A DNA stretch of 63,363 nt, taken from contig CALLJS010000020.1 in assembly GCA_938050045.1 (NCBI GenBank), positions 1 to 63,363 on the forward strand, written 5' to 3'. The position numbers were made by a program, and so were the translations under genes. Positions 1 through 63,363 of this stretch are shown piece after piece. How positions within the stretch are numbered: position 1 is the first letter of the stretch; the number at the start of each line of letters is the position of its first letter. The stretch is from an uncultured Sphingomonadaceae bacterium (GTDB taxonomy: Bacteria; Pseudomonadota; Alphaproteobacteria; Sphingomonadales; Sphingomonadaceae). The notes under the pieces were generated by a model that was not told the DNA's origin, did not search any database, and was given only the letters and a program-made list of their open reading frames with translations.

Positions 1-232
1 ATCTCTTTGACGTGTCTGTCCGCCGATCCGCTCGGCCCTGTTCTCGTTCTCATCTCGTATCCCTTCAAGGATTACGATGAACCGAAAACTCGCGTTAAGC
101 AAAAATGCCGCTCTGTCTCAAAGGCCGTGACGGGATACACAGGGGGTAGCTCACAATTTCGCCATCCAAAATGTTACTCTGCTATTCGGCGGATGAATGA
201 TATTATCGAGTGGAACGACTGAAAGGCCCGCG
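1..232. other. Leading stretch without a convincing gene
   Basis: A short open frame runs from the window edge to about 222 on the plus strand. It has no ATG, ribosome binding site or recognisable motif, so I do not call it. It could be the tail of a gene truncated by the window edge. Confidence 0.4.
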
Positions 233-952
233 ATGCGAAGAGTTTTATTGTCCGTTTGTATTGTTTTGATGTCGTGTGCGTTTGCCACGGCCGAAACCAT
301 CCGTCTAAAAGCGTCGGATGGCGTTGAGGTTACAGCCGATTTCACAACGCCAGAGGGACGATTTTCGACGGTTCTTGTGTTGTACCATATGGCGGGAGCA
401 AGCCGTGGGGAGTATCGCGATATCGCTAAGGCACTGAACAAACTGGGTTATGCAACGCTGGCGGTTGATCAACGTTCGGGCGGCCCATTCAACAGCGTGA
501 AAAACGAGACGGCTGCAAAAGTGAAAGGAAGGCAAGGGTTCACGGACGCAATCCCTGATATGCTGGTCGCCGCGCAATGGGCGCGCCAGAACTCGGGCGC
601 GCGCCGCGTCGGCGTCATCGGGTCGTCTTACTCCGCGGGTCTGGTTTTGGTTTTATCGTCCAAGGATCGTAATTTCGCGGACGCAGTCATGTCTTTCTCG
701 CCGGGCGAATACTATGGCACCAATTACGTTTCTCAAACGCTAAGCGGCATTAAAGTCCCGGTATTTTTGACTGCGGCGCGAAATGAAACCGAACAGTGGC
801 GGCCGTTTGCGAATAACATCGGCGCCCCGGTGACTGGGTTCGTTCCAAAAGGTGTTGGTCGACATGGCGCATCGGCTTTGGTCAGCCGTAACAGAGACGA
901 ATATTGGGCGGCGCTTCGCAAGTTTCTAGACACCCATCTTCCCGCGAAGTAA
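233..952 (+). CDS. Secreted alpha/beta hydrolase (dienelactone hydrolase-like)
   Basis: The protein has 239 residues when started at the ATG at 233. That start puts a clean Sec signal peptide first (MRRVLLSVCIVLMSCAFATA, cleavage near residue 20). An upstream in-frame ATG at 197 would bury the signal and is less likely. A GSSYS nucleophile elbow puts the catalytic serine near residue 132, and GRHGAS near the C-terminus could supply the histidine. The fold resembles the dienelactone hydrolase group acting on esters in the periplasm; the substrate is unknown. Codon use is more GC-rich than in the main body of the window, as in the rest of the first 3.7 kb. Confidence 0.7.
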   Translation: MRRVLLSVCIVLMSCAFATAETIRLKASDGVEVTADFTTPEGRFSTVLVLYHMAGASRGEYRDIAKALNKLGYATLAVDQRSGGPFNSVKNETAAKVKGRQGFTDAIPDMLVAAQWARQNSGARRVGVIGSSYSAGLVLVLSSKDRNFADAVMSFSPGEYYGTNYVSQTLSGIKVPVFLTAARNETEQWRPFANNIGAPVTGFVPKGVGRHGASALVSRNRDEYWAALRKFLDTHLPAK

Positions 953-1218
953 CGCTCCGCCTCAATAAACTAATTACGTTTTTAGGTTACGAGACCTGCC
1001 TTCGTCAGATAACTTGCCATCCCCTCAACGTTCATTTCGCGCCAGTTTTCGTATTGAATCCAAATCCTCGGACGGAGTTCGGCCAACGACAAGAGAGACG
1101 ACATCACTTGTTTGTGTCACTTAGTTGATCGAAAATGCGTCATTTTATCTTCGACGTGCCGAATAAATCCAACTGTCTCGGTGTTCTCTAGACGTAAAGT
1201 AAATGGCGGAGGAAAAAT

Positions 1219-2178
1219 ATGAAAAGTCTTTTTAGTACACTGGTTGCATTGGTCAGCCTTGGTTTGGCCGGACCTGCATTGGCAGATGGTCACGCGCAGT
1301 CGTGGACACTGGATAGCGACAATTCGAAGATCGCGTTCGGATCGGTCAAGAAGGACACTGTTGGCGAAATTCATACGTTTGACGGACTTTCAGGGTCGGT
1401 CTCCGCAAACGGAGCCGTTCTTGTGGAGATCGAGTTAAGCACAGTGGATACGTTGATCGACATCCGAAATGAACGGATCATGGAACATGTGTTTAAAGGA
1501 ACGCCAGTGGCGATCTTGGCGGCGACGTTTGACATGGACGAAATTGCCGGGTTGCCCGTCGGTGACACTGCGGTGATTGACGTCGAAGGAACTTTGACGC
1601 TTGTCGGAACGAACGTTGACGTCGAAACTGAGATGTTTGTGGCGCGTCTGTCCGAGTCGCGCGTTCTGGTCACAACCAGCGACATGGTCATGTTATCGAC
1701 TGCCGAAGCCGGTTTGACTGCGGGGATCGACAAGCTGATGGAATTGGCTGATCTGCCGGGAATTACACGGGTCGCTCCGGTGACAATGCGGTTGATTTTC
1801 AACGCGGACGAAAAGAAAGCAGAGGCAGCACCAGCTGCCCCTGCGACCGTTCAAGAAATTGCGGTTTTAGGTGATGCAAAGGCGGGCAAAAAAGTATTCC
1901 GCAAATGCAAAGCCTGTCATTCGGTCAAAGACGGTAAAAACGGTGCCGGTCCGAGTTTACATGGAATTTTTGATGCAAGCGCTGCCCAGGTCGAAGGGTT
2001 TAAATACTCCAAAGCAATGACCGACAGTGGTCTGATCTGGACGACGGAAACCCTTACCCAGTTCATTGCCGCACCTCGTAAGTTCGTAAAAGGGACATCC
2101 ATGGCTTTTCCCGGACTAAAGAAAGAGGACGATATTGCAAATTTGCTCGCGTACCTTGCTGAGGAAACCGCTGATTGA
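1219..2178 (+). CDS. YceI-domain protein fused to class I cytochrome c
   Basis: A 319-residue periplasmic protein. Residues 1-22 are a signal peptide ending ALA. Residues about 28-195 resemble YceI, a lipocalin-like barrel that binds isoprenoid-type lipids. After a short Ala/Pro/Glu linker (about 197-212), residues about 218-318 form a class I c-type cytochrome with CKACH at 230-234 as the covalent haem site and M295 in TSMAFPG as the probable axial ligand. A GGAGG ribosome binding site at 1207-1211 supports the start. YceI domains fused to cytochromes b561 are familiar. This pairing with a soluble cytochrome c suggests a periplasmic electron carrier that binds a quinone-like ligand, which is inference. 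Confidence 0.85.
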   Translation: MKSLFSTLVALVSLGLAGPALADGHAQSWTLDSDNSKIAFGSVKKDTVGEIHTFDGLSGSVSANGAVLVEIELSTVDTLIDIRNERIMEHVFKGTPVAILAATFDMDEIAGLPVGDTAVIDVEGTLTLVGTNVDVETEMFVARLSESRVLVTTSDMVMLSTAEAGLTAGIDKLMELADLPGITRVAPVTMRLIFNADEKKAEAAPAAPATVQEIAVLGDAKAGKKVFRKCKACHSVKDGKNGAGPSLHGIFDASAAQVEGFKYSKAMTDSGLIWTTETLTQFIAAPRKFVKGTSMAFPGLKKEDDIANLLAYLAEETAD

Positions 2179-2198
2179 AACCTGACGGCAGATTTCGG

Positions 2199-2696
2199 TT
2201 AGGAATAGGATGCCAGCGCTTCGAAATACCCTTGCAACTCATCACAATGACGAACGCCAAGCAGAACGCTTTCGATCAGCTCGTCCGCTTTCGCCAGAAC
2301 CAATGTGGCATGCGACAGGCCAAGTCCGTTGGCAAATGCAGCACCCTCTTCGGTTCGCTTGCCGGTAGTTTGGAAAGACAAATCTCAATCGCCAAAGTCT
2401 TTCAAAGCTTTCCAGTTTTGGCATCGTAATTCAGTGCGAAGCGCGCATTGCGGATCGTGGATTTGAACCACAGCAGGCATGCCTTGGCCGACACGAATTG
2501 GATCCTGTTGGGCGGCCACAGCACGCACGCCTGAGGCCGCCCACCAGCCAGCACCGCACAGAGCCACAACGCCAACTGTATCATCGCGCAACAACTTTAG
2601 CGCACCACGACGGGTAGGTTCCGCAACGGTTTCGGATGCTGGTCCTTTTTTCGAGCCTGACGTTTTTCTTCTTCTCGTGTCACCCACGTCAGCCAC
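2199..2696 (-). pseudogene. Thioredoxin-like protein gene interrupted by an in-frame TGA
   Basis: Read from a GTG at 2696, one frame stays coherent for 166 codons apart from a single TGA at 2387-2385 (codon 104). Both halves look protein-like. The first ends with a beta strand and Cys motif (AVVQIHDPQCA), resembling a thioredoxin fold. The second continues with EEGAAFANGLGLSHATLVLA and a C-terminal helix, which is what the end of a thioredoxin-like domain would look like. The usual second Cys of a CxxC appears replaced (CALR). A nonsense mutation or sequencing error is more likely than recoding. It lies 62 bases downstream of the membrane protein gene on the same strand and converges with the cytochrome gene. 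The start is uncertain. Confidence 0.55.
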
Positions 2697-2758
2697 AAAA
2701 ATATTGTGAACGCGTAAATCCTGGGAGCATGGTAAGGCAGCGGAATATCGCGTCTGCG

Positions 2759-3520
2759 TTATTCGTCGTTGCTGTCTTTCCGCCCGCCTTTGGTCCAGAT
2801 CTCTGTCGTCACACCAATACGAAACGGCAAGCTGTCCTTTCGTTCGGCAAGCTGTCGAACCGTCATGCGTCGACGCCGGATCACAGCGCGCGCCATGCGG
2901 TACTCCATGCGACGTTTCCAAGCGATCCATGACGCCGGTGCTAAACGTGCCAGCCCCTTGCCCAGCCAGCGTAGTTGCAGAAACGCAATCGCGCGAAACC
3001 CCATCTTTTGAATACTGATCCAGGTCGACTGCCAAAGCGCCGAAGAAACGGCGGCGATCCAAAGCGGGATTTTGACCGAAAACAGAACCAACCAAAGCCC
3101 CAACGACGTGACAGACAATGCGACAGTGGCACAGAGGATGACCAAGGCTGCCACGACCTTTTCAACCGGATGCAAGCGGCGATACCACCTGAGCAATGCC
3201 ATGTATTTCCGCCGGACCACACGCCGATACCGATCCAGATACGCCGCAAATCGACGAAGCAATGCCTTACCCAGAAGTAGCGGCAGCACCGTTGTCATGA
3301 TCCACTTTTTCAAGAGTTCGACTTTAAAGAAAGCCGACGCTTGCACTTTCAGCCAGCTCAACACCGCCGGAAGCTTGACCAGAGCCAACTTCTTTCCGAT
3401 CAACTTAACCTGGGTCAGCATCAGGCCAAGCGCGAACAGAACCTCCTGGCCAAAGACCAGCGTCGCGCCAACCGAAATGGCGACGGCCAAGAACAACAAA
3501 GCGAAGGCCCGTGCAAACAT
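2759..3520 (-). CDS. Hypothetical membrane protein
   Basis: 253 residues, not recognised as a named family. Hydrophobic segments lie at about residues 3-24, 73-90, 123-150 and 152-166. They are separated by strongly basic stretches (for example YLDRYRRVVRRKYMALLRWY), and the C-terminal quarter is basic and hydrophilic, presumably cytoplasmic. It precedes the interrupted thioredoxin-like gene on the same strand, so the two may have been co-transcribed. Codon choice matches the GC-richer left end of the window rather than the sphingomonad-like body. Confidence 0.6.
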   Translation of the reverse strand: MFARAFALLFLAVAISVGATLVFGQEVLFALGLMLTQVKLIGKKLALVKLPAVLSWLKVQASAFFKVELLKKWIMTTVLPLLLGKALLRRFAAYLDRYRRVVRRKYMALLRWYRRLHPVEKVVAALVILCATVALSVTSLGLWLVLFSVKIPLWIAAVSSALWQSTWISIQKMGFRAIAFLQLRWLGKGLARLAPASWIAWKRRMEYRMARAVIRRRRMTVRQLAERKDSLPFRIGVTTEIWTKGGRKDSNDE

Positions 3521-3635
3521 GTGGGAAAACCTAGAGTATCAATGCGGAAATCAGAATTGCATTCTTTGATTGATCGCGACCGCATGGAATGGTCAGCCGT
3601 CACCATGAAATCGCATTGTTTTTGCGTTCTGCCCC

Positions 3636-3664
3636 TTGCGCTCAACTGTCGCCTAAAGTACCTA
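3636..3664 (+). promoter_or_regulatory. Possible promoter of the initiator tRNA gene
   Basis: TTGCGC at 3636-3641 and TACCTA at 3659-3664 are separated by 17 bases and end 13 bases before the mature tRNA. The -35 is moderate and the -10 weak. Position is the main support. Confidence 0.3.
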
Positions 3665-3677
3665 GTGCTTCTCTTGG

Positions 3678-3754
<77 letters not shown>

Positions 3755-3950
3755 AATAATAACAATAAAATCAATATTTTAGCTAATCTACACCGCCGAA
3801 ATTTGGTGCTAAAATGTTAATGCGGCCAAAAAATCTCTCGAATTAGCAGACCAAATTCTTAAATGACGCAAAAGAAGAAAGCCCAAAAAGAAGTATAATC
3901 AGAATTTAGGGATGAAGAGGGCTTAATTCAATAGAGCGTTTTTGCCAATT

Positions 3951-5141
3951 TTATGGCTGTGGGCTTATGCGCAAAATACGGCTTTTGCTGCCTTCTTCGG
4001 TCAGCACATATAAGGCGCCATCGGGGCCGTTTCGAACATCGCGAAAGCGCACATTAAGTTCGCCAAATAATTCGCTTTGTTTGCCCAAGGTTCCATCGGC
4101 ATTCATATTAACATGGCGCACATGTTTTAGCACAAGCGCAGATAAAAATAGATCGCCTTGCCAATTTGGAAATAAATCACCCGTATATTGTGCAAAACCC
4201 GATGGTGCTATTGATGGGGTGAAATGCACTAACGATTGTTCGGTGCCATCCAATGCCTCAAATGGTGATACGCGGCCACCCGAATAATCAAGGGCATAGG
4301 TGACAATGGGCCAACCATAATTAGCACCTTTCTTAATCGCATTAATCTCATCGCCGCCCGCTGGGCCATGTTCATTTGCAAGCAAGCGTCCATCGCTTGT
4401 AACTATAATACCTTGAGGATTGCGGTGGCCATAAGACCATATTTCAGGAAATGCTCCTTCTTGATTGATAAATGGATTGTCGGAGGGGACTGAGCCATCT
4501 TCATTGATGCGGATAATTTTCCCAAAATGATTGTCCAATGTTTGGGCTTCTTCGCGGAAATGAAACGCATCACCAACGGGCATAACCAATGTTCCATCGG
4601 CTAAGAATGCAATGCGCGCGCCGTAATGATTTCCTTGGATACGCGCAGGAGAGGCGGTGAATATTTTTTGACCATTGCTAATGGATTTGCCATCTTCGCT
4701 TAGGTTAAATCGATAAAGAAGGAGCGTATTTTTATCATCGCCTTGTTCTGCGGCATAGCTGATAAAGACCATCCTGTGATTGGCAAAGTCAGGATGCAAT
4801 ATCACATCGAAAAGCCCCGCTTGTCGGCCTATGCCATGATGCACTTTTGGATAATCAGAACCTTCATTAAAATCATAGATGAGGCTGCTCTCGCCGGCTG
4901 CATTGATATGCAATAATTTTCCCGTACGCTGCGTTACCAATTTTCCGCCATTGGGCAAAAAAGCGAGCGACCATGGATGATCTAACCCTTGAGCAACGGT
5001 GTCTATTTTATAATCGATGGCTGCTGCTGGGGCGCGCTCTGCCAATTGACTGGTTTTCTCGCCAGAAGGTGAAGCACCTTGGTTTGAACATGCAGCCAAA
5101 ACGGCCGATAGTAGCAAAATGTTGAGCATTTTTAATTTCAT
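3951..5141 (-). CDS. PQQ-dependent sugar dehydrogenase, lipoprotein
   Basis: 396 residues from an ATG at 5141, chosen because GGGGAC sits 9 bases upstream and the first residues become a lipoprotein signal (LLLSAVLAAC). The mature part is a six-bladed propeller of the soluble aldose/glucose dehydrogenase (Asd/YliI) family. It carries LDHPWSLAFLP in blade one, GDAFHFREEAQ, SYGHRNPQGI, NEHGPAGGDEIN and ANYGWP, motifs that in this family bind PQQ and calcium. It should oxidise aldose sugars in the periplasm while anchored by lipid. Whether the organism makes PQQ cannot be judged here, as no pqq genes are present. It stands alone, divergent from the next gene. Confidence 0.85.
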   Translation of the reverse strand: MKLKMLNILLLSAVLAACSNQGASPSGEKTSQLAERAPAAAIDYKIDTVAQGLDHPWSLAFLPNGGKLVTQRTGKLLHINAAGESSLIYDFNEGSDYPKVHHGIGRQAGLFDVILHPDFANHRMVFISYAAEQGDDKNTLLLYRFNLSEDGKSISNGQKIFTASPARIQGNHYGARIAFLADGTLVMPVGDAFHFREEAQTLDNHFGKIIRINEDGSVPSDNPFINQEGAFPEIWSYGHRNPQGIIVTSDGRLLANEHGPAGGDEINAIKKGANYGWPIVTYALDYSGGRVSPFEALDGTEQSLVHFTPSIAPSGFAQYTGDLFPNWQGDLFLSALVLKHVRHVNMNADGTLGKQSELFGELNVRFRDVRNGPDGALYVLTEEGSKSRILRISPQP

Positions 5142-5252
5142 GGCAACGTCCCCTAATTTGCTCATATTATCCGCTAAATAAGAGCGATTGTCCACCATAT
5201 ATGCTTGATTGATGGTATGAATAGGCTAGGCTTAATCCTTAAGGAGAAAATC

Positions 5253-5726
5253 ATGAAGGACGTTGTATTATTTATATCGAAACTTCTGGGATTAATTTAT
5301 GCCCTAGTGATTGGGTCACTCATCGCCTATGTTGTGGCTTCTATCATTAACACCCAATTTGTTCTTGGGGCGTATGATGTTCCCATTTCATTGGCTGACC
5401 GTTTCAATATGACCATGTTCGACATTTCGAATATGTGGCTTTATTTGGTGGTTATTGCTATTGCATTCATGATCGGTTTTTCAATCGCGGCAATGATTAA
5501 ACGCTTTATTCCAAAATTGGCGTTAGTTGCTTATCCTATCGCTGGAGCAGCAGCCATTGGAGTAACGCTTGGCCTCATGTATATCTTTTTTCAAACCATT
5601 CCGATTAGCGGCGCGCGCTCGGTCGCTGGTTATTTAGGGCAAATTTTCGCCGGTGCGATTGGTGGTTTTATATTTGGAAAAATTTTATATAGCAGGGCAA
5701 AATCAGAGCCTAAGATGAACAAATAG
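5253..5726 (+). CDS. Small integral membrane protein
   Basis: 157 residues from the ATG at 5253, preceded by a clear AAGGAG at 5241-5246. Four hydrophobic spans lie near residues 5-30, 57-78, 87-110 and 122-146, with a short basic and polar tail. No motif points to a function. The last 17 bases overlap the 3' end of the convergent JmjC gene, so transcription of the two may interfere. Family not recognised. Confidence 0.7.
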   Translation: MKDVVLFISKLLGLIYALVIGSLIAYVVASIINTQFVLGAYDVPISLADRFNMTMFDISNMWLYLVVIAIAFMIGFSIAAMIKRFIPKLALVAYPIAGAAAIGVTLGLMYIFFQTIPISGARSVAGYLGQIFAGAIGGFIFGKILYSRAKSEPKMNK

Positions 5727-6813
5727 CATTTTGCGCATATAATTTTTGGATTAATATCTTAACATCATCGCTCATAATGTCTTGATAGATTAACGCTTCA
5801 TAGCCGCATAATGTCCTAGCAAAGTTGGCCGTTTCTTTGGTGCAAGGATAATATATCCCATTGACATAGAGCGATTGCCCATCATCAGCATAGATAAATC
5901 GGCTAGCGGGGTTGCGCATAATTGCATCGCCATTTTGCATACCATGAGCAATATGGTTTGATTGATTGGCTGTATCATATTTGGGCGCGCTGAGATATTG
6001 GCCAAGCCAGCGTGCAAAATCGGCTTTATCAGACATTTTGCTCACCATCATTTTATGCAGCCTATCAATAGCATCCGCTGAGATTGCGCCGCTATTATCT
6101 TGGCCCTGAAAACCAATATCTTGATAGCGCACATCTTCTTGTAACCTATCGAGCAGATGGTCGCTATAATGGCTAATCAGCTCGCTTTGCGATGGCGCGC
6201 GAAACCCGATGGAATAGGTCATGCAATCATCGCTCATCGCTATGCCATTATGCGCTAACATCGGTGGGACATATAATATATCTCCTGCCTCCAAGACCCA
6301 TTCATCCTGCACCTGAAAATCAGCCATTAATCGCAAATCATCATGCGGTAATAATGCTGTATTTTCATCGCACATCTGTCCAATTTGCCAACGTCTTTGC
6401 CCCAATCCTTGGAACAAAAATACATCATATTGATCATAATGCGCGCCAACGCCGCCGCCTGTATTGGCATAGCTGACCATGACATCATCAATCCGCCAAT
6501 TTGGAATGAAGCGAAATGCATTCAGCAAGCTGCTGACATTGGGGATATGGTGATCGACGGCTTGAACAAGCAATGTGTAGATTTTACCCTCTAGCGTTTC
6601 AAAATGATGGCCATTAAACGGCCCATGCTGCATTTTATAGCCATCGCTGCTGATGATGAGGCGCGATTCAATATCAACTTCACAGGCCAATCCCGCCAAT
6701 TCATTGGGGTCTAACGGGCTTTGCCAATCTGGGATTGCGCCGCTTATTAACAGAGGTTTTTTCTGCCAATAATATTGGAGGAAATTTTCAACGTCAAAAT
6801 TATATACTATCAT
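5710..6813 (-). CDS. JmjC/cupin ribosomal oxygenase (RoxA/YcfD-like)
   Basis: 367 residues from the ATG at 6813. The N-terminal half is a JmjC double-stranded beta-helix. H125, D127 (GAHYDQYDVFLFQG) and H188 (LAHNG) are the expected Fe(II) ligands of a 2-oxoglutarate oxygenase. A C-terminal dimerisation and winged-helix part follows, as in E. coli YcfD, which hydroxylates an arginine in ribosomal protein L16. The N-terminal YYWQKKPLLI motif is typical of this family. The role here is inferred from those motifs. It is divergent from the rluE-like gene, which also acts on the ribosome. Confidence 0.85.
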   Translation of the reverse strand: MIVYNFDVENFLQYYWQKKPLLISGAIPDWQSPLDPNELAGLACEVDIESRLIISSDGYKMQHGPFNGHHFETLEGKIYTLLVQAVDHHIPNVSSLLNAFRFIPNWRIDDVMVSYANTGGGVGAHYDQYDVFLFQGLGQRRWQIGQMCDENTALLPHDDLRLMADFQVQDEWVLEAGDILYVPPMLAHNGIAMSDDCMTYSIGFRAPSQSELISHYSDHLLDRLQEDVRYQDIGFQGQDNSGAISADAIDRLHKMMVSKMSDKADFARWLGQYLSAPKYDTANQSNHIAHGMQNGDAIMRNPASRFIYADDGQSLYVNGIYYPCTKETANFARTLCGYEALIYQDIMSDDVKILIQKLYAQNAICSS

Positions 6814-6890
6814 GAACGCTCCATACAATATTAGATGACGAAACGCATTATTTGGTTTGGTTCTGCCGTATAAACTTCTATCAACCTCTT

Positions 6891-7445
6891 ATGGCACTTA
6901 TCTTATTTAATAAACCGCATGGGGTATTATCGCAATTTACCGATAAAGGCAGCCCGACAAAGCGGGCAACTTTATCTGATTATATCGGCGTACCAAATGT
7001 CTATCCCGCAGGCCGATTAGATCGCGATAGCGAAGGCCTATTATTGCTAACTGATGATGGAAGGCAGCAATCCCGAATTTCTGATCCGCGTTATAAAATG
7101 CCCAAAACCTACTATGCGCAAGTCGAAGGTATCGCCAATGAAGCCGCATTGCAAAAATTGCGCAAAGGGGTCGCGCTGAAAGATGGTATGACATGGCCCG
7201 CAGAAGCAGGATTGATGGATGCCCCCAATATCTGGCCGAGGAACCCGCCTATCCGGGTGCGCAAAAGCGTAGCAGATAGTTGGATTATCATTACCATTAC
7301 AGAAGGAAAAAATCGCCAAGTGCGGCGCATGTGCGCGGCTGTTGGATTTCCTGTGTTGCGGCTTATTCGCTGGCGTATCGGCGATTGGCGGCTGGATGGC
7401 ATAGACAGCGGGACGTGGATTAAGGAGCCGCTATATGGCCGATAA
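6891..7445 (+). CDS. rluE: 23S rRNA pseudouridine synthase, RluE-like
   Basis: 184 residues when started at the ATG at 6891; an earlier in-frame ATG at 6852 adds residues that do not match the family. It starts with the strand LILFNKPHGVLSQF and has the catalytic aspartate in GRLDRDSEGLLLLT. A GKNRQVRRMCAAVGFPV segment follows, all typical of the RsuA/RluB/E/F group. The short length without an N-terminal S4 domain fits RluE, which modifies U2457 of 23S rRNA. Its stop overlaps the start of the ABC1 kinase gene by 11 bases, indicating one transcript. Confidence 0.9.
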   Translation: MALILFNKPHGVLSQFTDKGSPTKRATLSDYIGVPNVYPAGRLDRDSEGLLLLTDDGRQQSRISDPRYKMPKTYYAQVEGIANEAALQKLRKGVALKDGMTWPAEAGLMDAPNIWPRNPPIRVRKSVADSWIIITITEGKNRQVRRMCAAVGFPVLRLIRWRIGDWRLDGIDSGTWIKEPLYGR

Positions 7446-8754
7446 AGAGAGCAAGGGCAGCAAAGTTCCTTTTGGGCGAATATCGCGCTTTGCCCGTTTT
7501 GGCGGTATGGCAACGCAAGTCGCGGGCAATATGGTGTTTGATGGAGCGCAGCAATTATTATCGGGTAAACGGCCATCGGTGAATGATTTACTATTGACGC
7601 CTGCTAATGCCTTAAAAGTAACCAATCAACTGGCAAATATGCGCGGTGCGGCGATGAAATTGGGCCAGATGATGTCTATGGATAGCGGCGATTTCTTGCC
7701 GCCCGAACTGGCCGAAATATTGGCGCAATTGCGCTCTGATGGTCAACATATGCCGCGCAAACAATTAGAAAAAATGCTTATATTTGGTTGGGGTGATGAT
7801 TGGGAAGATAGGTTTGAAAATTTCTCTCATGCCCCCATTGCAGCAGCATCCATTGGCCAAGTGCATAGGGCAAGAATAAAAGCCGATGGTGATGATCTGG
7901 CCATTAAAGTGCAATATCCTGGCGTTAAAAATAGCATCGACAGCGATATTGATAATGTATCTGCTTTGCTCCGATTGACGGGATTATTGCCCGATACTTT
8001 GGATATTAAGCCAGTGCTTGAAGAGGCGAAACGTCAATTACATGAAGAAGCCGATTATGAACGAGAAGCGCAATATTTAGTCAGATTTGGAGCGTTGCTA
8101 GGTGGTGATGATAATTTTATAGTTCCGAAATTCCACCCTAGATTATCCACCCTAAAAATATTGGCAATGACCTATGTAGAAGGCGTTGCAATAGAGACCA
8201 TGGCGCGCGCATCGCAAAATGATCGCAATCATATAGCGCATTTGCTCATTGATTTATTGCTGCGTGAATTGTTTGAATTTCGCTTGATGCAAACCGACCC
8301 CAATTTCGCTAATTATCGTTATAATGTTGACCAACAGAAATTGGTGCTGCTCGACTTTGGAGCAAGCCGAGAGATTAGCCAAAAAACCGCTAATATGTAT
8401 CATGCGATGATGCTGGCGGTGCTATCGGGCGATGGTGAAGAAAGTTTCAATGCGGCGAGCGCAATGGGTTTTATTTCAGAGGATATGCCAGAAAAATATC
8501 GCGACACAATATTGGAAATGCTCAATATGGCTATGGAACCCTTGCAATATGATGGGGAATTTGATTTTGGTAATAATGATATATCCGCCACTTTACGCGA
8601 TAAAGGTATGGAGATGGCAATGGATAAGCAGATGTGGTATTTGCCGCCCGTTGATACTATATTCATCCAACGCAAATTTAGCGGTATATTTATGCTAGCA
8701 AGCCGCTTAAAGGCAAAGGTCAATGTTCGCGCATTGATGCAAAAATATAGGTAA
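7435..8754 (+). CDS. ABC1/AarF (UbiB/COQ8 family) atypical kinase
   Basis: 439 residues. The family signature KxGQ appears as KLGQMMSMD near residue 75, followed by the Ala-rich loop AAASIGQVHRA and the VAIK-like lysine in LAIKVQYPGV. The catalytic-loop equivalent QTDPNFANY and the metal-binding LLDFGAS come later. This is the ADCK3/COQ8 lineage needed for ubiquinone biosynthesis, with weak ATPase rather than classical kinase activity. It overlaps rluE by 11 bases and is followed 7 bases later by the rhodanese gene, so the three form an operon. Confidence 0.9.
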   Translation: MADKESKGSKVPFGRISRFARFGGMATQVAGNMVFDGAQQLLSGKRPSVNDLLLTPANALKVTNQLANMRGAAMKLGQMMSMDSGDFLPPELAEILAQLRSDGQHMPRKQLEKMLIFGWGDDWEDRFENFSHAPIAAASIGQVHRARIKADGDDLAIKVQYPGVKNSIDSDIDNVSALLRLTGLLPDTLDIKPVLEEAKRQLHEEADYEREAQYLVRFGALLGGDDNFIVPKFHPRLSTLKILAMTYVEGVAIETMARASQNDRNHIAHLLIDLLLRELFEFRLMQTDPNFANYRYNVDQQKLVLLDFGASREISQKTANMYHAMMLAVLSGDGEESFNAASAMGFISEDMPEKYRDTILEMLNMAMEPLQYDGEFDFGNNDISATLRDKGMEMAMDKQMWYLPPVDTIFIQRKFSGIFMLASRLKAKVNVRALMQKYR

Positions 8755-8761
8755 GGATTGA

Positions 8762-9181
8762 ATGATGAAATATGGTTTAGTTTTGGTCGCATTATTATTG
8801 GCGGGCTGCAGCTCTGCATCAGAAGATATTATTGCTAGCGGAGAGGAACAATCAAACTTATTCTATCATAATATCGATGCTGTTGATGCCCAAGATTTTA
8901 TTATTGCGCATCCCGATGCCATTGTAATGGATGTGCGCACCGCCGATGAATTTAGCGCAGGCCATGTGGCTGGAGCGATTAATATTGACTATCATGGGGA
9001 TGGTTTTCGGGATACGCTGAAAAAGCTTGATAAAGATGCGCATTATATTTTGCACTGTAAGTCTGGGAATCGCAGCGGTAAATCTGTGGCTATAATGAAA
9101 GAATTGGACTTTAAGCACGTCACGCATATGGATGGCGGTTTTGATGCTTGGAAAGCCGCCGAATTACCCGTGATACAATGA
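8762..9181 (+). CDS. Rhodanese-domain lipoprotein
   Basis: 139 residues (138 if the second ATG at 8765 is used; AAGGA at 8753-8757 fits either). The N-terminus is a lipoprotein signal with lipobox LLAGC. The rest is one rhodanese domain with VMDVRTADEF and the active-site loop HCKSGNRSG, whose cysteine (about residue 99) should carry the persulfide. A periplasmic, membrane-anchored sulfurtransferase is expected. The acceptor is unknown. Last gene of the rluE-ABC1 kinase operon. Confidence 0.85.
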   Translation: MMKYGLVLVALLLAGCSSASEDIIASGEEQSNLFYHNIDAVDAQDFIIAHPDAIVMDVRTADEFSAGHVAGAINIDYHGDGFRDTLKKLDKDAHYILHCKSGNRSGKSVAIMKELDFKHVTHMDGGFDAWKAAELPVIQ

Positions 9182-9305
9182 TACCATTGTCCTATAAAAT
9201 ATCATCCATCCGCCATAGATTAATATAGATTGTCACCGCAGAATTGATAGCGAGCAGCATCTATGCGCCAGCAGAGGGAATGGGTTAATAGAATAACACC
9301 CTCTA

Positions 9306-9333
9306 TTGACGAAATAAGATCAATGGATATAAT
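9306..9333 (+). promoter_or_regulatory. Sigma-70-type promoter of the DUF2490 gene
   Basis: TTGACG at 9306-9311 and a perfect TATAAT at 9328-9333 with a 16-base spacer, 40 bases upstream of the next start codon. No other feature explains them. Confidence 0.65.
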
Positions 9334-9372
9334 CCGATTAATCTATTCCTATTATAAGATATAAGTTTTTCT

Positions 9373-10056
9373 ATGATAAAATTATTGTTAAAATATATAT
9401 TATTATTCGTATCTTTCACCATATTTTCTCATAGTGAAGCACGAGCGCAAGAGAATGATTTGAATGGCTGGGGCGTTATCACATCATCCATTGATACTGG
9501 CGAAAAGACATTCATATGGCTAGAGGCGCAGCCGCGTTTTACCAATGATATTTCGCGTCTTGGGCAATTATTATTGCGCACAGGGGTGGGGTATAAAATA
9601 GATAAAGAAACCAGCGTTGTGCTGGGCTATGCTTATATTTTTACCGATCCAGTTGGCCCCGCATCCAGCAATGAACATCGCATATGGCAACAATTATCAT
9701 TCAATGTTTTTGGCGACGGGAATGGCGTTACTTTGAAGGGCCGTTCGCGATTGGAGCAACGTATATTTGAGGGCAGCAGTGACGTGGGTGTGCGCATTCG
9801 TCAGCAATTAAATCTATCGGTGCCGCTGAGTGATACATTAAAAGCTGTATTTTACACCGAACCATTCATTGCATTGAACACAATCAATATAGGTCAAAGA
9901 GACGGGCTGAACGTATGGCGAAACTATGCGGGGCTATCATTCCCAATTAGCAAAAATATATCACTCTCGCCTGGTTATCTTAACCAATATGTCCCAAGAG
10001 TAGGGGAGGATAGAATTGACCATGTTGCTGTTATCGGGATTAGTAGTAAATTTTGA
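9373..10056 (+). CDS. DUF2490 outer-membrane beta-barrel protein
   Basis: 227 residues. An N-terminal Sec signal ends near residue 26 (SEARA). The mature part is made of alternating amphipathic strands, with WLEAQPRFT near the start, RSRLEQRIF in the middle, and a C-terminal strand ending in Phe (GISSKF), typical of outer-membrane barrels. The order and spacing match the DUF2490 family, of unknown function. A strong promoter lies just upstream and the gene converges with queA. Confidence 0.75.
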   Translation: MIKLLLKYILLFVSFTIFSHSEARAQENDLNGWGVITSSIDTGEKTFIWLEAQPRFTNDISRLGQLLLRTGVGYKIDKETSVVLGYAYIFTDPVGPASSNEHRIWQQLSFNVFGDGNGVTLKGRSRLEQRIFEGSSDVGVRIRQQLNLSVPLSDTLKAVFYTEPFIALNTINIGQRDGLNVWRNYAGLSFPISKNISLSPGYLNQYVPRVGEDRIDHVAVIGISSKF

Positions 10057-10137
10057 TAGATAAAAAGGGCGTATATTCTTACTATCAATATTATCATATT
10101 TAATAGTCTAATCTTTATCGTCATTCTCTATCATTGC

Positions 10138-11169
10138 TTATGGAATGAGTAAGCTGCTATCTCCATAAGAATAAAAACGGTAATTATGCGCAATGGCATG
10201 GCGATAAATAGATTGCATGCGATCAACCCCCATCAATGCACTGACCAGCATGAATAATGTACTTTTGGGCAGATGGAAATTGGTGATAAGCCCATCAATA
10301 CCGCGAAATTTATAACCAGGGGTAATGAATATATCGGTATCGCCTTTGAACGGCCCTATGATACCATCTTTGCCCGTGGCACTCTCTATCAGCCTGAGCG
10401 ATGTCGTGCCAACACAGATTATACGCCCACCATTTTTGCGTGTTTCATTCATCTGGTTCGCCGCGCTTTGCGTTATTTCACCCCATTCGCTGTGCATGAC
10501 ATGATTGTCTGTATCATCGACTTTGACGGGCAGAAATGTCCCCGCTCCAACATGCAAGGTCAGCGAAATATGATGGATATTGGCGGCGTCTAATTGGGCC
10601 ATAAGCTTTGGCGTGAAGTGCAAGGCTGCGGTTGGGGCAGCAACTGCCCCATCTTTTTGCGCAAACATAGTTTGATAATCTTCATAATCGCGTTCATCGG
10701 TGCGGCGTTTGCTCGCAATATAAGGCGGCAATGGCATAGTGCCTGCACGGTTCAATAATATTTCTATGGCTTCATTGCCCTCGAAATAAAGTGTGAAGCT
10801 ACCATCCTCATGCCGCTGTTCTGCCGTTGCAAAAACATCAGCCCCAAAATCAATCCGTTCATCAGGCTTTAACCTCTTGGCATTGCGGATAAAGGCCTGC
10901 CATCTGCGCAAATCTATCCGTTTATGCAATGTGGCCGCAAACATGGCTTCTCCGCCCACTTTTTTGCCCGATAATTGCGCTGGAATGACCCTAGTATCAT
11001 TAAAAATGAGCAAATCATTGGGCTGCAATAGATTTGGTAAATCCGATACATTATAGTCTCGCGTTTCACCGTTTTGCGCCGTCAATAGCTTTGCACTATG
11101 GCGCGGCGATACAGGCCGCAGAGCAATGCTCTTGGGCGGTAATTGAAAATCAAATATATCGGTTTGCAT
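10138..11169 (-). CDS. queA: S-adenosylmethionine:tRNA ribosyltransferase-isomerase
   Basis: 343 residues, full family length. It begins DIFDFQLPPKSIALRPV and contains NDTRVIPAQL, PPYIASKRRTDERDYEDYQT, TLHVGAGTFLPVK and LITNFHLPKSTLFMLVSA, all hallmarks of QueA. It transfers the ribosyl moiety of S-adenosylmethionine to preQ1 in tRNA, making epoxyqueuosine. The preceding step, tRNA-guanine transglycosylase, is encoded at 40432-41571 in this window rather than next door. The cyclophilin gene lies upstream on the same strand, a common alphaproteobacterial arrangement. Confidence 0.95.
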   Translation of the reverse strand: MQTDIFDFQLPPKSIALRPVSPRHSAKLLTAQNGETRDYNVSDLPNLLQPNDLLIFNDTRVIPAQLSGKKVGGEAMFAATLHKRIDLRRWQAFIRNAKRLKPDERIDFGADVFATAEQRHEDGSFTLYFEGNEAIEILLNRAGTMPLPPYIASKRRTDERDYEDYQTMFAQKDGAVAAPTAALHFTPKLMAQLDAANIHHISLTLHVGAGTFLPVKVDDTDNHVMHSEWGEITQSAANQMNETRKNGGRIICVGTTSLRLIESATGKDGIIGPFKGDTDIFITPGYKFRGIDGLITNFHLPKSTLFMLVSALMGVDRMQSIYRHAIAHNYRFYSYGDSSLLIP

Positions 11170-11228
11170 AGCAATGCATTAGTCTTATGCGCCTATCTGA
11201 GCAAGCGGGTAATAGGGATAATATCAGA

Positions 11229-11876
11229 CTAATCGATGATTGATAATTCGTCATCGCCTGGAAGCGATCTATCCACTATTTCAATAATAGGAGCCGGTTT
11301 ATTATCCGCACCAATAGAGGCTTGCACGATATGATCTGGTGATTTTGGCGGCTCTCCGCGCTGAATAGCATCTATATATTGCATGCCACTTTTGACACGT
11401 CCGAATAATGTATATTTATTATCGAGCGAGAAACGCGGTTGGAATACAATGAAAAACTGGCTGTTGGCGGAATTGGGTTCATTGGCACGCGCCATCGACA
11501 CCGTTCCGCGAACATGAACATTGCGCGTAAATTCGGCTTCTAAATCGGGTAATTGTGATCCGCCTTGACCGGTGCCTGTTGGATCGCCCGTTTGTGCCAT
11601 AAAGCCCTCTATCACGCGGTGAAAAATAATCCCATCATAAAAGCCCTGGCGCGTCAGCGTTTTGATACGCTTTACATGATTGGGCGCAATGTGCGGATAT
11701 AGCACGATAGTCACGCGGCCGCCCGTGGAGAGGTCAAGCAATAAATGATTTTCAGGATCAGTGGGATCAAATTGAAGAACAGGTTCTGTTGTTTCGTTTT
11801 CTTGCGCCATAACGGGTGATAAATTCATGGCGACTAAAAAAGCTAGAAATAGAGGAAAGATACTTTTCAAACGCAT
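11229..11876 (-). CDS. Periplasmic cyclophilin-type peptidyl-prolyl isomerase
   Basis: 215 residues from the ATG at 11876, which yields a good signal peptide (KSIFPLFLAFLVAMNLSPVMA). Upstream in-frame starts would place 20 polar residues before it. The catalytic core has HRVIEGFMAQTGDPTGTG and NSQFFIVF, the conserved elements around the active-site Arg and Phe. It assists proline isomerisation during folding of exported proteins. It precedes queA on the same strand with about 60 bases between, so co-transcription is likely. Confidence 0.9.
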   Translation of the reverse strand: MRLKSIFPLFLAFLVAMNLSPVMAQENETTEPVLQFDPTDPENHLLLDLSTGGRVTIVLYPHIAPNHVKRIKTLTRQGFYDGIIFHRVIEGFMAQTGDPTGTGQGGSQLPDLEAEFTRNVHVRGTVSMARANEPNSANSQFFIVFQPRFSLDNKYTLFGRVKSGMQYIDAIQRGEPPKSPDHIVQASIGADNKPAPIIEIVDRSLPGDDELSIID

Positions 11877-12048
11877 TTTTAATAGTCCTAATGTTAATAT
11901 ATTAATCTCCTTATCCATAATCCCTGTCGCTGTCATGAACGAAGTGGTTTAATATATAAATTAATTTTAATTGCACGGTTAAAAAACTTGACCAATTTAT
12001 CATTTTTCTGTCAATAGTATGCGCAAATAATAACCTCAGGAGCAATAT

Positions 12049-13203
12049 ATGTCTTTAGATACAATTCCGCGCAATGCTTATGATGAAGACCAAGAAGCCT
12101 TTCGTCAAACGGTGCGTCAATTCTTGCAAAAAGAAGTTGCTCCCAATGCAGAGCAATGGGACAAGGATAAAATTGTTCCCAAAGACATTTGGCCTAAAGC
12201 AGGCGAGCTTGGGATGCTATGTCCAACAGTTCCAGAAGAATATGGAGGCTTAGGGCTCGACTTTGGCTATAATGCCATCGTTGATGAAGAGGTTGCTTAT
12301 GGTGCTGGTGCGGTACTCGGTTTCTCGCTTCAGTCGGATATTGTTGTAAATTATATCATCTCTTATGGTAGCGAAGAGCAAAAGAAAAAATGGCTTCCTC
12401 GGCTAGTCTCGGGTGAGTCCATCACAGCCATCGCTATGACCGAGCCAGGCGTGGGCAGCGATTTGCAAGGCATTAAAACTTCTGCGAAAAAAGATGGCAA
12501 TCATTATGTCATTAATGGGTCAAAAACCTATATCACCAATGGTCAAAATGCCGACCTTATACTGGTTTGTGCGAAAACTGACCCTGATGCGGATCCAGCG
12601 TGGAAAGGCGTTTCGATCATCTTAGTAGAAGCCGATACCGAAGGTTTTGAGCGCGGCCGTAATCTGGATAAAATCGGTATGGATAGTGCTGATACGTCTG
12701 AATTATTTTTCAATGATGTGCGCGTTCCTATGACTAATTGTTTGGGAGAAGAAGGCAAGGGCTTTATCTATTTGATGAGCGAATTACCCCAAGAACGCTT
12801 GTCTATCGCGGTAAGCGCGCAAGCATCTGCTCAAAAAGCATTTGATGATACGGTCGAATTTGTCCGCGATCGTAAAGCATTTGGTAAGCCCGTCATAGAT
12901 TTCCAAAACACCCGCTTTGTATTGGCTGATTTGAAATCCAAATTGCAAGTCGGCTGGGCGCATCTTGATTGGGCGTTGGTGCGTCATAATAAAAAAGAAC
13001 TCACCGCCGAAGAAGGGGCGGCGGCTAAATTATGGCATACTGATTTACAGTGGGAAGTGATGGACAAATGTCTGCAATTACATGGCGGAGCGGGCTATAT
13101 GAACGAATATAGCATTGCTAAACAATGGCGCGGTGCGCGCGTTACCCGCATATTTGGCGGCACAAATGAGATTATGAAAGAATTGATTGGGCGCACGCTC
13201 TAA
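12049..13203 (+). CDS. Acyl-CoA dehydrogenase, long-chain (LCAD/ACADL) type
   Basis: 384 residues with AMTEPGVGSDLQGIKT for FAD/substrate contacts, YITNGQNADL, and DRKAFGKPV near residue 275. The position that holds the catalytic Glu in medium-chain enzymes is Gly here (IFGGTNEI). A Glu is present instead in LPQERLS (E249), the site used by mammalian LCAD and isovaleryl-CoA dehydrogenase. It therefore probably oxidises long or branched acyl-CoA. AGGAGC at 12037-12042 serves as the ribosome binding site, and a terminator follows at 13228. Confidence 0.9.
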   Translation: MSLDTIPRNAYDEDQEAFRQTVRQFLQKEVAPNAEQWDKDKIVPKDIWPKAGELGMLCPTVPEEYGGLGLDFGYNAIVDEEVAYGAGAVLGFSLQSDIVVNYIISYGSEEQKKKWLPRLVSGESITAIAMTEPGVGSDLQGIKTSAKKDGNHYVINGSKTYITNGQNADLILVCAKTDPDADPAWKGVSIILVEADTEGFERGRNLDKIGMDSADTSELFFNDVRVPMTNCLGEEGKGFIYLMSELPQERLSIAVSAQASAQKAFDDTVEFVRDRKAFGKPVIDFQNTRFVLADLKSKLQVGWAHLDWALVRHNKKELTAEEGAAAKLWHTDLQWEVMDKCLQLHGGAGYMNEYSIAKQWRGARVTRIFGGTNEIMKELIGRTL

Positions 13204-13227
13204 ATAGCACATCATATCGCGATAGAG

Positions 13228-13259
13228 AACCATCTTGATATAAATCGGGATGGTTTTTT
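13228..13259 (+). terminator. Rho-independent terminator after the acyl-CoA dehydrogenase gene
   Basis: A 12-bp stem (13228-13239 with 13244-13255, two G-U pairs), ATAA loop, then a T run. It lies 25 bases after the stop codon. Confidence 0.75.
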
Positions 13260-13294
13260 ATATCCCTCTTTTCCTCCATAAAGGAGACTTTACC

Positions 13295-13795
13295 GTGAAA
13301 AAATATATGATTGGTTTATCGCTGAGCTGCGCTATGATTGCGGCGCCTGCTCATGCCCAAGATGGAACGCAAGCGAAGCCCCAAGACGCCGCTACATTAG
13401 GCGTCAACCATGTTGGGTTTGCGGTGAGCAAATTAGATGCCACCACCGATTTTTTTGTCGAGACACTCGGCTGGTCTCTAGCGGGCGGGCGGCCTGATTA
13501 TCCAGCGAAATTTGTTACCAATGGAAGCATTTTTATCACCTTATGGCAGGTCAATGATCCTGCTAATGCAGTCGCATTTGATCGTAAAAATAATGTTGGT
13601 TTGCACCATATGGCGATTACGGTTCGTGATTTGGATGCGCTCAATGCGCTGCATGAAAAATTCAAAGCGCATGATGATGTAATTGTTGAATTTGCCCCTG
13701 AATTTTTGGGCAGTGGCCCGACTACGCATATGATTATCAGAGAGCCAAGCGGTTTGCGGCTTGAATTTATCGTGCCTGCGAACCGCATCAAATGA
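13295..13795 (+). CDS. Exported glyoxalase-fold (VOC) protein
   Basis: 166 residues from a GTG at 13295, preceded by AAGGAG at 13281-13286. Residues 1-22 form a signal peptide ending AHA. The rest is a single vicinal-oxygen-chelate unit pair: LGVNHVGFAVSKLDATTDFF at the start, HHMAITVRDLDALNAL in the middle and LRLEFIVP at the end. Such proteins include glyoxalase I and dioxygenases, but a periplasmic member is unusual and the substrate is unknown. The thioesterase gene follows 16 bases later. Confidence 0.75.
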   Translation: MKKYMIGLSLSCAMIAAPAHAQDGTQAKPQDAATLGVNHVGFAVSKLDATTDFFVETLGWSLAGGRPDYPAKFVTNGSIFITLWQVNDPANAVAFDRKNNVGLHHMAITVRDLDALNALHEKFKAHDDVIVEFAPEFLGSGPTTHMIIREPSGLRLEFIVPANRIK

Positions 13796-13811
13796 GAGAG
13801 AAAGCGACAAT

Positions 13812-14246
13812 ATGAAGCGTCCCGAAGCTTGGCAAAAAAGCATTGAAAATTACCCCTTCAGCCACCGTACCGAAACACGTTTTGCGGATTTGGATATATT
13901 GGGACATATCAATAATGTGTCGATGGCGGGCCTGTTTGAGCATGGGCGCGGTATGTTTAACCATAGCATCGAAGTTACGCGTCGCACCGAAGGACAGCGT
14001 TGGCTTATCGCGCGTGTCGAGCTTAATTATATTGCCGAGGCGCATTTTCCCGAACATATTTTTATAGCTAGCGGTATATCGCGCATCGGCAGCAGTAGCT
14101 GGGATATTGCATCGGCTGCGTTTCAAAATGATGAATGCAAAGCTGTGTGCATGACGACGATAGTGCTGACCGATAAAAATGGCGCGACGCCCATTAGCGA
14201 TGAATTACGCCAAGAATTTGAACGCTTAATGGTGGTGAAGGTGTAG
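13812..14246 (+). CDS. Hot-dog fold acyl-CoA thioesterase (4HBT type)
   Basis: 144 residues from the ATG at 13812, with a purine-rich GAGAGAGAAA upstream. ETRFADLDILGHINNVSMA has the arrangement RxxDxDxxGHxNN of the YbgC/4-hydroxybenzoyl-CoA thioesterase group, where the Asp is catalytic. It should hydrolyse an acyl-CoA or acyl-ACP in the cytosol. It is probably co-transcribed with the glyoxalase-fold gene and converges with the enoyl-CoA hydratase gene six bases away. Confidence 0.8.
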   Translation: MKRPEAWQKSIENYPFSHRTETRFADLDILGHINNVSMAGLFEHGRGMFNHSIEVTRRTEGQRWLIARVELNYIAEAHFPEHIFIASGISRIGSSSWDIASAAFQNDECKAVCMTTIVLTDKNGATPISDELRQEFERLMVVKV

Positions 14247-14251
14247 CCCGC

Positions 14252-15049
14252 TCAATCGACGAAATTAGCAGCGCGTTTTTGCATTTGTGCCATAACGGCT
14301 TCTATCTGGTTGGGCTGACGCATAACGCGGTTTTGCTCTACGCTCTCAGCGATTAAAATAGCATCTTCGTCCATGTCGGGCAGTTCATTGATGAGCGATT
14401 TGGCGCGCTGCATAGCATCGGGGTTGCGATTGACGATTTCAGTCGCAATGGCCATCGCACGGGCAATGGGGTCTGCATCGACATAAGTCACAAAGCCTAA
14501 ATTTTGGCCTTCTTCGCCAGAAAATTCGCGGTTAGTATAGGTCAGCTCGCGCAATATATCATCGCGCACATTGCCGCGCCAAACGGTAAATCCGCCCATA
14601 TCAGGAATTAAACCCCATTTCATCTCCATGATCGACATACGCGCATCGGGCGTTGCAATGCGAATATCAGCACCGCTAGCAATTTGCAGCCCGCCGCCAA
14701 AACATACGCCGTGTACGGCTGCGATAACGGGTATCGGCATCTCGCGCCAAAGCGTGCAGACATATTGGAAATCATTGGCATTACCATAAGTACGCTCGGT
14801 GAGCGATTTAGCATTCCCGCCACTTACATTCCCGCCATTGGCCATGCTGGCCATATCTAATCCTGCACAAAAACTGCGGCCTTCGCCTGATAAGACGACC
14901 GCTCTGACCGCAGGCGTTTCCATCAATTCTTTGCCAGCTTCGATAATAGCTTGGAACATATCTGGGTCGAGCGCGTTCATTTTCTCTGGTCGGTTTAATC
15001 GGACATGCGCGATATGGTTTTCAATCATAATGGTAACGCGGTCGGTCAT
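14252..15049 (-). CDS. Enoyl-CoA hydratase/isomerase family (crotonase)
   Basis: 265 residues. RLNRPEKMNALDPDMF, SGEGRSFCAGLDMASM and AAVHGVCFGGGLQIASGADIRIA supply the CoA-binding and oxyanion-hole elements of the crotonase fold. MSIMEMKWGLIPDMGG has Glu at one of the usual catalytic positions and Asp in the second region. The exact reaction (hydratase, isomerase or thiol esterase) cannot be told from motifs alone. It fits with the neighbouring acyl-CoA dehydrogenase and thioesterase in fatty acid degradation. Confidence 0.85.
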   Translation of the reverse strand: MTDRVTIMIENHIAHVRLNRPEKMNALDPDMFQAIIEAGKELMETPAVRAVVLSGEGRSFCAGLDMASMANGGNVSGGNAKSLTERTYGNANDFQYVCTLWREMPIPVIAAVHGVCFGGGLQIASGADIRIATPDARMSIMEMKWGLIPDMGGFTVWRGNVRDDILRELTYTNREFSGEEGQNLGFVTYVDADPIARAMAIATEIVNRNPDAMQRAKSLINELPDMDEDAILIAESVEQNRVMRQPNQIEAVMAQMQKRAANFVD

Positions 15050-15225
15050 AAGGTGTCCCTTTGCTGGGTTTATTCATCTAGCATTATTGCGATTCTAATA
15101 TTTAGCAGTAATCGCACGATTAACCAGCGGCAACTGATGATTTCTAAAATATATCTTTACCGATAAAAATAGATGCTGCGCCAAAGCTGCTGGGTTCGAT
15201 CAGCTCTTGGGTATTGCTGCGTAAT

Positions 15226-15909
15226 TTATTGAAGAGGTTTTTGCCCATTGCCGCTAACGGCAATGACATAACCTTTATTTTTAATCGTTTGAATCTGTGG
15301 GGCATTGGGTGCATATTCTATCATTTTTTGGCGCAACCTCCATATATGAACCTCAACACTATTTGTACCAGGATCATGCCTGCAATTCCAAAGATGATGC
15401 AATATATGGGTGCGCGAAACGGGCTTTGGAGAATTTTTAATTAAATATTCTAATAATAGATATTCACGCGGTTTTAGCGGAATGCTAATCTTTTTATGGG
15501 AAATATTTCTATCTAAATAATCAATATAGAAATCGCCGATTTTTTTGATATATTGCCCTTGATCGTAGCGCCTATGCAATCCATTTATACGAGCATATAA
15601 TTCTATCGGATCAATAGCAGGAGATACCACATCATCCATGCCTTTTATAAGAAGGCTGCCGCGAATAGAGCTGGTACAATGGCATATAATAATCGCAGGG
15701 ATGTGAGGCATAGTTCGGCGCATATCTATGGCGACCTCTAGCATTTTACCACAGAAAATTACTCCGCTATTTATCAATAGCAAAGATATTTTTGCACATG
15801 CTGTTTCAAATAAACAATTAATTTCAATGCCAAATTGAGATAGATTTTCAATGACAGATACGTTGCTATCATCGGAAAAAGACATCCAACTAATGTACAA
15901 TCTTTCCAT
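15226..15909 (-). CDS. Atypical OmpR-family response regulator (degenerate receiver)
   Basis: 227 residues from the ATG at 15909, with GGAG/AGGA just upstream. Residues 1-120 have receiver-like strand order but lack the key residues. The phosphoacceptor position reads Asn in SLLLINSGVIFCG where family members have LxxLDxxMP, the conserved switch Lys is missing (VVSPAIDP), and no acidic pair follows strand one. Residues about 130-222 are an intact OmpR winged helix (PLKPREYLLLEYLI, TNSVEVHIWRLRQKM, TIKNKGYVI). It probably binds DNA without classical phosphorylation. No histidine kinase is adjacent. Confidence 0.8.
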   Translation of the reverse strand: MERLYISWMSFSDDSNVSVIENLSQFGIEINCLFETACAKISLLLINSGVIFCGKMLEVAIDMRRTMPHIPAIIICHCTSSIRGSLLIKGMDDVVSPAIDPIELYARINGLHRRYDQGQYIKKIGDFYIDYLDRNISHKKISIPLKPREYLLLEYLIKNSPKPVSRTHILHHLWNCRHDPGTNSVEVHIWRLRQKMIEYAPNAPQIQTIKNKGYVIAVSGNGQKPLQ

Positions 15910-16003
15910 TCCTAGCTCCAATAAGCTGGAGATGTAAGCGATTGTAAGGATGATTAAACGAGACTTGCATCCACTTTGGATGATTAGCTTTTTTGAGGGG
16001 TGT

Positions 16004-17191
16004 TTACCCTTGGTTCAAAAACTTTTTAATATTACGGGCGGCCTGACGAAGACGCTGTTCATTCTCGACTAAGGCAAGGCGGACATAACCCTCGCCTTCA
16101 TCGCCAAAGCCTACGCCTGGCGCAACGGCAACGCCCGCTTCTGCTATCAAGCGTTTGGAAAATTCCATGGCGCCGATTTCTCTATACTGTTCTGGAATAG
16201 GGGCCCATGCAAACATGCTAGCCTCTGGAGAGGGTATATCCCATCCTGCACGGCCAAAGCTATCGACCATGACATCGCGGCGTGCTTTATAAAGTGTCCG
16301 ATTTTCATCGATAATATTTTGTGGCCCATTTAATGCAGCCGTTGCCGCGACTTGGATGGGGGTAAAGGCGCCATAATCCAGATATGATTTCACCCGCGTA
16401 AGCGCACTAATGAGCGTCTGATTGCCCGTTGCAAACCCCATGCGCCATCCGGGCATGCTATATGTTTTGGACATAGAGGTAAATTCTATGGCAACGTCTT
16501 TTGCACCTTTGATTTGTAATATAGAGGGCGTTGGTTTGTCGCCAAAATATATTTCGGCATAGGCCAAGTCGCTTATCACCCATAAATCATGCGCGCGCGC
16601 AAAATCAACAACCTTTTGATAAAAGTCAAGATCAGCGACGTAAGCCGTAGGATTGGATGGATACCCCATTACCAAAACCGATGGCTTTGGTACAGAATAG
16701 GACATGGCATATTCAAGTCGCGTAAAAAAATTGGGTCCTGGCGCGGCCGGAATAGAGCGGATAGAGGCCCCTGCTATGATAAACCCAAATGTATGGATTG
16801 GATAACTAGGGTTGGGAGCCAAAACCACATCGCCAGGCGCTGTGATAGCTTGCGCGAGATTAGCCAGCCCTTCTTTGGAACCAAGGGTAACGATGACCTC
16901 GCTATCTGGATCTAAATCGACATCAAAACGGCGTTTATAATAGGCGGCTTGGGCATTGCGCAGACCCTTAATTCCTTTTGATGCACTATAGCGATGGGCG
17001 TTTGGGTTGTTGGCGGTTTCGGATAATTTATCGATAACATGCTGCGCTGGTGCGCCATCAGGATTGCCCATGCCCAAATCAATAATATCTTCTCCGCGCG
17101 CGCGCGCCTCTGCTTTCATCGCATTCACTTCTGCAAATACATAAGGGGGTAAGCGACGGATTCGATAAAAATCTTGGGATGATTTAGCCAT
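16004..17191 (-). CDS. Class I aminotransferase, AlaC-like
   Basis: 395 residues. The fold-type I pattern is complete: IDLGMGNPDGAPAQHVIDKL at the start, NPSYPIHTFGF, GYPSNPTAYVA (Asn binding the PLP ring), DLAYAEIYFG, and SMSKTYSMPGWRMGF containing the PLP lysine. RLALVENEQRLRQA closes the C-terminus. It most resembles glutamate-pyruvate aminotransferase AlaC or related enzymes making alanine or methionine-type amino acids. Substrate assignment is tentative. A 314-base spacer separates it from the divergent phaC. Confidence 0.85.
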   Translation of the reverse strand: MAKSSQDFYRIRRLPPYVFAEVNAMKAEARARGEDIIDLGMGNPDGAPAQHVIDKLSETANNPNAHRYSASKGIKGLRNAQAAYYKRRFDVDLDPDSEVIVTLGSKEGLANLAQAITAPGDVVLAPNPSYPIHTFGFIIAGASIRSIPAAPGPNFFTRLEYAMSYSVPKPSVLVMGYPSNPTAYVADLDFYQKVVDFARAHDLWVISDLAYAEIYFGDKPTPSILQIKGAKDVAIEFTSMSKTYSMPGWRMGFATGNQTLISALTRVKSYLDYGAFTPIQVAATAALNGPQNIIDENRTLYKARRDVMVDSFGRAGWDIPSPEASMFAWAPIPEQYREIGAMEFSKRLIAEAGVAVAPGVGFGDEGEGYVRLALVENEQRLRQAARNIKKFLNQG

Positions 17192-17505
17192 GAGAAACGT
17201 AATGAGCTTTCTTAAATTTGTGGCAACTTATTATGATGCGGTTGTTTTAATTAAACTGATGGTTGGATGATTAGCGCATAGTTCACAATAATGATATAAA
17301 TTTAACAATGATATTGATATATTAATATAATGAGCGGCACTACCAAGCTGTGCGATTGCCGATAATGGCTATGCGCATTAATATAGCATTTATTTTATTG
17401 CTAGGATGCGAGATATTATTTTGATGCACCCCCAAATTTATAGCGCATTATATTATTATTCTATACCGTGGGTTTCGCATTGCCAAGCGAGTCGAGGATT
17501 ATAAG
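17192..17505. other. Divergent intergenic region between aminotransferase and phaC
   Basis: 314 AT-rich bases without an open frame of interest. It must hold promoters for both divergent genes, but I see no convincing -35/-10 pair, no copy of the phasin TTGCACTGCAA palindrome, and no stable hairpin. Confidence 0.5.
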
Positions 17506-19353
17506 ATGATAACAGACAAAAGTAGCGATGGAGATGAGAATGATGGGGATGACGCGATAGGCAATGCCGATGCAGGCGATAGTAATGCTAGTGGTTGCTC
17601 GAAGAATAATAAGGATGCTAGCGCAGACTATATTGAGAATTTTGCAAAAATGCAGGCAAATTTTTTTAAAAATATGACCCCCATAATGGAGCAATTTTCA
17701 TCTAATTCCATGCAAAAATCTATGCTGAATATGGTCGAGCATAGTAAGCGCATGGAATGGCAAGCTTGGCCTGTACCAATGACCAATGCCATGATGGACA
17801 ATGGAACTGAGAATATTGCCAAATTATGCGAGGGTTGGGCTAAAATTATGGCTGATGGTTTTGGTCAGTCCAGTCCAAAAAATAAGGATAAAAGATTTGT
17901 GCATGCCGCTTGGGAAGGGAATCCTCTCTATGCCTATTTGCAGCAACAATATCTATTTTTGTGCACGCAAGCGGATGCTTGGTTGGAGAGCCAAGATAAT
18001 ATTTCTGAGCCTGAAAAAGAACAATTAAAGTTTCAATTTGCGCAATTTTTTGATGCCGCATCGCCGAGTAATTTTATTTTCTCCAACCCTGAAATCATAG
18101 AGAAAGCCATAGAGACCAACGGGAAATCGCTGCAGAAAGGACTGCAAAATGCGATTAATGATATGAGCAAAGGGCAATTAACGCATACCGACCCAAATGC
18201 CTTTGAGCTTGGTGTTAATATAGCCATGACTCCTGGCAAAATAGTCCATGAAACGCCTTTATATCAACTCATCCAATATGATCCGATGACAAAAGATCAA
18301 CTAGCCACCCCATTGGTCATATTCCCACCATGGATTAATCGCTATTATATTTTGGACCTTAATCCGCAAAAAAGCTTTGTAAAATGGGCTTTAGAGCAAG
18401 GCATTACAGTGTTTATGGTTTCTTGGAAGTCAGCCGATAGCAGCATGGCCACTATAATGTGGGATGATTATGTGAAGGCTGAAATTGAGGCCATTGATAC
18501 GATCCGAGACGGACTAGATGTCGATTCGGTGCATGCCATAGGCTATTGCGTGGCGGGGACGACTTTGAACGCTGCATTAGCAATTTTGCACACTCGCGGT
18601 GACCAAGATAAAGTGAAAAGCGCAACATTTTTCACGACTCAAGTTGATTTTGAAGATAGCGGTGATTTGAGAATCTTTACCACCGATGCGCATGTAAAAT
18701 TATTGGATGCAGCATCGTCGCAAGGCTATTTGGATGGCCGGGTAATGGCCGCAACATTCAACATGCTGCGCAGCAAAGACTTAATTTGGAATTATGTCGT
18801 TAATAATTATCTGCTTGGTAATGATTACCCAGCCTTTGATTTGCTGCATTGGAATGGAGATACGACAAATTTACCTGCGGCATGGCATAAAAGCTATATT
18901 AATGATCTGTATCGTCATAATTTATTGGTGATTCCCAACCGTTTGTCGGTGGATGGCACGCCAATTGATTTGCGGCGTATAAAAACCCCTGCTTATATCC
19001 AAGCGGGGATCGAAGATCATATCGCCCCCGCAAAAAGCGTATGGAAATTGCGCAATCATCTGAGCGGCCCAGTGCGTTTTACCTTGGCTGGTTCAGGGCA
19101 TATCGCGGGTGTGGTCAATCACCCCGATGCACAAAAATATCAATATTGGCGCAATGATTCCGATGATCTCGCCTCATTGGATGAATTTATCGCTGGCGCA
19201 CGAGAGACTAAGGGCAGTTGGTGGCCAGATTGGCTTGATTGGCTTAGAGAGCAAGATAATCGCACGGTGCCAGCGAAGGGCGCGCGCATTGCTGGAGAAG
19301 GTGTTTTGCCTGCGCTTGAGGATGCTCCGGGGCGTTATGTGCGGATGCGGTAA
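17506..19353 (+). CDS. phaC: Class I poly(3-hydroxyalkanoate) synthase
   Basis: 615 residues. The lipase-like box GYCVAGT gives nucleophile C348, with the Asp in GIEDHIAP and the His in GSGHIAGVVNHP completing the triad. VIFPPWINRYYILDLNPQKSFVKWA is a strongly conserved PhaC segment. The N-terminal 60 residues are acidic and low-complexity. The enzyme polymerises (R)-3-hydroxyacyl-CoA on granule surfaces. Phasin follows at 19507 and the reductase PhaB is at 22424, while phaA and phaR are not seen in this window. Start chosen at the first ATG; a shorter form cannot be excluded. Confidence 0.95.
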   Translation: MITDKSSDGDENDGDDAIGNADAGDSNASGCSKNNKDASADYIENFAKMQANFFKNMTPIMEQFSSNSMQKSMLNMVEHSKRMEWQAWPVPMTNAMMDNGTENIAKLCEGWAKIMADGFGQSSPKNKDKRFVHAAWEGNPLYAYLQQQYLFLCTQADAWLESQDNISEPEKEQLKFQFAQFFDAASPSNFIFSNPEIIEKAIETNGKSLQKGLQNAINDMSKGQLTHTDPNAFELGVNIAMTPGKIVHETPLYQLIQYDPMTKDQLATPLVIFPPWINRYYILDLNPQKSFVKWALEQGITVFMVSWKSADSSMATIMWDDYVKAEIEAIDTIRDGLDVDSVHAIGYCVAGTTLNAALAILHTRGDQDKVKSATFFTTQVDFEDSGDLRIFTTDAHVKLLDAASSQGYLDGRVMAATFNMLRSKDLIWNYVVNNYLLGNDYPAFDLLHWNGDTTNLPAAWHKSYINDLYRHNLLVIPNRLSVDGTPIDLRRIKTPAYIQAGIEDHIAPAKSVWKLRNHLSGPVRFTLAGSGHIAGVVNHPDAQKYQYWRNDSDDLASLDEFIAGARETKGSWWPDWLDWLREQDNRTVPAKGARIAGEGVLPALEDAPGRYVRMR

Positions 19354-19447
19354 GGCAATTTTTTCATCTGACTTACACAAATTATCTATTATTATATCAT
19401 AAAAAACAGTATTTTACTATTTTTATGCTGCGCTGCACAAATTTCTA

Positions 19448-19476
19448 TTGACTTTTTTGACAGCCCTATTTATATT
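19448..19476 (+). promoter_or_regulatory. Promoter of the phasin gene
   Basis: TTGACT at 19448-19453 and TATATT at 19471-19476 with a 17-base spacer, 30 bases before the start codon. The -10 overlaps a perfect palindrome. Confidence 0.7.
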
Positions 19477-19485
19477 GCACTGCAA
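19475..19485. promoter_or_regulatory. Candidate PhaR-type operator at the phasin promoter
   Basis: TTGCACTGCAA is a perfect inverted repeat (5-bp arms, 1-base centre) covering the end of the -10 element. In other alphaproteobacteria PhaR represses phasin genes through TGC/GCA-rich palindromes, so this site is a good candidate. The regulator itself is not in the window. Confidence 0.55.
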
Positions 19486-19506
19486 CATAAAAATGGAGTT
19501 TCTAAG

Positions 19507-19968
19507 ATGACGAAAGCAACCGAGAAAAACGCTGAAAAAGCAAAAGCAGAAACTGTAGAAGCAGCAACAAGTTTTTTTAGCGATGTGCGGGAACGCGCAA
19601 CGATAGCAGCCGAAAAAAGTCGCGCGCTTTTGAACGAAGCAAGCATAGCGACGCGCGCTAATTTAGACGCCGTGACCGAGAGCGGTAAAATTGCTGCTAA
19701 AGGCACGCAAGAATTAGCAAAAGAAAATCTAAAATATGCTAAATCAAACCTTAGCGAAGCACAAAATGCTGCCAAAACATTGGCCGCTGTCAAAAGCCCA
19801 ACCGAATTTGTGACAGTGCAAAGCGACATTGCGCGTAAAGGTTTTGACACAATGGTTGCGCAAGGGTCTAAAAATACTGAAACGGTGATTAAATTGGCGA
19901 GCGATATTTTCCAACCATTATCAAACCGTTTAGCACTAGCTTCTGATTTCTTCAAAAAAGCTGCATAA
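19507..19968 (+). CDS. phaP: Phasin family protein
   Basis: 153 residues, Ala/Lys/Glu-rich and almost entirely helical, with AKSNLSEAQNAAKTLAAVKSPTEF followed by VTVQSDIARKGFDTMVAQGSKN, the core pattern of alphaproteobacterial phasins. GGAG at 19495-19498 precedes the ATG. It coats PHA granules and controls their size and number. It has its own promoter and operator-like palindrome and is followed by a strong terminator, so it is monocistronic. About 150 bases separate it from phaC. Confidence 0.9.
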   Translation: MTKATEKNAEKAKAETVEAATSFFSDVRERATIAAEKSRALLNEASIATRANLDAVTESGKIAAKGTQELAKENLKYAKSNLSEAQNAAKTLAAVKSPTEFVTVQSDIARKGFDTMVAQGSKNTETVIKLASDIFQPLSNRLALASDFFKKAA

Positions 19969-20048
19969 ATATAAGTGCTGATTTTCGGTCGAAGCCCTCT
20001 CTCTCCTCTCCCTTTTGAGGCTTTGATAGAAATTCTGGTGATAAATGG

Positions 20049-20083
20049 AAAGCCGTTCTCTTAATGGAGAGCGGCTTTTTTTT
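20049..20083 (+). terminator. Rho-independent terminator after the phasin gene
   Basis: An 11-bp stem (20050-20060 with 20067-20077, one G-U pair), 6-base loop and T tract. Confidence 0.85.
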
Positions 20084-20223
20084 GAATAATCCAATTCTGC
20101 TCTTGCGGCATAGGCCTATAATGGCCTATTTTAGATGTATGAAAATGAATCTTGTTAATCAAATTATGTCTATCAACCCGCTGAATATTATGGATAATGG
20201 CGTTTATATGCAAAATATAACAC

Positions 20224-20264
20224 CGGACATCATAGCACGGGACATCATAGCACGGGACATCATA
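20224..20264 (+). repeat. 15-bp tandem repeat, about 2.7 copies, upstream of clpS
   Basis: The unit GGGACATCATAGCAC recurs with period 15 and ends exactly before the ATG at 20265. In the clpS frame it would encode an IIARD repeat, which is not part of the family domain. Confidence 0.8.
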
Positions 20265-20591
20265 ATGACGGGAGAAGATGATAATCATCCCGATGATCCA
20301 GATGTTGGGGTGGTAACACGAACAAAACCAAAAACAGCAAAGCCAAAACAGTATAAGGTATTATTATTGAATGATGATTATACGCCGATGGAATTTGTTG
20401 TCCATGTCTTGCGCTCATTTTTCCAAATGGACACCGATGAAGCGACCCGTGTGATGCTGCAAGTGCATCAAAAGGGCTTTGGCGTTTGCGGTATTTTCAC
20501 ATATGAGGTTGCAGAGACAAAAGTAACGCAAGTGATGGATTTTGCCCGTAAAAATGATCATCCTTTGCAATGCACGCTTGAAAAAGCTTAA
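20265..20591 (+). CDS. clpS: ATP-dependent Clp protease adaptor ClpS
   Basis: 108 residues from the ATG at 20265, close to normal ClpS length. The core [20 protein letters not shown], the [21 protein letters not shown] helix-loop, and [16 protein letters not shown] are typical, including the residues that bind N-degron amino acids and ClpA. The frame stays open 67 codons further upstream (to 20064), with other ATGs such as 20208. Those versions would include a tandem repeat and no conserved residues, so I prefer 20265 although its ribosome binding site is weak. Confidence 0.85.
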
Positions 20592-20682
20592 TCGCGACAC
20601 ATATTTACAATCCTTTACATATATATTCAAATCAATTTGAACAGTCGCTTGCTTGAAATAAAAATACCGCTAAACAGTTTTT

Positions 20683-21966
20683 ATGGATAAGATTCTCGTA
20701 CGCGGCGGTCACGCTCTCAAAGGTAAAATTCCCATTTCAGGCGCAAAGAATAGTGCATTGACATTATTGCCTTGTGCTTTGCTCACTGATGAGCCGCTCA
20801 CCCTGCGCAATTTGCCGCGCCTTGCCGATATTGATGGCTTTCAACATTTGCTCAATCAATTTGGCATTTCAACGATGATTGCGGGATCACGGCCCGAGGA
20901 TTTTGGCAGAGTGATGACCTTGTCTGCAACCCGCTTGACTTCGAGCGTTGCGCCTTATGAATTGGTGCGTAAAATGCGGGCCTCAATTTTGGTGCTTGGC
21001 CCCATGCTGGCGCGCGCGGGCGAGGCGACCGTCAGCTTGCCAGGCGGGTGCGCGATTGGCAACAGGCCGATTGATTTGCACTTAAAAGCCCTCGAAGCCA
21101 TAGGTGCCGAAATTGAAATGACGGCGGGTTATGTAAAGGCTGTGGCCCCCAAAGGCCGCTTAACAGGAGGGTCATATACTTTCCCTGTCGTATCAGTAGG
21201 CGCAACCGAAAATGTTGTGATGGCGGCGGTGCTGGCCAATGGAACAAGCGACATTAAAAATGCAGCGCGCGAGCCTGAAATTGTCGATCTGTGCAATTTA
21301 TTGGTCGCTATGGGCGCCTCTATCGACGGCATCGGCACATCCGATCTTATCATTCACGGCAAAGACCGTCTGCATGGCGCGACTTATCGGGTGATGTCTG
21401 ATCGCATCGAAGCGGGCAGCTATGCCTGTGCTGCGGCGATAACGGGCGGCGATGTTGAGCTTGTTGGTGCAAAAATGAGCGAAATGGATGCTACTGTCAA
21501 AGCCCTGCGCACGGCTGGCGTTATCGTAGAAAGTACAGCCGATGGTATCCGCGTGACGGCCAATGGTACATTGCAAGCCTTGACATTAGAAACCGCTCCT
21601 TACCCAGGGTTTGCTACCGATATGCAAGCACAATTTATGGCGATGCTGTGCATGGCAGAAGGGGCAAGCGTCCTGACCGAAACAATTTTTGAAAACCGCT
21701 ATATGCATGTGTCAGAGCTTAACCGTATGGGTGCAGATGTTGAGACCAAAGGCCGAACAGCCATTGTACGCGGCGTTGAAAAATTGACGGGTGCGCCCGT
21801 GATGGCGACCGATTTACGCGCATCAATGAGCCTTGTCATTGCAGGATTAGTGGCAGAAGGTGAAACCGAAGTAAGCCGCCTTTATCACCTTGATCGCGGC
21901 TATGAACGTCTCGAGGAAAAATTACAGCTTGTAGGTGCGAATATTGAGCGGGTCAGCGCTGATTGA
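20683..21966 (+). CDS. murA: UDP-N-acetylglucosamine 1-carboxyvinyltransferase
   Basis: 427 residues, full length. It starts [21 protein letters not shown] and has the loop cysteine C123 in [16 protein letters not shown], the fosfomycin-binding residue. [11 protein letters not shown] and [13 protein letters not shown] close the second domain. It transfers enolpyruvate to UDP-GlcNAc, the first committed step of peptidoglycan synthesis, in the cytosol. It is monocistronic as far as can be seen; the next plus-strand frame is a very small exported peptide. Confidence 0.97.
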
Positions 21967-22008
21967 TTTTTGCTAAATATCAGGCAGCCTTTGATAAGGG
22001 GTAAATTT

Positions 22009-22110
22009 ATGCCATCATCGACCAAAATATTATGCACTTTATTTCTAACTGCTTTATGTTTGAGCCTGCCCGCGCATGCGCAATATATTCGATCCCTAAA
22101 ACAAGAGTAA
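22009..22110 (+). CDS. 33-residue exported micropeptide
   Basis: A small frame of 33 codons from the ATG at 22009, with AAGGGG seven bases before it. Residues 1-24 form an excellent Sec signal peptide (basic start, LCTLFLTALCLSLP core, cleavage after AHA). Only nine residues (QYIRSLKQE) remain as mature product. It lies 42 bases after murA and ends one base before the convergent ribbon-helix-helix gene. It may be a true micropeptide or the remnant of a longer periplasmic protein. Function unknown. Confidence 0.5.
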   Translation: MPSSTKILCTLFLTALCLSLPAHAQYIRSLKQE

Positions 22111-22111
22111 T

Positions 22112-22348
22112 TCATACTGATTTTTCAGACACCAACCAAATGCGGATTGCGCTAGCAAGACCGGGCGGGGTAGGGCTTTGGATGCGCTGTGCATCTATTT
22201 GCGCGACGAGAGCATTAATAGCCATGTTCTGATCGTGCGCCGCGCTTTTGAGCATATCCCAAAACAGCGGCTCTAGGCTGATTGAGCTGTGATGACCATT
22301 GATGGTGATCGATCGTTTAACTGGCGGATGATAATCAGATAAATCCAT
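22112..22348 (-). CDS. Ribbon-helix-helix domain protein
   Basis: 78 residues. RSITINGHHSSISLEPLFWDML gives a beta strand and first helix, and NMAINALVAQIDAQR a second helix, matching the RHH_4 group (aryl-sulfate sulfotransferase-like ribbon-helix-helix) common in Alphaproteobacteria. Such proteins are presumed dimeric DNA-binding repressors, but targets are unknown. It lies 75 bases upstream of nothing on its own strand and is followed by the phaB gene on the same strand beyond a short spacer, so regulation of phaB cannot be assumed. Confidence 0.75.
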   Translation of the reverse strand: MDLSDYHPPVKRSITINGHHSSISLEPLFWDMLKSAAHDQNMAINALVAQIDAQRIQSPTPPGLASAIRIWLVSEKSV

Positions 22349-22423
22349 AGTGACTTTATGGCATTGTCGTGCCGCTATGGGAAATATTTATTTTCAAATA
22401 TTGGCTGAATGCATAGCATCCAA

Positions 22424-23146
22424 TCAATACATATGTTGGCCGCCATTCATGGATATAGTGGAACCTGTAACAAAGGCTGCATCATCGGAGCATAGAAATT
22501 TGACGCCGCGCGCAATTTCATGCGCTTGGCCCAAGCGGCCGATTGGAATTTTAGCAACGATTTTTTCCAATATTTGTTCAGGCACAGCAGCGACCATTTC
22601 TGTGTCGATATAGCCAGGTGCGAGCGCATTGACAGTGACGCCTTTTTTAGCCCCTTCTTGTGCCAAAGCTTTGGTGAAGCCGTGAATGCCCGATTTAGCT
22701 GCGGCATAATTGACTTGCCCATATTGGCCGCCTTGACCATTAATCGATCCTATATTGACTATGCGGCCCCAACCTTGATCGCACATTGCTGGGAAACATG
22801 CTTTGGCCATATTGAAACAGCCCCCCAAATTAACCCGAATGACTTCGTTCCAATCATCAAAACTCATTTTCTTCATGACATTATCGCGGGTGATGCCAGC
22901 ATTATTAATTAACACGCCAATTGGCCCTATATCTTCTGTTACTTTTGCGCATCCTACGATGCAGGCCTCATGATCGCCGACATCCCATTTATAGGTCGCG
23001 ATTCCAGTTTTTTGCGTGAACTCATCTGCTTTTTTATCATCACCAGCATAGGTCGCTGCAACGTTAAAGCCTTCTTGTTTTAAGATAAGAGAAATAGCCC
23101 CACCAATGCCCCTTGTACCGCCCGTTACAATCGCTGTTTTGCTCAC
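22424..23146 (-). CDS. phaB: Acetoacetyl-CoA reductase
   Basis: 240 residues, short-chain dehydrogenase. The Rossmann motif TGGTRGIG is at 8-15, NNAGITRD at 81-88, and the catalytic Ser134, Tyr147 and Lys151 are in NIGSINGQGGQYGQVNYAAAK. The NGQGGQYGQ loop is characteristic of PhaB/FabG-like acetoacetyl-CoA reductases, which make (R)-3-hydroxybutyryl-CoA for PhaC. The nearby phaC and phasin support PhaB over FabG. AGGAG is present just upstream of the start. Confidence 0.9.
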   Translation of the reverse strand: MSKTAIVTGGTRGIGGAISLILKQEGFNVAATYAGDDKKADEFTQKTGIATYKWDVGDHEACIVGCAKVTEDIGPIGVLINNAGITRDNVMKKMSFDDWNEVIRVNLGGCFNMAKACFPAMCDQGWGRIVNIGSINGQGGQYGQVNYAAAKSGIHGFTKALAQEGAKKGVTVNALAPGYIDTEMVAAVPEQILEKIVAKIPIGRLGQAHEIARGVKFLCSDDAAFVTGSTISMNGGQHMY

Positions 23147-23241
23147 AAATATTCTCCTATTATTAAGGAGATATTATGCCGTGCAATCAATATGATCGCA
23201 AGTTACCGCAAGCGTAAACAGCCGCAATAAATGGCATTATT

Positions 23242-24255
23242 TCATATCCATCCCGCTAATTCACGGCGGACTAATTTTTCGAGCATCTCCATACCAGAAT
23301 CGCTGCTGTTGAGACATGGGATATAGGCAAATTTCTCGCCGCCCGCTTGCATGAAGATTTCTTTACCTTCGATAGATAATTCTTCGAGCGTCTCTACGCA
23401 ATCCACAGCAAAGCCTGGCGCAAAAATGGCTAACTTGCTTTTGCCTTCGCTAGCGAGCCGTTCTAATGTGGTATCGGTGGCGGGTTCCAACCATTTGGCT
23501 TTGCCGAAACGCGATTGAAAAGAGAGCGTCAATTCACGGCCCATAGCTTCGGCGAGCAAGCGTGCAGTTTTTTGGCAATGGCAGTGATAGGGGTCGCCTT
23601 TATGCAAAGTGCTTTCTGGCATGCCATGAAAGCTAATCATGATGGCATCAGGAACAAAATCTAACTGCGTTAAGCCTGTTTCTATAGAATTTTTGAGCGC
23701 ATCAATATGTAACGGATCATCATAATAGGGGGGCAGGGTGCGCACCGCAGGTTGCCAGCGCATATTAGAGAAAATTTCATAGGCTTTATCCTGCACCGTT
23801 GCGGTGGTAGCACCGCTATATTGCGGATACATGGGGGCAAAAAATATGCGGCTGCAGCCTGCCTCTTTTAACGCTGAAATTTGTTTCTCGATCGAGGGAT
23901 TGCCATAGCGCATGGCATAATCAACGATCACATTATCACCGAAACGCGCGTTCAAAATCTGGGCTTGGGCTTTGGTATGAAAAGCCAATGGAGAGCCATC
24001 TTCTGTCCATATTTTGCTATAGGCTTTTGCTGATTTTTTGGGGCGTGTGTTTAATATGATACCGCGCAAAATAGGTTGCCATAATAATTTGGGTAATTCG
24101 ATAACGCGTTGATCGGATAAAAATTCCTTCAAATAGCGTTTTACTGCTATTGGGGTAGGTGCATCTGGCGTTCCCAGATTAATCAGCAATACACCGATCT
24201 TTGGAGACTGTACGGGCGGATGTTCGCTTGGTAAATAGGGCGATATTTGTGACAT
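23242..24255 (-). CDS. hemH: Ferrochelatase
   Basis: 337 residues from the ATG at 24255. Key elements are IGVLLINLGTPDAPTP at the start, IWTEDGSPLAFHTKAQA, AMRYGNPSI, SFHGMPESTLHKGDPYHCHC (catalytic His) and APGFAVDCVETLEE (Glu). It inserts Fe(II) into protoporphyrin IX, the last step of haem synthesis. Alternative in-frame starts further upstream would run into the iorB-like gene, which sits on the same strand 40 bases upstream. Transcription from the mrp/iorB direction is plausible. Confidence 0.95.
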   Translation of the reverse strand: MSQISPYLPSEHPPVQSPKIGVLLINLGTPDAPTPIAVKRYLKEFLSDQRVIELPKLLWQPILRGIILNTRPKKSAKAYSKIWTEDGSPLAFHTKAQAQILNARFGDNVIVDYAMRYGNPSIEKQISALKEAGCSRIFFAPMYPQYSGATTATVQDKAYEIFSNMRWQPAVRTLPPYYDDPLHIDALKNSIETGLTQLDFVPDAIMISFHGMPESTLHKGDPYHCHCQKTARLLAEAMGRELTLSFQSRFGKAKWLEPATDTTLERLASEGKSKLAIFAPGFAVDCVETLEELSIEGKEIFMQAGGEKFAYIPCLNSSDSGMEMLEKLVRRELAGWI

Positions 24256-24295
24256 GATTATCCTTTTATATGGGCTAATATCATAATAGCAGATT

Positions 24296-26608
24296 TTATA
24301 AACCAAGCGATAATAATGGTAATTCACGCAGCCTAACTTTGCTGGCTGAAAATAATGCATTACCAATCGCAGGAGCAACGGCGGGAACGCCCAATTCACC
24401 AATGCCGCCGCTTTCTTCTTGGCTGCGGATAAATTCTACTTGTATTTCTGGTACGTCGGCGAGTGTCGGTAGATTGACATCGCGCAATCGGCGTGCCGTA
24501 GGCATGCCGCCGCGAAAACCAACAGAAGAGCCTACCGCTTGGGCAAGGCCAAATATGATGCCGCCTTCTATTTGCGCGCGCGCGGTGGCAGGGTTTAATA
24601 TATGTCCGCAATCGACCGCCGCCGATATGCGCCTTACTCGGATGCCTTGCTCGCCGCTTTGCGCCTCGACGATAATTGCAATATGGCTACCGCGCATGCT
24701 ATGACAGGCAATCCCTTTTCCGCTTCCTTCGGCACCGCCGTCCCAGCTCGCTATTTTGGCGACATTGGTTAAACAGCGCGCAAGGCGCGTTTGTCTAACA
24801 AGCATTTGCATGCGATAGGAGAGCGGTTCAATACCAGCAGCATGGGCCAATTCATCGACAAAGGATTCGATACAAAAACAAGAAAAAACATGGCCATTGC
24901 CGCGCCATCTTCCCGTTGGAATATCAATCTTAGCGGGATGTTGGTTGATACTGATATTGGGGATATTATAGGGCGGTTTGAACCCCTCTATGGCCAGAGG
25001 GTCATATAGTTGAGCGCTGTTTTTGATAGCCATTAATGCGGAGTTACCGCGCAATCTCAACATTTGTTCGCGCATCGTTGGGGCAATCGCAATCGATGCT
25101 TGTAATGCCCTGAATCGCCCCGCAATATCGATAGCACCGCTCAACATGGCTTTGGCTGGACTGCGCACATTATCGCGCATAAAATCTTCGGCGCGTGACC
25201 AAATAAGCTGAACTGGCTTTTCAATATATTTGGCCAATATAGCGGCTTGTTCGGCGATTTGATTATCCATATTTCTGCCAAAGCTGCCACCACCAAACAT
25301 GGGGTGTAAAATGACATGATTGATTGAAATCCCAATCGCATTAGCGGCGATTTCGCGGGCATTCTCTGGGCTTTGGCTGTTCATCCATAATTGCAACCTG
25401 CCATCTCGAAAAAAAGCTGTGGCTGTTCTGGTTTCTATCGGCGCATGCACGGCTGGGCTAGCGCGATATTCGCCTTTTAATATACGTGTATTAGATTTTT
25501 TTTTGAAGCTTTCCGAGACAGAACCTTCGGCATGATATTTCCAGCCCTTGCCCTTTAATGCAGCATTAAAGGCATCATCAATCGTTTCATTATCGGGCAA
25601 TAGCCCCTTTGTTTGATAGGTCGGAGCTAATTTGTCGAGCGCATCATTGGCCGCCCACCAATTGCTTGCAATTGCCGCGACCCAATGATCTTGGGTGACA
25701 ACGTCAATTAAATCGCGCACGCGCGATGCACCGTCTCTATTTATGGATTTTAATTTGGTGTTGCCATGCGGCCCTGCACGAATAGATGCATATACCATAT
25801 CGGGTAATCTAACATCTCCAGCAAAATTGGCACTACCATCGACTTTGGCAGGCAGATCTAAGCGCGATAATTCTTTGCCGTAAAGCAAGTCATTTTCAAT
25901 AGGGCGCGGCGTAATCGGGGTGTCGATTTGGTTTTGGCTGGCATCAGCAGCGAGTTCAGAAAAAGGAATTTTCTTGCTATCATAGCGCACAAAACCAGAG
26001 AGTGTTTCGCAATCTTCCCATGCGATATTCCAGCGTTTGGCCGCCGCTTGGCATAGCAATATTCGCGCAGCAGCGGCGGCTTGGCGTGCTATAGGTTCAA
26101 ATTGTCTTTGCGTTGAGGAACCAGCGGTAACCATGAAGGTTGATCGTTCAGCAGCCTCTGTAACAGACCAATCTGCCCACGAACCAAATTGTTCCAAATC
26201 CCAACCATCGGGGATAATGGCAGGAGTCCATTCTCTGGCTAATAGATGGTTGGCAAATATAGGGCTGGTATTGGCAGGCTGTATCGCAACGGTGCGCCAA
26301 TCCGCCCCCATTTCGCCTGCTATTATTTGCGCTAATAAGCTATAGCTGCCTTGGCCCATTTCGCTTTGCGGTATAGCAATAATGATCTTACCATCTTCGG
26401 CAATTTTGATCCAACTGCTAAAGATATGTTCGCCTTTAGCGGCCTGTAAATTAACGACATATTCTCTGGGCCATATCGCCCAACCAACGATTAACCCAAC
26501 GCCAATGCCGCCGCCAACCAGCAAAGAGCGTCGCGACATTCTTTTTTTTGTCACGCGCTGTTTATCGCGAGCGGGTTCAGAGTCAGATGGGGTGTTATTT
26601 ATATGCAT
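24296..26608 (-). CDS. Molybdenum hydroxylase large subunit (IorB-like)
   Basis: 770 residues. KKRMSRRSLLVGGG followed by a hydrophobic stretch is a twin-arginine-type signal or anchor. The body is the aldehyde oxidase/xanthine dehydrogenase molybdopterin-binding fold of the isoquinoline 1-oxidoreductase beta type: IPQSEMGQGSYSLLAQI, MFGGGSFGRNMD, FGLAQAVGS and GELGVPAVAPAIGNALF, where the Glu is the expected catalytic base. A 2Fe-2S small subunit (IorA) normally sits next to it but is absent here. mrp is 9 bases upstream and hemH downstream on the same strand. Substrate unknown. Confidence 0.85.
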   Translation of the reverse strand: MHINNTPSDSEPARDKQRVTKKRMSRRSLLVGGGIGVGLIVGWAIWPREYVVNLQAAKGEHIFSSWIKIAEDGKIIIAIPQSEMGQGSYSLLAQIIAGEMGADWRTVAIQPANTSPIFANHLLAREWTPAIIPDGWDLEQFGSWADWSVTEAAERSTFMVTAGSSTQRQFEPIARQAAAAARILLCQAAAKRWNIAWEDCETLSGFVRYDSKKIPFSELAADASQNQIDTPITPRPIENDLLYGKELSRLDLPAKVDGSANFAGDVRLPDMVYASIRAGPHGNTKLKSINRDGASRVRDLIDVVTQDHWVAAIASNWWAANDALDKLAPTYQTKGLLPDNETIDDAFNAALKGKGWKYHAEGSVSESFKKKSNTRILKGEYRASPAVHAPIETRTATAFFRDGRLQLWMNSQSPENAREIAANAIGISINHVILHPMFGGGSFGRNMDNQIAEQAAILAKYIEKPVQLIWSRAEDFMRDNVRSPAKAMLSGAIDIAGRFRALQASIAIAPTMREQMLRLRGNSALMAIKNSAQLYDPLAIEGFKPPYNIPNISINQHPAKIDIPTGRWRGNGHVFSCFCIESFVDELAHAAGIEPLSYRMQMLVRQTRLARCLTNVAKIASWDGGAEGSGKGIACHSMRGSHIAIIVEAQSGEQGIRVRRISAAVDCGHILNPATARAQIEGGIIFGLAQAVGSSVGFRGGMPTARRLRDVNLPTLADVPEIQVEFIRSQEESGGIGELGVPAVAPAIGNALFSASKVRLRELPLLSLGL

Positions 26609-26617
26609 ATCATATTG

Positions 26618-27580
26618 TTACTGATTATCGATCCAATCGCTAATCTTTTTTGCAATTACTGCAAAATTTTCTGCAATAATAGTATCGTCCAATGCGGGGG
26701 GGTGGCCTGCATCGCTCAATTGTCTTATGCTCATATCGAGCGGAATGCGGCCCAAAAACTCTATATCTAATTGCTGAGCAGCAGCCTGCGCACCACCGCT
26801 GCCAAATGGATTGCTCACCGCATTACAATTTGGGCAGACATAACCCGCCATATTTTCGACCCAACCAATGATGGGCACTTTGGCAGCATCAAAGAAATTT
26901 ATCGCGCGGGTTGCATCTATGAGAGCCAAATCTTGGGGTGTGGAAATAATCACTGCGCCCATCGGTTTATGTTTTTGAACCATCGATAATTGAACATCGC
27001 CTGTACCGGGGGGTAAATCTAAAATCAGGTCTTTAATATCTTGCCATTTGCCATCAACCAATTGGGTCAGGGCATTGCCCGCCATCGGCCCGCGCCATGC
27101 GATTGCTTGTCCTGGTTTGACCAATTGGCCCATCGATAAAAATGGAATGCCATATTTGCTCATGACGGGAATAAGCTGTTTGGTCACGGATTCAGGCTTG
27201 ATTCCCTCTGCGTCTAACAACCGTGTTTGCGAGGGGCCATAAATATCTGCGTCGACCAGCCCCACTTTGCGGCCAGCGCGCTGCATGGCGACGGCCAAAT
27301 TTGTAGATAATGTAGATTTACCCACCCCCCCTTTGCCGCTGGCGATTGCGATTAGATTTTGATTTATGCGTTCAGAGGTCTGAATGATTCGCACATCATC
27401 GACGCCATCGAAAGATCGGCAGAGCGAATCGCTATCTTTTAGCATTGAATCGGCAAGGTCAGAGCGCAGGCCGCCAATATCTAAAATTAAGGATAAACGA
27501 CCTTCTTTCAGCTTTAATCCGCTGTGACGGCCATTTGTGATACCTGATAAGGCTTGATTTATGTCATTTATTTGTTCCAT
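26618..27580 (-). CDS. mrp: Mrp/ApbC iron-sulfur cluster carrier ATPase
   Basis: 320 residues from the ATG at 27580. The N-terminal 70 residues resemble the MIP18/DUF59 domain in reduced form. The deviant Walker A SGKGGVGKST is at 81-90. DADIYGPSQ, DLPPGTGDVQLS and the CPNC pair that bridges a 4Fe-4S cluster between subunits follow. It delivers Fe-S clusters to apoproteins. Its position directly before a gene for a molybdenum hydroxylase, a class that uses 2Fe-2S partners, and before hemH suggests a shared transcript. It is divergent from hflK across 71 bases. Confidence 0.95.
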   Translation of the reverse strand: MEQINDINQALSGITNGRHSGLKLKEGRLSLILDIGGLRSDLADSMLKDSDSLCRSFDGVDDVRIIQTSERINQNLIAIASGKGGVGKSTLSTNLAVAMQRAGRKVGLVDADIYGPSQTRLLDAEGIKPESVTKQLIPVMSKYGIPFLSMGQLVKPGQAIAWRGPMAGNALTQLVDGKWQDIKDLILDLPPGTGDVQLSMVQKHKPMGAVIISTPQDLALIDATRAINFFDAAKVPIIGWVENMAGYVCPNCNAVSNPFGSGGAQAAAQQLDIEFLGRIPLDMSIRQLSDAGHPPALDDTIIAENFAVIAKKISDWIDNQ

Positions 27581-27651
27581 TTTGATGAAATAGAGACAGT
27601 TTCTGATGATTGACACTGTTTTTCTGCATAACTCATCACTATAGAGGAATA

Positions 27652-28785
27652 ATGAGCAATAAATTTTTTCAATTCAAAGGCCTTATATCGGCCATGAGTG
27701 GTCCTTGGGACAACGGCAGCGGATCAAATGATGGAGGCTCTAATGGGAAGCCATCCAATCCTTGGGATGCTGATAATATAGAGCCTATTCGTAAAAAGGG
27801 TAAGAAACCCTCTTTAGAAGAATTGTTTCGCGGTGGTGGAAATGGTTTTGGCGGAGGATTGCCAACCCGCCCCAACGGCAAACCATTATGGCCTTTGGCG
27901 CTCATTGCTTTGTTTGGGTTATGGATATTTTGGACCAGCATTCACCGTCTTGAACCAGCGGAGAGCGGCGTCGTCACGACATTTGGAAAATATTCGCACA
28001 CTATTGGTTCGGGTGTCTCTTTTAGCGCGCCTTATCCGATTCAAAATGTGCAAAAAGTAAACACCAATGAAGTCCGCACGATTACGATTGGAACCTTAAG
28101 CTCTGATAATAATGCAAATGGCCAAGAGGGCAGTGGTAATAATAAAGAAAATTTGATCCTCACGCGCGATCAAAATGTTATCAACATGGCCTATAATGTA
28201 CGCTGGCAGGTTGGCGATCCATCCCTTTTCTTATTCCAGCTAGAAAGCCCAACCTCTTCTGTGTCCGAAGTAGCCGAGAGTGCGATGCGCGCTGCCATTG
28301 CCAATTTTGATTTAATTCAAGCTATTGGCCCTGGAAGGGCCGCCATACAGGCGGATGTTCGGGATCGTATGCAAAAAATATTGGATGAATATAATAGTGG
28401 TATATTTATTCAGAGCATAGATATTCAACAAGCCGCTGCACCATCAGAGGTGCGTGAAGCATTTAATGCAGTGAATGCTGCAAAACAAAATAAAGAAGCA
28501 GCGTTGAACGACGCGCGCAAATTTGCACGCCAAGTTACCGAAGGAGCTATTGGTAATACAGCGCAATTTGATCGTATCTATGAGCAATATGCGCTTGCCC
28601 CGCGCGTCACGCGCCGCCGCCTCTATTATGAGACAATGGAGAGTATCTTAGCTCAAGCGGATAAGACTATATTAGAAAGCGATAATGTAACGCCATTTTT
28701 ACCGCTCCCAGAGATTAAACGCCGGGTCGATAAAGCGGCTCAGCAATCTGCCAAATCCGCAGAAGCAATTACGGAAGGGAATTGA
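27652..28785 (+). CDS. hflK: HflK subunit of the FtsH-regulating HflKC complex
   Basis: 377 residues from the ATG at 27652, with AGAGGA upstream. MSGPWDNGSG at 27694 could be an alternative start. A Gly/Asn/Lys-rich cytoplasmic tail precedes one membrane helix (WPLALIALFGLWIFWTSI). Then comes a prohibitin-like SPFH domain with RLEPAESGVVTTFGKY and ARAAIQADVRDRMQKIL. HflK and HflC form a large membrane cage around FtsH protease. The hflC gene begins one base after the stop. Confidence 0.95.
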   Translation: MSNKFFQFKGLISAMSGPWDNGSGSNDGGSNGKPSNPWDADNIEPIRKKGKKPSLEELFRGGGNGFGGGLPTRPNGKPLWPLALIALFGLWIFWTSIHRLEPAESGVVTTFGKYSHTIGSGVSFSAPYPIQNVQKVNTNEVRTITIGTLSSDNNANGQEGSGNNKENLILTRDQNVINMAYNVRWQVGDPSLFLFQLESPTSSVSEVAESAMRAAIANFDLIQAIGPGRAAIQADVRDRMQKILDEYNSGIFIQSIDIQQAAAPSEVREAFNAVNAAKQNKEAALNDARKFARQVTEGAIGNTAQFDRIYEQYALAPRVTRRRLYYETMESILAQADKTILESDNVTPFLPLPEIKRRVDKAAQQSAKSAEAITEGN

Positions 28786-28786
28786 T

Positions 28787-29635
28787 ATGAACCTGCTTAA
28801 AAACCCTCTCGCGATTGGTGTCATTGCTATTGGAATAGCATTATTAGGGAGCATGTCCGCTTATACAGTAGCAGAGACAGACCAAGCAATTATCACAAGC
28901 TATGGTAAGGTAAAATATCCTGTTAATCAGTATCAAAAAGGCAAGCCTTTTGGTTCAACAGATGCGGGTATTCATTTTAGAATACCTTTCATCGATCAAG
29001 TGCAATATATTGATAAACGTGTTCTTAATTTGCAGATGGAGCCGCAAGAGGTTCTTTCAACCGATCAGTTGCAGGTTCAAGTGGATGCTTTCGCGCGTTT
29101 TCGGATTACCGATCCTGTTAAAATGTTCAAAACATTACGGACAGAAGAATCGGTTATTTTGCGACTTGGAGAGACTCTAGGATCATCGGTGCGCAACGAA
29201 TTGGGTAAGCGATCATTTGCAACGATGCTGAGCGCGGAACGCGGGCAAATTATGACCAATATTCAAAAACAATTAAATTTAGAGGCGGCCCGTTACGGGG
29301 CTGAGGTGATTGATGTGCGGATTAAACGCGCCGATTTACCGCAAGGGACACCGCTTGAATCCGCCTATAGGCGGATGCGTTCAGCCAGAGAACAAGAGCG
29401 CGCGACGATCGAAGCCGAAGGCCGCAAAGAAGCACAAATTATCCGCGCTGATGCCGAAGCCGAAGCGGCGCGTATTTATGCGATTAGCTATGGCAAAGAC
29501 CCTGAATTTTATGATTTTTACCGCGCGATGCAATCTTATCGTACCACTTTCCGTAAAGGCAAAGACCAAGGTGAAACCAATTTTGTATTATCACCGAATA
29601 GCGATTATCTGCGCAAATTTCAAAGCGCGCGCTAA
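28787..29635 (+). CDS. hflC: HflC subunit of the FtsH-regulating HflKC complex
   Basis: 282 residues. An N-terminal membrane helix (LAIGVIAIGIALLGSMSAYTV) is followed by an SPFH domain with ETDQAIITSYGKV, NLQMEPQEVLSTDQLQVQVDAFARFRI and AARYGAEVIDVRIKRADLP, and a charged coiled-coil-like REQERATIEAEGRKEAQI. It works with HflK in the same operon, one base apart. The degP gene follows 192 bases later, as in many proteobacteria. Confidence 0.95.
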   Translation: MNLLKNPLAIGVIAIGIALLGSMSAYTVAETDQAIITSYGKVKYPVNQYQKGKPFGSTDAGIHFRIPFIDQVQYIDKRVLNLQMEPQEVLSTDQLQVQVDAFARFRITDPVKMFKTLRTEESVILRLGETLGSSVRNELGKRSFATMLSAERGQIMTNIQKQLNLEAARYGAEVIDVRIKRADLPQGTPLESAYRRMRSAREQERATIEAEGRKEAQIIRADAEAEAARIYAISYGKDPEFYDFYRAMQSYRTTFRKGKDQGETNFVLSPNSDYLRKFQSAR

Positions 29636-29827
29636 GGCATGATTGTTGAGAGTGATTATTGTAAGAAGAATATTATATAATTGACAGATGATTTATGGGC
29701 TATTCAAGCAATGTTCAGATTCAAAATATCATTATGAAACTTGTAAATTAGAGTTCAAATCCACATATAATGCATATGAAATGATTTGAGTTTGAATGTA
29801 GAAATAAATTTGAGAGGAATCAAAATA

Positions 29828-31324
29828 GTGCGTTACGCTTATAGTCTTACAGCAGCTCTTTTATTAACGGGAAGTGCTTTTGCTCTAATAAATGGCAATA
29901 GTGCTACCGCGCAAGCCGTGAATACATCCCCCGTAACCTATTCAGGCAAAGCTCCTAGTGGTGCGCCTGACAGCTTTGCTGATTTGACAGAGGCATTGCA
30001 ACCGTCTGTGGTGAATATCCGTACAAAACAAGAAGTAACAGTAGGCGGCGGCAATTCAATTTTTGGTCGCAGTCCTCCGCAAACGCGCGAACAAGTCAGC
30101 GGTGGTTCTGGTTTCGTGGTGTCTTCCGATGGTTTGATCGTTACCAATAACCATGTGATTGCTAGTGGGCCGCGCGGTCAAACAGTGGTCGATGAAGTCA
30201 CGGTTATATTTGCGGACGGCAAAGAATATGCTGCGGAAATTATTGGCCGTGATGAGCAATCTGATTTAGCATTGCTTAAAATTAACGAGACCAATTTGCG
30301 CTATGTGGAGCTAGAAAGCAAAGCAACATCGCGCGTGGGCGATTGGGTGATTGCTATCGGCAATCCGCTGGGCCTTGGTAGCACGGTGACGGCTGGTATC
30401 GTATCGGCATTGCAGCGCAATATTGGTGCTGGCGGTGCATATGATCGTTTCATTCAAACCGATACCGCGATTAACCGTGGAAATAGCGGTGGGCCATTAT
30501 TTAACCTAGATGGTAAAGTTATTGGTATTAACAATCGTCTAATTTCGCCCGTAGCCGCCAATATTGGAATTAATTTTGCTATTCCTTCCGAAGAAGCTGT
30601 GCCTGTTATCGAAGCCTTGAAAAAAGGCGAACGTGTCGAGCGTGGTTATCTTGGGGTTAGCATCAGCGCTGTTGATGAAGCGACTGCGGAAGCCATTGGT
30701 TTAGAGAAAAACCGTGGTGAAATTGTTCAATTGGTCCGTAAAGGCGATGCGGCTGATAAAGCGGGTGTCAAAGCTGGAGACATCATTACCAAGGTTAACG
30801 GTTTGGAGGTTAAACCCGATCAAACATTATCTTTCATTGTTGCGAATATTAAGCCAGGGACCAAAATTCCACTCGAGCTATTGCGCAAAGGCAGCCCGCA
30901 GAAATTAACAGTGACCGTTGGTAAACGTCCACCAGAAGATAAGTTGACGCAGGCTGAATTTAACCCAGACGAAGAAAAAGACTTTGAAGAAAAACCTGAA
31001 ACAGACAGCAGCAATGCACAGACTATACGCGAGGCTCTTGGTATTAGAGTCATTCCATTGACACCCGATATTAGCCGCGTGATGCGCGTTGATGATGATG
31101 TTAAAGGTGTTGTGATAGAGATTGCTGGCCGTGGCCCTGCTGCACAAGCAGGATTACGCCGAGCAGATATTATCAGTTCGGTGAATTATAAATCAGTAAC
31201 GACCGCCGAAGAATTGGCCGCGCAATTAAACGAAGTCAAAAAATTAGGCCGCAAAAATGCGTTGCTTGGTGTTCGCCGCCGTGGTGGTGAATTACGCTAT
31301 ATTACAATTCGCCTCGGCGGTTAA
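29828..31324 (+). CDS. degP: Periplasmic serine protease, DegP/HtrA family
   Basis: 498 residues from a GTG at 29828, preceded by GAGAGGAA; the earlier frame at 29786 adds 14 residues before the signal. The signal peptide is followed by a trypsin-like protease domain with His109 (TNNHVIA), Asp146 (SDLALLKI) and Ser220 (RGNSGGPL), then two PDZ domains (about 285-375 and 400-498). It degrades or chaperones misfolded envelope proteins. Placement after hflKC groups membrane and periplasmic quality control. A terminator follows. Confidence 0.95.
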   Translation: MRYAYSLTAALLLTGSAFALINGNSATAQAVNTSPVTYSGKAPSGAPDSFADLTEALQPSVVNIRTKQEVTVGGGNSIFGRSPPQTREQVSGGSGFVVSSDGLIVTNNHVIASGPRGQTVVDEVTVIFADGKEYAAEIIGRDEQSDLALLKINETNLRYVELESKATSRVGDWVIAIGNPLGLGSTVTAGIVSALQRNIGAGGAYDRFIQTDTAINRGNSGGPLFNLDGKVIGINNRLISPVAANIGINFAIPSEEAVPVIEALKKGERVERGYLGVSISAVDEATAEAIGLEKNRGEIVQLVRKGDAADKAGVKAGDIITKVNGLEVKPDQTLSFIVANIKPGTKIPLELLRKGSPQKLTVTVGKRPPEDKLTQAEFNPDEEKDFEEKPETDSSNAQTIREALGIRVIPLTPDISRVMRVDDDVKGVVIEIAGRGPAAQAGLRRADIISSVNYKSVTTAEELAAQLNEVKKLGRKNALLGVRRRGGELRYITIRLGG

Positions 31325-31344
31325 TATATAGAGATAAGTTTGGG

Positions 31345-31376
31345 AAAAAGCCTGGCCATTGCGCTGGGCTTTTTTA
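31345..31376 (+). terminator. Rho-independent terminator after degP
   Basis: AAAAAGCC at 31345-31352 pairs with GGGCTTTTT ending near 31375, with the T run. The 3' arm and T run are then repeated a second time (to about 31396). Confidence 0.65.
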
Positions 31377-31498
31377 TGCATGCTGGGCTTTTTTATGTAA
31401 GGTCAATTAAATTAAGTTTCAAATTTGCTATCAATTAACACCCTTTACCGATTGGGGTTTAACCGCTTCTATAGCAAGACACTAGATATTAGCTGTTA

Positions 31499-33085
31499 TC
31501 AAGGCACCAAAATAGTATCGCGGACTTGTGCGATGACATTAGGATAATCGGTATTAAAATGCAGCCCACGGCTCTCTTTGCGTTCCAATGCGCTGCGCAC
31601 GATGAGTTCAGAGGTTTGTAGCAAATTACGCAGCTCAATTAAATCAGTCGTAACGCGAAAATTGGCATAATAATCGGCAATTTCCTGTTTCAATAATTCG
31701 ATACGGTTTTGCGCCCGTTCCAAACGTTTGGTGGTGCGAACAATGCCCACATAATTCCACATGAAGCGGCGAATCTCAGTCCAATTTTGTTTGATGATGA
31801 CTTCTTCATCGCTATCGGTCACGCGGCTTTCATCCCAAGGCCGTATCGCTGGAACATCCTCTAATATCTCCCAGCGTTCAATAATATCTCTGGCCGCCGC
31901 CTCGCCAAAGACGAAACATTCGAGCAAGCTATTAGAGGCCAAGCGATTAGCACCATGCAGGCCGCTCTCGGATACTTCACCCGCTGCATATAATCCAGGT
32001 AAGTCGGTGCGGCCATTAAGGTCAATTAACACGCCGCCGCAGGTATAATGTTGGGCTGGGACAACGGGGATAGGCTCTTTGGTCATATCTATACCAAGGC
32101 CGATCAATTTGTCATAAATATTGGGGAAATGGCGGCGTACAAAATCGGCATTTTGATGGCTAATATCAAGATGCACATAATCAAGGCCAAGGCGTTTAAT
32201 CTCATGGTCATTGGCGCGGGCGACAATATCGCGCGGAGCTAATTCTTTGCGCTTATCAACGGCGGGCATATAGCGCGTGCCGCCGCCTGGGTAGCCATCG
32301 GGTATTTTTAGATGACCGCCTTCGCCGCGCACCGCCTCGGTAATGAGAAAGTTTTTAACCTCATGATTATATAGGCAGGTTGGGTGAAATTGCATCATTT
32401 CCATATTGGCAATACGCGCCCCAGCGCGCCAAGCCATTGCAATGCCATCGCCCGTTGCGCCGCGCGGCGCGGTCGAGAAAAGATAGCACCGCCCAGCACC
32501 GCCGCTGGCTAATATGGTGGCTTTGGCGGTATAGGTCTCGACTTTGCCATTTTTTTGGTTGAGCGCGTAAACCCCCCAAATATGACCCGCGCCCGAAAAT
32601 TTTTCTTCATGCTTGCCCGTGATGAGGTCGATCGCGGCGCGGTGCGGTTGCAAAGTGATATTGGGATTGGCTCTCGCCGTGTTGAGCAGAGCCTCTTGCA
32701 CCGCCCAGCCCGTGGCATCATCGACATGGACGATGCGTCGGTGCGAATGGCCGCCTTCGCGAGTGAGATGCAATGCGTCTGCGTCTTTGTTGAACGGCAC
32801 GCCCATTTGAACCAAACGTTCAATCGCCTCGGGCGCATTTTCAATGACAAATTCTACGGTTTCGCGTCGGTTTAACCCTGATCCTGCGACCATCGTATCT
32901 TCGATATGATTATCAAATGTATCGCCAGCGTCCAATACTGCGGCAATACCGCCTTGCGCCCATGCCGTTGAACCGCCCGTTAAAGACCCTTTGGCGAGTA
33001 CTAAGACGCTATGCTTTTCAGCCAAGGAAATAGCAGCGGTTAGTCCCGCAGCCCCAGAGCCGATGATGATGACATCATATTTCAC
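31499..33085 (-). CDS. nadB: L-aspartate oxidase
   Basis: 528 residues. IIGSGAAGLTAAISLAEKH binds the FAD ADP moiety, GSTAWAQGGIAAV and the conserved HSHRRIVHVDDATGWAVQEAL lie in the catalytic region, and GLYAAGEVSESGLHGANRLASNSLLE closes the flavin site. It oxidises aspartate to iminoaspartate, the first step of de novo NAD synthesis. Partners NadA and NadC are not in the window. Its start overlaps the stop of the ABC ATPase gene by 4 bases (ATGA). Confidence 0.95.
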   Translation of the reverse strand: MKYDVIIIGSGAAGLTAAISLAEKHSVLVLAKGSLTGGSTAWAQGGIAAVLDAGDTFDNHIEDTMVAGSGLNRRETVEFVIENAPEAIERLVQMGVPFNKDADALHLTREGGHSHRRIVHVDDATGWAVQEALLNTARANPNITLQPHRAAIDLITGKHEEKFSGAGHIWGVYALNQKNGKVETYTAKATILASGGAGRCYLFSTAPRGATGDGIAMAWRAGARIANMEMMQFHPTCLYNHEVKNFLITEAVRGEGGHLKIPDGYPGGGTRYMPAVDKRKELAPRDIVARANDHEIKRLGLDYVHLDISHQNADFVRRHFPNIYDKLIGLGIDMTKEPIPVVPAQHYTCGGVLIDLNGRTDLPGLYAAGEVSESGLHGANRLASNSLLECFVFGEAAARDIIERWEILEDVPAIRPWDESRVTDSDEEVIIKQNWTEIRRFMWNYVGIVRTTKRLERAQNRIELLKQEIADYYANFRVTTDLIELRNLLQTSELIVRSALERKESRGLHFNTDYPNVIAQVRDTILVP

Positions 33086-34002
33086 GCAGCATTGCTCGTT
33101 AAGCTTAAGAATATATCTTCTAAATCGGCCTCTTTGGTGGTCACATCGACGATGTTCAGCCCCATAGATTGAATGACGCTCAGCACTTCGCCAGCATTCA
33201 TCTTATCTTTATTATAGGTGATTTCTAATGTGCTGCCAGCAATCATTTCGACTTTTTCAAACGCATCATGGATTGGCGTTTCGATAATATCATTTTCTAA
33301 CGTCAGCCGCACGATTTTTTCACGCGCCATATTAATTAACTCTTTGGTCGGTTGATTGGTGATTAATTTGCCATGATTGATAATGGCTATTTGGTCGCAT
33401 AATTGTTCGGCTTCTTCGAGATAATGGGTGGTGAGCACGACAGTGACGCCTTGGTTATTGAGCTCAACCACATATTCCCATAATTGTTGTCGCAATTCTA
33501 TATCAACGCCAGCGGTCGGCTCGTCCAATATGATGACGGGCGGGGAATGTACCATGGCTTTGGCCACCAACAAGCGTCTTTTCATACCGCCCGATAAAGT
33601 GCGCGCATAGGCATCTGCTTTATCGTCAAGGCGCACAGCTTTGAGCAGCTCCATCGAACGGCGCTGTGATTTAGGAACACCATAAAGACCTGCTTGTAAT
33701 TCCAATGACTCGCGCGGCGTGAAAAAAGGGTCGAACATTATTTCTTGGGGAACGATACCGATATTGGCTTTAGCATTGCGCGGGTTATCATCAATATCAA
33801 AGCCCCAAATACTAGCTGTGCCGCTGGTTTTTTTGACCAAGCCTGCCAATGTGTTGATCAGCGTTGATTTGCCTGCGCCATTGGGGCCTAATAATCCAAA
33901 AATAGTGCCGCGCTCAACGTTGAAGCTGACATTGTCCAATGCTTGTTTGCCGCCTGCATATATTTTGGAGAGATTTTGAATGGATATTGCATTTTCTGTC
34001 AT
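33082..34002 (-). CDS. ABC-2-type transporter ATP-binding protein
   Basis: 306 residues from the ATG at 34002. Walker A GPNGAGKST, Q-loop region VPQE, signature LSGGMKRRL and Walker B VIILDEPTAGVD are intact. The C-terminal 80 residues (after KELINMAREKIV) form the extension typical of exporters with two separate subunits, such as CcmA/YadG-like ATPases. The expected permease gene is not adjacent; nadB takes the downstream place with a 4-base overlap. Substrate unknown. Confidence 0.9.
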   Translation of the reverse strand: MTENAISIQNLSKIYAGGKQALDNVSFNVERGTIFGLLGPNGAGKSTLINTLAGLVKKTSGTASIWGFDIDDNPRNAKANIGIVPQEIMFDPFFTPRESLELQAGLYGVPKSQRRSMELLKAVRLDDKADAYARTLSGGMKRRLLVAKAMVHSPPVIILDEPTAGVDIELRQQLWEYVVELNNQGVTVVLTTHYLEEAEQLCDQIAIINHGKLITNQPTKELINMAREKIVRLTLENDIIETPIHDAFEKVEMIAGSTLEITYNKDKMNAGEVLSVIQSMGLNIVDVTTKEADLEDIFLSLTSNAA

Positions 34003-34261
34003 CCTATTGCGTTTACAGAAGCAAAAGGATGGGCGCAATCATTAGCTAAGAGTTTTTGCATTGGTTGTTTCTTTTTATGGATTATAAGAAATAGGCGATG
34101 CAAAAGCAATGGGACTATATGGGCGCGATCTTACAAGCGGGTGCACATTAAGGGCGAGGCGGCTATCCTTTATTTGAGATATGGCGCTAAATTATCAGCA
34201 AAGATTATAAATCCTTTATGGTGAGTTGCGAATTTCAAATGGCTTTGCTAACGCACAACAT

Positions 34262-34447
34262 ATGATGAATGAGACTGAAACAATATTCGTAAAAGAGAAA
34301 CGTATTGCATGCGATGGCAGCGGCGATGTGCCAGCAGCATTAGGGCATCCAAAAATCTGGCTAGAGATTGACGAAAAAGGTTATGCCGAGTGCGGATATT
34401 GTGATCGTAAATTCATATTAAAGGACGGCCCCGCCGACAGAGGCTGA
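34262..34447 (+). CDS. CHCC zinc-finger protein (NDUFS6-like)
   Basis: 61 residues from the ATG at 34262 (an ATG doublet; the second is at 34265). RIACDGSGDVPAALGHPKIWL followed by AECGYCDRKFIL gives the C-x-H-x-C-x2-C ligand set of the zf-CHCC domain, found in mitochondrial complex I subunit NDUFS6 and its alphaproteobacterial relatives. Such bacterial proteins are thought to associate with complex I or to bind zinc. Small single-gene unit upstream of tldD, 74 bases away. Confidence 0.85.
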   Translation: MMNETETIFVKEKRIACDGSGDVPAALGHPKIWLEIDEKGYAECGYCDRKFILKDGPADRG

Positions 34448-34521
34448 GATGATCGGGGCAATTTAATAAAATTTAGACAATATAAGCTTTCACAATGCGA
34501 TAAATGCTTTATATTGCTCTT

Positions 34522-35946
34522 ATGACATTTTCTGCGCCTCGTTCATATTTATATCAACCCAATTTACTGGATCCCGAAGGTGCGCAGCGCGCTGTTACAA
34601 AAGCATTATCTAATTGTGAAGATGGAGAGCTTTATCTGCAATATAGTGCCACCGAATCTTTTGGTTTTGATGATGGCCGATTGAAAACAGCCGATTATTC
34701 AACCGACAGCGGTTTTGGGTTGCGCGGCGTGTCGGGTGAGATGACGGGTTTTTCGCATGCGAATGAGATTAGCGAGGCTGCGATTAACCGTGCGGCGCAG
34801 ACCTTAAATTTGCTCGACCCTCGGACAAATGATCCCGCGCCAGCACCGCGCAAAAACAACAGGCATCTCTACACCGAAGACAGCCCGCTTGCGCTGGTGC
34901 CTTTTGCGGACAAAGTGAAATTATGCGAAGATATTGATGCAGCAGCTAGAGCGCGCGATCCGCGCATAGCCCAAGTATCCGTTGGTTTATCGGGGAGCTG
35001 GAGCGTCGTCGAAATTGTGAGGGCTGATGGTTTTGTAGCCACAGATATTCGCCCATTAGTGCGGCTTAATATTGCTATCATTATGGAAGAAAATGGCCGC
35101 CGCGAATCGGGTAATTTCGGTATGGGCGGGCGTTATCTTTATGGCAAATTATTCGATCGCGATGCATGGGAGCGGGCCATTGATATGGCCTATGAACAAG
35201 CCCAAGTGAATTTGCGCTCGGTTGCGGCCCCTGCGGGTGATATGACCGTACTGCTGGGCCCAGGCTGGCCTGGTGTATTGCTACATGAGGCGGTTGGCCA
35301 TGGTTTGGAAGGGGATTTTAACCGCAAGGGAACGAGTGCTTTTTCGGGCAAGATAGGACAGCAAGTTGCTGCCAAAGGCGTCACTGTGGTCGATGATGGC
35401 GCAATCCATGATAGGCGCGGCTCGCTCTCTATCGATGATGAAGGCACGCCGACGCAAGAAAATATTTTGATTGAAGACGGCATTTTGCGCAATTATATGC
35501 AAGATCGAATGAATGCACGCCTGATGGGGGTTAAGCCTACGGGTAATGGACGCCGTCAATCCTATGCGCATGCCCCCATGCCGCGCATGACCAATACATT
35601 TATGCGCAGCGGCGAAGATGATCCTGCGGAATTATTATCGCGCGTTAAAAATGGTATTTTTGCCAAAAGCTTTGGCGGCGGTCAGGTCGACATTGTGTCG
35701 GGTAAATTTGTTTTTTCTTGTACCGAGGCCTATAAAATCAAAGATGGTAAATTGGGTGATCCCATTAAAGGCGCAACGTTGATCGGTGATGGGCCAACTG
35801 CGATGAATAAAGTAGTGGGCATTGGCAATGACATGGAGCTGGATGAAGGCATTGGTGTTTGCGGCAAAGCAGGGCAGAGCGTTCCAGCAGGCGTTGGGCA
35901 ACCCACATTGTTGGTGGATGGTCTTACCGTTGGCGGTACGGCCTAA
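34522..35946 (+). CDS. tldD: Metalloprotease TldD
   Basis: 474 residues from the ATG at 34522. The zinc site is H255-E256-xxx-H260 in LLHEAVGHGLEGD. Nearby GTPTQENILIEDGIL and RQSYAHAPMPRMTNTFM are typical TldD sequence. With TldE (not in this window) it cleaves small peptides, for example in microcin and CcdA processing in E. coli. The pyridoxamine-oxidase-like gene begins three bases after its stop, starting an operon that runs to 37608. Confidence 0.95.
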   Translation: MTFSAPRSYLYQPNLLDPEGAQRAVTKALSNCEDGELYLQYSATESFGFDDGRLKTADYSTDSGFGLRGVSGEMTGFSHANEISEAAINRAAQTLNLLDPRTNDPAPAPRKNNRHLYTEDSPLALVPFADKVKLCEDIDAAARARDPRIAQVSVGLSGSWSVVEIVRADGFVATDIRPLVRLNIAIIMEENGRRESGNFGMGGRYLYGKLFDRDAWERAIDMAYEQAQVNLRSVAAPAGDMTVLLGPGWPGVLLHEAVGHGLEGDFNRKGTSAFSGKIGQQVAAKGVTVVDDGAIHDRRGSLSIDDEGTPTQENILIEDGILRNYMQDRMNARLMGVKPTGNGRRQSYAHAPMPRMTNTFMRSGEDDPAELLSRVKNGIFAKSFGGGQVDIVSGKFVFSCTEAYKIKDGKLGDPIKGATLIGDGPTAMNKVVGIGNDMELDEGIGVCGKAGQSVPAGVGQPTLLVDGLTVGGTA

Positions 35947-35948
35947 TA

Positions 35949-36521
35949 GTGGCAGAATTTTTTGATACGATTAATGATAAGCATCGCGAATTTATAGCGC
36001 AGCAACCTATATTTTTTGTATCAACAGCGGCCAGCGATGGCCGCATCAATCTATCACCAAAAGGATATGATGTGTTTCGCATCTTGGGTCAAAAGCGCGT
36101 GGCCTATCTTGACCTAGCTGGCTCTGGCAATGAAACGCAGGCGCATATTAATGCGCCGCAGGTTGATAAAGGCCGTATCACGATAATGTTTTGTAATTTT
36201 CAAAGCCCAGCATTGATATTGCGTATTTATGGAAAGGCTGTGTCGGTTATGCCTGGTGATACAGATTGGGATGATTTGGTCGCTAATTTTGAGATTCTCC
36301 CCGGCACTAGGCAAATTTTTCATATCTTGGTTGATAGTGTTCAAACAAGCTGTGGTTATGGTGTGCCGCATATGCAGTTACAAGGAGAGCGGCAAACTCT
36401 GTTGAAATATCATGGCAATGCAGATGGCGATGAATGGCTTGCGAAAAGTGAACTGCAATTGCGCAGTATTGATGGTTTGCCGCAAAAGCCGCCTAGCCGT
36501 TATTTCGGTTCAGATAGATAA
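35949..36521 (+). CDS. Pyridoxamine 5'-phosphate oxidase family protein
   Basis: 190 residues from a GTG at 35949, two bases after tldD. Upstream frame extension would overlap tldD and lacks family sequence. The split-barrel fold is suggested by FIAQQPIFFVSTAASDGRINLSPKGYDVF and ITIMFCNFQSPALILRIYGKA. This matches the FMN-binding pyridoxamine oxidase superfamily rather than PdxH itself, so the reaction is uncertain. It is followed after nine bases by a small signal-transducing-type protein. Confidence 0.8.
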   Translation: MAEFFDTINDKHREFIAQQPIFFVSTAASDGRINLSPKGYDVFRILGQKRVAYLDLAGSGNETQAHINAPQVDKGRITIMFCNFQSPALILRIYGKAVSVMPGDTDWDDLVANFEILPGTRQIFHILVDSVQTSCGYGVPHMQLQGERQTLLKYHGNADGDEWLAKSELQLRSIDGLPQKPPSRYFGSDR

Positions 36522-36530
36522 GGAATAGCT

Positions 36531-36812
36531 GTGTCTTTAGTTGAATTAGCACGATATTTCACCGCTATGGAGGCAGAAATTAATCGTACCAGATTATTGT
36601 CATTTGGCATTGAAACCATTGTTTTTGACGGCTCTATGAATATCGCAGATGGTGCAAATTTGAATGCGCGTTTAATGATATTAGCAGAAGATTATGATGA
36701 GGCTATCACTATTATGTCAACATATGAGAATGTCAAAGATATTCAAAAAACTCCGTACAGCGCTCCAAAACTGAGAAAGTGGCGGATTTGGGATTTAATC
36801 GGTGGCTGGTAA
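36531..36812 (+). CDS. DUF2007-like small protein
   Basis: 93 residues from a GTG at 36531, with AAGGAAT just upstream. LVELARYFTAMEAEINRTRLLSFGIETIVFDGSMNIADG resembles the DUF2007 "putative signal transducing" fold, in which a beta-alpha-beta unit recognises a short loop. No enzyme motif is seen. The stop overlaps the start of the patatin gene by 11 bases, so translational coupling is likely. Confidence 0.65.
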   Translation: MSLVELARYFTAMEAEINRTRLLSFGIETIVFDGSMNIADGANLNARLMILAEDYDEAITIMSTYENVKDIQKTPYSAPKLRKWRIWDLIGGW

Positions 36813-37608
36813 GCTAATTTTGGCTCTGGGCGGCGGTGCTGGTCTGGGGTGGACGCATATTGGTGTGCTGCGCGCGCTTGATGATGCGGGTATAGAAATT
36901 GTGGCGATTTCAGGAACGTCTATTGGGGCTGTGGCAGCAGCGGCCTATGCGACTGATAATTTGGATAATTTTGAAGATTTGGCGCGCGGTACTAATTTTC
37001 GTACTATGCTGCGCTTTATGGATCCTAGCTTTGGGCGCGGCGGAATAATGGGTACGCGGACGATTGAAAAAGAATTATATTCTTATTTCGGTGATACATG
37101 CTTTGAAGATTTAGCGATGCCCATATCCACAGTAGCCGCAGATTTGGCGACTGGGGAGGCGGTAATTAGCTCCAGCGGCTCTATAATAACTGCTATTCGG
37201 GCCTCTATATCTCTACCTGGTATATTTAAGCCCGTGAATATTGATGGGCGTTTATTGGCCGATGGCGGTGCTGTGATGCCTGTGCCAGTTTTGGCAGCGC
37301 GCGAATTAAATTCAGACTGCCCTTGTGTGGGTGTTAACCTGCAAGGCGATTATCTCAATCGCGCCAAGACAATGGGGGTGGACTATGATCGCGCTAAAGA
37401 CCCGAATAGCATGTCAGTTGTTAGGGCTTATGTCAGCCTATCTTTGCGTAATTTAAGCAAAGCTCTGCTCAAGAAAGATCCTCCCGATGTGCTGATTACG
37501 CCGCAGATCGGCAATTATGATATGCAAAATTTCACCTGCGCAGATGATCTTATTGCTATTGGACGGCACTCTGTTGAAGAAAAACTATCCGATATTGCTG
37601 CATTATAA
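36802..37608 (+). CDS. Patatin-like phospholipase (RssA-type)
   Basis: 268 residues from a GTG at 36802, inside the end of the previous gene. The oxyanion loop GGGAGLGWTHIGVLRAL, nucleophile elbow GTSIGAVAAAAYA with the catalytic Ser, and ADGGAVMPVPV with the Asp form the Ser-Asp dyad of patatin-like lipases. Length and order match RssA-like cytosolic proteins. It probably hydrolyses a membrane phospholipid. Last gene of the tldD operon. Confidence 0.85.
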   Translation: MAGKLILALGGGAGLGWTHIGVLRALDDAGIEIVAISGTSIGAVAAAAYATDNLDNFEDLARGTNFRTMLRFMDPSFGRGGIMGTRTIEKELYSYFGDTCFEDLAMPISTVAADLATGEAVISSSGSIITAIRASISLPGIFKPVNIDGRLLADGGAVMPVPVLAARELNSDCPCVGVNLQGDYLNRAKTMGVDYDRAKDPNSMSVVRAYVSLSLRNLSKALLKKDPPDVLITPQIGNYDMQNFTCADDLIAIGRHSVEEKLSDIAAL

Positions 37609-37740
37609 TCAAAAAATAAAATGCCTAATTTTTAATCATTAAAATCTATCCCAATTTTATGTTGATTAATAATTAAGCAAATAAATTAATTTCATTCAAA
37701 ACCATCTACCTAATATATTGAAATATAACCATTATTTTTC

Positions 37741-37756
37741 TGGCATAGCCTTTGCT
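37741..37756 (+). promoter_or_regulatory. Sigma-54-like promoter upstream of the amtB locus
   Basis: TGGCATAGCCTTTGCT fits the -24/-12 consensus TGGCAC-N5-TTGC with GG and GC exactly 10 bases apart. A weaker second copy, TGGCATGGCTTTGGCT, is at 37764-37779. Sigma-54 with NtrC usually drives glnK-amtB, which fits this position. Confidence 0.6.
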
Positions 37757-37824
37757 ATTAATCTGGCATGGCTTTGGCTTAGTGCTTGGCACTAATGCAG
37801 CACGGACGATGATAATTTGGGGTA

Positions 37825-37984
37825 ATGATGGACTATATCATAGCAATAATTAAACCGCACACATTGGAGAGACCCTTAAAAGTCGCGCGCGTACCGCACT
37901 CTATTGGCGATGATAAAATCTATCAATTTGATTGGGCGCAGGCCGCTCATCTGCTCCCGCGATACAGATGATGCTGCGCTTTAG
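37825..37984 (+). pseudogene. glnK: Decayed PII signal-transduction gene (glnK remnant)
   Basis: From the ATG at 37825 a 48-residue frame begins YIIAIIKPHTL, the first strand of PII, and then jumps to IGDDKIYQFDWAQAA, which matches the C-terminal IGDGKIFVFDV segment of GlnB/GlnK. The central 65 or so residues with the uridylylated T-loop tyrosine are missing. One frame further on the DNA still encodes DTDDAAL and a stop at 37984, like the GlnB tail EEDDAAI. So both a large internal deletion and a frameshift are present. A GGGG ribosome binding site remains, and amtB begins 71 bases later. Confidence 0.75.
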
Positions 37985-38055
37985 GCAAATAATTTATTAA
38001 AATAATGGGTCAAATATAACCAATCTACATATGACCAATTTACAGGGAAGATGAA

Positions 38056-39366
38056 ATGAATAATTTAATGAAAATTGCAGGCCTAGCTGGGGTGTCAATC
38101 TTGGCGATTTCTCCATCATTTGCTCAAGAAGCAGCAACGCCGCCAGCAGAATTGGTCTCTGGGGGTACAGCCTATATCCTCAATACATTATTATTCTTAA
38201 TTGGTGGTTTCTTGGTCATGTGGATGGCTGCTGGTTTCGCTATGTTAGAAGCGGGCATGGTTCGGTCGAAAAATGTATCGATGCAGAGCCTCAAAAATAT
38301 CGCGCTTTATTCTGTTGCGGGCCTCATGTTCTGGGTTACGGGTTATAATTTAATGTATACCGATGTAACGAGCTGGATTGGCACATTTGGTATCTATGCT
38401 ATGCAAGCCGTTGGCGAGGCTAATAGCGACACTGGTTATTCAATAGCATCAGATTGGTTCTTCCAAATGGTGTTTTGCGCCACAACGGCTTCTATCGTTT
38501 CGGGTGCATTGGCAGAGCGCATAAAATTCTGGCCTTTCATACTATTTGTTGTTGTTTTAACAGGTTTTTTATATCCTATCGCGGGGAGCTGGAAATGGGG
38601 AGCAGGGTGGTTAGACCAACGCGGATTCTCTGACTTTGCTGGCTCAACATTGGTGCATAGCGTTGGTGGCTGGGCTGCTCTTGTTGGTGCTATCTTCCTT
38701 GGGCCACGTTTGGGACGTTATAGTGATGGTAAAGTTCAAGTATTCCCAGGATCAAGCATTCCGCTCGCCACATTGGGTACATTCATCCTATGGCTGGGTT
38801 GGTTCGGATTTAATGGTGCATCTCAATTGGCAATGGGCACTATTGGTGATGTTAGCGATGTTTCAAAAATCTTCGTCAACACCAATATGGCTGCTGCTGG
38901 CGGGGTGATTGCAACCATCGTTTTGATGCAAATTATGTATAAGAAAATTGATGTTACTATGGTATTGAACGGCGCATTGGCTGGTTTGGTCTCGATCACG
39001 GCTGAACCTTTGGCCCCCTCGGTTGGTGCATCTGTTGCCATCGGGGCTGTTGGTGGCATAATCATAGTTTTTGCAGTGCCCATGCTCGATAAATTAAAAA
39101 TTGATGATGTTGTCGGCGCGATTCCTGTTCATTTATTGGCGGGTATTTGGGGTACGATGATCGTTCCATTTTCAAACAGCGATGCAAGCTATGGCGTGCA
39201 GGCATTGGGTGTCGTATCTATCGGTGCTTTCATCGTCATTACCAGCTCTATCCTATGGGGTGCTATGAAATATATAATTGGCCTGCGTCCATCAGAAGAA
39301 GATGAGATGAAGGGTATGGACATCACCGAAGTTGGTGTCGAGGCTTATCCCGAATTTACCCGATAA
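38056..39366 (+). CDS. amtB: Ammonium transporter AmtB
   Basis: 436 residues. An N-terminal signal (ISPSFAQ) precedes eleven membrane helices. The twin histidines of the conduction pore are H201 (LVHSVGGWAA) and H359 (IPVHLLAGIWGT), and WMAAGFAMLEAGMVRSKN and ADWFFQMVFCATTASIVSGALAER are family hallmarks. It conducts ammonium and is normally gated by trimeric GlnK, whose gene directly upstream is decayed here. Sigma-54-like elements and a strong terminator frame the locus. Confidence 0.97.
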   Translation: MNNLMKIAGLAGVSILAISPSFAQEAATPPAELVSGGTAYILNTLLFLIGGFLVMWMAAGFAMLEAGMVRSKNVSMQSLKNIALYSVAGLMFWVTGYNLMYTDVTSWIGTFGIYAMQAVGEANSDTGYSIASDWFFQMVFCATTASIVSGALAERIKFWPFILFVVVLTGFLYPIAGSWKWGAGWLDQRGFSDFAGSTLVHSVGGWAALVGAIFLGPRLGRYSDGKVQVFPGSSIPLATLGTFILWLGWFGFNGASQLAMGTIGDVSDVSKIFVNTNMAAAGGVIATIVLMQIMYKKIDVTMVLNGALAGLVSITAEPLAPSVGASVAIGAVGGIIIVFAVPMLDKLKIDDVVGAIPVHLLAGIWGTMIVPFSNSDASYGVQALGVVSIGAFIVITSSILWGAMKYIIGLRPSEEDEMKGMDITEVGVEAYPEFTR

Positions 39367-39443
39367 GATGCAAGAGATTGGCAATGGGTTTGCTCTCCTA
39401 ATCCATTGCCTCGCTATGTTCCTCCCGCGAACATAAAAACTAT

Positions 39444-39473
39444 GGGCTCAGCGATTGCTGGGCCCCTTTTTTT
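39444..39473 (+). terminator. Rho-independent terminator after amtB
   Basis: A 9-bp stem (39444-39452 with 39457-39465, one G-U pair), GATT loop and a T tract. Confidence 0.85.
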
Positions 39474-39529
39474 GACAGAGATAATGATGTGAATTAAATC
39501 AGGCGCATAATCGCCCTGATAATTGCTTA

Positions 39530-39871
39530 TTACATACGCCCGCTTTTCATACGATCATCTTTTTTAGGCTTTAATGAACCGCCAATTTTCTGGCACATAT
39601 CACGCTCAACATATTTCCATCGATCGGATTGATAATCTAGGCTGGCTGTGCCAGCACAATGCGATTTTGCCGTAGCGCAATCATTAAATTGCGCCAAAGC
39701 AACACCATAGCATTGTTCGCGACTGGATAATTTAGGGTTAGCAATATTCTTTATGGGCGCGTCAATATTATACTCAACATCCTCCACACCCTCACCCTCT
39801 GTGCAAGCAACAAACGCCCCCATCATGATGAGAGCGTTTGCACAATGTGTAATGTCTTTGACCATGACCAT
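39530..39871 (-). CDS. DUF2282 (bufferin-like) lipoprotein, first paralogue
   Basis: 113 residues from the ATG at 39871 (a GTG lies one codon earlier). The signal ends in a lipobox GAFVAC (C23). After a linker, four cysteines C54, C65, C72 and C93 sit in QCYGVALAQFNDCATAKSHCAGT and CQKIGGSLKPK, the pattern of DUF2282 (BufA1). These precursors are known to be modified by MNIO (DUF692) enzymes and to bind metal. No DUF692 or DUF2063 gene is nearby. The paralogue at 39927 lies 55 bases upstream on the same strand. Confidence 0.8.
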   Translation of the reverse strand: MVMVKDITHCANALIMMGAFVACTEGEGVEDVEYNIDAPIKNIANPKLSSREQCYGVALAQFNDCATAKSHCAGTASLDYQSDRWKYVERDMCQKIGGSLKPKKDDRMKSGRM

Positions 39872-39926
39872 CACTTAATAGGATGTTCGCCGATAATCAA
39901 ATGCCATTCACCAAATGATGTTTTTA

Positions 39927-40283
39927 TTATGCGATGGGTTCTAATGAACCTTTTTTGCCATCTGGAAGAGAAAATTCTTCGCTCGCATCGGTGCCATATT
40001 TTTCGCAGTCGCCAGCAGGGACATATTTCCATGCATTGCCTTGGTAATCAACCGTTGATGTTCCAGCGCATGACGTGCCTGGCCCAGCGGCACAATCATT
40101 CTTTTTCGCCAGAGAAATACCATAGCATTTTTCTTTAGCAGAGGCATCATCAGATGCTTCAGCAACTTCGGCGGGTTCTTGGTTTGCTGTTTCGCCTTCA
40201 GCAGGAGCATCAGATCCACCGCCGCATGCTGCTAATGCCGCAGCACCAATTAGAGCACTAGCCATACCAGTATATTTTTTCAT
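39927..40283 (-). CDS. DUF2282 (bufferin-like) lipoprotein, second paralogue
   Basis: 118 residues from the ATG at 40283, with GGAG upstream. The lipobox is LAAC (C20), followed by an acidic Ala/Glu/Asp/Pro linker. Cysteines C53, C64, C72 and C93 lie in [29 protein letters not shown] and GDCEKYG, closely matching DUF2282. A Lys/Ser/Asp/Gly tail ends GSLEPIA. Membrane anchoring is unusual, since most DUF2282 precursors have an ordinary signal peptide. It should be the first gene of the two-gene unit. Confidence 0.85.
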
Positions 40284-40431
40284 TGTTTTACTCCATATTG
40301 TTATTAGACAAAATAGCTTACTATGGGATATTTTTATAAGCAATGATAAAAAGCAACTTCCTATTGCATTGAATTTTACGCATCTACCAACCAATGCTGT
40401 ATTTCCCTCGCGGAGATGATATAGCCTTTTC

Positions 40432-41571
40432 ATGACACACAGATTCACATTTGTTATCAAGCATAAAGATGGAAAATCGCGCGCAGGTACGATAAAGATG
40501 CCGCGCGGTACTATTGCTACGCCAGCATTCATGCCCGTTGGTACTGCGGCCACGGTAAAGGCAATGCGCCCAGCCGAAGTCCGCGCAACAGGGGCGGATA
40601 TTATCTTGGGCAATACCTATCATTTGATGCTGCGCCCTACGGCTGAAAAATTAAACCGTCTTGGCGGTTTGCATAAATTTATGGGCTGGGATCATCCTAT
40701 TTTGACCGATAGCGGCGGTTATCAGGTGATGAGCCTCTCTGATTTGCGTAAAATCACCGAAGAAGGCGTTGCTTTCAAAAGCCATTTGGATGGCAGCAAA
40801 CATATGCTCTCGCCCGAACGTTCCATGGAAATACAACGCCTTATTGATTCTGATATTGTTATGGCGTTCGATGAATGTACCCCCAATGGTGCCGATTATG
40901 ACACCGCCGCTCGCAGTATGGCGATGTCCATGCGCTGGGCCAAGCGTTCGCGCGATGCTTTTGATGTAAGCGGCGGGATAGGTGGCGATCATGCTGATAG
41001 GGCGGCATTATTCGGTATTCAGCAAGGCGCGTTGAACGAAACTTTGCGCGGTGAGAGTGCTGAAGCGTTAATCGATATAGGTTTTGACGGTTATGCCGTT
41101 GGCGGCCTTGCAGTAGGAGAGGGGCAGGAGGCGATGTTTGGCGTGTTGGATTATGCGCCGGCGCAATTACCAGAGGATAAGCCGCGCTATTTGATGGGAG
41201 TAGGGAAACCCGATGATTTGGTTGGCGCAGTGGAGCGCGGGATTGATATGTTCGATTGCGTATTGCCAACGCGCTCGGGCCGTAATGGACAAGCTTTTAC
41301 TTGGAATGGGGCGATCAATATTCGCAATGCTAAATTTAGCGAAGATCAAGCCCCGATAGATGAAAAATGCGATTGTCCTATATGCCATCAATGGAGCCGG
41401 GCCTATATACATCACCTCATCAGATCAGGGGAAATATTGGGTGCGATGCTGATGACCCAGCATAATTTGCATTTCTATCAGGCGTTGATGGCGGCTATGC
41501 GCCGGGCAATAGCGCAGCAGAAATTCAGTGATTTTGCTTCTGAATTTCGCCGCAATTATCTAAAATCATGA
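40432..41571 (+). CDS. tgt: tRNA-guanine transglycosylase
   Basis: 379 residues. [15 protein letters not shown] at the start, [16 protein letters not shown] with the Asp that protonates, [20 protein letters not shown], and [17 protein letters not shown] with the nucleophilic Asp region. Zinc ligands follow in [17 protein letters not shown]. It swaps guanine-34 for preQ1 in Asp, Asn, His and Tyr tRNAs; QueA, encoded at 10138, acts next. The stop overlaps glnE by 4 bases. Confidence 0.97.
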
Positions 41572-44240
41572 GCGATAGAATAAAAGATGCCTTAACAAGG
41601 GCCGCTAATTTTAGTCCATTTTTGGCCAAATCACTTCAAAAAAATGCTGATATTGTCGCCATTATTAGCCGCAGAGATTTTGACGGTGCCTGGAAAGCGG
41701 CCTTAGCTATCGAAGGAAAGAGTGTATCAGAAACATTGAGGCGGCAAAGAAATGCCGTTGCTCTGGTAGCGGCGATTGCTGATTTGGCGGGCTATTGGGA
41801 TGTAACAAAAATCACCCATTCATTATCTGATTTTGCTGATTACGCGCTCGATAAAGCGATTGAGGCCGCTTTTGATGAATATTTACCCGATGAGAAAAAG
41901 CAAGGTTTTGCCGTTATTGCGCTGGGCAAGCATGGCGGACGAGAGCTGAATTATTCATCAGACATAGATCCGATATTTCTGTATGATCCCGCGACTTTGG
42001 TGGGTGATAAAACGGTAGATCATGCAAAAATTGCGGTGCGAATGGGCAAATATATCATCGCATTATTGAATGAGCGCACCGAGCATGACTATGTGTTTCG
42101 GGTGGATATGCGTTTGCGCCCAGCATCAGAAATCACGCCCGTGGTGATAAGCGTCAATGCCGCCATTAGCCATTATGAAAGCAGTGCTTTAGCATGGGAG
42201 CAGGCTGCATTTATCCGTGCTCGTGCTGCCGCTGGTGATATTGGCTTAGGGCAATATTTTTTGAATAGTATCGATAGTTTTATTTGGCGTAGATCATTGG
42301 ATTTTGGTCAAATCAATAATATCCGAAAAATGAGTCAAAATATCAGGGACCATTATTCCAAGGGCCAATTTTTTGGTATGGGCTATGATATAAAGCGTGG
42401 ACGCGGCGGTATCAGGGAATGCGAATTTTATGCCCAAATATATCAGCTCATTCATGGCGGCCGAAATGCGGCTTTGCGGGTATCTGATACGCGCGATGCG
42501 CTTAGGCTGTTAACAGAAAATGGCCATATAGACGATGATGATGCCAAAACTATATCAGATGGTTATACACTATTACGAACGATCGAACATCGGTTGCAAA
42601 TGGTCGATGACCGGCAAACGCATATATTGCCAACATCGCAAGAGGCTTTGGATAATGTAGCGCAATTACATGGCTTAAGCAGCGGCATAGAATTGCTCGC
42701 AACATTAGAGGCCGTTATTCAGGCAATTCGTGCGGTTTATGATGCATTAGTCCAGGATGAAGCCGATGCAATAAGCTTAGCGGAAGAGGGGGTGCCGCTG
42801 CTCGAACAGCTTGACACTATGGGCTATGATAAAGAAGCGATGCGCTTGATTCAATATTGGCGCAGCGGCAAATATCGCGCCCTTAGAAGCGAAGCAGCGA
42901 TAGAATCTTTTGAATCGATTTTGCCGGCTATTTTGACAAATTTAGCCGCATCGCCAGACCCTCAAAAATCATTGACCCGCTTGGATCGTATATTGGAACA
43001 ATTACCCAGCGCGGTTAATTTCTTTCATTTGTTGCAAAACCGTCCTGCTATGCTTGCTTTGTTAGGGAATATATTAAGCTATGCCCCAACATTGGCCGAT
43101 GCGCTTGGCCGCAATGCAACGTTGCTAGATGGCATTATCGACAGTGCAAATTATCAGCTATATATGCAATGCGATGCAATCATATCTCAGATGGATAATT
43201 ATTTTGATACGGATTTGGATTATCAAATGCTGCTCGATGCGGTGCAAAATTTCGTATCGGAAAAAAGATTTGTAATTGGCGTTCAGTTGATAGAGGGGCG
43301 ATGCAATCCCTATCAAGCCGCCCGCGCCTATTCAGCCCTTGCAGAAGCCGCCATCGATAAATTAAGCAGCGCCACTATAAAGGAATTTGAAAAAGTTCAT
43401 GGCACAGTTGAAGGCGGCGAATTGGTGATAATATCATTGGGGCGTTTTGGTGGAAAAATGCTTACCCATGATTCTGATTTGGATATCATATTCCTCTTTA
43501 CAGGCGATTTTTCAGCGCAATCAGATGGTGATAGACCATTGGGCGCCACCCAATATTTTAACCGTCTAGCTCAACGGATCATTGCAGCGTTGAGCTTGCC
43601 CACTATGGCGGGCAAGCTGTATGAAATTGACACAAGGCTGCGGCCATCAGGCGCACAAGGTCTGTTGAGCGTTTCAATCGATAGTTTTGAGAAATATCAG
43701 CATGAGAATGCTTGGACTTGGGAGCATATGGCGCTCACGCGCGCGCGGCTTATATTCGGTTCAAAAAATGCCGATGATCGGATGAAATCTATCATTGCTA
43801 ATGTGGTGAGCGCAAAACCTATATCGCAATATCATGAGATTCTATCTATGCGGCGCGATATGGATGTTCATAAGCCTGCGATTAGCGAACTGGATGTTAA
43901 AAATATCAAAGGTGGGTTGATCGATATTGAATTTATCGTTCATGCGCTGCAATTACATCATGCCAAAGGGGTGTATCCCAATATTGAATTATCGATAGAG
44001 CATTTGTGCGCCGATGGTTTGCTGCCCAATAGCTTTATTAAGGCGCATAAAATGATGAGCAATATGTTGATAATATTGCGCTTAATATGCCCCAATTTGA
44101 ATGATATGAGCCAAGCTGCGCAGCAATTAATGGCCGATAATCTTGGATATAAATATTGGAGTGATGGGCAAAAGCAATTAGAGATATATCAAAATACCGT
44201 TCAATCCGAATGGGCAAAGCTGTTTTTAGAAGATAGATAA
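41568..44240 (+). CDS. glnE: Bifunctional glutamine synthetase adenylyltransferase/deadenylylase
   Basis: 890 residues, slightly shorter than E. coli GlnE (946). Two nucleotidyltransferase domains are present: [20 protein letters not shown] near residue 125 (deadenylylase) and [20 protein letters not shown] near 625 (adenylyltransferase), each with paired Asp. GlnE is normally controlled by PII, which makes the decayed PII gene at 37825 relevant. It is the second gene of the tgt-glnE-bcp-DUF455 operon. Confidence 0.95.
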
Positions 44241-44253
44241 TATTAGGATAGGA

Positions 44254-44715
44254 ATGAATATGGAATTAGGCGAAACAATAGCATCTGTTGCAATGGTTGA
44301 TAGTGATGGAATGGCAGTGAAGAGCGACCAATATGATGCGCCCTTTGTGCTCTATTTTTATCCGCGCGCTGATACACCAGGCTGTACCAAAGAAGGTCAG
44401 GGCTTTACCGAACATGGTGATGCTTTTCAAAAATTGGGCTGTAGCATCATTGGCGTGAGCAAGGATAAGCCTGCGAAATTGGCAAAGTTTAAGGCCAAAT
44501 ATGATTTATCAGTTACGCTATTATCCGACGAAGAGAGCGATTTGTGTGAACGAATGGGCGTCTGGGTAGAAAAAAATATGTATGGCAAAAAATATATGGG
44601 CATTGAACGGGCCACATTTTTGTTCGGCAAAGATGGGAGGCTGGTGCAGTTTTGGCGCAAAGTAAAAGTCAAAGGCCATGTTGAAGCTGTCTTAGAAGCG
44701 GCGCAAACGCTCTAA
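44254..44715 (+). CDS. bcp: Thiol peroxidase of the Bcp/PrxQ family
   Basis: 153 residues (151 if the ATG at 44260 is used; AGGA fits both). YFYPRADTPGCTKEGQGF contains the peroxidatic Cys. The second Cys five residues later, present in many Bcp proteins (GCTxxAC), is Gly here, so resolution must use another Cys (LGCSIIGVSKD or DLCERMG) or an external thiol. It reduces H2O2 and alkyl hydroperoxides. It shares the operon with glnE and overlaps the DUF455 gene by one base. Confidence 0.9.
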   Translation: MNMELGETIASVAMVDSDGMAVKSDQYDAPFVLYFYPRADTPGCTKEGQGFTEHGDAFQKLGCSIIGVSKDKPAKLAKFKAKYDLSVTLLSDEESDLCERMGVWVEKNMYGKKYMGIERATFLFGKDGRLVQFWRKVKVKGHVEAVLEAAQTL

Positions 44716-45506
44716 TGACGACTATAGCCCGCGCCTGCCATAATGCGTTGGCAGCGACAGATCCTTTTGCAAAAATCATGTTGGCGCGTCAGGCCGCTCG
44801 TGATTGGCGTCTGGGTCGTTTAGACTATGAATTTGATGCAGCCATGCCCGATTTCCCAGGGCGACCTGATAAGCCTGAGCTTATCTCTGCGACTAAAATG
44901 CCAAAGCGCAAAAAAGGGGGGTCGCTCAAAATGCGGATCGCCATTTTACATTCGCTAGCCCATATTGAATTTGTGGCGATTGATTTGGCGTTGGATGCGG
45001 CAGGGCGTTTTGGTGCATTATTCCCACCCGACTATATCGATGATTGGATGTCGGTAGCGGCCGATGAAGCATTGCATTTTGCTTTGCTCGACAGGCGGCT
45101 TAAACAATTGGGCAGCTATTATGGTGCCTTGCCTGCGCATGATGGTCTATGGGAAGCGGCTTATGAAACAAGGAATGATGCGGCGGCCCGTTTGGCCGTA
45201 GTACCAATGGTATTAGAAGCACGCGGGCTTGATGTCACCCCTGCCATGGTCGATCGATTTTGTGCACAGGATGATGATGCGAGCGCGAAAATATTGACCC
45301 GCATTTATACCGATGAGATTCGGCACGTTGCTGTTGGCACAAAATGGTTCGAATCGCGGTCAAATGAGATGAATCAAAAGGCAGAAGAATATTGGAAAAT
45401 CCTTGTTAAAAAACACTTTAGAGGGTCTCTAAAGGCTCCGTTCAACGATTCAGCGCGTCAAAAAGCCGGTTTAACGCGCGATTACTACATGCCCCTTGCC
45501 AAATAG
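44715..45506 (+). CDS. DUF455 ferritin-like protein
   Basis: 263 residues, helical. A diiron-type ligand set is suggested by LAHIEFVAIDLALDA, AADEALHFALLDRRL, VLEARGLDVTPAMVD and YTDEIRHVAVG, matching DUF455 of the ferritin-like superfamily. It lacks a known reaction; relatives are sometimes called rhamnosyltransferase-linked or MiaE-like. Its ATG overlaps the bcp stop, placing it last in an oxidative-stress-flavoured operon. No other function can be assigned from sequence. Confidence 0.8.
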   Translation: MTTIARACHNALAATDPFAKIMLARQAARDWRLGRLDYEFDAAMPDFPGRPDKPELISATKMPKRKKGGSLKMRIAILHSLAHIEFVAIDLALDAAGRFGALFPPDYIDDWMSVAADEALHFALLDRRLKQLGSYYGALPAHDGLWEAAYETRNDAAARLAVVPMVLEARGLDVTPAMVDRFCAQDDDASAKILTRIYTDEIRHVAVGTKWFESRSNEMNQKAEEYWKILVKKHFRGSLKAPFNDSARQKAGLTRDYYMPLAK

Positions 45507-45599
45507 GAGATAATTGATTTTACATGTTTTCCACAGATAAGTCACATAAGGCTTACGGTAAAATATAATTACAAATTATTGTATTTAAGGTGGTATATA

Positions 45600-46370
45600 A
45601 TGGGAATATGTGTTGAGTTATTGGGAGAATGCCGTCAAAAATTTACAAAAGCCTGCGGCAATGTTACAATTGCTATAGGGGTGATGGGTTTATTGAGTGC
45701 GCCAGCAATAGCAGAAGATGCAGAAGATGAAGCATCGTCTTCTGCGATGAGTTTTTCTTCTGCGATGAGTTTTTTGGCAAATGCTGAGGTTCCTATTGAC
45801 AAAAAGCTTGAAACAAAAGCGTCTAACAGTGCGATAACCACTCGTGTTGATCCGAAATTTCAAGCTATTCACTCTGCTTGGGGTGGGGCTATGGCTCCTG
45901 CGATGAGCCTTTCAATTCCTTCTATCGACCCCGTTACCAAAATCGATATTTCAAGCCATTATGGATACCGCACCGACCCATTTCGGGGCCGCCGAAAGAA
46001 TCACAAAGGTTTAGATATTCGTGGGCCAATTGGCACGCCAATTTTTGCTACGGCGGATGGTTTTGTTAAAACATCGAAATGGTTGGGTGGCTATGGTAAA
46101 TTTATTGAAATCGATCATGGCAATGGAATCACAACGCGCTATGGCCATATGTCGCGGCTGAAAGTGGGGGCTAATGTGCGCGTGAAAAAAGGCGATATCA
46201 TTGGTTTGATGGGCTCTACAGGCCGTTCAACGGGCAGCCATCTTCACTATGAAGTGCGCGTCGCGGGTGAGCCAGTAAACCCATTGTCATTTATGACAAA
46301 AAGCTCAAATCCGATAAAATTTGCAGATAAAGTGGAAACTTCGCAAGCACAGGGTGGACCTGCTCAATAA
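45600..46370 (+). CDS. Secreted M23 (lysostaphin-type) metallopeptidase
   Basis: 256 residues from the ATG at 45600, with AAGGTGG upstream. A signal-like segment (VTIAIGVMGLLSAPAIA) sits unusually far in, after about 20 residues. A linker with a duplicated SAMSF segment is followed by the M23 domain: YGYRTDPFRGRR, H135 and D139 in HKGLDIRGP, and H214-L-H216 in SHLHYEVRV. It should cleave peptidoglycan peptides or regulate amidases in the periplasm. A good terminator follows. Confidence 0.85.
   Translation: MGICVELLGECRQKFTKACGNVTIAIGVMGLLSAPAIAEDAEDEASSSAMSFSSAMSFLANAEVPIDKKLETKASNSAITTRVDPKFQAIHSAWGGAMAPAMSLSIPSIDPVTKIDISSHYGYRTDPFRGRRKNHKGLDIRGPIGTPIFATADGFVKTSKWLGGYGKFIEIDHGNGITTRYGHMSRLKVGANVRVKKGDIIGLMGSTGRSTGSHLHYEVRVAGEPVNPLSFMTKSSNPIKFADKVETSQAQGGPAQ
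45738..45773 (+). repeat. 18-bp perfect tandem duplication in the M23 gene
   Basis: TCTTCTGCGATGAGTTTT occurs twice head to tail (45738-45755 and 45756-45773), duplicating SSAMSF in the linker without breaking the frame. Confidence 0.9.
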
Positions 46371-46417
46371 TATTTGCTAACGAATGATTCCACCTTTGGG
46401 AGAGGGTGCATTCTTTG

Positions 46418-46449
46418 GGTTGGTAAGTTTTCTTACCGACCTTTTTTTT
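46418..46449 (+). terminator. Rho-independent terminator after the M23 peptidase gene
   Basis: A 10-bp stem (46418-46427 with 46432-46441, one G-U pair), TTTT loop and a run of eight T. Confidence 0.9.
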
Positions 46450-46511
46450 GTCAAAAATCTTTATGCGAATAACGGCTTTTCAAATAGCGTTAGAGATACT
46501 ATCTAATAGAT

Positions 46512-46841
46512 ATGAACCAAGATATAACATTAATGCCAAATGCGGCAAAACGGGTCGCCGCTATCGCCGATAAACAAGGTCAAGACGCGGTCTTGCGCCT
46601 TTCTGTTGAGGGTGGAGGGTGTAGCGGCTTTCAATATCGTTTTGGTCTAGCAGATACTATTGATGAGGATGATATAGTGACGATAGAATCGGGCGTCACA
46701 TTGGTTGTGGACTCAATTTCCATCGATTTGGTTCGCGGGTGCGCCGTTGACTTTGTTGAATCGCTTGGCGGCAGTGCATTTCAAGTGCAAAATCCAAATG
46801 CTGCCAATGGCTGCGGTTGCGGTTCAAGCTTCTCTGTCTAA
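46512..46841 (+). CDS. erpA: Iron-sulfur cluster insertion protein ErpA
   Basis: 109 residues of the HesB/IscA type. The three cluster ligands C37 (GGGCSGFQYRFG) and C101/C103 (NGCGCGSSF) are present. The length and FQYRFG sequence fit ErpA rather than IscA or SufA. It carries 2Fe-2S or 4Fe-4S clusters to apoproteins. Its stop codon shares one base with the start of the exonuclease III gene, so the two are translationally coupled. Confidence 0.93.
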   Translation: MNQDITLMPNAAKRVAAIADKQGQDAVLRLSVEGGGCSGFQYRFGLADTIDEDDIVTIESGVTLVVDSISIDLVRGCAVDFVESLGGSAFQVQNPNAANGCGCGSSFSV

Positions 46842-47644
46842 TGCGCATTGCTAGCTATAATATTAATGGTATAAAAGCTCGTTTGCCGCGCCTTTTGGAA
46901 TGGTTAGTGGAAACGCAGCCTGATGTTGCATGCTTACAAGAAGTGAAATCTCAAGATGCAGGCTTTCCAATAGCTGAGTTTGAGAAAATCGGATATGGTG
47001 CAATATGGCATGGACAAAAAAGCTTTAATGGCGTTGCTATATTAACAAAAGGGCAAACCCCTATAGAGGTTCAACGCGCTTTACCCACGCTAGAGGGAAG
47101 CGCAGATGATAGCGATATGCAAGCCCGTTATTTAGAGGCTGATGTCACTGATACGGCGGGTAATAATGTCAGGGTTGCGACTATTTATTTGCCCAATGGC
47201 AACCCGCAACCAGGCCCAAAATTTGATTATAAATTAGCATGGATGAAGCGGCTTCGCGCGCGTGCAGCCCATATCAAATCGCTTGAAATTCCAGCTATAT
47301 TAGCTGGTGATTATAATGTCATTCCCCACGATCATGATATATATAATAAAGCGGCGATGCGCGATGATGCTCTGCGCCAACCAGAAAGCCGCGCAGCCTA
47401 TGAACGCATATTAGCCGATGGTTGGCACGACTCGATTGAAAGCCATTATCCAGCGGGTGGTATGTGGACTTATTGGGATTATCGCTCTGGCGCGTATCAG
47501 CGCGACCATGGGTTTAGAATAGACCATCTTTTGCTTAGCCCATTGGCCGCCGATAGATTGGTAAAAAGCGGTGTGGATCATGAGTATCGCGGCCGTGAAA
47601 AGGCCAGCGATCATGCTCCAACATGGATAGAATTGGACGATTAG
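46841..47644 (+). CDS. xth: Exodeoxyribonuclease III
   Basis: 267 residues. RIASYNINGIKAR at the start, CLQEVKSQ with the metal-binding Glu, GDYNVIPHDHD, and ASDHAPTWIEL with the C-terminal catalytic Asp-His pair all belong to the AP endonuclease/exonuclease III family. It cleaves abasic sites and trims 3' ends in base excision repair. It starts within the erpA stop codon and converges with the GNAT gene. Confidence 0.95.
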   Translation: MRIASYNINGIKARLPRLLEWLVETQPDVACLQEVKSQDAGFPIAEFEKIGYGAIWHGQKSFNGVAILTKGQTPIEVQRALPTLEGSADDSDMQARYLEADVTDTAGNNVRVATIYLPNGNPQPGPKFDYKLAWMKRLRARAAHIKSLEIPAILAGDYNVIPHDHDIYNKAAMRDDALRQPESRAAYERILADGWHDSIESHYPAGGMWTYWDYRSGAYQRDHGFRIDHLLLSPLAADRLVKSGVDHEYRGREKASDHAPTWIELDD

Positions 47645-47650
47645 AGCAGT

Positions 47651-48811
47651 TTATAGGTTTTTTTCATAGAGTGCATAAGCGCGATTAACCTTTGCATCAA
47701 TCGCCGAGGCAATGGCGTTCATGCCCTGATTATCATCCAATATCCAGCCAATTTCAGCCCGAGATGCCCCATAATTTGCAACGGCAACACGGCGAATATA
47801 TTCAATCATCATAAATGCAGCTTGGCTTGCGATCCGCGACGATTGATATTTTTTTAACACCCCCATAAGCGGAACGCGAACCGTGCGCACTTTGGGATTA
47901 CGAATCAGATTGAGCAGTTTTAACCAACCAAATGGGAATAATGAACCCTGTAAATCGATTAAAACTTCATTGAGATTTGGTAAGACAATCATAAAAGCGA
48001 TAGGCTCGCCATCATATTCGGTTATCATTATCAAATCTTCATAGACAATAGGTTTTAATTTTTTCCCGACATAGGCAATTTCATCATCGCTAAGAGGCAC
48101 AAAACCCCAATTTTTTGACCAAGCATCGTTCAAAATATTCAATATGATAGCGGCTTCTTTGTCAAAATTTTTCTTATTAACTTTACGGACATTTATCTTG
48201 CTGTTTCGTTCGCCTGATTTAACGATTCGATCAACCAAATCTGGGTAACCATGGGTAATATCTAAATCATATGTGACCAATTCTTTGATGTGTTCATATC
48301 CATATGAGCCAATCCATTGGCTGTAACGCAGAGGCTGATGCCCCATCATGATAGTTGGGCTATGGTCATGCCCTTTGGTGAGCGTGCCAGGTTCATCAAA
48401 AGCGGCTAATGATAATGGAGCAACGACGCGCTGCATGCCTTTATCGCGCAACCAATTTTCGGCGGTTTTTATCAGGGCTTTTGCAATATCTTCGTTGGCG
48501 GCCTCTAATAAGCCCCAATTACCAGTGGTAGGGCCCATGCCTTGTTCGACAGGTTGAGCGCATGCCAAATGGTCAATATGGGCGGATATGCGGCCCACGA
48601 CTTTATCATTTTGTTTGGCGAGGAATAGCTGAAGGTCAGCATGTTTGAAAAATGGGTTTTTCTTTGGGTTTAGCAATTCATTTACATCGCTGCGCAAAGG
48701 CGGCACCCAATTGGGTTCATCTTTATTCAGTTGATAGGCTATTTCAATAAATTGCTTTTTTGCATTTTTGGCACGGCCATCTAATGCAAAGGGGGAGATT
48801 ATAATATCCAT
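47651..48811 (-). CDS. GNAT-fold protein of the YghO-like family
   Basis: 386 residues. PNWVPPLRSDVNELLNPKKNPFF near residue 35, FLAKQNDKVVGRISAHID, and MMGHQPLRY mark the family often called YghO-like or GNAT N-acyltransferase. The C-terminal half repeats a GNAT-like fold (ILNDAWSKNWGFVPLSDDE, GVLKKYQSSRIASQ, AEIGWILDDNQGMN). Substrate not established. It lies just downstream of lptF-lptG on the same strand, 50 bases after lptG, and about 4 kb from a sphingolipid gene set, so an N-acyl transfer role there is a speculative possibility. Confidence 0.7.
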   Translation of the reverse strand: MDIIISPFALDGRAKNAKKQFIEIAYQLNKDEPNWVPPLRSDVNELLNPKKNPFFKHADLQLFLAKQNDKVVGRISAHIDHLACAQPVEQGMGPTTGNWGLLEAANEDIAKALIKTAENWLRDKGMQRVVAPLSLAAFDEPGTLTKGHDHSPTIMMGHQPLRYSQWIGSYGYEHIKELVTYDLDITHGYPDLVDRIVKSGERNSKINVRKVNKKNFDKEAAIILNILNDAWSKNWGFVPLSDDEIAYVGKKLKPIVYEDLIMITEYDGEPIAFMIVLPNLNEVLIDLQGSLFPFGWLKLLNLIRNPKVRTVRVPLMGVLKKYQSSRIASQAAFMMIEYIRRVAVANYGASRAEIGWILDDNQGMNAIASAIDAKVNRAYALYEKNL

Positions 48812-48861
48812 AAAATAACACCTAAATAATGGCTAAAAATAATGGCTGAAAAAAACGACCC

Positions 48862-49956
48862 TCATTCCTCGGTTTTAACCAAGACTGTTTCTCCAATTAA
48901 AAAGAATAATAATAGAGGTGCCCATGCCGCCACCAAAGGAGGATATGCGCCTAAATTCCCCATAGCAAGGGCAAAATTATCGCCGACAAAATAGGCAAAC
49001 CCAAGTGCCATGCCAAGGACAGCGCGGAAAAATAAGGCCCCAGAACGCGCCAAACCAAATGCAGCCACAGCCCCCAATAATGGCATGAGAATAGCAGATA
49101 ATGGGCCTGATATTTTGTGCCATAATATGGCCTCTAAATCGCTGGTTCGTCGTCCCGATAATTTCAAATCTTTTATCGCAGCATCCAATTGCGAAAACGA
49201 TAGGCCGTTGCCATCGACTTTGCTCAATTGAAAGCGCGAGGGTGTTATGCCCCTGCCGATGACTAAATCTGATACGCCTTCGTTGGACGCGGTGAGCACA
49301 TTAAAGGAGTTTGCGTTGCGCAATAACCAACCATCTCCATCATATTCTGCTTTATCGGACTTTATAATTGTGCGTAAACCAGATTGTTGGCGAATATAGA
49401 GTGTGACATCATTTAATTTGGTTGCCTCACCTATGCCTGAGACACTCTCAACTCTGATAATGTCATTCCCCTCTTTTACCCATACATTTGATTGTGTTCC
49501 ATCATCGGGGGGAATGACGCTATATTCTGCATCTTGCCAAATTTTCAATTTTGCGCTTCCTGGAGCCACAATGTTATCGTTAAATAAAAATGATATGAGC
49601 GCGATAAAGGCACTTGCTAACATTAAAGGGGCTAATATTTGATGGGCCGATAATCCAGCGGCTTTCATCGCAACAATTTCGCTATTCTGGTTCAATGTTG
49701 CCAAAGTGATAATCGTTCCAAGCAGCACTGAAAATGGCAAGAATCTAGCAATAATCTCTGGAGCTCGCAAACCGATATACGCCCATAAATCGCCCTCATT
49801 ATTGCCATCGACTGCTAATATTTTGCCGCTCTCACCCAATAAATCAAGCGCTTGAAGCACAATCACGAGCATTGCCAATGCTGCAATCGTTCTGATGACA
49901 AACATTTTACCCATATATAATGCCGTGGGTTTAGATGGGAAAAATTGTAGCTGCAT
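48862..49956 (-). CDS. lptG: LPS export permease LptG
   Basis: 364 residues with six membrane segments in two groups of three (near 15-35, 60-80, 98-120 and three after 275) and a periplasmic beta-jellyroll between them (about 130-265). AIMLAAGLSAHQI-like coupling sequence appears as VAMKAAGLSAHQILAPL. Second subunit of the LptB2FG transporter that extracts lipopolysaccharide from the inner membrane. The ATG shares a base with the lptF stop codon. Confidence 0.92.
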   Translation of the reverse strand: MQLQFFPSKPTALYMGKMFVIRTIAALAMLVIVLQALDLLGESGKILAVDGNNEGDLWAYIGLRAPEIIARFLPFSVLLGTIITLATLNQNSEIVAMKAAGLSAHQILAPLMLASAFIALISFLFNDNIVAPGSAKLKIWQDAEYSVIPPDDGTQSNVWVKEGNDIIRVESVSGIGEATKLNDVTLYIRQQSGLRTIIKSDKAEYDGDGWLLRNANSFNVLTASNEGVSDLVIGRGITPSRFQLSKVDGNGLSFSQLDAAIKDLKLSGRRTSDLEAILWHKISGPLSAILMPLLGAVAAFGLARSGALFFRAVLGMALGFAYFVGDNFALAMGNLGAYPPLVAAWAPLLLFFLIGETVLVKTEE

Positions 49957-51209
49957 TATGAGAGCGTCTCTTTGCTGGGCTGGGCCATCTGAGTGACAGA
50001 TTTTTGGATTACTTGCTTGCGGCTGTTGGTATTGAAAAAGGCCTTCAAAGCATTGACTATTTTAGCAAATATAGCGTCCAATGCGCCTATTGGCTGGCCG
50101 CCTGGAACATGGGCCATGACATAATACATCCATAATATGAGGGCTGCAAATAATGCAAAAGGCGTCCACATAGCAACGAAAGGATCAATATCACCCTTGC
50201 CGCCGACCGTTTCCGCATATTGATTTATTTTATGATAAGTGACGACCATGATGATAGATATGAATACACCCAAAGCAGAAGTTGAACGCTTGGGCGGTAT
50301 GGCCAGAGCAATGGCTAAAAAGGGAAGCAACAGCATCATAGCAACTTCGGCAAGGCGGAAATGAAAATTGGCGCGGGCTTGGTTTTTGGTTTCCACAGAC
50401 GAGCTTTGTGCGCCCATGATATTAATCAACTCTGGGATTGTATATTCTCTTTCCTTATCGCCTCGGTTGCGAAAAGACTCAATCTGCGGCAGCGAAATGG
50501 GAATGTCATGGTTTGAAAAACTTAAGACACGCGGCGTTTTATAATTTGGAGCATTGTGGATCAATCGTCCTTCACGGAGCCGCAATATAATAGTGTCAGG
50601 ATCATCTGTGCGCAAAAATACACCCCGTTCGGCATTAACGGAGATTGATTGGCCGTTCTTATTTTTACCATGAACGAATAGGCCAGTAAGGTTTGAACCT
50701 TTGTTCTTACTCTCATCGATACGCAGCGTCAGATCTTTGCCAAGACTAACAAATTCACCAACTTTGATAGAGGCCCCCAATGCCCCAGAGCGCAATTCAA
50801 AACGTAATTCTTCATAGAGATAGCGCGAATGCGGTTGCACAAAGCCAACAATGGCCAAATTAATTGCTGCTAATATAATCGCAAACATAAAGGGCATACG
50901 CAGCAATCGGCCATAGCCTTGGCCGACGGCGCGAAATATATCTAATTCAGATGATAAGGCCAAATTTCTAAAGGCCAATAATATACCCAATAATAGCCCG
51001 ATCGGGATGCCAAGCGATAGATATTCGGGCAATAAATTGGCTAACATGCGCCAAACAACGCTGACAGGGCCGCCTTCTTGAGCAACGAAATCAAACAAAG
51101 TCAGCATTTTATCAAGTAATAGCAACATTGCCGCTATCGCTAATGTTGAAAATAACGGCAGGGCAATTAATTTTGCTATATATCTGTCGCTGGCTGAAAT
51201 AAATTTCAA
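49956..51209 (-). CDS. lptF: LPS export permease LptF
   Basis: 417 residues, same layout as LptG: transmembrane helices near 14-35, 58-78 and 100-122, a periplasmic domain, then three more after 285. FRAVGQGYGRLLRMPFMFA is the coupling-helix region contacting LptB. PKRSTSALGVF and the C-terminal extension are typical of the longer LptF forms. With lptG it forms a two-gene operon; LptB and other Lpt genes are elsewhere. Confidence 0.92.
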   Translation of the reverse strand: MKFISASDRYIAKLIALPLFSTLAIAAMLLLLDKMLTLFDFVAQEGGPVSVVWRMLANLLPEYLSLGIPIGLLLGILLAFRNLALSSELDIFRAVGQGYGRLLRMPFMFAIILAAINLAIVGFVQPHSRYLYEELRFELRSGALGASIKVGEFVSLGKDLTLRIDESKNKGSNLTGLFVHGKNKNGQSISVNAERGVFLRTDDPDTIILRLREGRLIHNAPNYKTPRVLSFSNHDIPISLPQIESFRNRGDKEREYTIPELINIMGAQSSSVETKNQARANFHFRLAEVAMMLLLPFLAIALAIPPKRSTSALGVFISIIMVVTYHKINQYAETVGGKGDIDPFVAMWTPFALFAALILWMYYVMAHVPGGQPIGALDAIFAKIVNALKAFFNTNSRKQVIQKSVTQMAQPSKETLS

Positions 51210-51321
51210 AATTTACGCCTTTTTACCCTATTTGTGCTTAAACTTACTCATAGTGCAATACGGTTCACCGCTTCTTAATGCAACTGCCTATAAAAGAAAG
51301 ATATATATAAAGGAAGATAGA

Positions 51322-51340
51322 GTGATTAAGATATAATCAC
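51322..51340. promoter_or_regulatory. Perfect inverted repeat before the DUF2141 gene
   Basis: GTGATTA at 51322-51328 and TAATCAC at 51334-51340 flank AGATA, ending two bases before the GGGAG ribosome binding site. It may be an operator or an mRNA hairpin affecting translation. Confidence 0.5.
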
Positions 51341-51356
51341 TGGGAGCATGGAATAT

Positions 51357-51860
51357 ATGAAAAAGACAATATTTTTATCAGGACTAATAGTAACAGGATT
51401 ATTTGCTCTGCCTGCTCAAGCGGGAGACGTTATATCGAATGATATGAGCAAATGCGATGCTGGACAAGGGCCCTCTGTCTTGGTTATTGTAAGAGGCGTT
51501 CGTGCCAATAATGGCAAAAAACTCGATGGCAAGGTGCGCGTGCAAACCTATAATGGCACAAAGCAAGATTGGTTGAAGCGTGGACGATGGTTAAGCCGTG
51601 TCGAGAGTCTGCCAATTCCTGGAACGATGCGATTTTGTATGCCTGTGCCAAAGCCTGGAAATTATGCGGTGGCTGTGCGACACGATATCAATGGTAATGG
51701 TAAAACGGACATCAATAATGATGGCGGTGGTTTCTCGAACAACCCTAAATTAAGCAATTTCCGCGTTATCACAGGGCGTACAGCCGTAAAATTGAGCAGC
51801 GCCCAATTTCACATTGGTACAGATGTGAAACAAATAGTAATTGACATGAAGTATCGATAA
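51357..51860 (+). CDS. DUF2141 secreted protein
   Basis: 167 residues from the ATG at 51357, the better match to GGGAG at 51342-51346 than the ATG at 51348. A signal peptide (KKTIFLSGLIVTGLFALPAQA) precedes a Greek-key-like domain with VLVIVRGVRANNGKKLDGKVRVQTYN and GNYAVAVRHDINGNGKTDINNDGGGFSNNP, where Asp/Asn residues may bind calcium. DUF2141 proteins have no established function. The lipid kinase gene follows after nine bases. Confidence 0.8.
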   Translation: MKKTIFLSGLIVTGLFALPAQAGDVISNDMSKCDAGQGPSVLVIVRGVRANNGKKLDGKVRVQTYNGTKQDWLKRGRWLSRVESLPIPGTMRFCMPVPKPGNYAVAVRHDINGNGKTDINNDGGGFSNNPKLSNFRVITGRTAVKLSSAQFHIGTDVKQIVIDMKYR

Positions 51861-51869
51861 TAAGATGGA

Positions 51870-52856
51870 ATGGGAGTGCCTATAATTGCCCTTCTTTCCA
51901 ATCCGCATTCTACTGGAAATAAATCGATATTAGATCGTGTGCGTTCTTATTGTGATACGCATGACGATGTCGTGCATTTTGAAATAGATGGCATTGATAA
52001 GATTAGCGCTGCGCTCGATGAAATAGCGACCATTAAACCCAAGGTCATTGCTATAAATGGAGGCGATGGGACCGTTCAGGCCATTTTAACGGCATTATAT
52101 CATGGCAACCATTTTGGAGAGGAATCGCCGCCAGTCTCTGTATTGCCAAATGGTAAAACAAATTTGATTGCATTGGATCTGGGGGCATCGGGAGAGCCGC
52201 TAGATGCTCTGGATACTATCATTAAAATTACAAAATCAGATGGTTTTGAAACCCATATAGTTGATCGTCAATTGATTGCGCTCAGCCATAGTGAAGCAAA
52301 TAACAAGCCTGTCTTGGGTATGTTTTTGGGCGGCGCAGGATTAGCCGATGCAATATTATATTGCCGTCACAAAATTTATCCGCTGGGGCTTCCCAATTTT
52401 ATTAGCCATATCATAGCGACATTTGCAGTGCTTTTTTCCGCAATATTGGGGTTTGAGTCCCGTTTTTTCCCAGATAAAACCAATGCTGTACGCATTTCTC
52501 ATATGCATGATAATATATTGCATGGGCGGTTTAATGTTTTAATAGTGACGACGCTTGAGAAGCTCGTTCTGGGCGTTAAGTCTGGGGGTGAGACATCATC
52601 GGATGATGGCAAAATGAAGCTTATGGCCGTTGATTATGGGCCCATAGCCTTGCTTAGAATGTTTTATGCGTCCTTGACGGGGCGGTTGGGCAATAAGGCT
52701 ATAAAAGGTGTCCATATGGGGCAAAGCGATCATATACAAATTGATGGTGAGAAAAGCAGCGTTATTTTGGATGGCGAGATTTTCAGTGCAGAGGATAAGA
52801 GTCCCATAGTGTTACGCTCTACTCGGCCCTTGCCGTTTTTGCGTATTACAGAATGA
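51870..52856 (+). CDS. Diacylglycerol kinase-family lipid kinase
   Basis: 328 residues. The catalytic motif INGGDGTVQA (G64-T68) and LPNGKTNLIALDLG form the nucleotide and active-site region of the DAGK/YegS/sphingosine kinase superfamily, and DAILYCRHKIYPLG and VILDGEIF occur in the C-terminal domain. It should phosphorylate a lipid alcohol. In Caulobacter a related enzyme (CpgB) phosphorylates ceramide. The nearby nucleotidyltransferase and spt-acp genes make a sphingolipid substrate a reasonable hypothesis. Nine bases from the DUF2141 gene. Confidence 0.85.
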   Translation: MGVPIIALLSNPHSTGNKSILDRVRSYCDTHDDVVHFEIDGIDKISAALDEIATIKPKVIAINGGDGTVQAILTALYHGNHFGEESPPVSVLPNGKTNLIALDLGASGEPLDALDTIIKITKSDGFETHIVDRQLIALSHSEANNKPVLGMFLGGAGLADAILYCRHKIYPLGLPNFISHIIATFAVLFSAILGFESRFFPDKTNAVRISHMHDNILHGRFNVLIVTTLEKLVLGVKSGGETSSDDGKMKLMAVDYGPIALLRMFYASLTGRLGNKAIKGVHMGQSDHIQIDGEKSSVILDGEIFSAEDKSPIVLRSTRPLPFLRITE

Positions 52857-52930
52857 TGCAATTGCAAGATTTTCCTCCTCTAAACAATTGATATTGGACA
52901 AGACAGAGATATGCGCATAGATAGCAATAT

Positions 52931-53857
52931 ATGTCTTCACTTCAGCAATTAGTCTCTGCAGAATTATCGGTGGACGCTGCGCCGCAAGTGCAAGAGTTTG
53001 CCAAGCATATTGCAATGGTGTATCCGAAAAGTGCGCGTGGTATATTATTTTATGGCTCTTGCCTTAGAAGCGAGCAATTAGAAGGGCAAATGCTCGATTT
53101 TTATCTTATCGTTTCTTCTTATGAAGAAGCCTATGATAAAGGTTGGATGATAAAGGCTAACGAATGGTTGCCGCCCAATGTGTTTCCATTTCAGCACGAT
53201 GGTTTAGTCGCAAAAGTGGCTGTCCTTAGCCAAGAGGATTTTAGCAAGTTGAATCGCTATGAGGCTTCGGCTGTTTCGGTTTGGGCGCGTTTTTCACAGC
53301 CCTCGCGATTAATATGGTATCATGATGAGGATAGCCGTAAGAATATCATTAGCAGCGTGTCTTGCGCTGCTCCAACCCTGCTCAATGCGGCTCTGGCGCA
53401 TATGCAGCGCGATGCTGTCAATATATATGATTTATGGCAAATTGGGTATCAACTCACCTATGGAGCAGAATTACGAGCAGAGCGCAAAGAGCGGCCATCG
53501 TCGGTAATTGAATTTGACCAAGCGCGTTATTTGATGTTCGGCAAAGCAGCCCTCTATCACACGCGCATCGCCAATATTCAAAATGGTGATAAAATCGCCA
53601 TTGCCGAAGATCAGGACTATCGCATTAACGAAGAATTAAAACGCTGGCCAGGGCTAAGGCGGCGCGGGAAAATGCTGACTATCGCGCGCCTCGCTAAAGC
53701 ATCGCTTACCTATGCTGGCGGTATTGACTATCTGGCTTGGAAAATAAATCGTCATGCTGGAACAGACATTAGAGTCCGTAATTGGCAGCGTAGATTTCCT
53801 GTATTGGGCTCTATCACATTATTACCAAAATTATTATTCAAAGGCGCAGTGAAATAG
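52931..53857 (+). CDS. Putative lipid nucleotidyltransferase
   Basis: 308 residues. ILFYGSCLRS (G42-S43) followed by LDFYLIVSSYEEAY (D56) resembles the GS...D motif of polymerase-beta-like nucleotidyltransferases and has a Tam41-like feel (Tam41 makes CDP-diacylglycerol). The C-terminus is basic (LKRWPGLRRRGKML). The assignment is weak at family level. Position after a lipid kinase suggests CDP activation or transfer to the phosphorylated lipid. Confidence 0.5.
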   Translation: MSSLQQLVSAELSVDAAPQVQEFAKHIAMVYPKSARGILFYGSCLRSEQLEGQMLDFYLIVSSYEEAYDKGWMIKANEWLPPNVFPFQHDGLVAKVAVLSQEDFSKLNRYEASAVSVWARFSQPSRLIWYHDEDSRKNIISSVSCAAPTLLNAALAHMQRDAVNIYDLWQIGYQLTYGAELRAERKERPSSVIEFDQARYLMFGKAALYHTRIANIQNGDKIAIAEDQDYRINEELKRWPGLRRRGKMLTIARLAKASLTYAGGIDYLAWKINRHAGTDIRVRNWQRRFPVLGSITLLPKLLFKGAVK

Positions 53858-54274
53858 GTTTATCGGGGGTTTGAGAAATTATCGCGTCCGATAAAATAAT
53901 TATATAAATAATTATAATCCTTACACTCATAGCAGATCAAAATGGTGCGTTTGCGCAAAATAGGGATAGTGAATAATCGGCCCATCAAACTTGGCTTCAT
54001 TTTCCGAATACAATTGGATAAATCTCTATAAGGTCTCTCTATTTTGATAATAAACATAACTACTCCGAATCACTCTACTGGGGCATGCTAGATGATTGTT
54101 TCAAAATGTCATTATTTTATGATTTTGTTAATAATATCTGTTAAATTCTCGGCTGGTAAAGGGTCTAATTCCCCAAAAATTCTAGCCCAATATCTAATAT
54201 ATTTTTTGAGAAATCAATTTTAACAATGCCTTTATTTGAAATCATATATTTCTATTTGGCGATATTCATATTTC
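53858..54274. other. AT-rich stretch without a convincing gene
   Basis: 417 bases between the nucleotidyltransferase gene and a weak minus-strand frame. TTTATCGG at 53859-53866 and CCGATAAA at 53888-53895 could form a hairpin with a long loop, perhaps a poor terminator for the plus-strand genes. Nothing else recognisable. Confidence 0.5.
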
Positions 54275-54568
54275 TTATTTGATGTTGGTCTCTGGTAGCA
54301 AAAATTTGAGCTTCAAACTTAATCGGTTTATCCAGGCCTCCACCAAGTAAAAAATACTGATGGCCTTTGGTTTTTTCTGAACTATTTCGATTTTCACTGA
54401 ATTATTTCGATTTTTAACATAACAGTAGCTTTTAAGGTTTTGCTTATGAAGCCATTTAATATCTTTAATATTATCGACTGTGAAACCTGCACAAAGCATT
54501 AAATAGGGTGAAAATTCTTTTGAGACACTATAAATTATCTCTCTACGTTCATTTGAACTAAGGAGCAT
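54275..54568 (-). CDS. Hypothetical protein in an AT-rich island
   Basis: 97 residues if started at the ATG at 54568; the frame is open up to 54706, into the end of spt, so the start is uncertain. Sequence such as ERREIIYSVSKEFSPYLMLC, KQNLKSYCYVKNRN and FYLVEAWINRL looks protein-like but matches no family I know. Codon choice is more AT-rich than the flanking genes. It lies downstream of spt on the same strand. May be a recent acquisition or a decaying gene. Confidence 0.35.
   Translation of the reverse strand: MLLSSNERREIIYSVSKEFSPYLMLCAGFTVDNIKDIKWLHKQNLKSYCYVKNRNNSVKIEIVQKKPKAISIFYLVEAWINRLSLKLKFLLPETNIK
54377..54414. repeat. 18-bp near-perfect direct repeat in the AT-rich island
   Basis: CTGAACTATTTCGATTTT at 54377-54394 and CTGAATTATTTCGATTTT at 54397-54414 differ at one base and are separated by two bases. 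Confidence 0.8.
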
Positions 54569-54626
54569 TTTCCCTTTGTAGAGTTGAAATGAAAGTGTCC
54601 CAATTTTTATATCAAATACTCCAAAT

Positions 54627-55835
54627 TCAAATAACGCCAACCTCTGTACCAGCAGCTTCGAACATGCCCAAGATTTTCTGAACCTGCTCCGCCGTATGTT
54701 CGGCACATAAGGAGCAGCGCAATAAAGTCATGCCTTGCGGCGTCGCTGGTGGGCGGGCCAAATTGACATAGAGGCCATTTTTTAACAAAGCCTGCCAGAG
54801 CATAGCACCTTGCATCATATCTTCGACGATAACGGCGATGATTCCGCTTTGCGCCTCTGGCGTACCAAGATTAAACCCGAGATCACGAAGGCCTTTATGC
54901 AATGTTTTGCTATTTTCCCACAAATGCGCGCGTTTATTGCCGCTATGCATTAATTTACGGATCGATGTTGCTGCCGTTGCCACCACGCTGGGCGGCAGGC
55001 TAGCCGTGAAAATATAGGGGCGCGATACAAGGCGCATAATTTCAAATTTCGGATGGTTTGAAACACAAAAACCACCGACCGTACCTACGCTTTTAGAGAA
55101 AGTGCCGATGATAAAATCAACATCATCAATGACGCCCGCTTCTTCGCATACGCCGCGCCCATTTTCACCAATGAATCCCATGCTATGCGCTTCATCGACC
55201 AAGGTCATTGCGCCATATTTTTTACAGATAGCGACCATTTCTCTCAAGGGCGCAATATCCCCCATCATCGAATAGACGCCTTCTAAAATCACCAATTTCC
55301 CAGCCTCTTCGGGCAGGCGGCGCAAGCGTTTTTCGAGTGCTTCGACATCATTATGTTTGAAAGCAACGATTTGGGCATTGCCCATGGCGCATCCATCATA
55401 GATGCTGGCATGGCTATCAATGTCGAGAATGATATAATCATCTTTGCCAGCAAGCGCAGAGATAATCCCTAAATTAGCCAAATAGCCTGTTGAAAATACC
55501 ATGGCATGATCCATGGCATAAAATTCTCTGAGCGCGTCTTCGCATTCTTTATGGCCTTGATAGGTGCCATTTAAGACGCGGCTGCCCGTTGTGCCTGCGC
55601 CAAAATTGTCGAGTGCCTCTTTACCCGCTTGCAACACGTCTCCATCAAAGGTCATGCCCATATAATTATAGGTGCCAAGCAAAATAGTCTCTTTGCCATT
55701 GCATATCGCTTCGGTGGGTGATTTAACTTCATCCATCACAATGGCATAAGGGTCCATAACACCCGTTGATAATAATGTTTCGCGCTCTTTGATGAGCGGA
55801 TCAAATTTGCTCAATAAATCTTTATGTTCAGCCAT
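54627..55835 (-). CDS. spt: Serine palmitoyltransferase
   Basis: 402 residues, alpha-oxoamine synthase family. ILLGTYNYMGMTFDGDVLQA, FGAGTTGSRVLNGTYQGHKECED, SHAS at 141-144 stacking on PLP (H142), LVDEAHSMG and K248 in GTFSKSVGTVGGF are all present. The sequence closely follows the soluble sphingomonad enzyme (about 420 residues). It condenses serine with palmitoyl thioester to 3-ketodihydrosphingosine. The start overlaps the acp gene by eight bases, as expected for the ACP-using bacterial version. Confidence 0.92.
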   Translation of the reverse strand: MAEHKDLLSKFDPLIKERETLLSTGVMDPYAIVMDEVKSPTEAICNGKETILLGTYNYMGMTFDGDVLQAGKEALDNFGAGTTGSRVLNGTYQGHKECEDALREFYAMDHAMVFSTGYLANLGIISALAGKDDYIILDIDSHASIYDGCAMGNAQIVAFKHNDVEALEKRLRRLPEEAGKLVILEGVYSMMGDIAPLREMVAICKKYGAMTLVDEAHSMGFIGENGRGVCEEAGVIDDVDFIIGTFSKSVGTVGGFCVSNHPKFEIMRLVSRPYIFTASLPPSVVATAATSIRKLMHSGNKRAHLWENSKTLHKGLRDLGFNLGTPEAQSGIIAVIVEDMMQGAMLWQALLKNGLYVNLARPPATPQGMTLLRCSLCAEHTAEQVQKILGMFEAAGTEVGVI

Positions 55836-56070
55836 TTAAACTATCTACAGCCTCTATCAATTGGCCTATATTTTCAATTTCGGCCTGCATATTCATGGTG
55901 ATAATGATGTCAAAATCATCTTCGACTTCGGCTACAAAATCCATGACCGTCAAGCTATCCCATTCTAAGTCATCTGCAAATCTGGTATCATGGGATAAGG
56001 TTATACCTTTTTTATTGAAGGGTTCAATCAGCGCTTTGACTTTATCAGCGGTAGCTTCATTGCCGGACAT
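55828..56070 (-). CDS. Acyl carrier protein for sphingolipid synthesis
   Basis: 80 residues. DDLEWDSLTVMDFVAEVEDDFD contains the phosphopantetheine serine (S39) in the DSL motif. It is acidic and short like AcpP, but its eight-base overlap with spt marks it as the dedicated carrier seen next to spt in sphingolipid-making Alphaproteobacteria, delivering the acyl chain to serine palmitoyltransferase. ATG preceded by AGAGGAA. Confidence 0.92.
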   Translation of the reverse strand: MSGNEATADKVKALIEPFNKKGITLSHDTRFADDLEWDSLTVMDFVAEVEDDFDIIITMNMQAEIENIGQLIEAVDSLNG

Positions 56071-56209
56071 AAATATTCCTCTTGATTGTGATTAAGGGTC
56101 TCTAATCTAAGATATTGCTCTCTATGGCAAGCGAATAAGGCCGCAAAATGGCAGAGACAATCTAAACATTCAAATAATCAATCAAAATTTTGAGGTCTGG
56201 GTGCAGGCC

Positions 56210-57112
56210 CTAGCTTTCGGCGAATGATTTTAGGGCTGCTTTAGCAATATCCTCTCCCCATTCTTGCACGAAATGCCCGCCATCTTCGATAATCATAGGT
56301 TCGGGACATGCCTTGATAAGCGTCGCTAGTTTTTTCATTGGGCCAACGCCCAGCACTGGATCTGCAGCACCTATGGCCATAAAGCTCTTGCCGCTAAATT
56401 GCGTTGACCAATAAGCGGCGGCTTTTTTGCTTGTTTTGACTCCTTGCATATCGGGGGTAATCGGCACGAGTGCTGGGAAAATTTGCGCGCCCGCTTTATA
56501 TTCGGGCGATGGGAATGGTGCATCATAAGCTGCAATTTCTTCGGCCGTCAGATGCGGCGTTCCGCGCGCTATTAATGCACCAATAGGCAAGTCGGCTGTA
56601 TTTAGAGCATATGTTTTCCAAGCCATAAAGCCCGCGCTTGGGCTTGTACCAACACCAAGCCCCGTATTCATAATGATAAGATTGCCCAATCGTTTTTCAA
56701 AACCCCCATCAACGGGAAGCGTCAAGCCCAATAACCCGCCCCAGTCTTGCACGACCAAAGTGATATTTTGCAAATCAAGGCGTTCCACGAGAGCAAGCAA
56801 ATAATTGCGATGGAAATGAAAGCTATAATCGCTTTGATTAACAGGTTTGTCGCTGCGGCCAAAGCCCAATAAATCAGGCGCAATAACGCGCGCACCATCC
56901 TCTAAAAACACCGCTATCATATGCCGATAGAGGAATGACCAGCTTGGCTCTCCATGCAAACATAAATAGACAGTTTTAGCATCTTTGGGCCCAGCATCAA
57001 TATAAGCAATGCGCAAATTTTCATAATTGGGTAAATCGTCAACATAGCGAACAGGGTAATCAAAATCAGGAATATTTTGAAATCTTGTTTCTTCGGTACG
57101 CAATGCTTTCAT
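56210..57112 (-). CDS. Haloalkane dehalogenase (DhlA-like)
   Basis: 300 residues. It follows Xanthobacter DhlA closely: HGEPSWSFLYR (E55), nucleophile D123 with W124 in VVQDWGG, a second halide-binding W165 in FMAWKTYAL, acid D251 in GAADPVLG and base H280 in DGGHFVQEWGE. All five active-site residues of the DhlA group are therefore conserved. It should hydrolyse short halogenated alkanes to alcohols in the cytosol. No dehalogenase regulators are adjacent. Ends just downstream of a short spacer from the acp gene. Confidence 0.9.
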   Translation of the reverse strand: MKALRTEETRFQNIPDFDYPVRYVDDLPNYENLRIAYIDAGPKDAKTVYLCLHGEPSWSFLYRHMIAVFLEDGARVIAPDLLGFGRSDKPVNQSDYSFHFHRNYLLALVERLDLQNITLVVQDWGGLLGLTLPVDGGFEKRLGNLIIMNTGLGVGTSPSAGFMAWKTYALNTADLPIGALIARGTPHLTAEEIAAYDAPFPSPEYKAGAQIFPALVPITPDMQGVKTSKKAAAYWSTQFSGKSFMAIGAADPVLGVGPMKKLATLIKACPEPMIIEDGGHFVQEWGEDIAKAALKSFAES

Positions 57113-57215
57113 GATAAATATCCTCTCTAATTTGGTGATAATAACCTTCTATTAACCATATTTCTCTAAAGCCTTAATGAATGTAAATTTCTATATATAG
57201 CGAATGAGAGATAAT

Positions 57216-58607
57216 ATGTCTGAAGCAAATTCAAAAAATATCAAACAAATAGTTAGAGAAATAGCCGCAACTATTTCTATTGAAGAGCGTTTGAATTTGA
57301 TGCCCAATAGAGAAGATTTATGCAATAATCTGAAGTTGGTTGCGCAATATCTTAAACCGCGTTTATTGGAAATTGGTGAGGCTAATTGGGAGCAATCGCT
57401 GGAACATTCTAGGCGGAAAAATTATAAATTTGATACGTCTGATTCTGCGCGCGAACGGATGATTAATATTACCGCTCAATATACTTATAGTAAATTTACA
57501 GATTATAATAATGACTCCTGGGTCGAAGGCGCCTGTTTTAATGCGATGATAGCAAAAAAAATGGGATGGCTTTCTTGGGAATTAACGCATCTTTGTAACG
57601 GTGTTTATGATGTTGGTCGTAAAATTTTGATGGAACAAATCGATAATGATGACTCCGCAAAATTACAATTATTAGCCGCCTTTTCCAATGCGCAAGCCTT
57701 TGAAGTAGAATTGATGTGCAGTGCCATAAATAATTTTGAAATGGCTGAAGCAGAATATGCGCGTTCTCAAAGTGCCAATAATTTTAGAAACACAGTTTCT
57801 GTTCAAGTCGGAAAAGCCAATGAATTAAGTCTCAACCTGCAAAACGAAGTGCAAAATGCCAGTACCAATGTTCGCAGCTTGTTGACCAAATCATCCGAAG
57901 TTGCCGTAGCATCTGAGCAATCTGCCGTTGCAATGCGCGAAGCTGCACGAACAGCCGCTGGATTAATCCAAGCGATTGACGATGCGCGTCAAGAAGTAGA
58001 TGCTTCTAGTGTTGTCGCGGCTGAAGCTGTGGCGGAGTCAGAAAAATCACTCGAAAATTCTCAGGAATTATCAACGCATGCTGCATCGATTGAGTCTATT
58101 TTAGGGTTGATTCGAGATATTGCGGGACAAACCAATCTGCTCGCGCTCAATGCGACTATTGAGGCTGCACGCGCAGGGGATGCTGGGCGCGGATTTGCGG
58201 TTGTTGCCCAAGAGGTCAAGAGCCTGGCCAGTCAAACCGCAAATGCTACCGATGAAATCACCACTAAAATTCAGGCTATTCAAGAAGCAACAAGAGGAAC
58301 GGTCACGTCTAATGCTTCGGTTGTGGAAATTGTGAAGTCAGTCAATGCGTCTTCTGTCCGCATAAGAGACGCGATGGAAGCGCAAAATCAAACCGTGACG
58401 ATGATTACTGCAGCGGTTGATGAAACGGCTCTATCTGCTGATTCTATGTCGTCTATCATCGCGAATATTAAAAATGAGTCCGAAGGTATTGCCGATGAAA
58501 TGGTTGTGGTGGCAAATAGTTTTGATAAATTAAGCTCGCGCATGGAAGCTGTAAAAGAAGGTTCTGAATCTTTTGTTGTGCAGATTTCCGAACATAAAGC
58601 GGCTTGA
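57216..58607 (+). CDS. Soluble chemoreceptor with globin-like N-terminal domain
   Basis: 463 residues from the ATG at 57216, with GAGAG upstream (an ATG at 57204 adds four residues). No membrane segment is visible. Residues about 20-190 look like a globin-coupled sensor domain, with helical [13 protein letters not shown] and [13 protein letters not shown]. The canonical proximal haem His is not obvious at the expected place. Residues about 290-460 form a methyl-accepting signalling domain with [21 protein letters not shown] and [15 protein letters not shown]. Probable soluble oxygen or redox sensor; no other che genes are here. Confidence 0.85.
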
Positions 58608-58666
58608 CCAGAGTTAGAAACCTCTGGCTTAAGGGCATGAAATAGATGTTATGCGTCTTTTTTTGG

Positions 58667-60889
58667 TTATTCAGATACTGGAAAGCCGCGTTTTTTTAGA
58701 ATATATTTAACGTCGGGGTCGCGCCCACGAAACGCACGATATGCTTCTATTCTATCGGTTTCATTGCCCGTGGATAGCAAAATATTGCGAAATTTATCGG
58801 CTGTAGCTTTATCCCAAACACTACCCGCTTCTTCAAAAGCGGCCCAAGTATCGGCATCCATAGTTTCGGACCACAGATAGCTGTAATAGCCTGCGGAATA
58901 AGCATCCGAAGAAAAGAGATGGTTGAATTGCGGTAATCTGTGGCGCATCACTATTTCAGATGGCATAGCAATTTCTGCCAAGGTTTCGCGTTCAAATTTA
59001 TCCACATCGCGCACTGGGTCGCTGCGGAAATGCAGTTTCATATCGACAATCGCACTGGATAAATATTCAACGGTTGCAAAGCCTTCGTTGAATTTTGAAG
59101 AGGCTTCTATTTTATCAACCAACGCTTGCGGAATAGGCTCGCCAGTATCAACATGCTTGGCATAATTATTCAGCACATAAGGGGTCAGCAGCCAATTTTC
59201 ATTGACTTGGCTAGGATATTCGACAAAATCGCGCGGCGTTCCGCGCAATCCAGGATATTCAATATCGGTTAGCAAGCTGTGCAAAGCATGCCCAAATTCG
59301 TGAAACAATGTCGAAGCATCGTCGATACTAATCAATGCTTTTTCGCCTTTGGCTGGTTTTACAAAATTATTATTGTTCGATGCAAGAACATTGCGCTCTC
59401 CGCCCAGCGATTGTTGAGAGCGATAGGTTGTTGCCCATGCGCCCGAACGTTTGCCTTGGCGAGCATAATTATCCATATAGAAAAGACCGACATTGCTGCC
59501 ATTACGGCTATCGGTCACAACAAATGTGCGCACATCGGGGTGGAATATAGGGACTTCACCTGTATTTTCCCTAAAATTTAGATCATATAATTTTCCAGCC
59601 GCATCAAACATAGCATCAATCATATTGTCGAGCTGGAAATAGGGTTTAATTTCGGCCTGATCGAGATCATATTTCGCCTTGCGCACCTTTTCTGCATAGA
59701 AACGATAATCCCATGGCGCGATGGTAATATTTGCGCTTTCGCTATCTGCAATCGCCTGCATATCAGCAACTTCTTCTTTGACGCGGGCAACGGCGGCGGG
59801 CCATATTTGCATCATCAAATCCATGGCGCGCTCTGGTTTTTGTGCCATTGTGTTGGTCATGCGGTAATGCGCATGGGTTTCATACCCTAATAATTCAGCG
59901 CGCTCTTGGCGCAATTTCAAAATATCTGCGATGATAGCATTAGTATCATTGGCATCCCCATTATCGCCGCGATTGATATAGGCTTTATAGACTTTTTCGC
60001 GCGCTTTGCGATTGGTCGCATTCTCAAGAAAGGGCTGCATCACAGAGCGGGTATTTTTGAGCGCATAGCCCTGTTTGCCCTGTCCTTTTGCGGCACTGCT
60101 CAGCGCGGTTAAGAAACTATCGGGGAGACCCGCGACATCGGCAGCATCGGTGAAATAGGTAAATGTTTCTTCATCCGCCAGCACTTTGTTGGAAAATTCA
60201 GAAAATTTGCGCGATAATTGCGTGCTAATATCAATGAGCTCAGATTTTTTTGATCCCGTCAATAATGCGCCGCCGCTGACAAGATTATCATAGGTGCGTT
60301 CCAGCAAGCGTATTTGTTTTGCATCTAACCCTAATGAGGCGCGGCTATCATAAAGATATTTTATGCGCTGAAAATAGCGGGCATCAAGCGATAATCCGTT
60401 GAAAAATGCGCCCACTTTAGGCAGCCATTCGCCCTGGATTTTGCGCAATTCGGGGGAGGATAGGTTAGAGCTATGCACCCCCCAATAAGAAAATAAGCGA
60501 TTAATATAGTCGCCTTGTAATTCAGAGGCGATGATTGTGTTGTCAAATGAAATAGGCTCTGGGTTGGCGAACATCTCTTCAAATTCAATCTTACCGCTTG
60601 TCATTATTTCTTCAAATGCAGCGGGAAAATCTGATATATCTACTTTGTCCCACGCGGGCACCCCTTCATATGGGCCTTTCCACTCTTGTAATAATGGGCT
60701 TTTATGCACTTTCTCTCCTTTGGCATGGTGGGCAACAAGGGCCGCGCTAAGGGCGGCATTGGGGCCTTCATGAACAGAAATATCTTCATCGGCATTATTC
60801 GCCAAAGCGGGCGTGCTTAACGCTATCGTTGAGACGCTAGCCGCCATATACAGCGAGAATTGTACGAAAATTGTGCGGTTCGAGGACAT
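58667..60889 (-). CDS. dcp: M3 family peptidyl-dipeptidase (Dcp-like)
   Basis: 740 residues. A Sec signal peptide (ends SALA-like ALAN) precedes the body. The zinc site H530-E-F-G-H534 in TLFHEFGHALHSLL and the downstream NEGFATVEYLSSA Glu are standard M3 peptidase features. PSQVNENWLL and YSAGYYSYLWSE match Dcp. It removes C-terminal dipeptides from oligopeptides; the signal suggests a periplasmic form, as in some Alphaproteobacteria. It is divergent from the regulator gene. Confidence 0.92.
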   Translation of the reverse strand: MSSNRTIFVQFSLYMAASVSTIALSTPALANNADEDISVHEGPNAALSAALVAHHAKGEKVHKSPLLQEWKGPYEGVPAWDKVDISDFPAAFEEIMTSGKIEFEEMFANPEPISFDNTIIASELQGDYINRLFSYWGVHSSNLSSPELRKIQGEWLPKVGAFFNGLSLDARYFQRIKYLYDSRASLGLDAKQIRLLERTYDNLVSGGALLTGSKKSELIDISTQLSRKFSEFSNKVLADEETFTYFTDAADVAGLPDSFLTALSSAAKGQGKQGYALKNTRSVMQPFLENATNRKAREKVYKAYINRGDNGDANDTNAIIADILKLRQERAELLGYETHAHYRMTNTMAQKPERAMDLMMQIWPAAVARVKEEVADMQAIADSESANITIAPWDYRFYAEKVRKAKYDLDQAEIKPYFQLDNMIDAMFDAAGKLYDLNFRENTGEVPIFHPDVRTFVVTDSRNGSNVGLFYMDNYARQGKRSGAWATTYRSQQSLGGERNVLASNNNNFVKPAKGEKALISIDDASTLFHEFGHALHSLLTDIEYPGLRGTPRDFVEYPSQVNENWLLTPYVLNNYAKHVDTGEPIPQALVDKIEASSKFNEGFATVEYLSSAIVDMKLHFRSDPVRDVDKFERETLAEIAMPSEIVMRHRLPQFNHLFSSDAYSAGYYSYLWSETMDADTWAAFEEAGSVWDKATADKFRNILLSTGNETDRIEAYRAFRGRDPDVKYILKKRGFPVSE

Positions 60890-61057
60890 AATCTACTCCA
60901 ATATTTGCGCAATCTAATAGTCACTTTATGGTGCGCTCTTTAATCATAAGTATCAACATTATAATGACCAAGCGAATGGTAGCAAGCATCAAAACATTAT
61001 TTTTATAATGTTGTTTTGCGCAACACAGAATCGCATGCTAGCAATTAATGCATCATT

Positions 61058-61074
61058 ATATCCATTGTGGATAT
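61058..61074. promoter_or_regulatory. Palindromic operator candidate upstream of the regulator gene
   Basis: ATATCCA and TGGATAT flank TTG at 61058-61074, 90 bases before the winged-helix regulator and in the shared spacer with the dcp gene. A second perfect hairpin, AACATTAT-TTTT-ATAATGTT, lies at 60993-61012. Confidence 0.45.
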
Positions 61075-61163
61075 GATAGCAGCGGCTGTTTTATCGTTGG
61101 TAAGGTTGCGATGCTATGCAATGCAAGGCTTGCTGTAAAAATATAAATTTATGATAGGATGAT

Positions 61164-62312
61164 ATGAGCGATTTTGAATATGATTATCTAAGCTCTATGG
61201 CGAAGAGAAATGCGGTTTTACTATGTAAATCCCCATCTCGGCGCGACTATCTGCGTCTGCTTGCCAAAACATATCACGTCATAATCATATCGGAAACGAT
61301 CGATAATGAACGGGAAAATAATGACCATGACAGCGCAAAATCAGATCGCATTGACGATGCTATACATCAACCAAAAACGCCTGTTGATCTGCTTTTGGTC
61401 GATTTTACCTCCAATACGGAGATTAATCAGCAAGAATTATCGCGCATTTCTAGTTACTTGTTAGACCATCAAATCGAAGCGGTCGTTTGGGCCAGTATGG
61501 ATGATCTTGATGAGGTGTTTGCTCATTTGCCAGCATCGCAATGTCATTTTCTAATCGACTCAAACCCGTTAGAGGCCATGCCCGCGTTGACGGGCCTAAC
61601 GGGGCGGGAAGTTATGAGCCATTTAAGCGACATAAGCCAAGATGAGAGCAATGAAAAAGAATATGCTGCTCTGCACCGTATTAGCGGAGAATTAGCTTCG
61701 CTCGCTAAAACTTTGGCAGAGATTGCCGTTATAGATGATATGAATATAGTAGAAATAGACAAACCCGCTCAGCATATTGCCCCAGCATCCAAAACGGCTG
61801 GTGCATATAAATCAGATAATGCTCTGGATAGTGATGCAGATGATTATATGAATCATAGCGTCTTTAAGGATAAGCCTGTGTCCTTTAATCCGTTTCCGAG
61901 CAAAGCATCATCCGCACCTTCGCCATTCATCGATAATGGTGGAAAATATCCCGAGCAAGGCAGCCCGATTAGCGCCGATATGGTACGCAGCATTATAAAA
62001 CAGCGCCGAATGCGCGATAATTATTTTGAGAGTGCTTTATTCGCCGATCCTGCATGGGATATTTTGTTGGATTTAATGGCGGCGCGCTTATCAGGACAAA
62101 CCGTATCGGTGTCCAGCCTTTGCATTGCGGCGGCGGTACCCGCGACAACGGGGTTACGTTGGATTACCTCTATGACCAAAAATGGCATGTTGGAACGTAA
62201 ATCAGACCCGATGGATGCGCGGCGCGTATTTATCGATTTATCCGATGAAACCTATGCAAAATTAGCAGCCTATTTGACCAAAGCTATGGGCAATGGCGGG
62301 GCAATTATCTGA
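61164..62312 (+). CDS. Winged-helix regulator with N-terminal receiver-like domain
   Basis: 382 residues. The N-terminal 130 residues have alternating strands and helices (NAVLLCKSPSRRDYLRLLAK, VDLLLVDFTSNTE) like a receiver or flavodoxin-type fold, but no clear phosphorylation site. A variable acidic linker follows. The C-terminal 110 residues resemble a MarR-type winged helix (VSVSSLCIAAAVPATTGLRWI, ERKSDPMDARRVFIDLSDE). This two-part design occurs in sphingomonad genomes, but I know no function. ATG has only a weak Shine-Dalgarno. Confidence 0.65.
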   Translation: MSDFEYDYLSSMAKRNAVLLCKSPSRRDYLRLLAKTYHVIIISETIDNERENNDHDSAKSDRIDDAIHQPKTPVDLLLVDFTSNTEINQQELSRISSYLLDHQIEAVVWASMDDLDEVFAHLPASQCHFLIDSNPLEAMPALTGLTGREVMSHLSDISQDESNEKEYAALHRISGELASLAKTLAEIAVIDDMNIVEIDKPAQHIAPASKTAGAYKSDNALDSDADDYMNHSVFKDKPVSFNPFPSKASSAPSPFIDNGGKYPEQGSPISADMVRSIIKQRRMRDNYFESALFADPAWDILLDLMAARLSGQTVSVSSLCIAAAVPATTGLRWITSMTKNGMLERKSDPMDARRVFIDLSDETYAKLAAYLTKAMGNGGAII

Positions 62313-62464
62313 ATAATCAGGGCATATTTACCCAATCGTAATAGCTTTAATTTATTTAAAATATCGAAAATGACAAAAAGGCCTTAAAAAGACTTGCCAA
62401 AGCGCGACGCATTTGGCATTGGCCAGCTTCTTGATTGCTCATACGCATAGTATGAACCTCTCAA

Positions 62465-62540
62465 GGGCGCTTAGCTCAGTTGGTAGAGCATCTCGTTTAC
62501 ACCGAGGCGGTCGGGGGTTCAAGTCCCTCTTCCTGCACCA
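62465..62540 (+). tRNA. tRNA-Val (TAC) with a mispaired acceptor stem
   Basis: 76 bases with encoded CCA. The D arm, anticodon arm (CTCGT-TTACACC-GAG with TAC) and T arm (GGGGG-TTCAAGT-CCCTC) form normally. The acceptor stem does not: GGGCGCT faces TTCCTGC, giving two Watson-Crick pairs, one G-U and four mismatches. The 5' arm would expect AGCGCCC and the 3' arm would expect GCAGGAA. The T stem also has one G-U pair. This looks like a join of two tRNA genes rather than a functional gene (see findings). Confidence 0.6.
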
Positions 62541-62735
62541 TTTTATAACTGCATTTTTGTTGCAGTTTCAGTTGCCTTTAGCGCGAGACTCGACCTGTCC
62601 ACCGCAATTCATAAAGTGTATAAGGCAATAATCATCTTGCGGTCATTGATTACACTTTGTTAGTATGTTTTTAGTTTTATCTGCTGTGTTCGGCCTATGA
62701 TAAAAACTAAACACCACTTCTCCACCTGATTTGTC
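62541..62735. other. Spacer after the tRNA, sequence of changed composition
   Basis: 195 bases with no gene. It contains AAAGTGTA at 62613-62620 and TACACTTT at 62651-62658, an 8-bp inverted repeat spaced by about 30 bases. From here the sequence no longer looks sphingomonad-like. Confidence 0.45.
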
Positions 62736-63065
62736 ATGAATCCATTTCCCTCCTCGATACCCTATTTCATCCTAGCCATATTATTTTTACTCCCAGCATG
62801 TGAGGATAGGGCCTTACTCAAAAAGGATGAAGAATTGAACCAGTATATCAAAGAGCTCAAAAAGGAGATAGAATTCTTGCAGGCTGATGCCGGTGAAAAT
62901 CCGGGAGATCAATCTCAAATGATCGCAAGCTTTAGCAAGATCCTCGATAAAGCAAAGACTGAGAAGAAAAACCTAGAAAATCAAAAAGATATCTTGGAGC
63001 GCGACCACGCAAAAATTGAGAGCCAATATTCCGACTACAAAAAAAGCTATCCGATTAAAAAATGA
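62736..63065 (+). CDS. Small coiled-coil lipoprotein
   Basis: 109 residues. A lipoprotein signal with lipobox LLPAC (C22) is followed by a highly charged heptad-like region (LKKDEELNQYIKELKKEIEF, KAKTEKKNLENQKDILERD). The sequence type resembles small lipoproteins in Verrucomicrobiota (Opitutae), but this is an impression from style only. It precedes another exported protein gene. Function unknown. Confidence 0.6.
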   Translation: MNPFPSSIPYFILAILFLLPACEDRALLKKDEELNQYIKELKKEIEFLQADAGENPGDQSQMIASFSKILDKAKTEKKNLENQKDILERDHAKIESQYSDYKKSYPIKK

Positions 63066-63110
63066 GGCGGTGTCTTTACGTTGAATTAAACACCAAAATA
63101 TATTCTCAAT

Positions 63111-63363
63111 ATGCCGAAAAGCACGTCAACAAAACAGCTTCCGCTGAAGATTACTGAAATTACATTCTCCGTTCTATTGCTGCTGTGGTTTTGCAATTTA
63201 ACCCATGCGGCCGATAATAACTCGTATTCTGCTGACTTAGGTCAACGAATTAAGGAGAAAGAAACTGAGGTGCAACTCCTAATCAATGAAAAAATCGAGT
63301 GGCAAGGGAATATCAATCTGTTCCAAGAAAATCGTATTAGAAAAATTGACCTGACATCAAAAA
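63111..63363 (+). CDS. Exported protein, truncated by the window end
   Basis: 84 complete codons from the ATG at 63111 to the window end. A Sec signal (ITFSVLLLLWFCNLTHA) is followed by a charged, probably coiled-coil region (LGQRIKEKETEVQLLINEKIEWQG). It follows the lipoprotein by 45 bases on the same strand, so co-expression is plausible. The C-terminus is unseen and no function can be named. Confidence 0.55.
   Translation, partial: MPKSTSTKQLPLKITEITFSVLLLLWFCNLTHAADNNSYSADLGQRIKEKETEVQLLINEKIEWQGNINLFQENRIRKIDLTSK

Follow-up and report, generated by a model that had tools for sequence, protein, structure and literature searches.

A tRNA-Val gene at a contig end of a draft genome that very probably joins sequences of two organisms through misassembly

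The window, that is, the whole stretch of DNA analyzed, is an entire contig of 63,363 bp (C20) and belongs to a draft genome of 28 contigs and 2.42 Mb, with scores of 99.28 for completeness and 1.37 for contamination. A tRNA-Val(TAC) gene lies close to its right end; the features on both sides of it and within it are shown in Table 1.

Table 1. Features at and around the tRNA-Val gene near the right end of the window
Feature	Position	Strand	Remarks
Last native gene left of the putative join (382 aa)	61164..62312	+	C-terminal winged helix, Pfam HTH_27
tRNA-Val, 5' acceptor strand	62465..62471	+	Native parent only; differs from Akkermansiaceae
tRNA-Val, 35-nt block identical in both parents	62472..62506	+	Join placed somewhere inside
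tRNA-Val, variable loop, T arm, 3' acceptor strand, and CCA	62507..62540	+	Assigned to the Akkermansiaceae parent
Akkermansiaceae-type flank	62541..63363	+	Extends to the contig end
Small coiled-coil-like protein (109 aa)	62736..63065	+	Start resembles that of a lipoprotein (visual judgment)
Start of a second protein	63111..63363	+	Cut by the contig end; gene order as in UBA985

ARAGORN called a tRNA-Val (tac) at 62464–62536, with displaced ends because of a poor fit at the ends of the gene. The Rfam tRNA model matched it with 44.7 bits over model positions 8–63 of 71 only, so the acceptor stem was not covered by the match. The inner arms agree with the model, as the sequence-only reading had said of the D, anticodon, and T arms. 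That reading had also counted four mismatches in the seven-base acceptor stem, and this was confirmed: in a 76-nt frame (62465–62540) three of the seven positions pair when G-U is accepted, two of them as Watson-Crick pairs, and four do not. We compared this stem with those of the 38 distinct tRNA genes of the draft, for which ARAGORN was run at 39 places found by Infernal (four rows repeated through neighboring loci were dropped; C16:27748, the one place that gave no ARAGORN call, is outside the 38). Counting G-U, 32 genes had all seven pairs and four had one mismatch; a tRNA-Cys on contig C1 had two, and the tRNA-Val of the window was the worst of all. Its mismatch exceeds chance.

The search for the parents of this gene revealed two. 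Letters 1–42 are identical to the tRNA-Val of G035, a genome of the same genus, and letters 8–76 are identical to the tRNA-Val of an Akkermansiaceae genome (UBA985), which belongs to a different phylum. Both parental genes are tRNA-Val(TAC), one kind of tRNA, and they share the exact 35-nt block listed in Table 1, which is their longest stretch of agreement. At 62507–62540 all 34 letters agree with the Akkermansiaceae gene, and 13 of them differ from G035. The native-type gene (GGGCGCT...AGCGCCC) is present in three same-genus genomes, G035, G022, and G011, with the same left neighbor in each. When a 25-nt piece from the 3' part of the window tRNA was searched against genome_contigs, all eight exact matches were titled Akkermansiaceae or Verrucomicrobiales, and each of the eight matched stretches contained a whole tRNA-Val(TAC) of the form GCAGGAA...TTCCTGC. 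Since the parents agree over 62472–62506 and the sequence is of Akkermansiaceae type from 62507 onward, the switch point lies within the stretch from the D arm to the anticodon stem and not in the T arm. The sequence-only reading had proposed that tRNA genes of two organisms were merged at the conserved T arm. The merging stands, with both parents identified to group and the native 3' half placed on another contig (below); the position does not, as the T arm is already that of Akkermansiaceae.

The DNA to the left of the gene is collinear up to the tRNA with the three same-genus genomes, at 86% identity to G035 (61164–62544), 78% to G022, and 73–74% to G011 (in two pieces). To the right, the foreign piece comprises the last 857 bases of the contig, counted from 62507. 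Its comparison with eight Akkermansiaceae-type genomes gave a match to the tRNA part in all eight, and 62615–63363 was 80% identical to UBA985 (G063; contig DBBL01000019.1), on the same strand, downstream of its tRNA-Val and on one contig with it. Beyond the tRNA-Val, homology sets in again at a distance of 2.36 kb in UBA985 versus 74 bp in the window, and 62545–62614 had no match in the UBA985 contig; the actual donor would therefore be a species other than UBA985. The donor species itself was not found among the Akkermansiaceae-type genomes searched, which yielded only UBA985 as an 80% relative.

The 109-aa protein encoded in this flank was 75% identical to its counterpart in UBA985. At E ≤ 0.001 it was found in 43 of 195 genomes of an Akkermansiaceae-family sample, mostly as weak matches (22%–35% identity), and in the window's own order it occurred in one of 296 genomes, the draft itself, and was absent from the other 295. 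Pfam gave no family above the curated cut-off for the right-flank proteins. A phage source was also considered and rejected, as the flank matched none of 50,697 phage records; for a viral origin of the two proteins, scans of viral contigs (16 and 23 pattern stretches) confirmed no relative. None of the matches listed for 60 relatives (four candidates scored per genome; E to about 6e-6) extended past about 62562. The earlier remark that the right-hand genes differ from the rest is in line with this result, and another genome with the same arrangement, which, together with uniform long reads, it had named as the case that would speak for a real locus, was absent from those listed matches.

The 3' ends of tRNA genes are common integration sites, and Akkermansiaceae DNA could have entered a real chromosome at this tRNA-Val, by tyrosine-recombinase integration or by homologous exchange, with damage to the tRNA. 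The absence of the flank from the matches listed for the 60 relatives would fit such an island. Against it, the 823 bases of right flank, which end at the contig end, contain no integrase and resemble an ordinary Akkermansiaceae flank. An att site would have restored the 3' end of the tRNA, but four of the seven acceptor positions are unpaired, so that integration would have cost the gene those pairs. The sequence-only reading had taken the broken acceptor stem as an argument against a genuine island, and the argument holds: the 3' end is not restored, and nothing in the 823 bases points to an island. We consider real integration or recombination very improbable, and two further observations given below, on contigs C4 and C1/C26, also count against it.

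A second tRNA-Val(TAC) is encoded in the draft at C4:4649–4724, with six of seven acceptor pairs. Rightward from 4856–4895, C4 is collinear and in the same direction with the DNA that follows tRNA-Val in G035 (85% identity), G022 (76%–80%), and G011 (70%–71%). The spacing from the tRNA to this continuation is 0.13–0.17 kb in C4 versus 0.9 kb in G035, 1.3 kb in G022, and 2.2 kb in G011. Judging from this collinearity, the right part of C4 is the native continuation of the left part of C20. When letters 1–42 from C20 are combined with letters 43–76 from C4, the G035 tRNA is obtained exactly, with seven of seven positions paired. The C4 gene differs from that of G035 in letter 6 only, and is itself probably a hybrid.

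The presence of this second copy, with its nearly complete acceptor stem, could be read in favor of a real pseudogene, or a second and diverged tRNA-Val of the species, in the window. This reading is the least probable of those we weighed, and we give it practically no credence: letters 43–76 are exactly the tRNA of another phylum (34/34) and do not carry scattered changes, and the C20 gene and the probably hybrid C4 gene each supply the part that the other needs for one intact gene.

The left end of C4 (1–4641, 4.6 kb) looks foreign and as if derived from a third organism. Its GC content is 0.556 versus 0.488 inside the contig, and it encodes clpX and lon, as assigned by Pfam, and clpP, as judged by eye. 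Another lon of the draft lies on C10; among 41 same-genus genomes including the draft, 39 had one lon, one had none, and only the draft had two. The best listed DNA matches to this end in 296 genomes of the order were 69%–77% identical per gene, so only distant relatives were found. C4 1–4724 has a foreign-looking block that meets native sequence at tRNA-Val, and is the reciprocal partner of the right end of the window. For the island, this means that the native continuation is on another contig, behind an apparent third organism's clpX-lon block and not behind an island end.

The tRNA-Cys genes on C26 and C1 present, on comparison with relatives, a second reciprocal swap like that at tRNA-Val, which again argues against an island. 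The inner side of C26 is collinear with the DNA preceding tRNA-Cys in G035 and G011, and the inner side of C1 with the DNA after it, at a distance of 13.5 kb in G035 and of 3.0 kb in G011. The 5' acceptor strand of the C1 gene is non-native, and the C26 gene diverges from that of G035 and G011 from the anticodon stem onward. The outer 5.9 kb of C1 has a GC content of 0.58 versus 0.435 and encodes TolC-like and Pcm-like proteins (Pfam), and presumably also valS- and PopZ-like genes; three of these four have diverged native copies on C26 (29%–36% identity). The contig parts concerned are C1 1–5960 and C26 1–1393.

Four further tRNA genes were graded as probable or possible switches because one side or GC content alone was compared. 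A one-sided switch is probable at tRNA-Trp on C5 (region 7425–19970; one acceptor mismatch in the tRNA), where collinearity with G035 extends to the end of the tRNA and is followed by 12.5 kb with a GC content of 0.568 versus 0.465. A 147-bp piece beyond the tRNA that is 71% identical to G035, 6 kb after its tRNA-Trp, speaks against a wholly foreign origin of this end.

The left end of the window (1–3754) is probably a second chimeric end, with a one-sided switch at tRNA-fMet (3678–3754). Positions 1–3677 have a GC content of 0.526 versus 0.435 and encode a YceI-cytochrome c protein (1219–2178) and a hydrolase. Similarity to same-genus genomes starts with the tRNA and resumes at 3838; in 40 relatives (G035 left out; seven candidates scored per genome), none of the matches that reached E 1e-20 started left of 3672. 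In 385 genomes of the class, with few candidates scored per genome, two matched 1–3677 at E 1e-40, namely the draft itself and one over 1–139 only. Where G022 and G011 match (from 3838 and from 3960, respectively), neither has a tRNA-fMet, and G011 has a tRNA-Ser; the switch at fMet is therefore less certain than those at Val or Cys. Rfam gave no match in 1–400 at E 0.01. The best identity of the YceI-cytochrome c protein among plasmid records was 54%, to a Ruegeria plasmid protein, and a "Rhodobacterales-like" source of this end is a lead only. Switches are possible at tRNA-Arg(cct) on C3 and tRNA-Asp on C13. Short end pieces lie beyond both: C3 1–1804, with one acceptor mismatch in the tRNA and a GC content of 0.51 versus 0.431 in the inner part, and C13 8794–9820, with 0.581 versus 0.451.

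These comparisons make it very likely that the tRNA-Val at 62465–62540 and its right flank are an assembly artefact, a chimera of two organisms formed in silico, and this tRNA is almost certainly not a real biological feature. The contig passes from the main genome of the draft to Akkermansiaceae-type sequence inside a tRNA-Val(TAC), within 35 shared bases. Each side is collinear with a different organism (on the right with a spacing difference of 2.3 kb from UBA985), an exact shared block lies at the switch, the native continuation is found elsewhere in the assembly on C4, and the arrangement is absent among the matches listed for 60 genomes. The main genome would be that of an alphaproteobacterium, and the sample would have been a metagenome in which a short-k-mer graph collapsed the common tRNA block into one node, and the edges entering and leaving that node would then have been wrongly paired. 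The real gene would consist of the left part of C20 and the right part of C4, and the cell would have no functional hybrid tRNA. Points on the other side are the failure to find the donor, of which UBA985 is only an 80% relative, and the unequal spacings next to the tRNA, in the right flank relative to UBA985 and in C4 relative to the three same-genus genomes.

Swaps among several organisms at conserved tRNA cores, together with foreign-looking contig ends, are most simply explained by wrong pairing of edges in such a graph, although the final k of many assemblers is above 35 nt, which counts against a graph error at so short a block. Template switching can also create joins at short identical stretches, and a chimera made in the laboratory, during library preparation or amplification, would then explain the join at the tRNA. 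We hold this for even less probable than an island: a graph error accounts better than single chimeric molecules do for flanks exchanged reciprocally at two tRNA loci, with foreign-looking parts (0.8–5.9 kb) that reach a contig end.

We lean toward the view that the tRNA genes of this draft are systematically sites of wrong junctions, reciprocal at Val and Cys, probably one-sided at Trp and fMet, and perhaps also at Arg and Asp. If this is true, acceptor-stem mismatches together with duplicated single-copy tRNAs could mark, in general, chimeric contig ends that are missed by completeness and contamination scores such as those of this draft. Taken at face value, the contig would indicate that genes were transferred between phyla at a tRNA and that an essential tRNA is damaged; on the evidence, neither is real. 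We suggest that the acceptor pairing of every tRNA be checked in draft genomes and that, where a normally single tRNA has two copies, each lacking its partner stem, the reciprocal contig be sought. Other analyses of this window should exclude 62507–63363 and treat 1–3677 as suspect.

The window resembles genomic islands integrated at tRNAs in that the novelty begins at a tRNA. It differs from them in the lack of an integrase in 823 bases, in the unrestored 3' end, and in that the novelty looks like an ordinary flank from a genome of another phylum. A closer likeness is to the contigs of mixed species that arise in k-mer (de Bruijn graph) assembly of metagenomes, where a short identical stretch bridges organisms and the foreign part lies at a contig end. 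PMC8172020 describes paths through k-mer graphs to which no real genomic sequence corresponds, and mock-community chimeras that were always at contig ends. In the example given there the parents, Salmonella enterica and E. coli, are very similar to each other, whereas those of the window belong to different phyla and have a 35-nt tRNA core in common.
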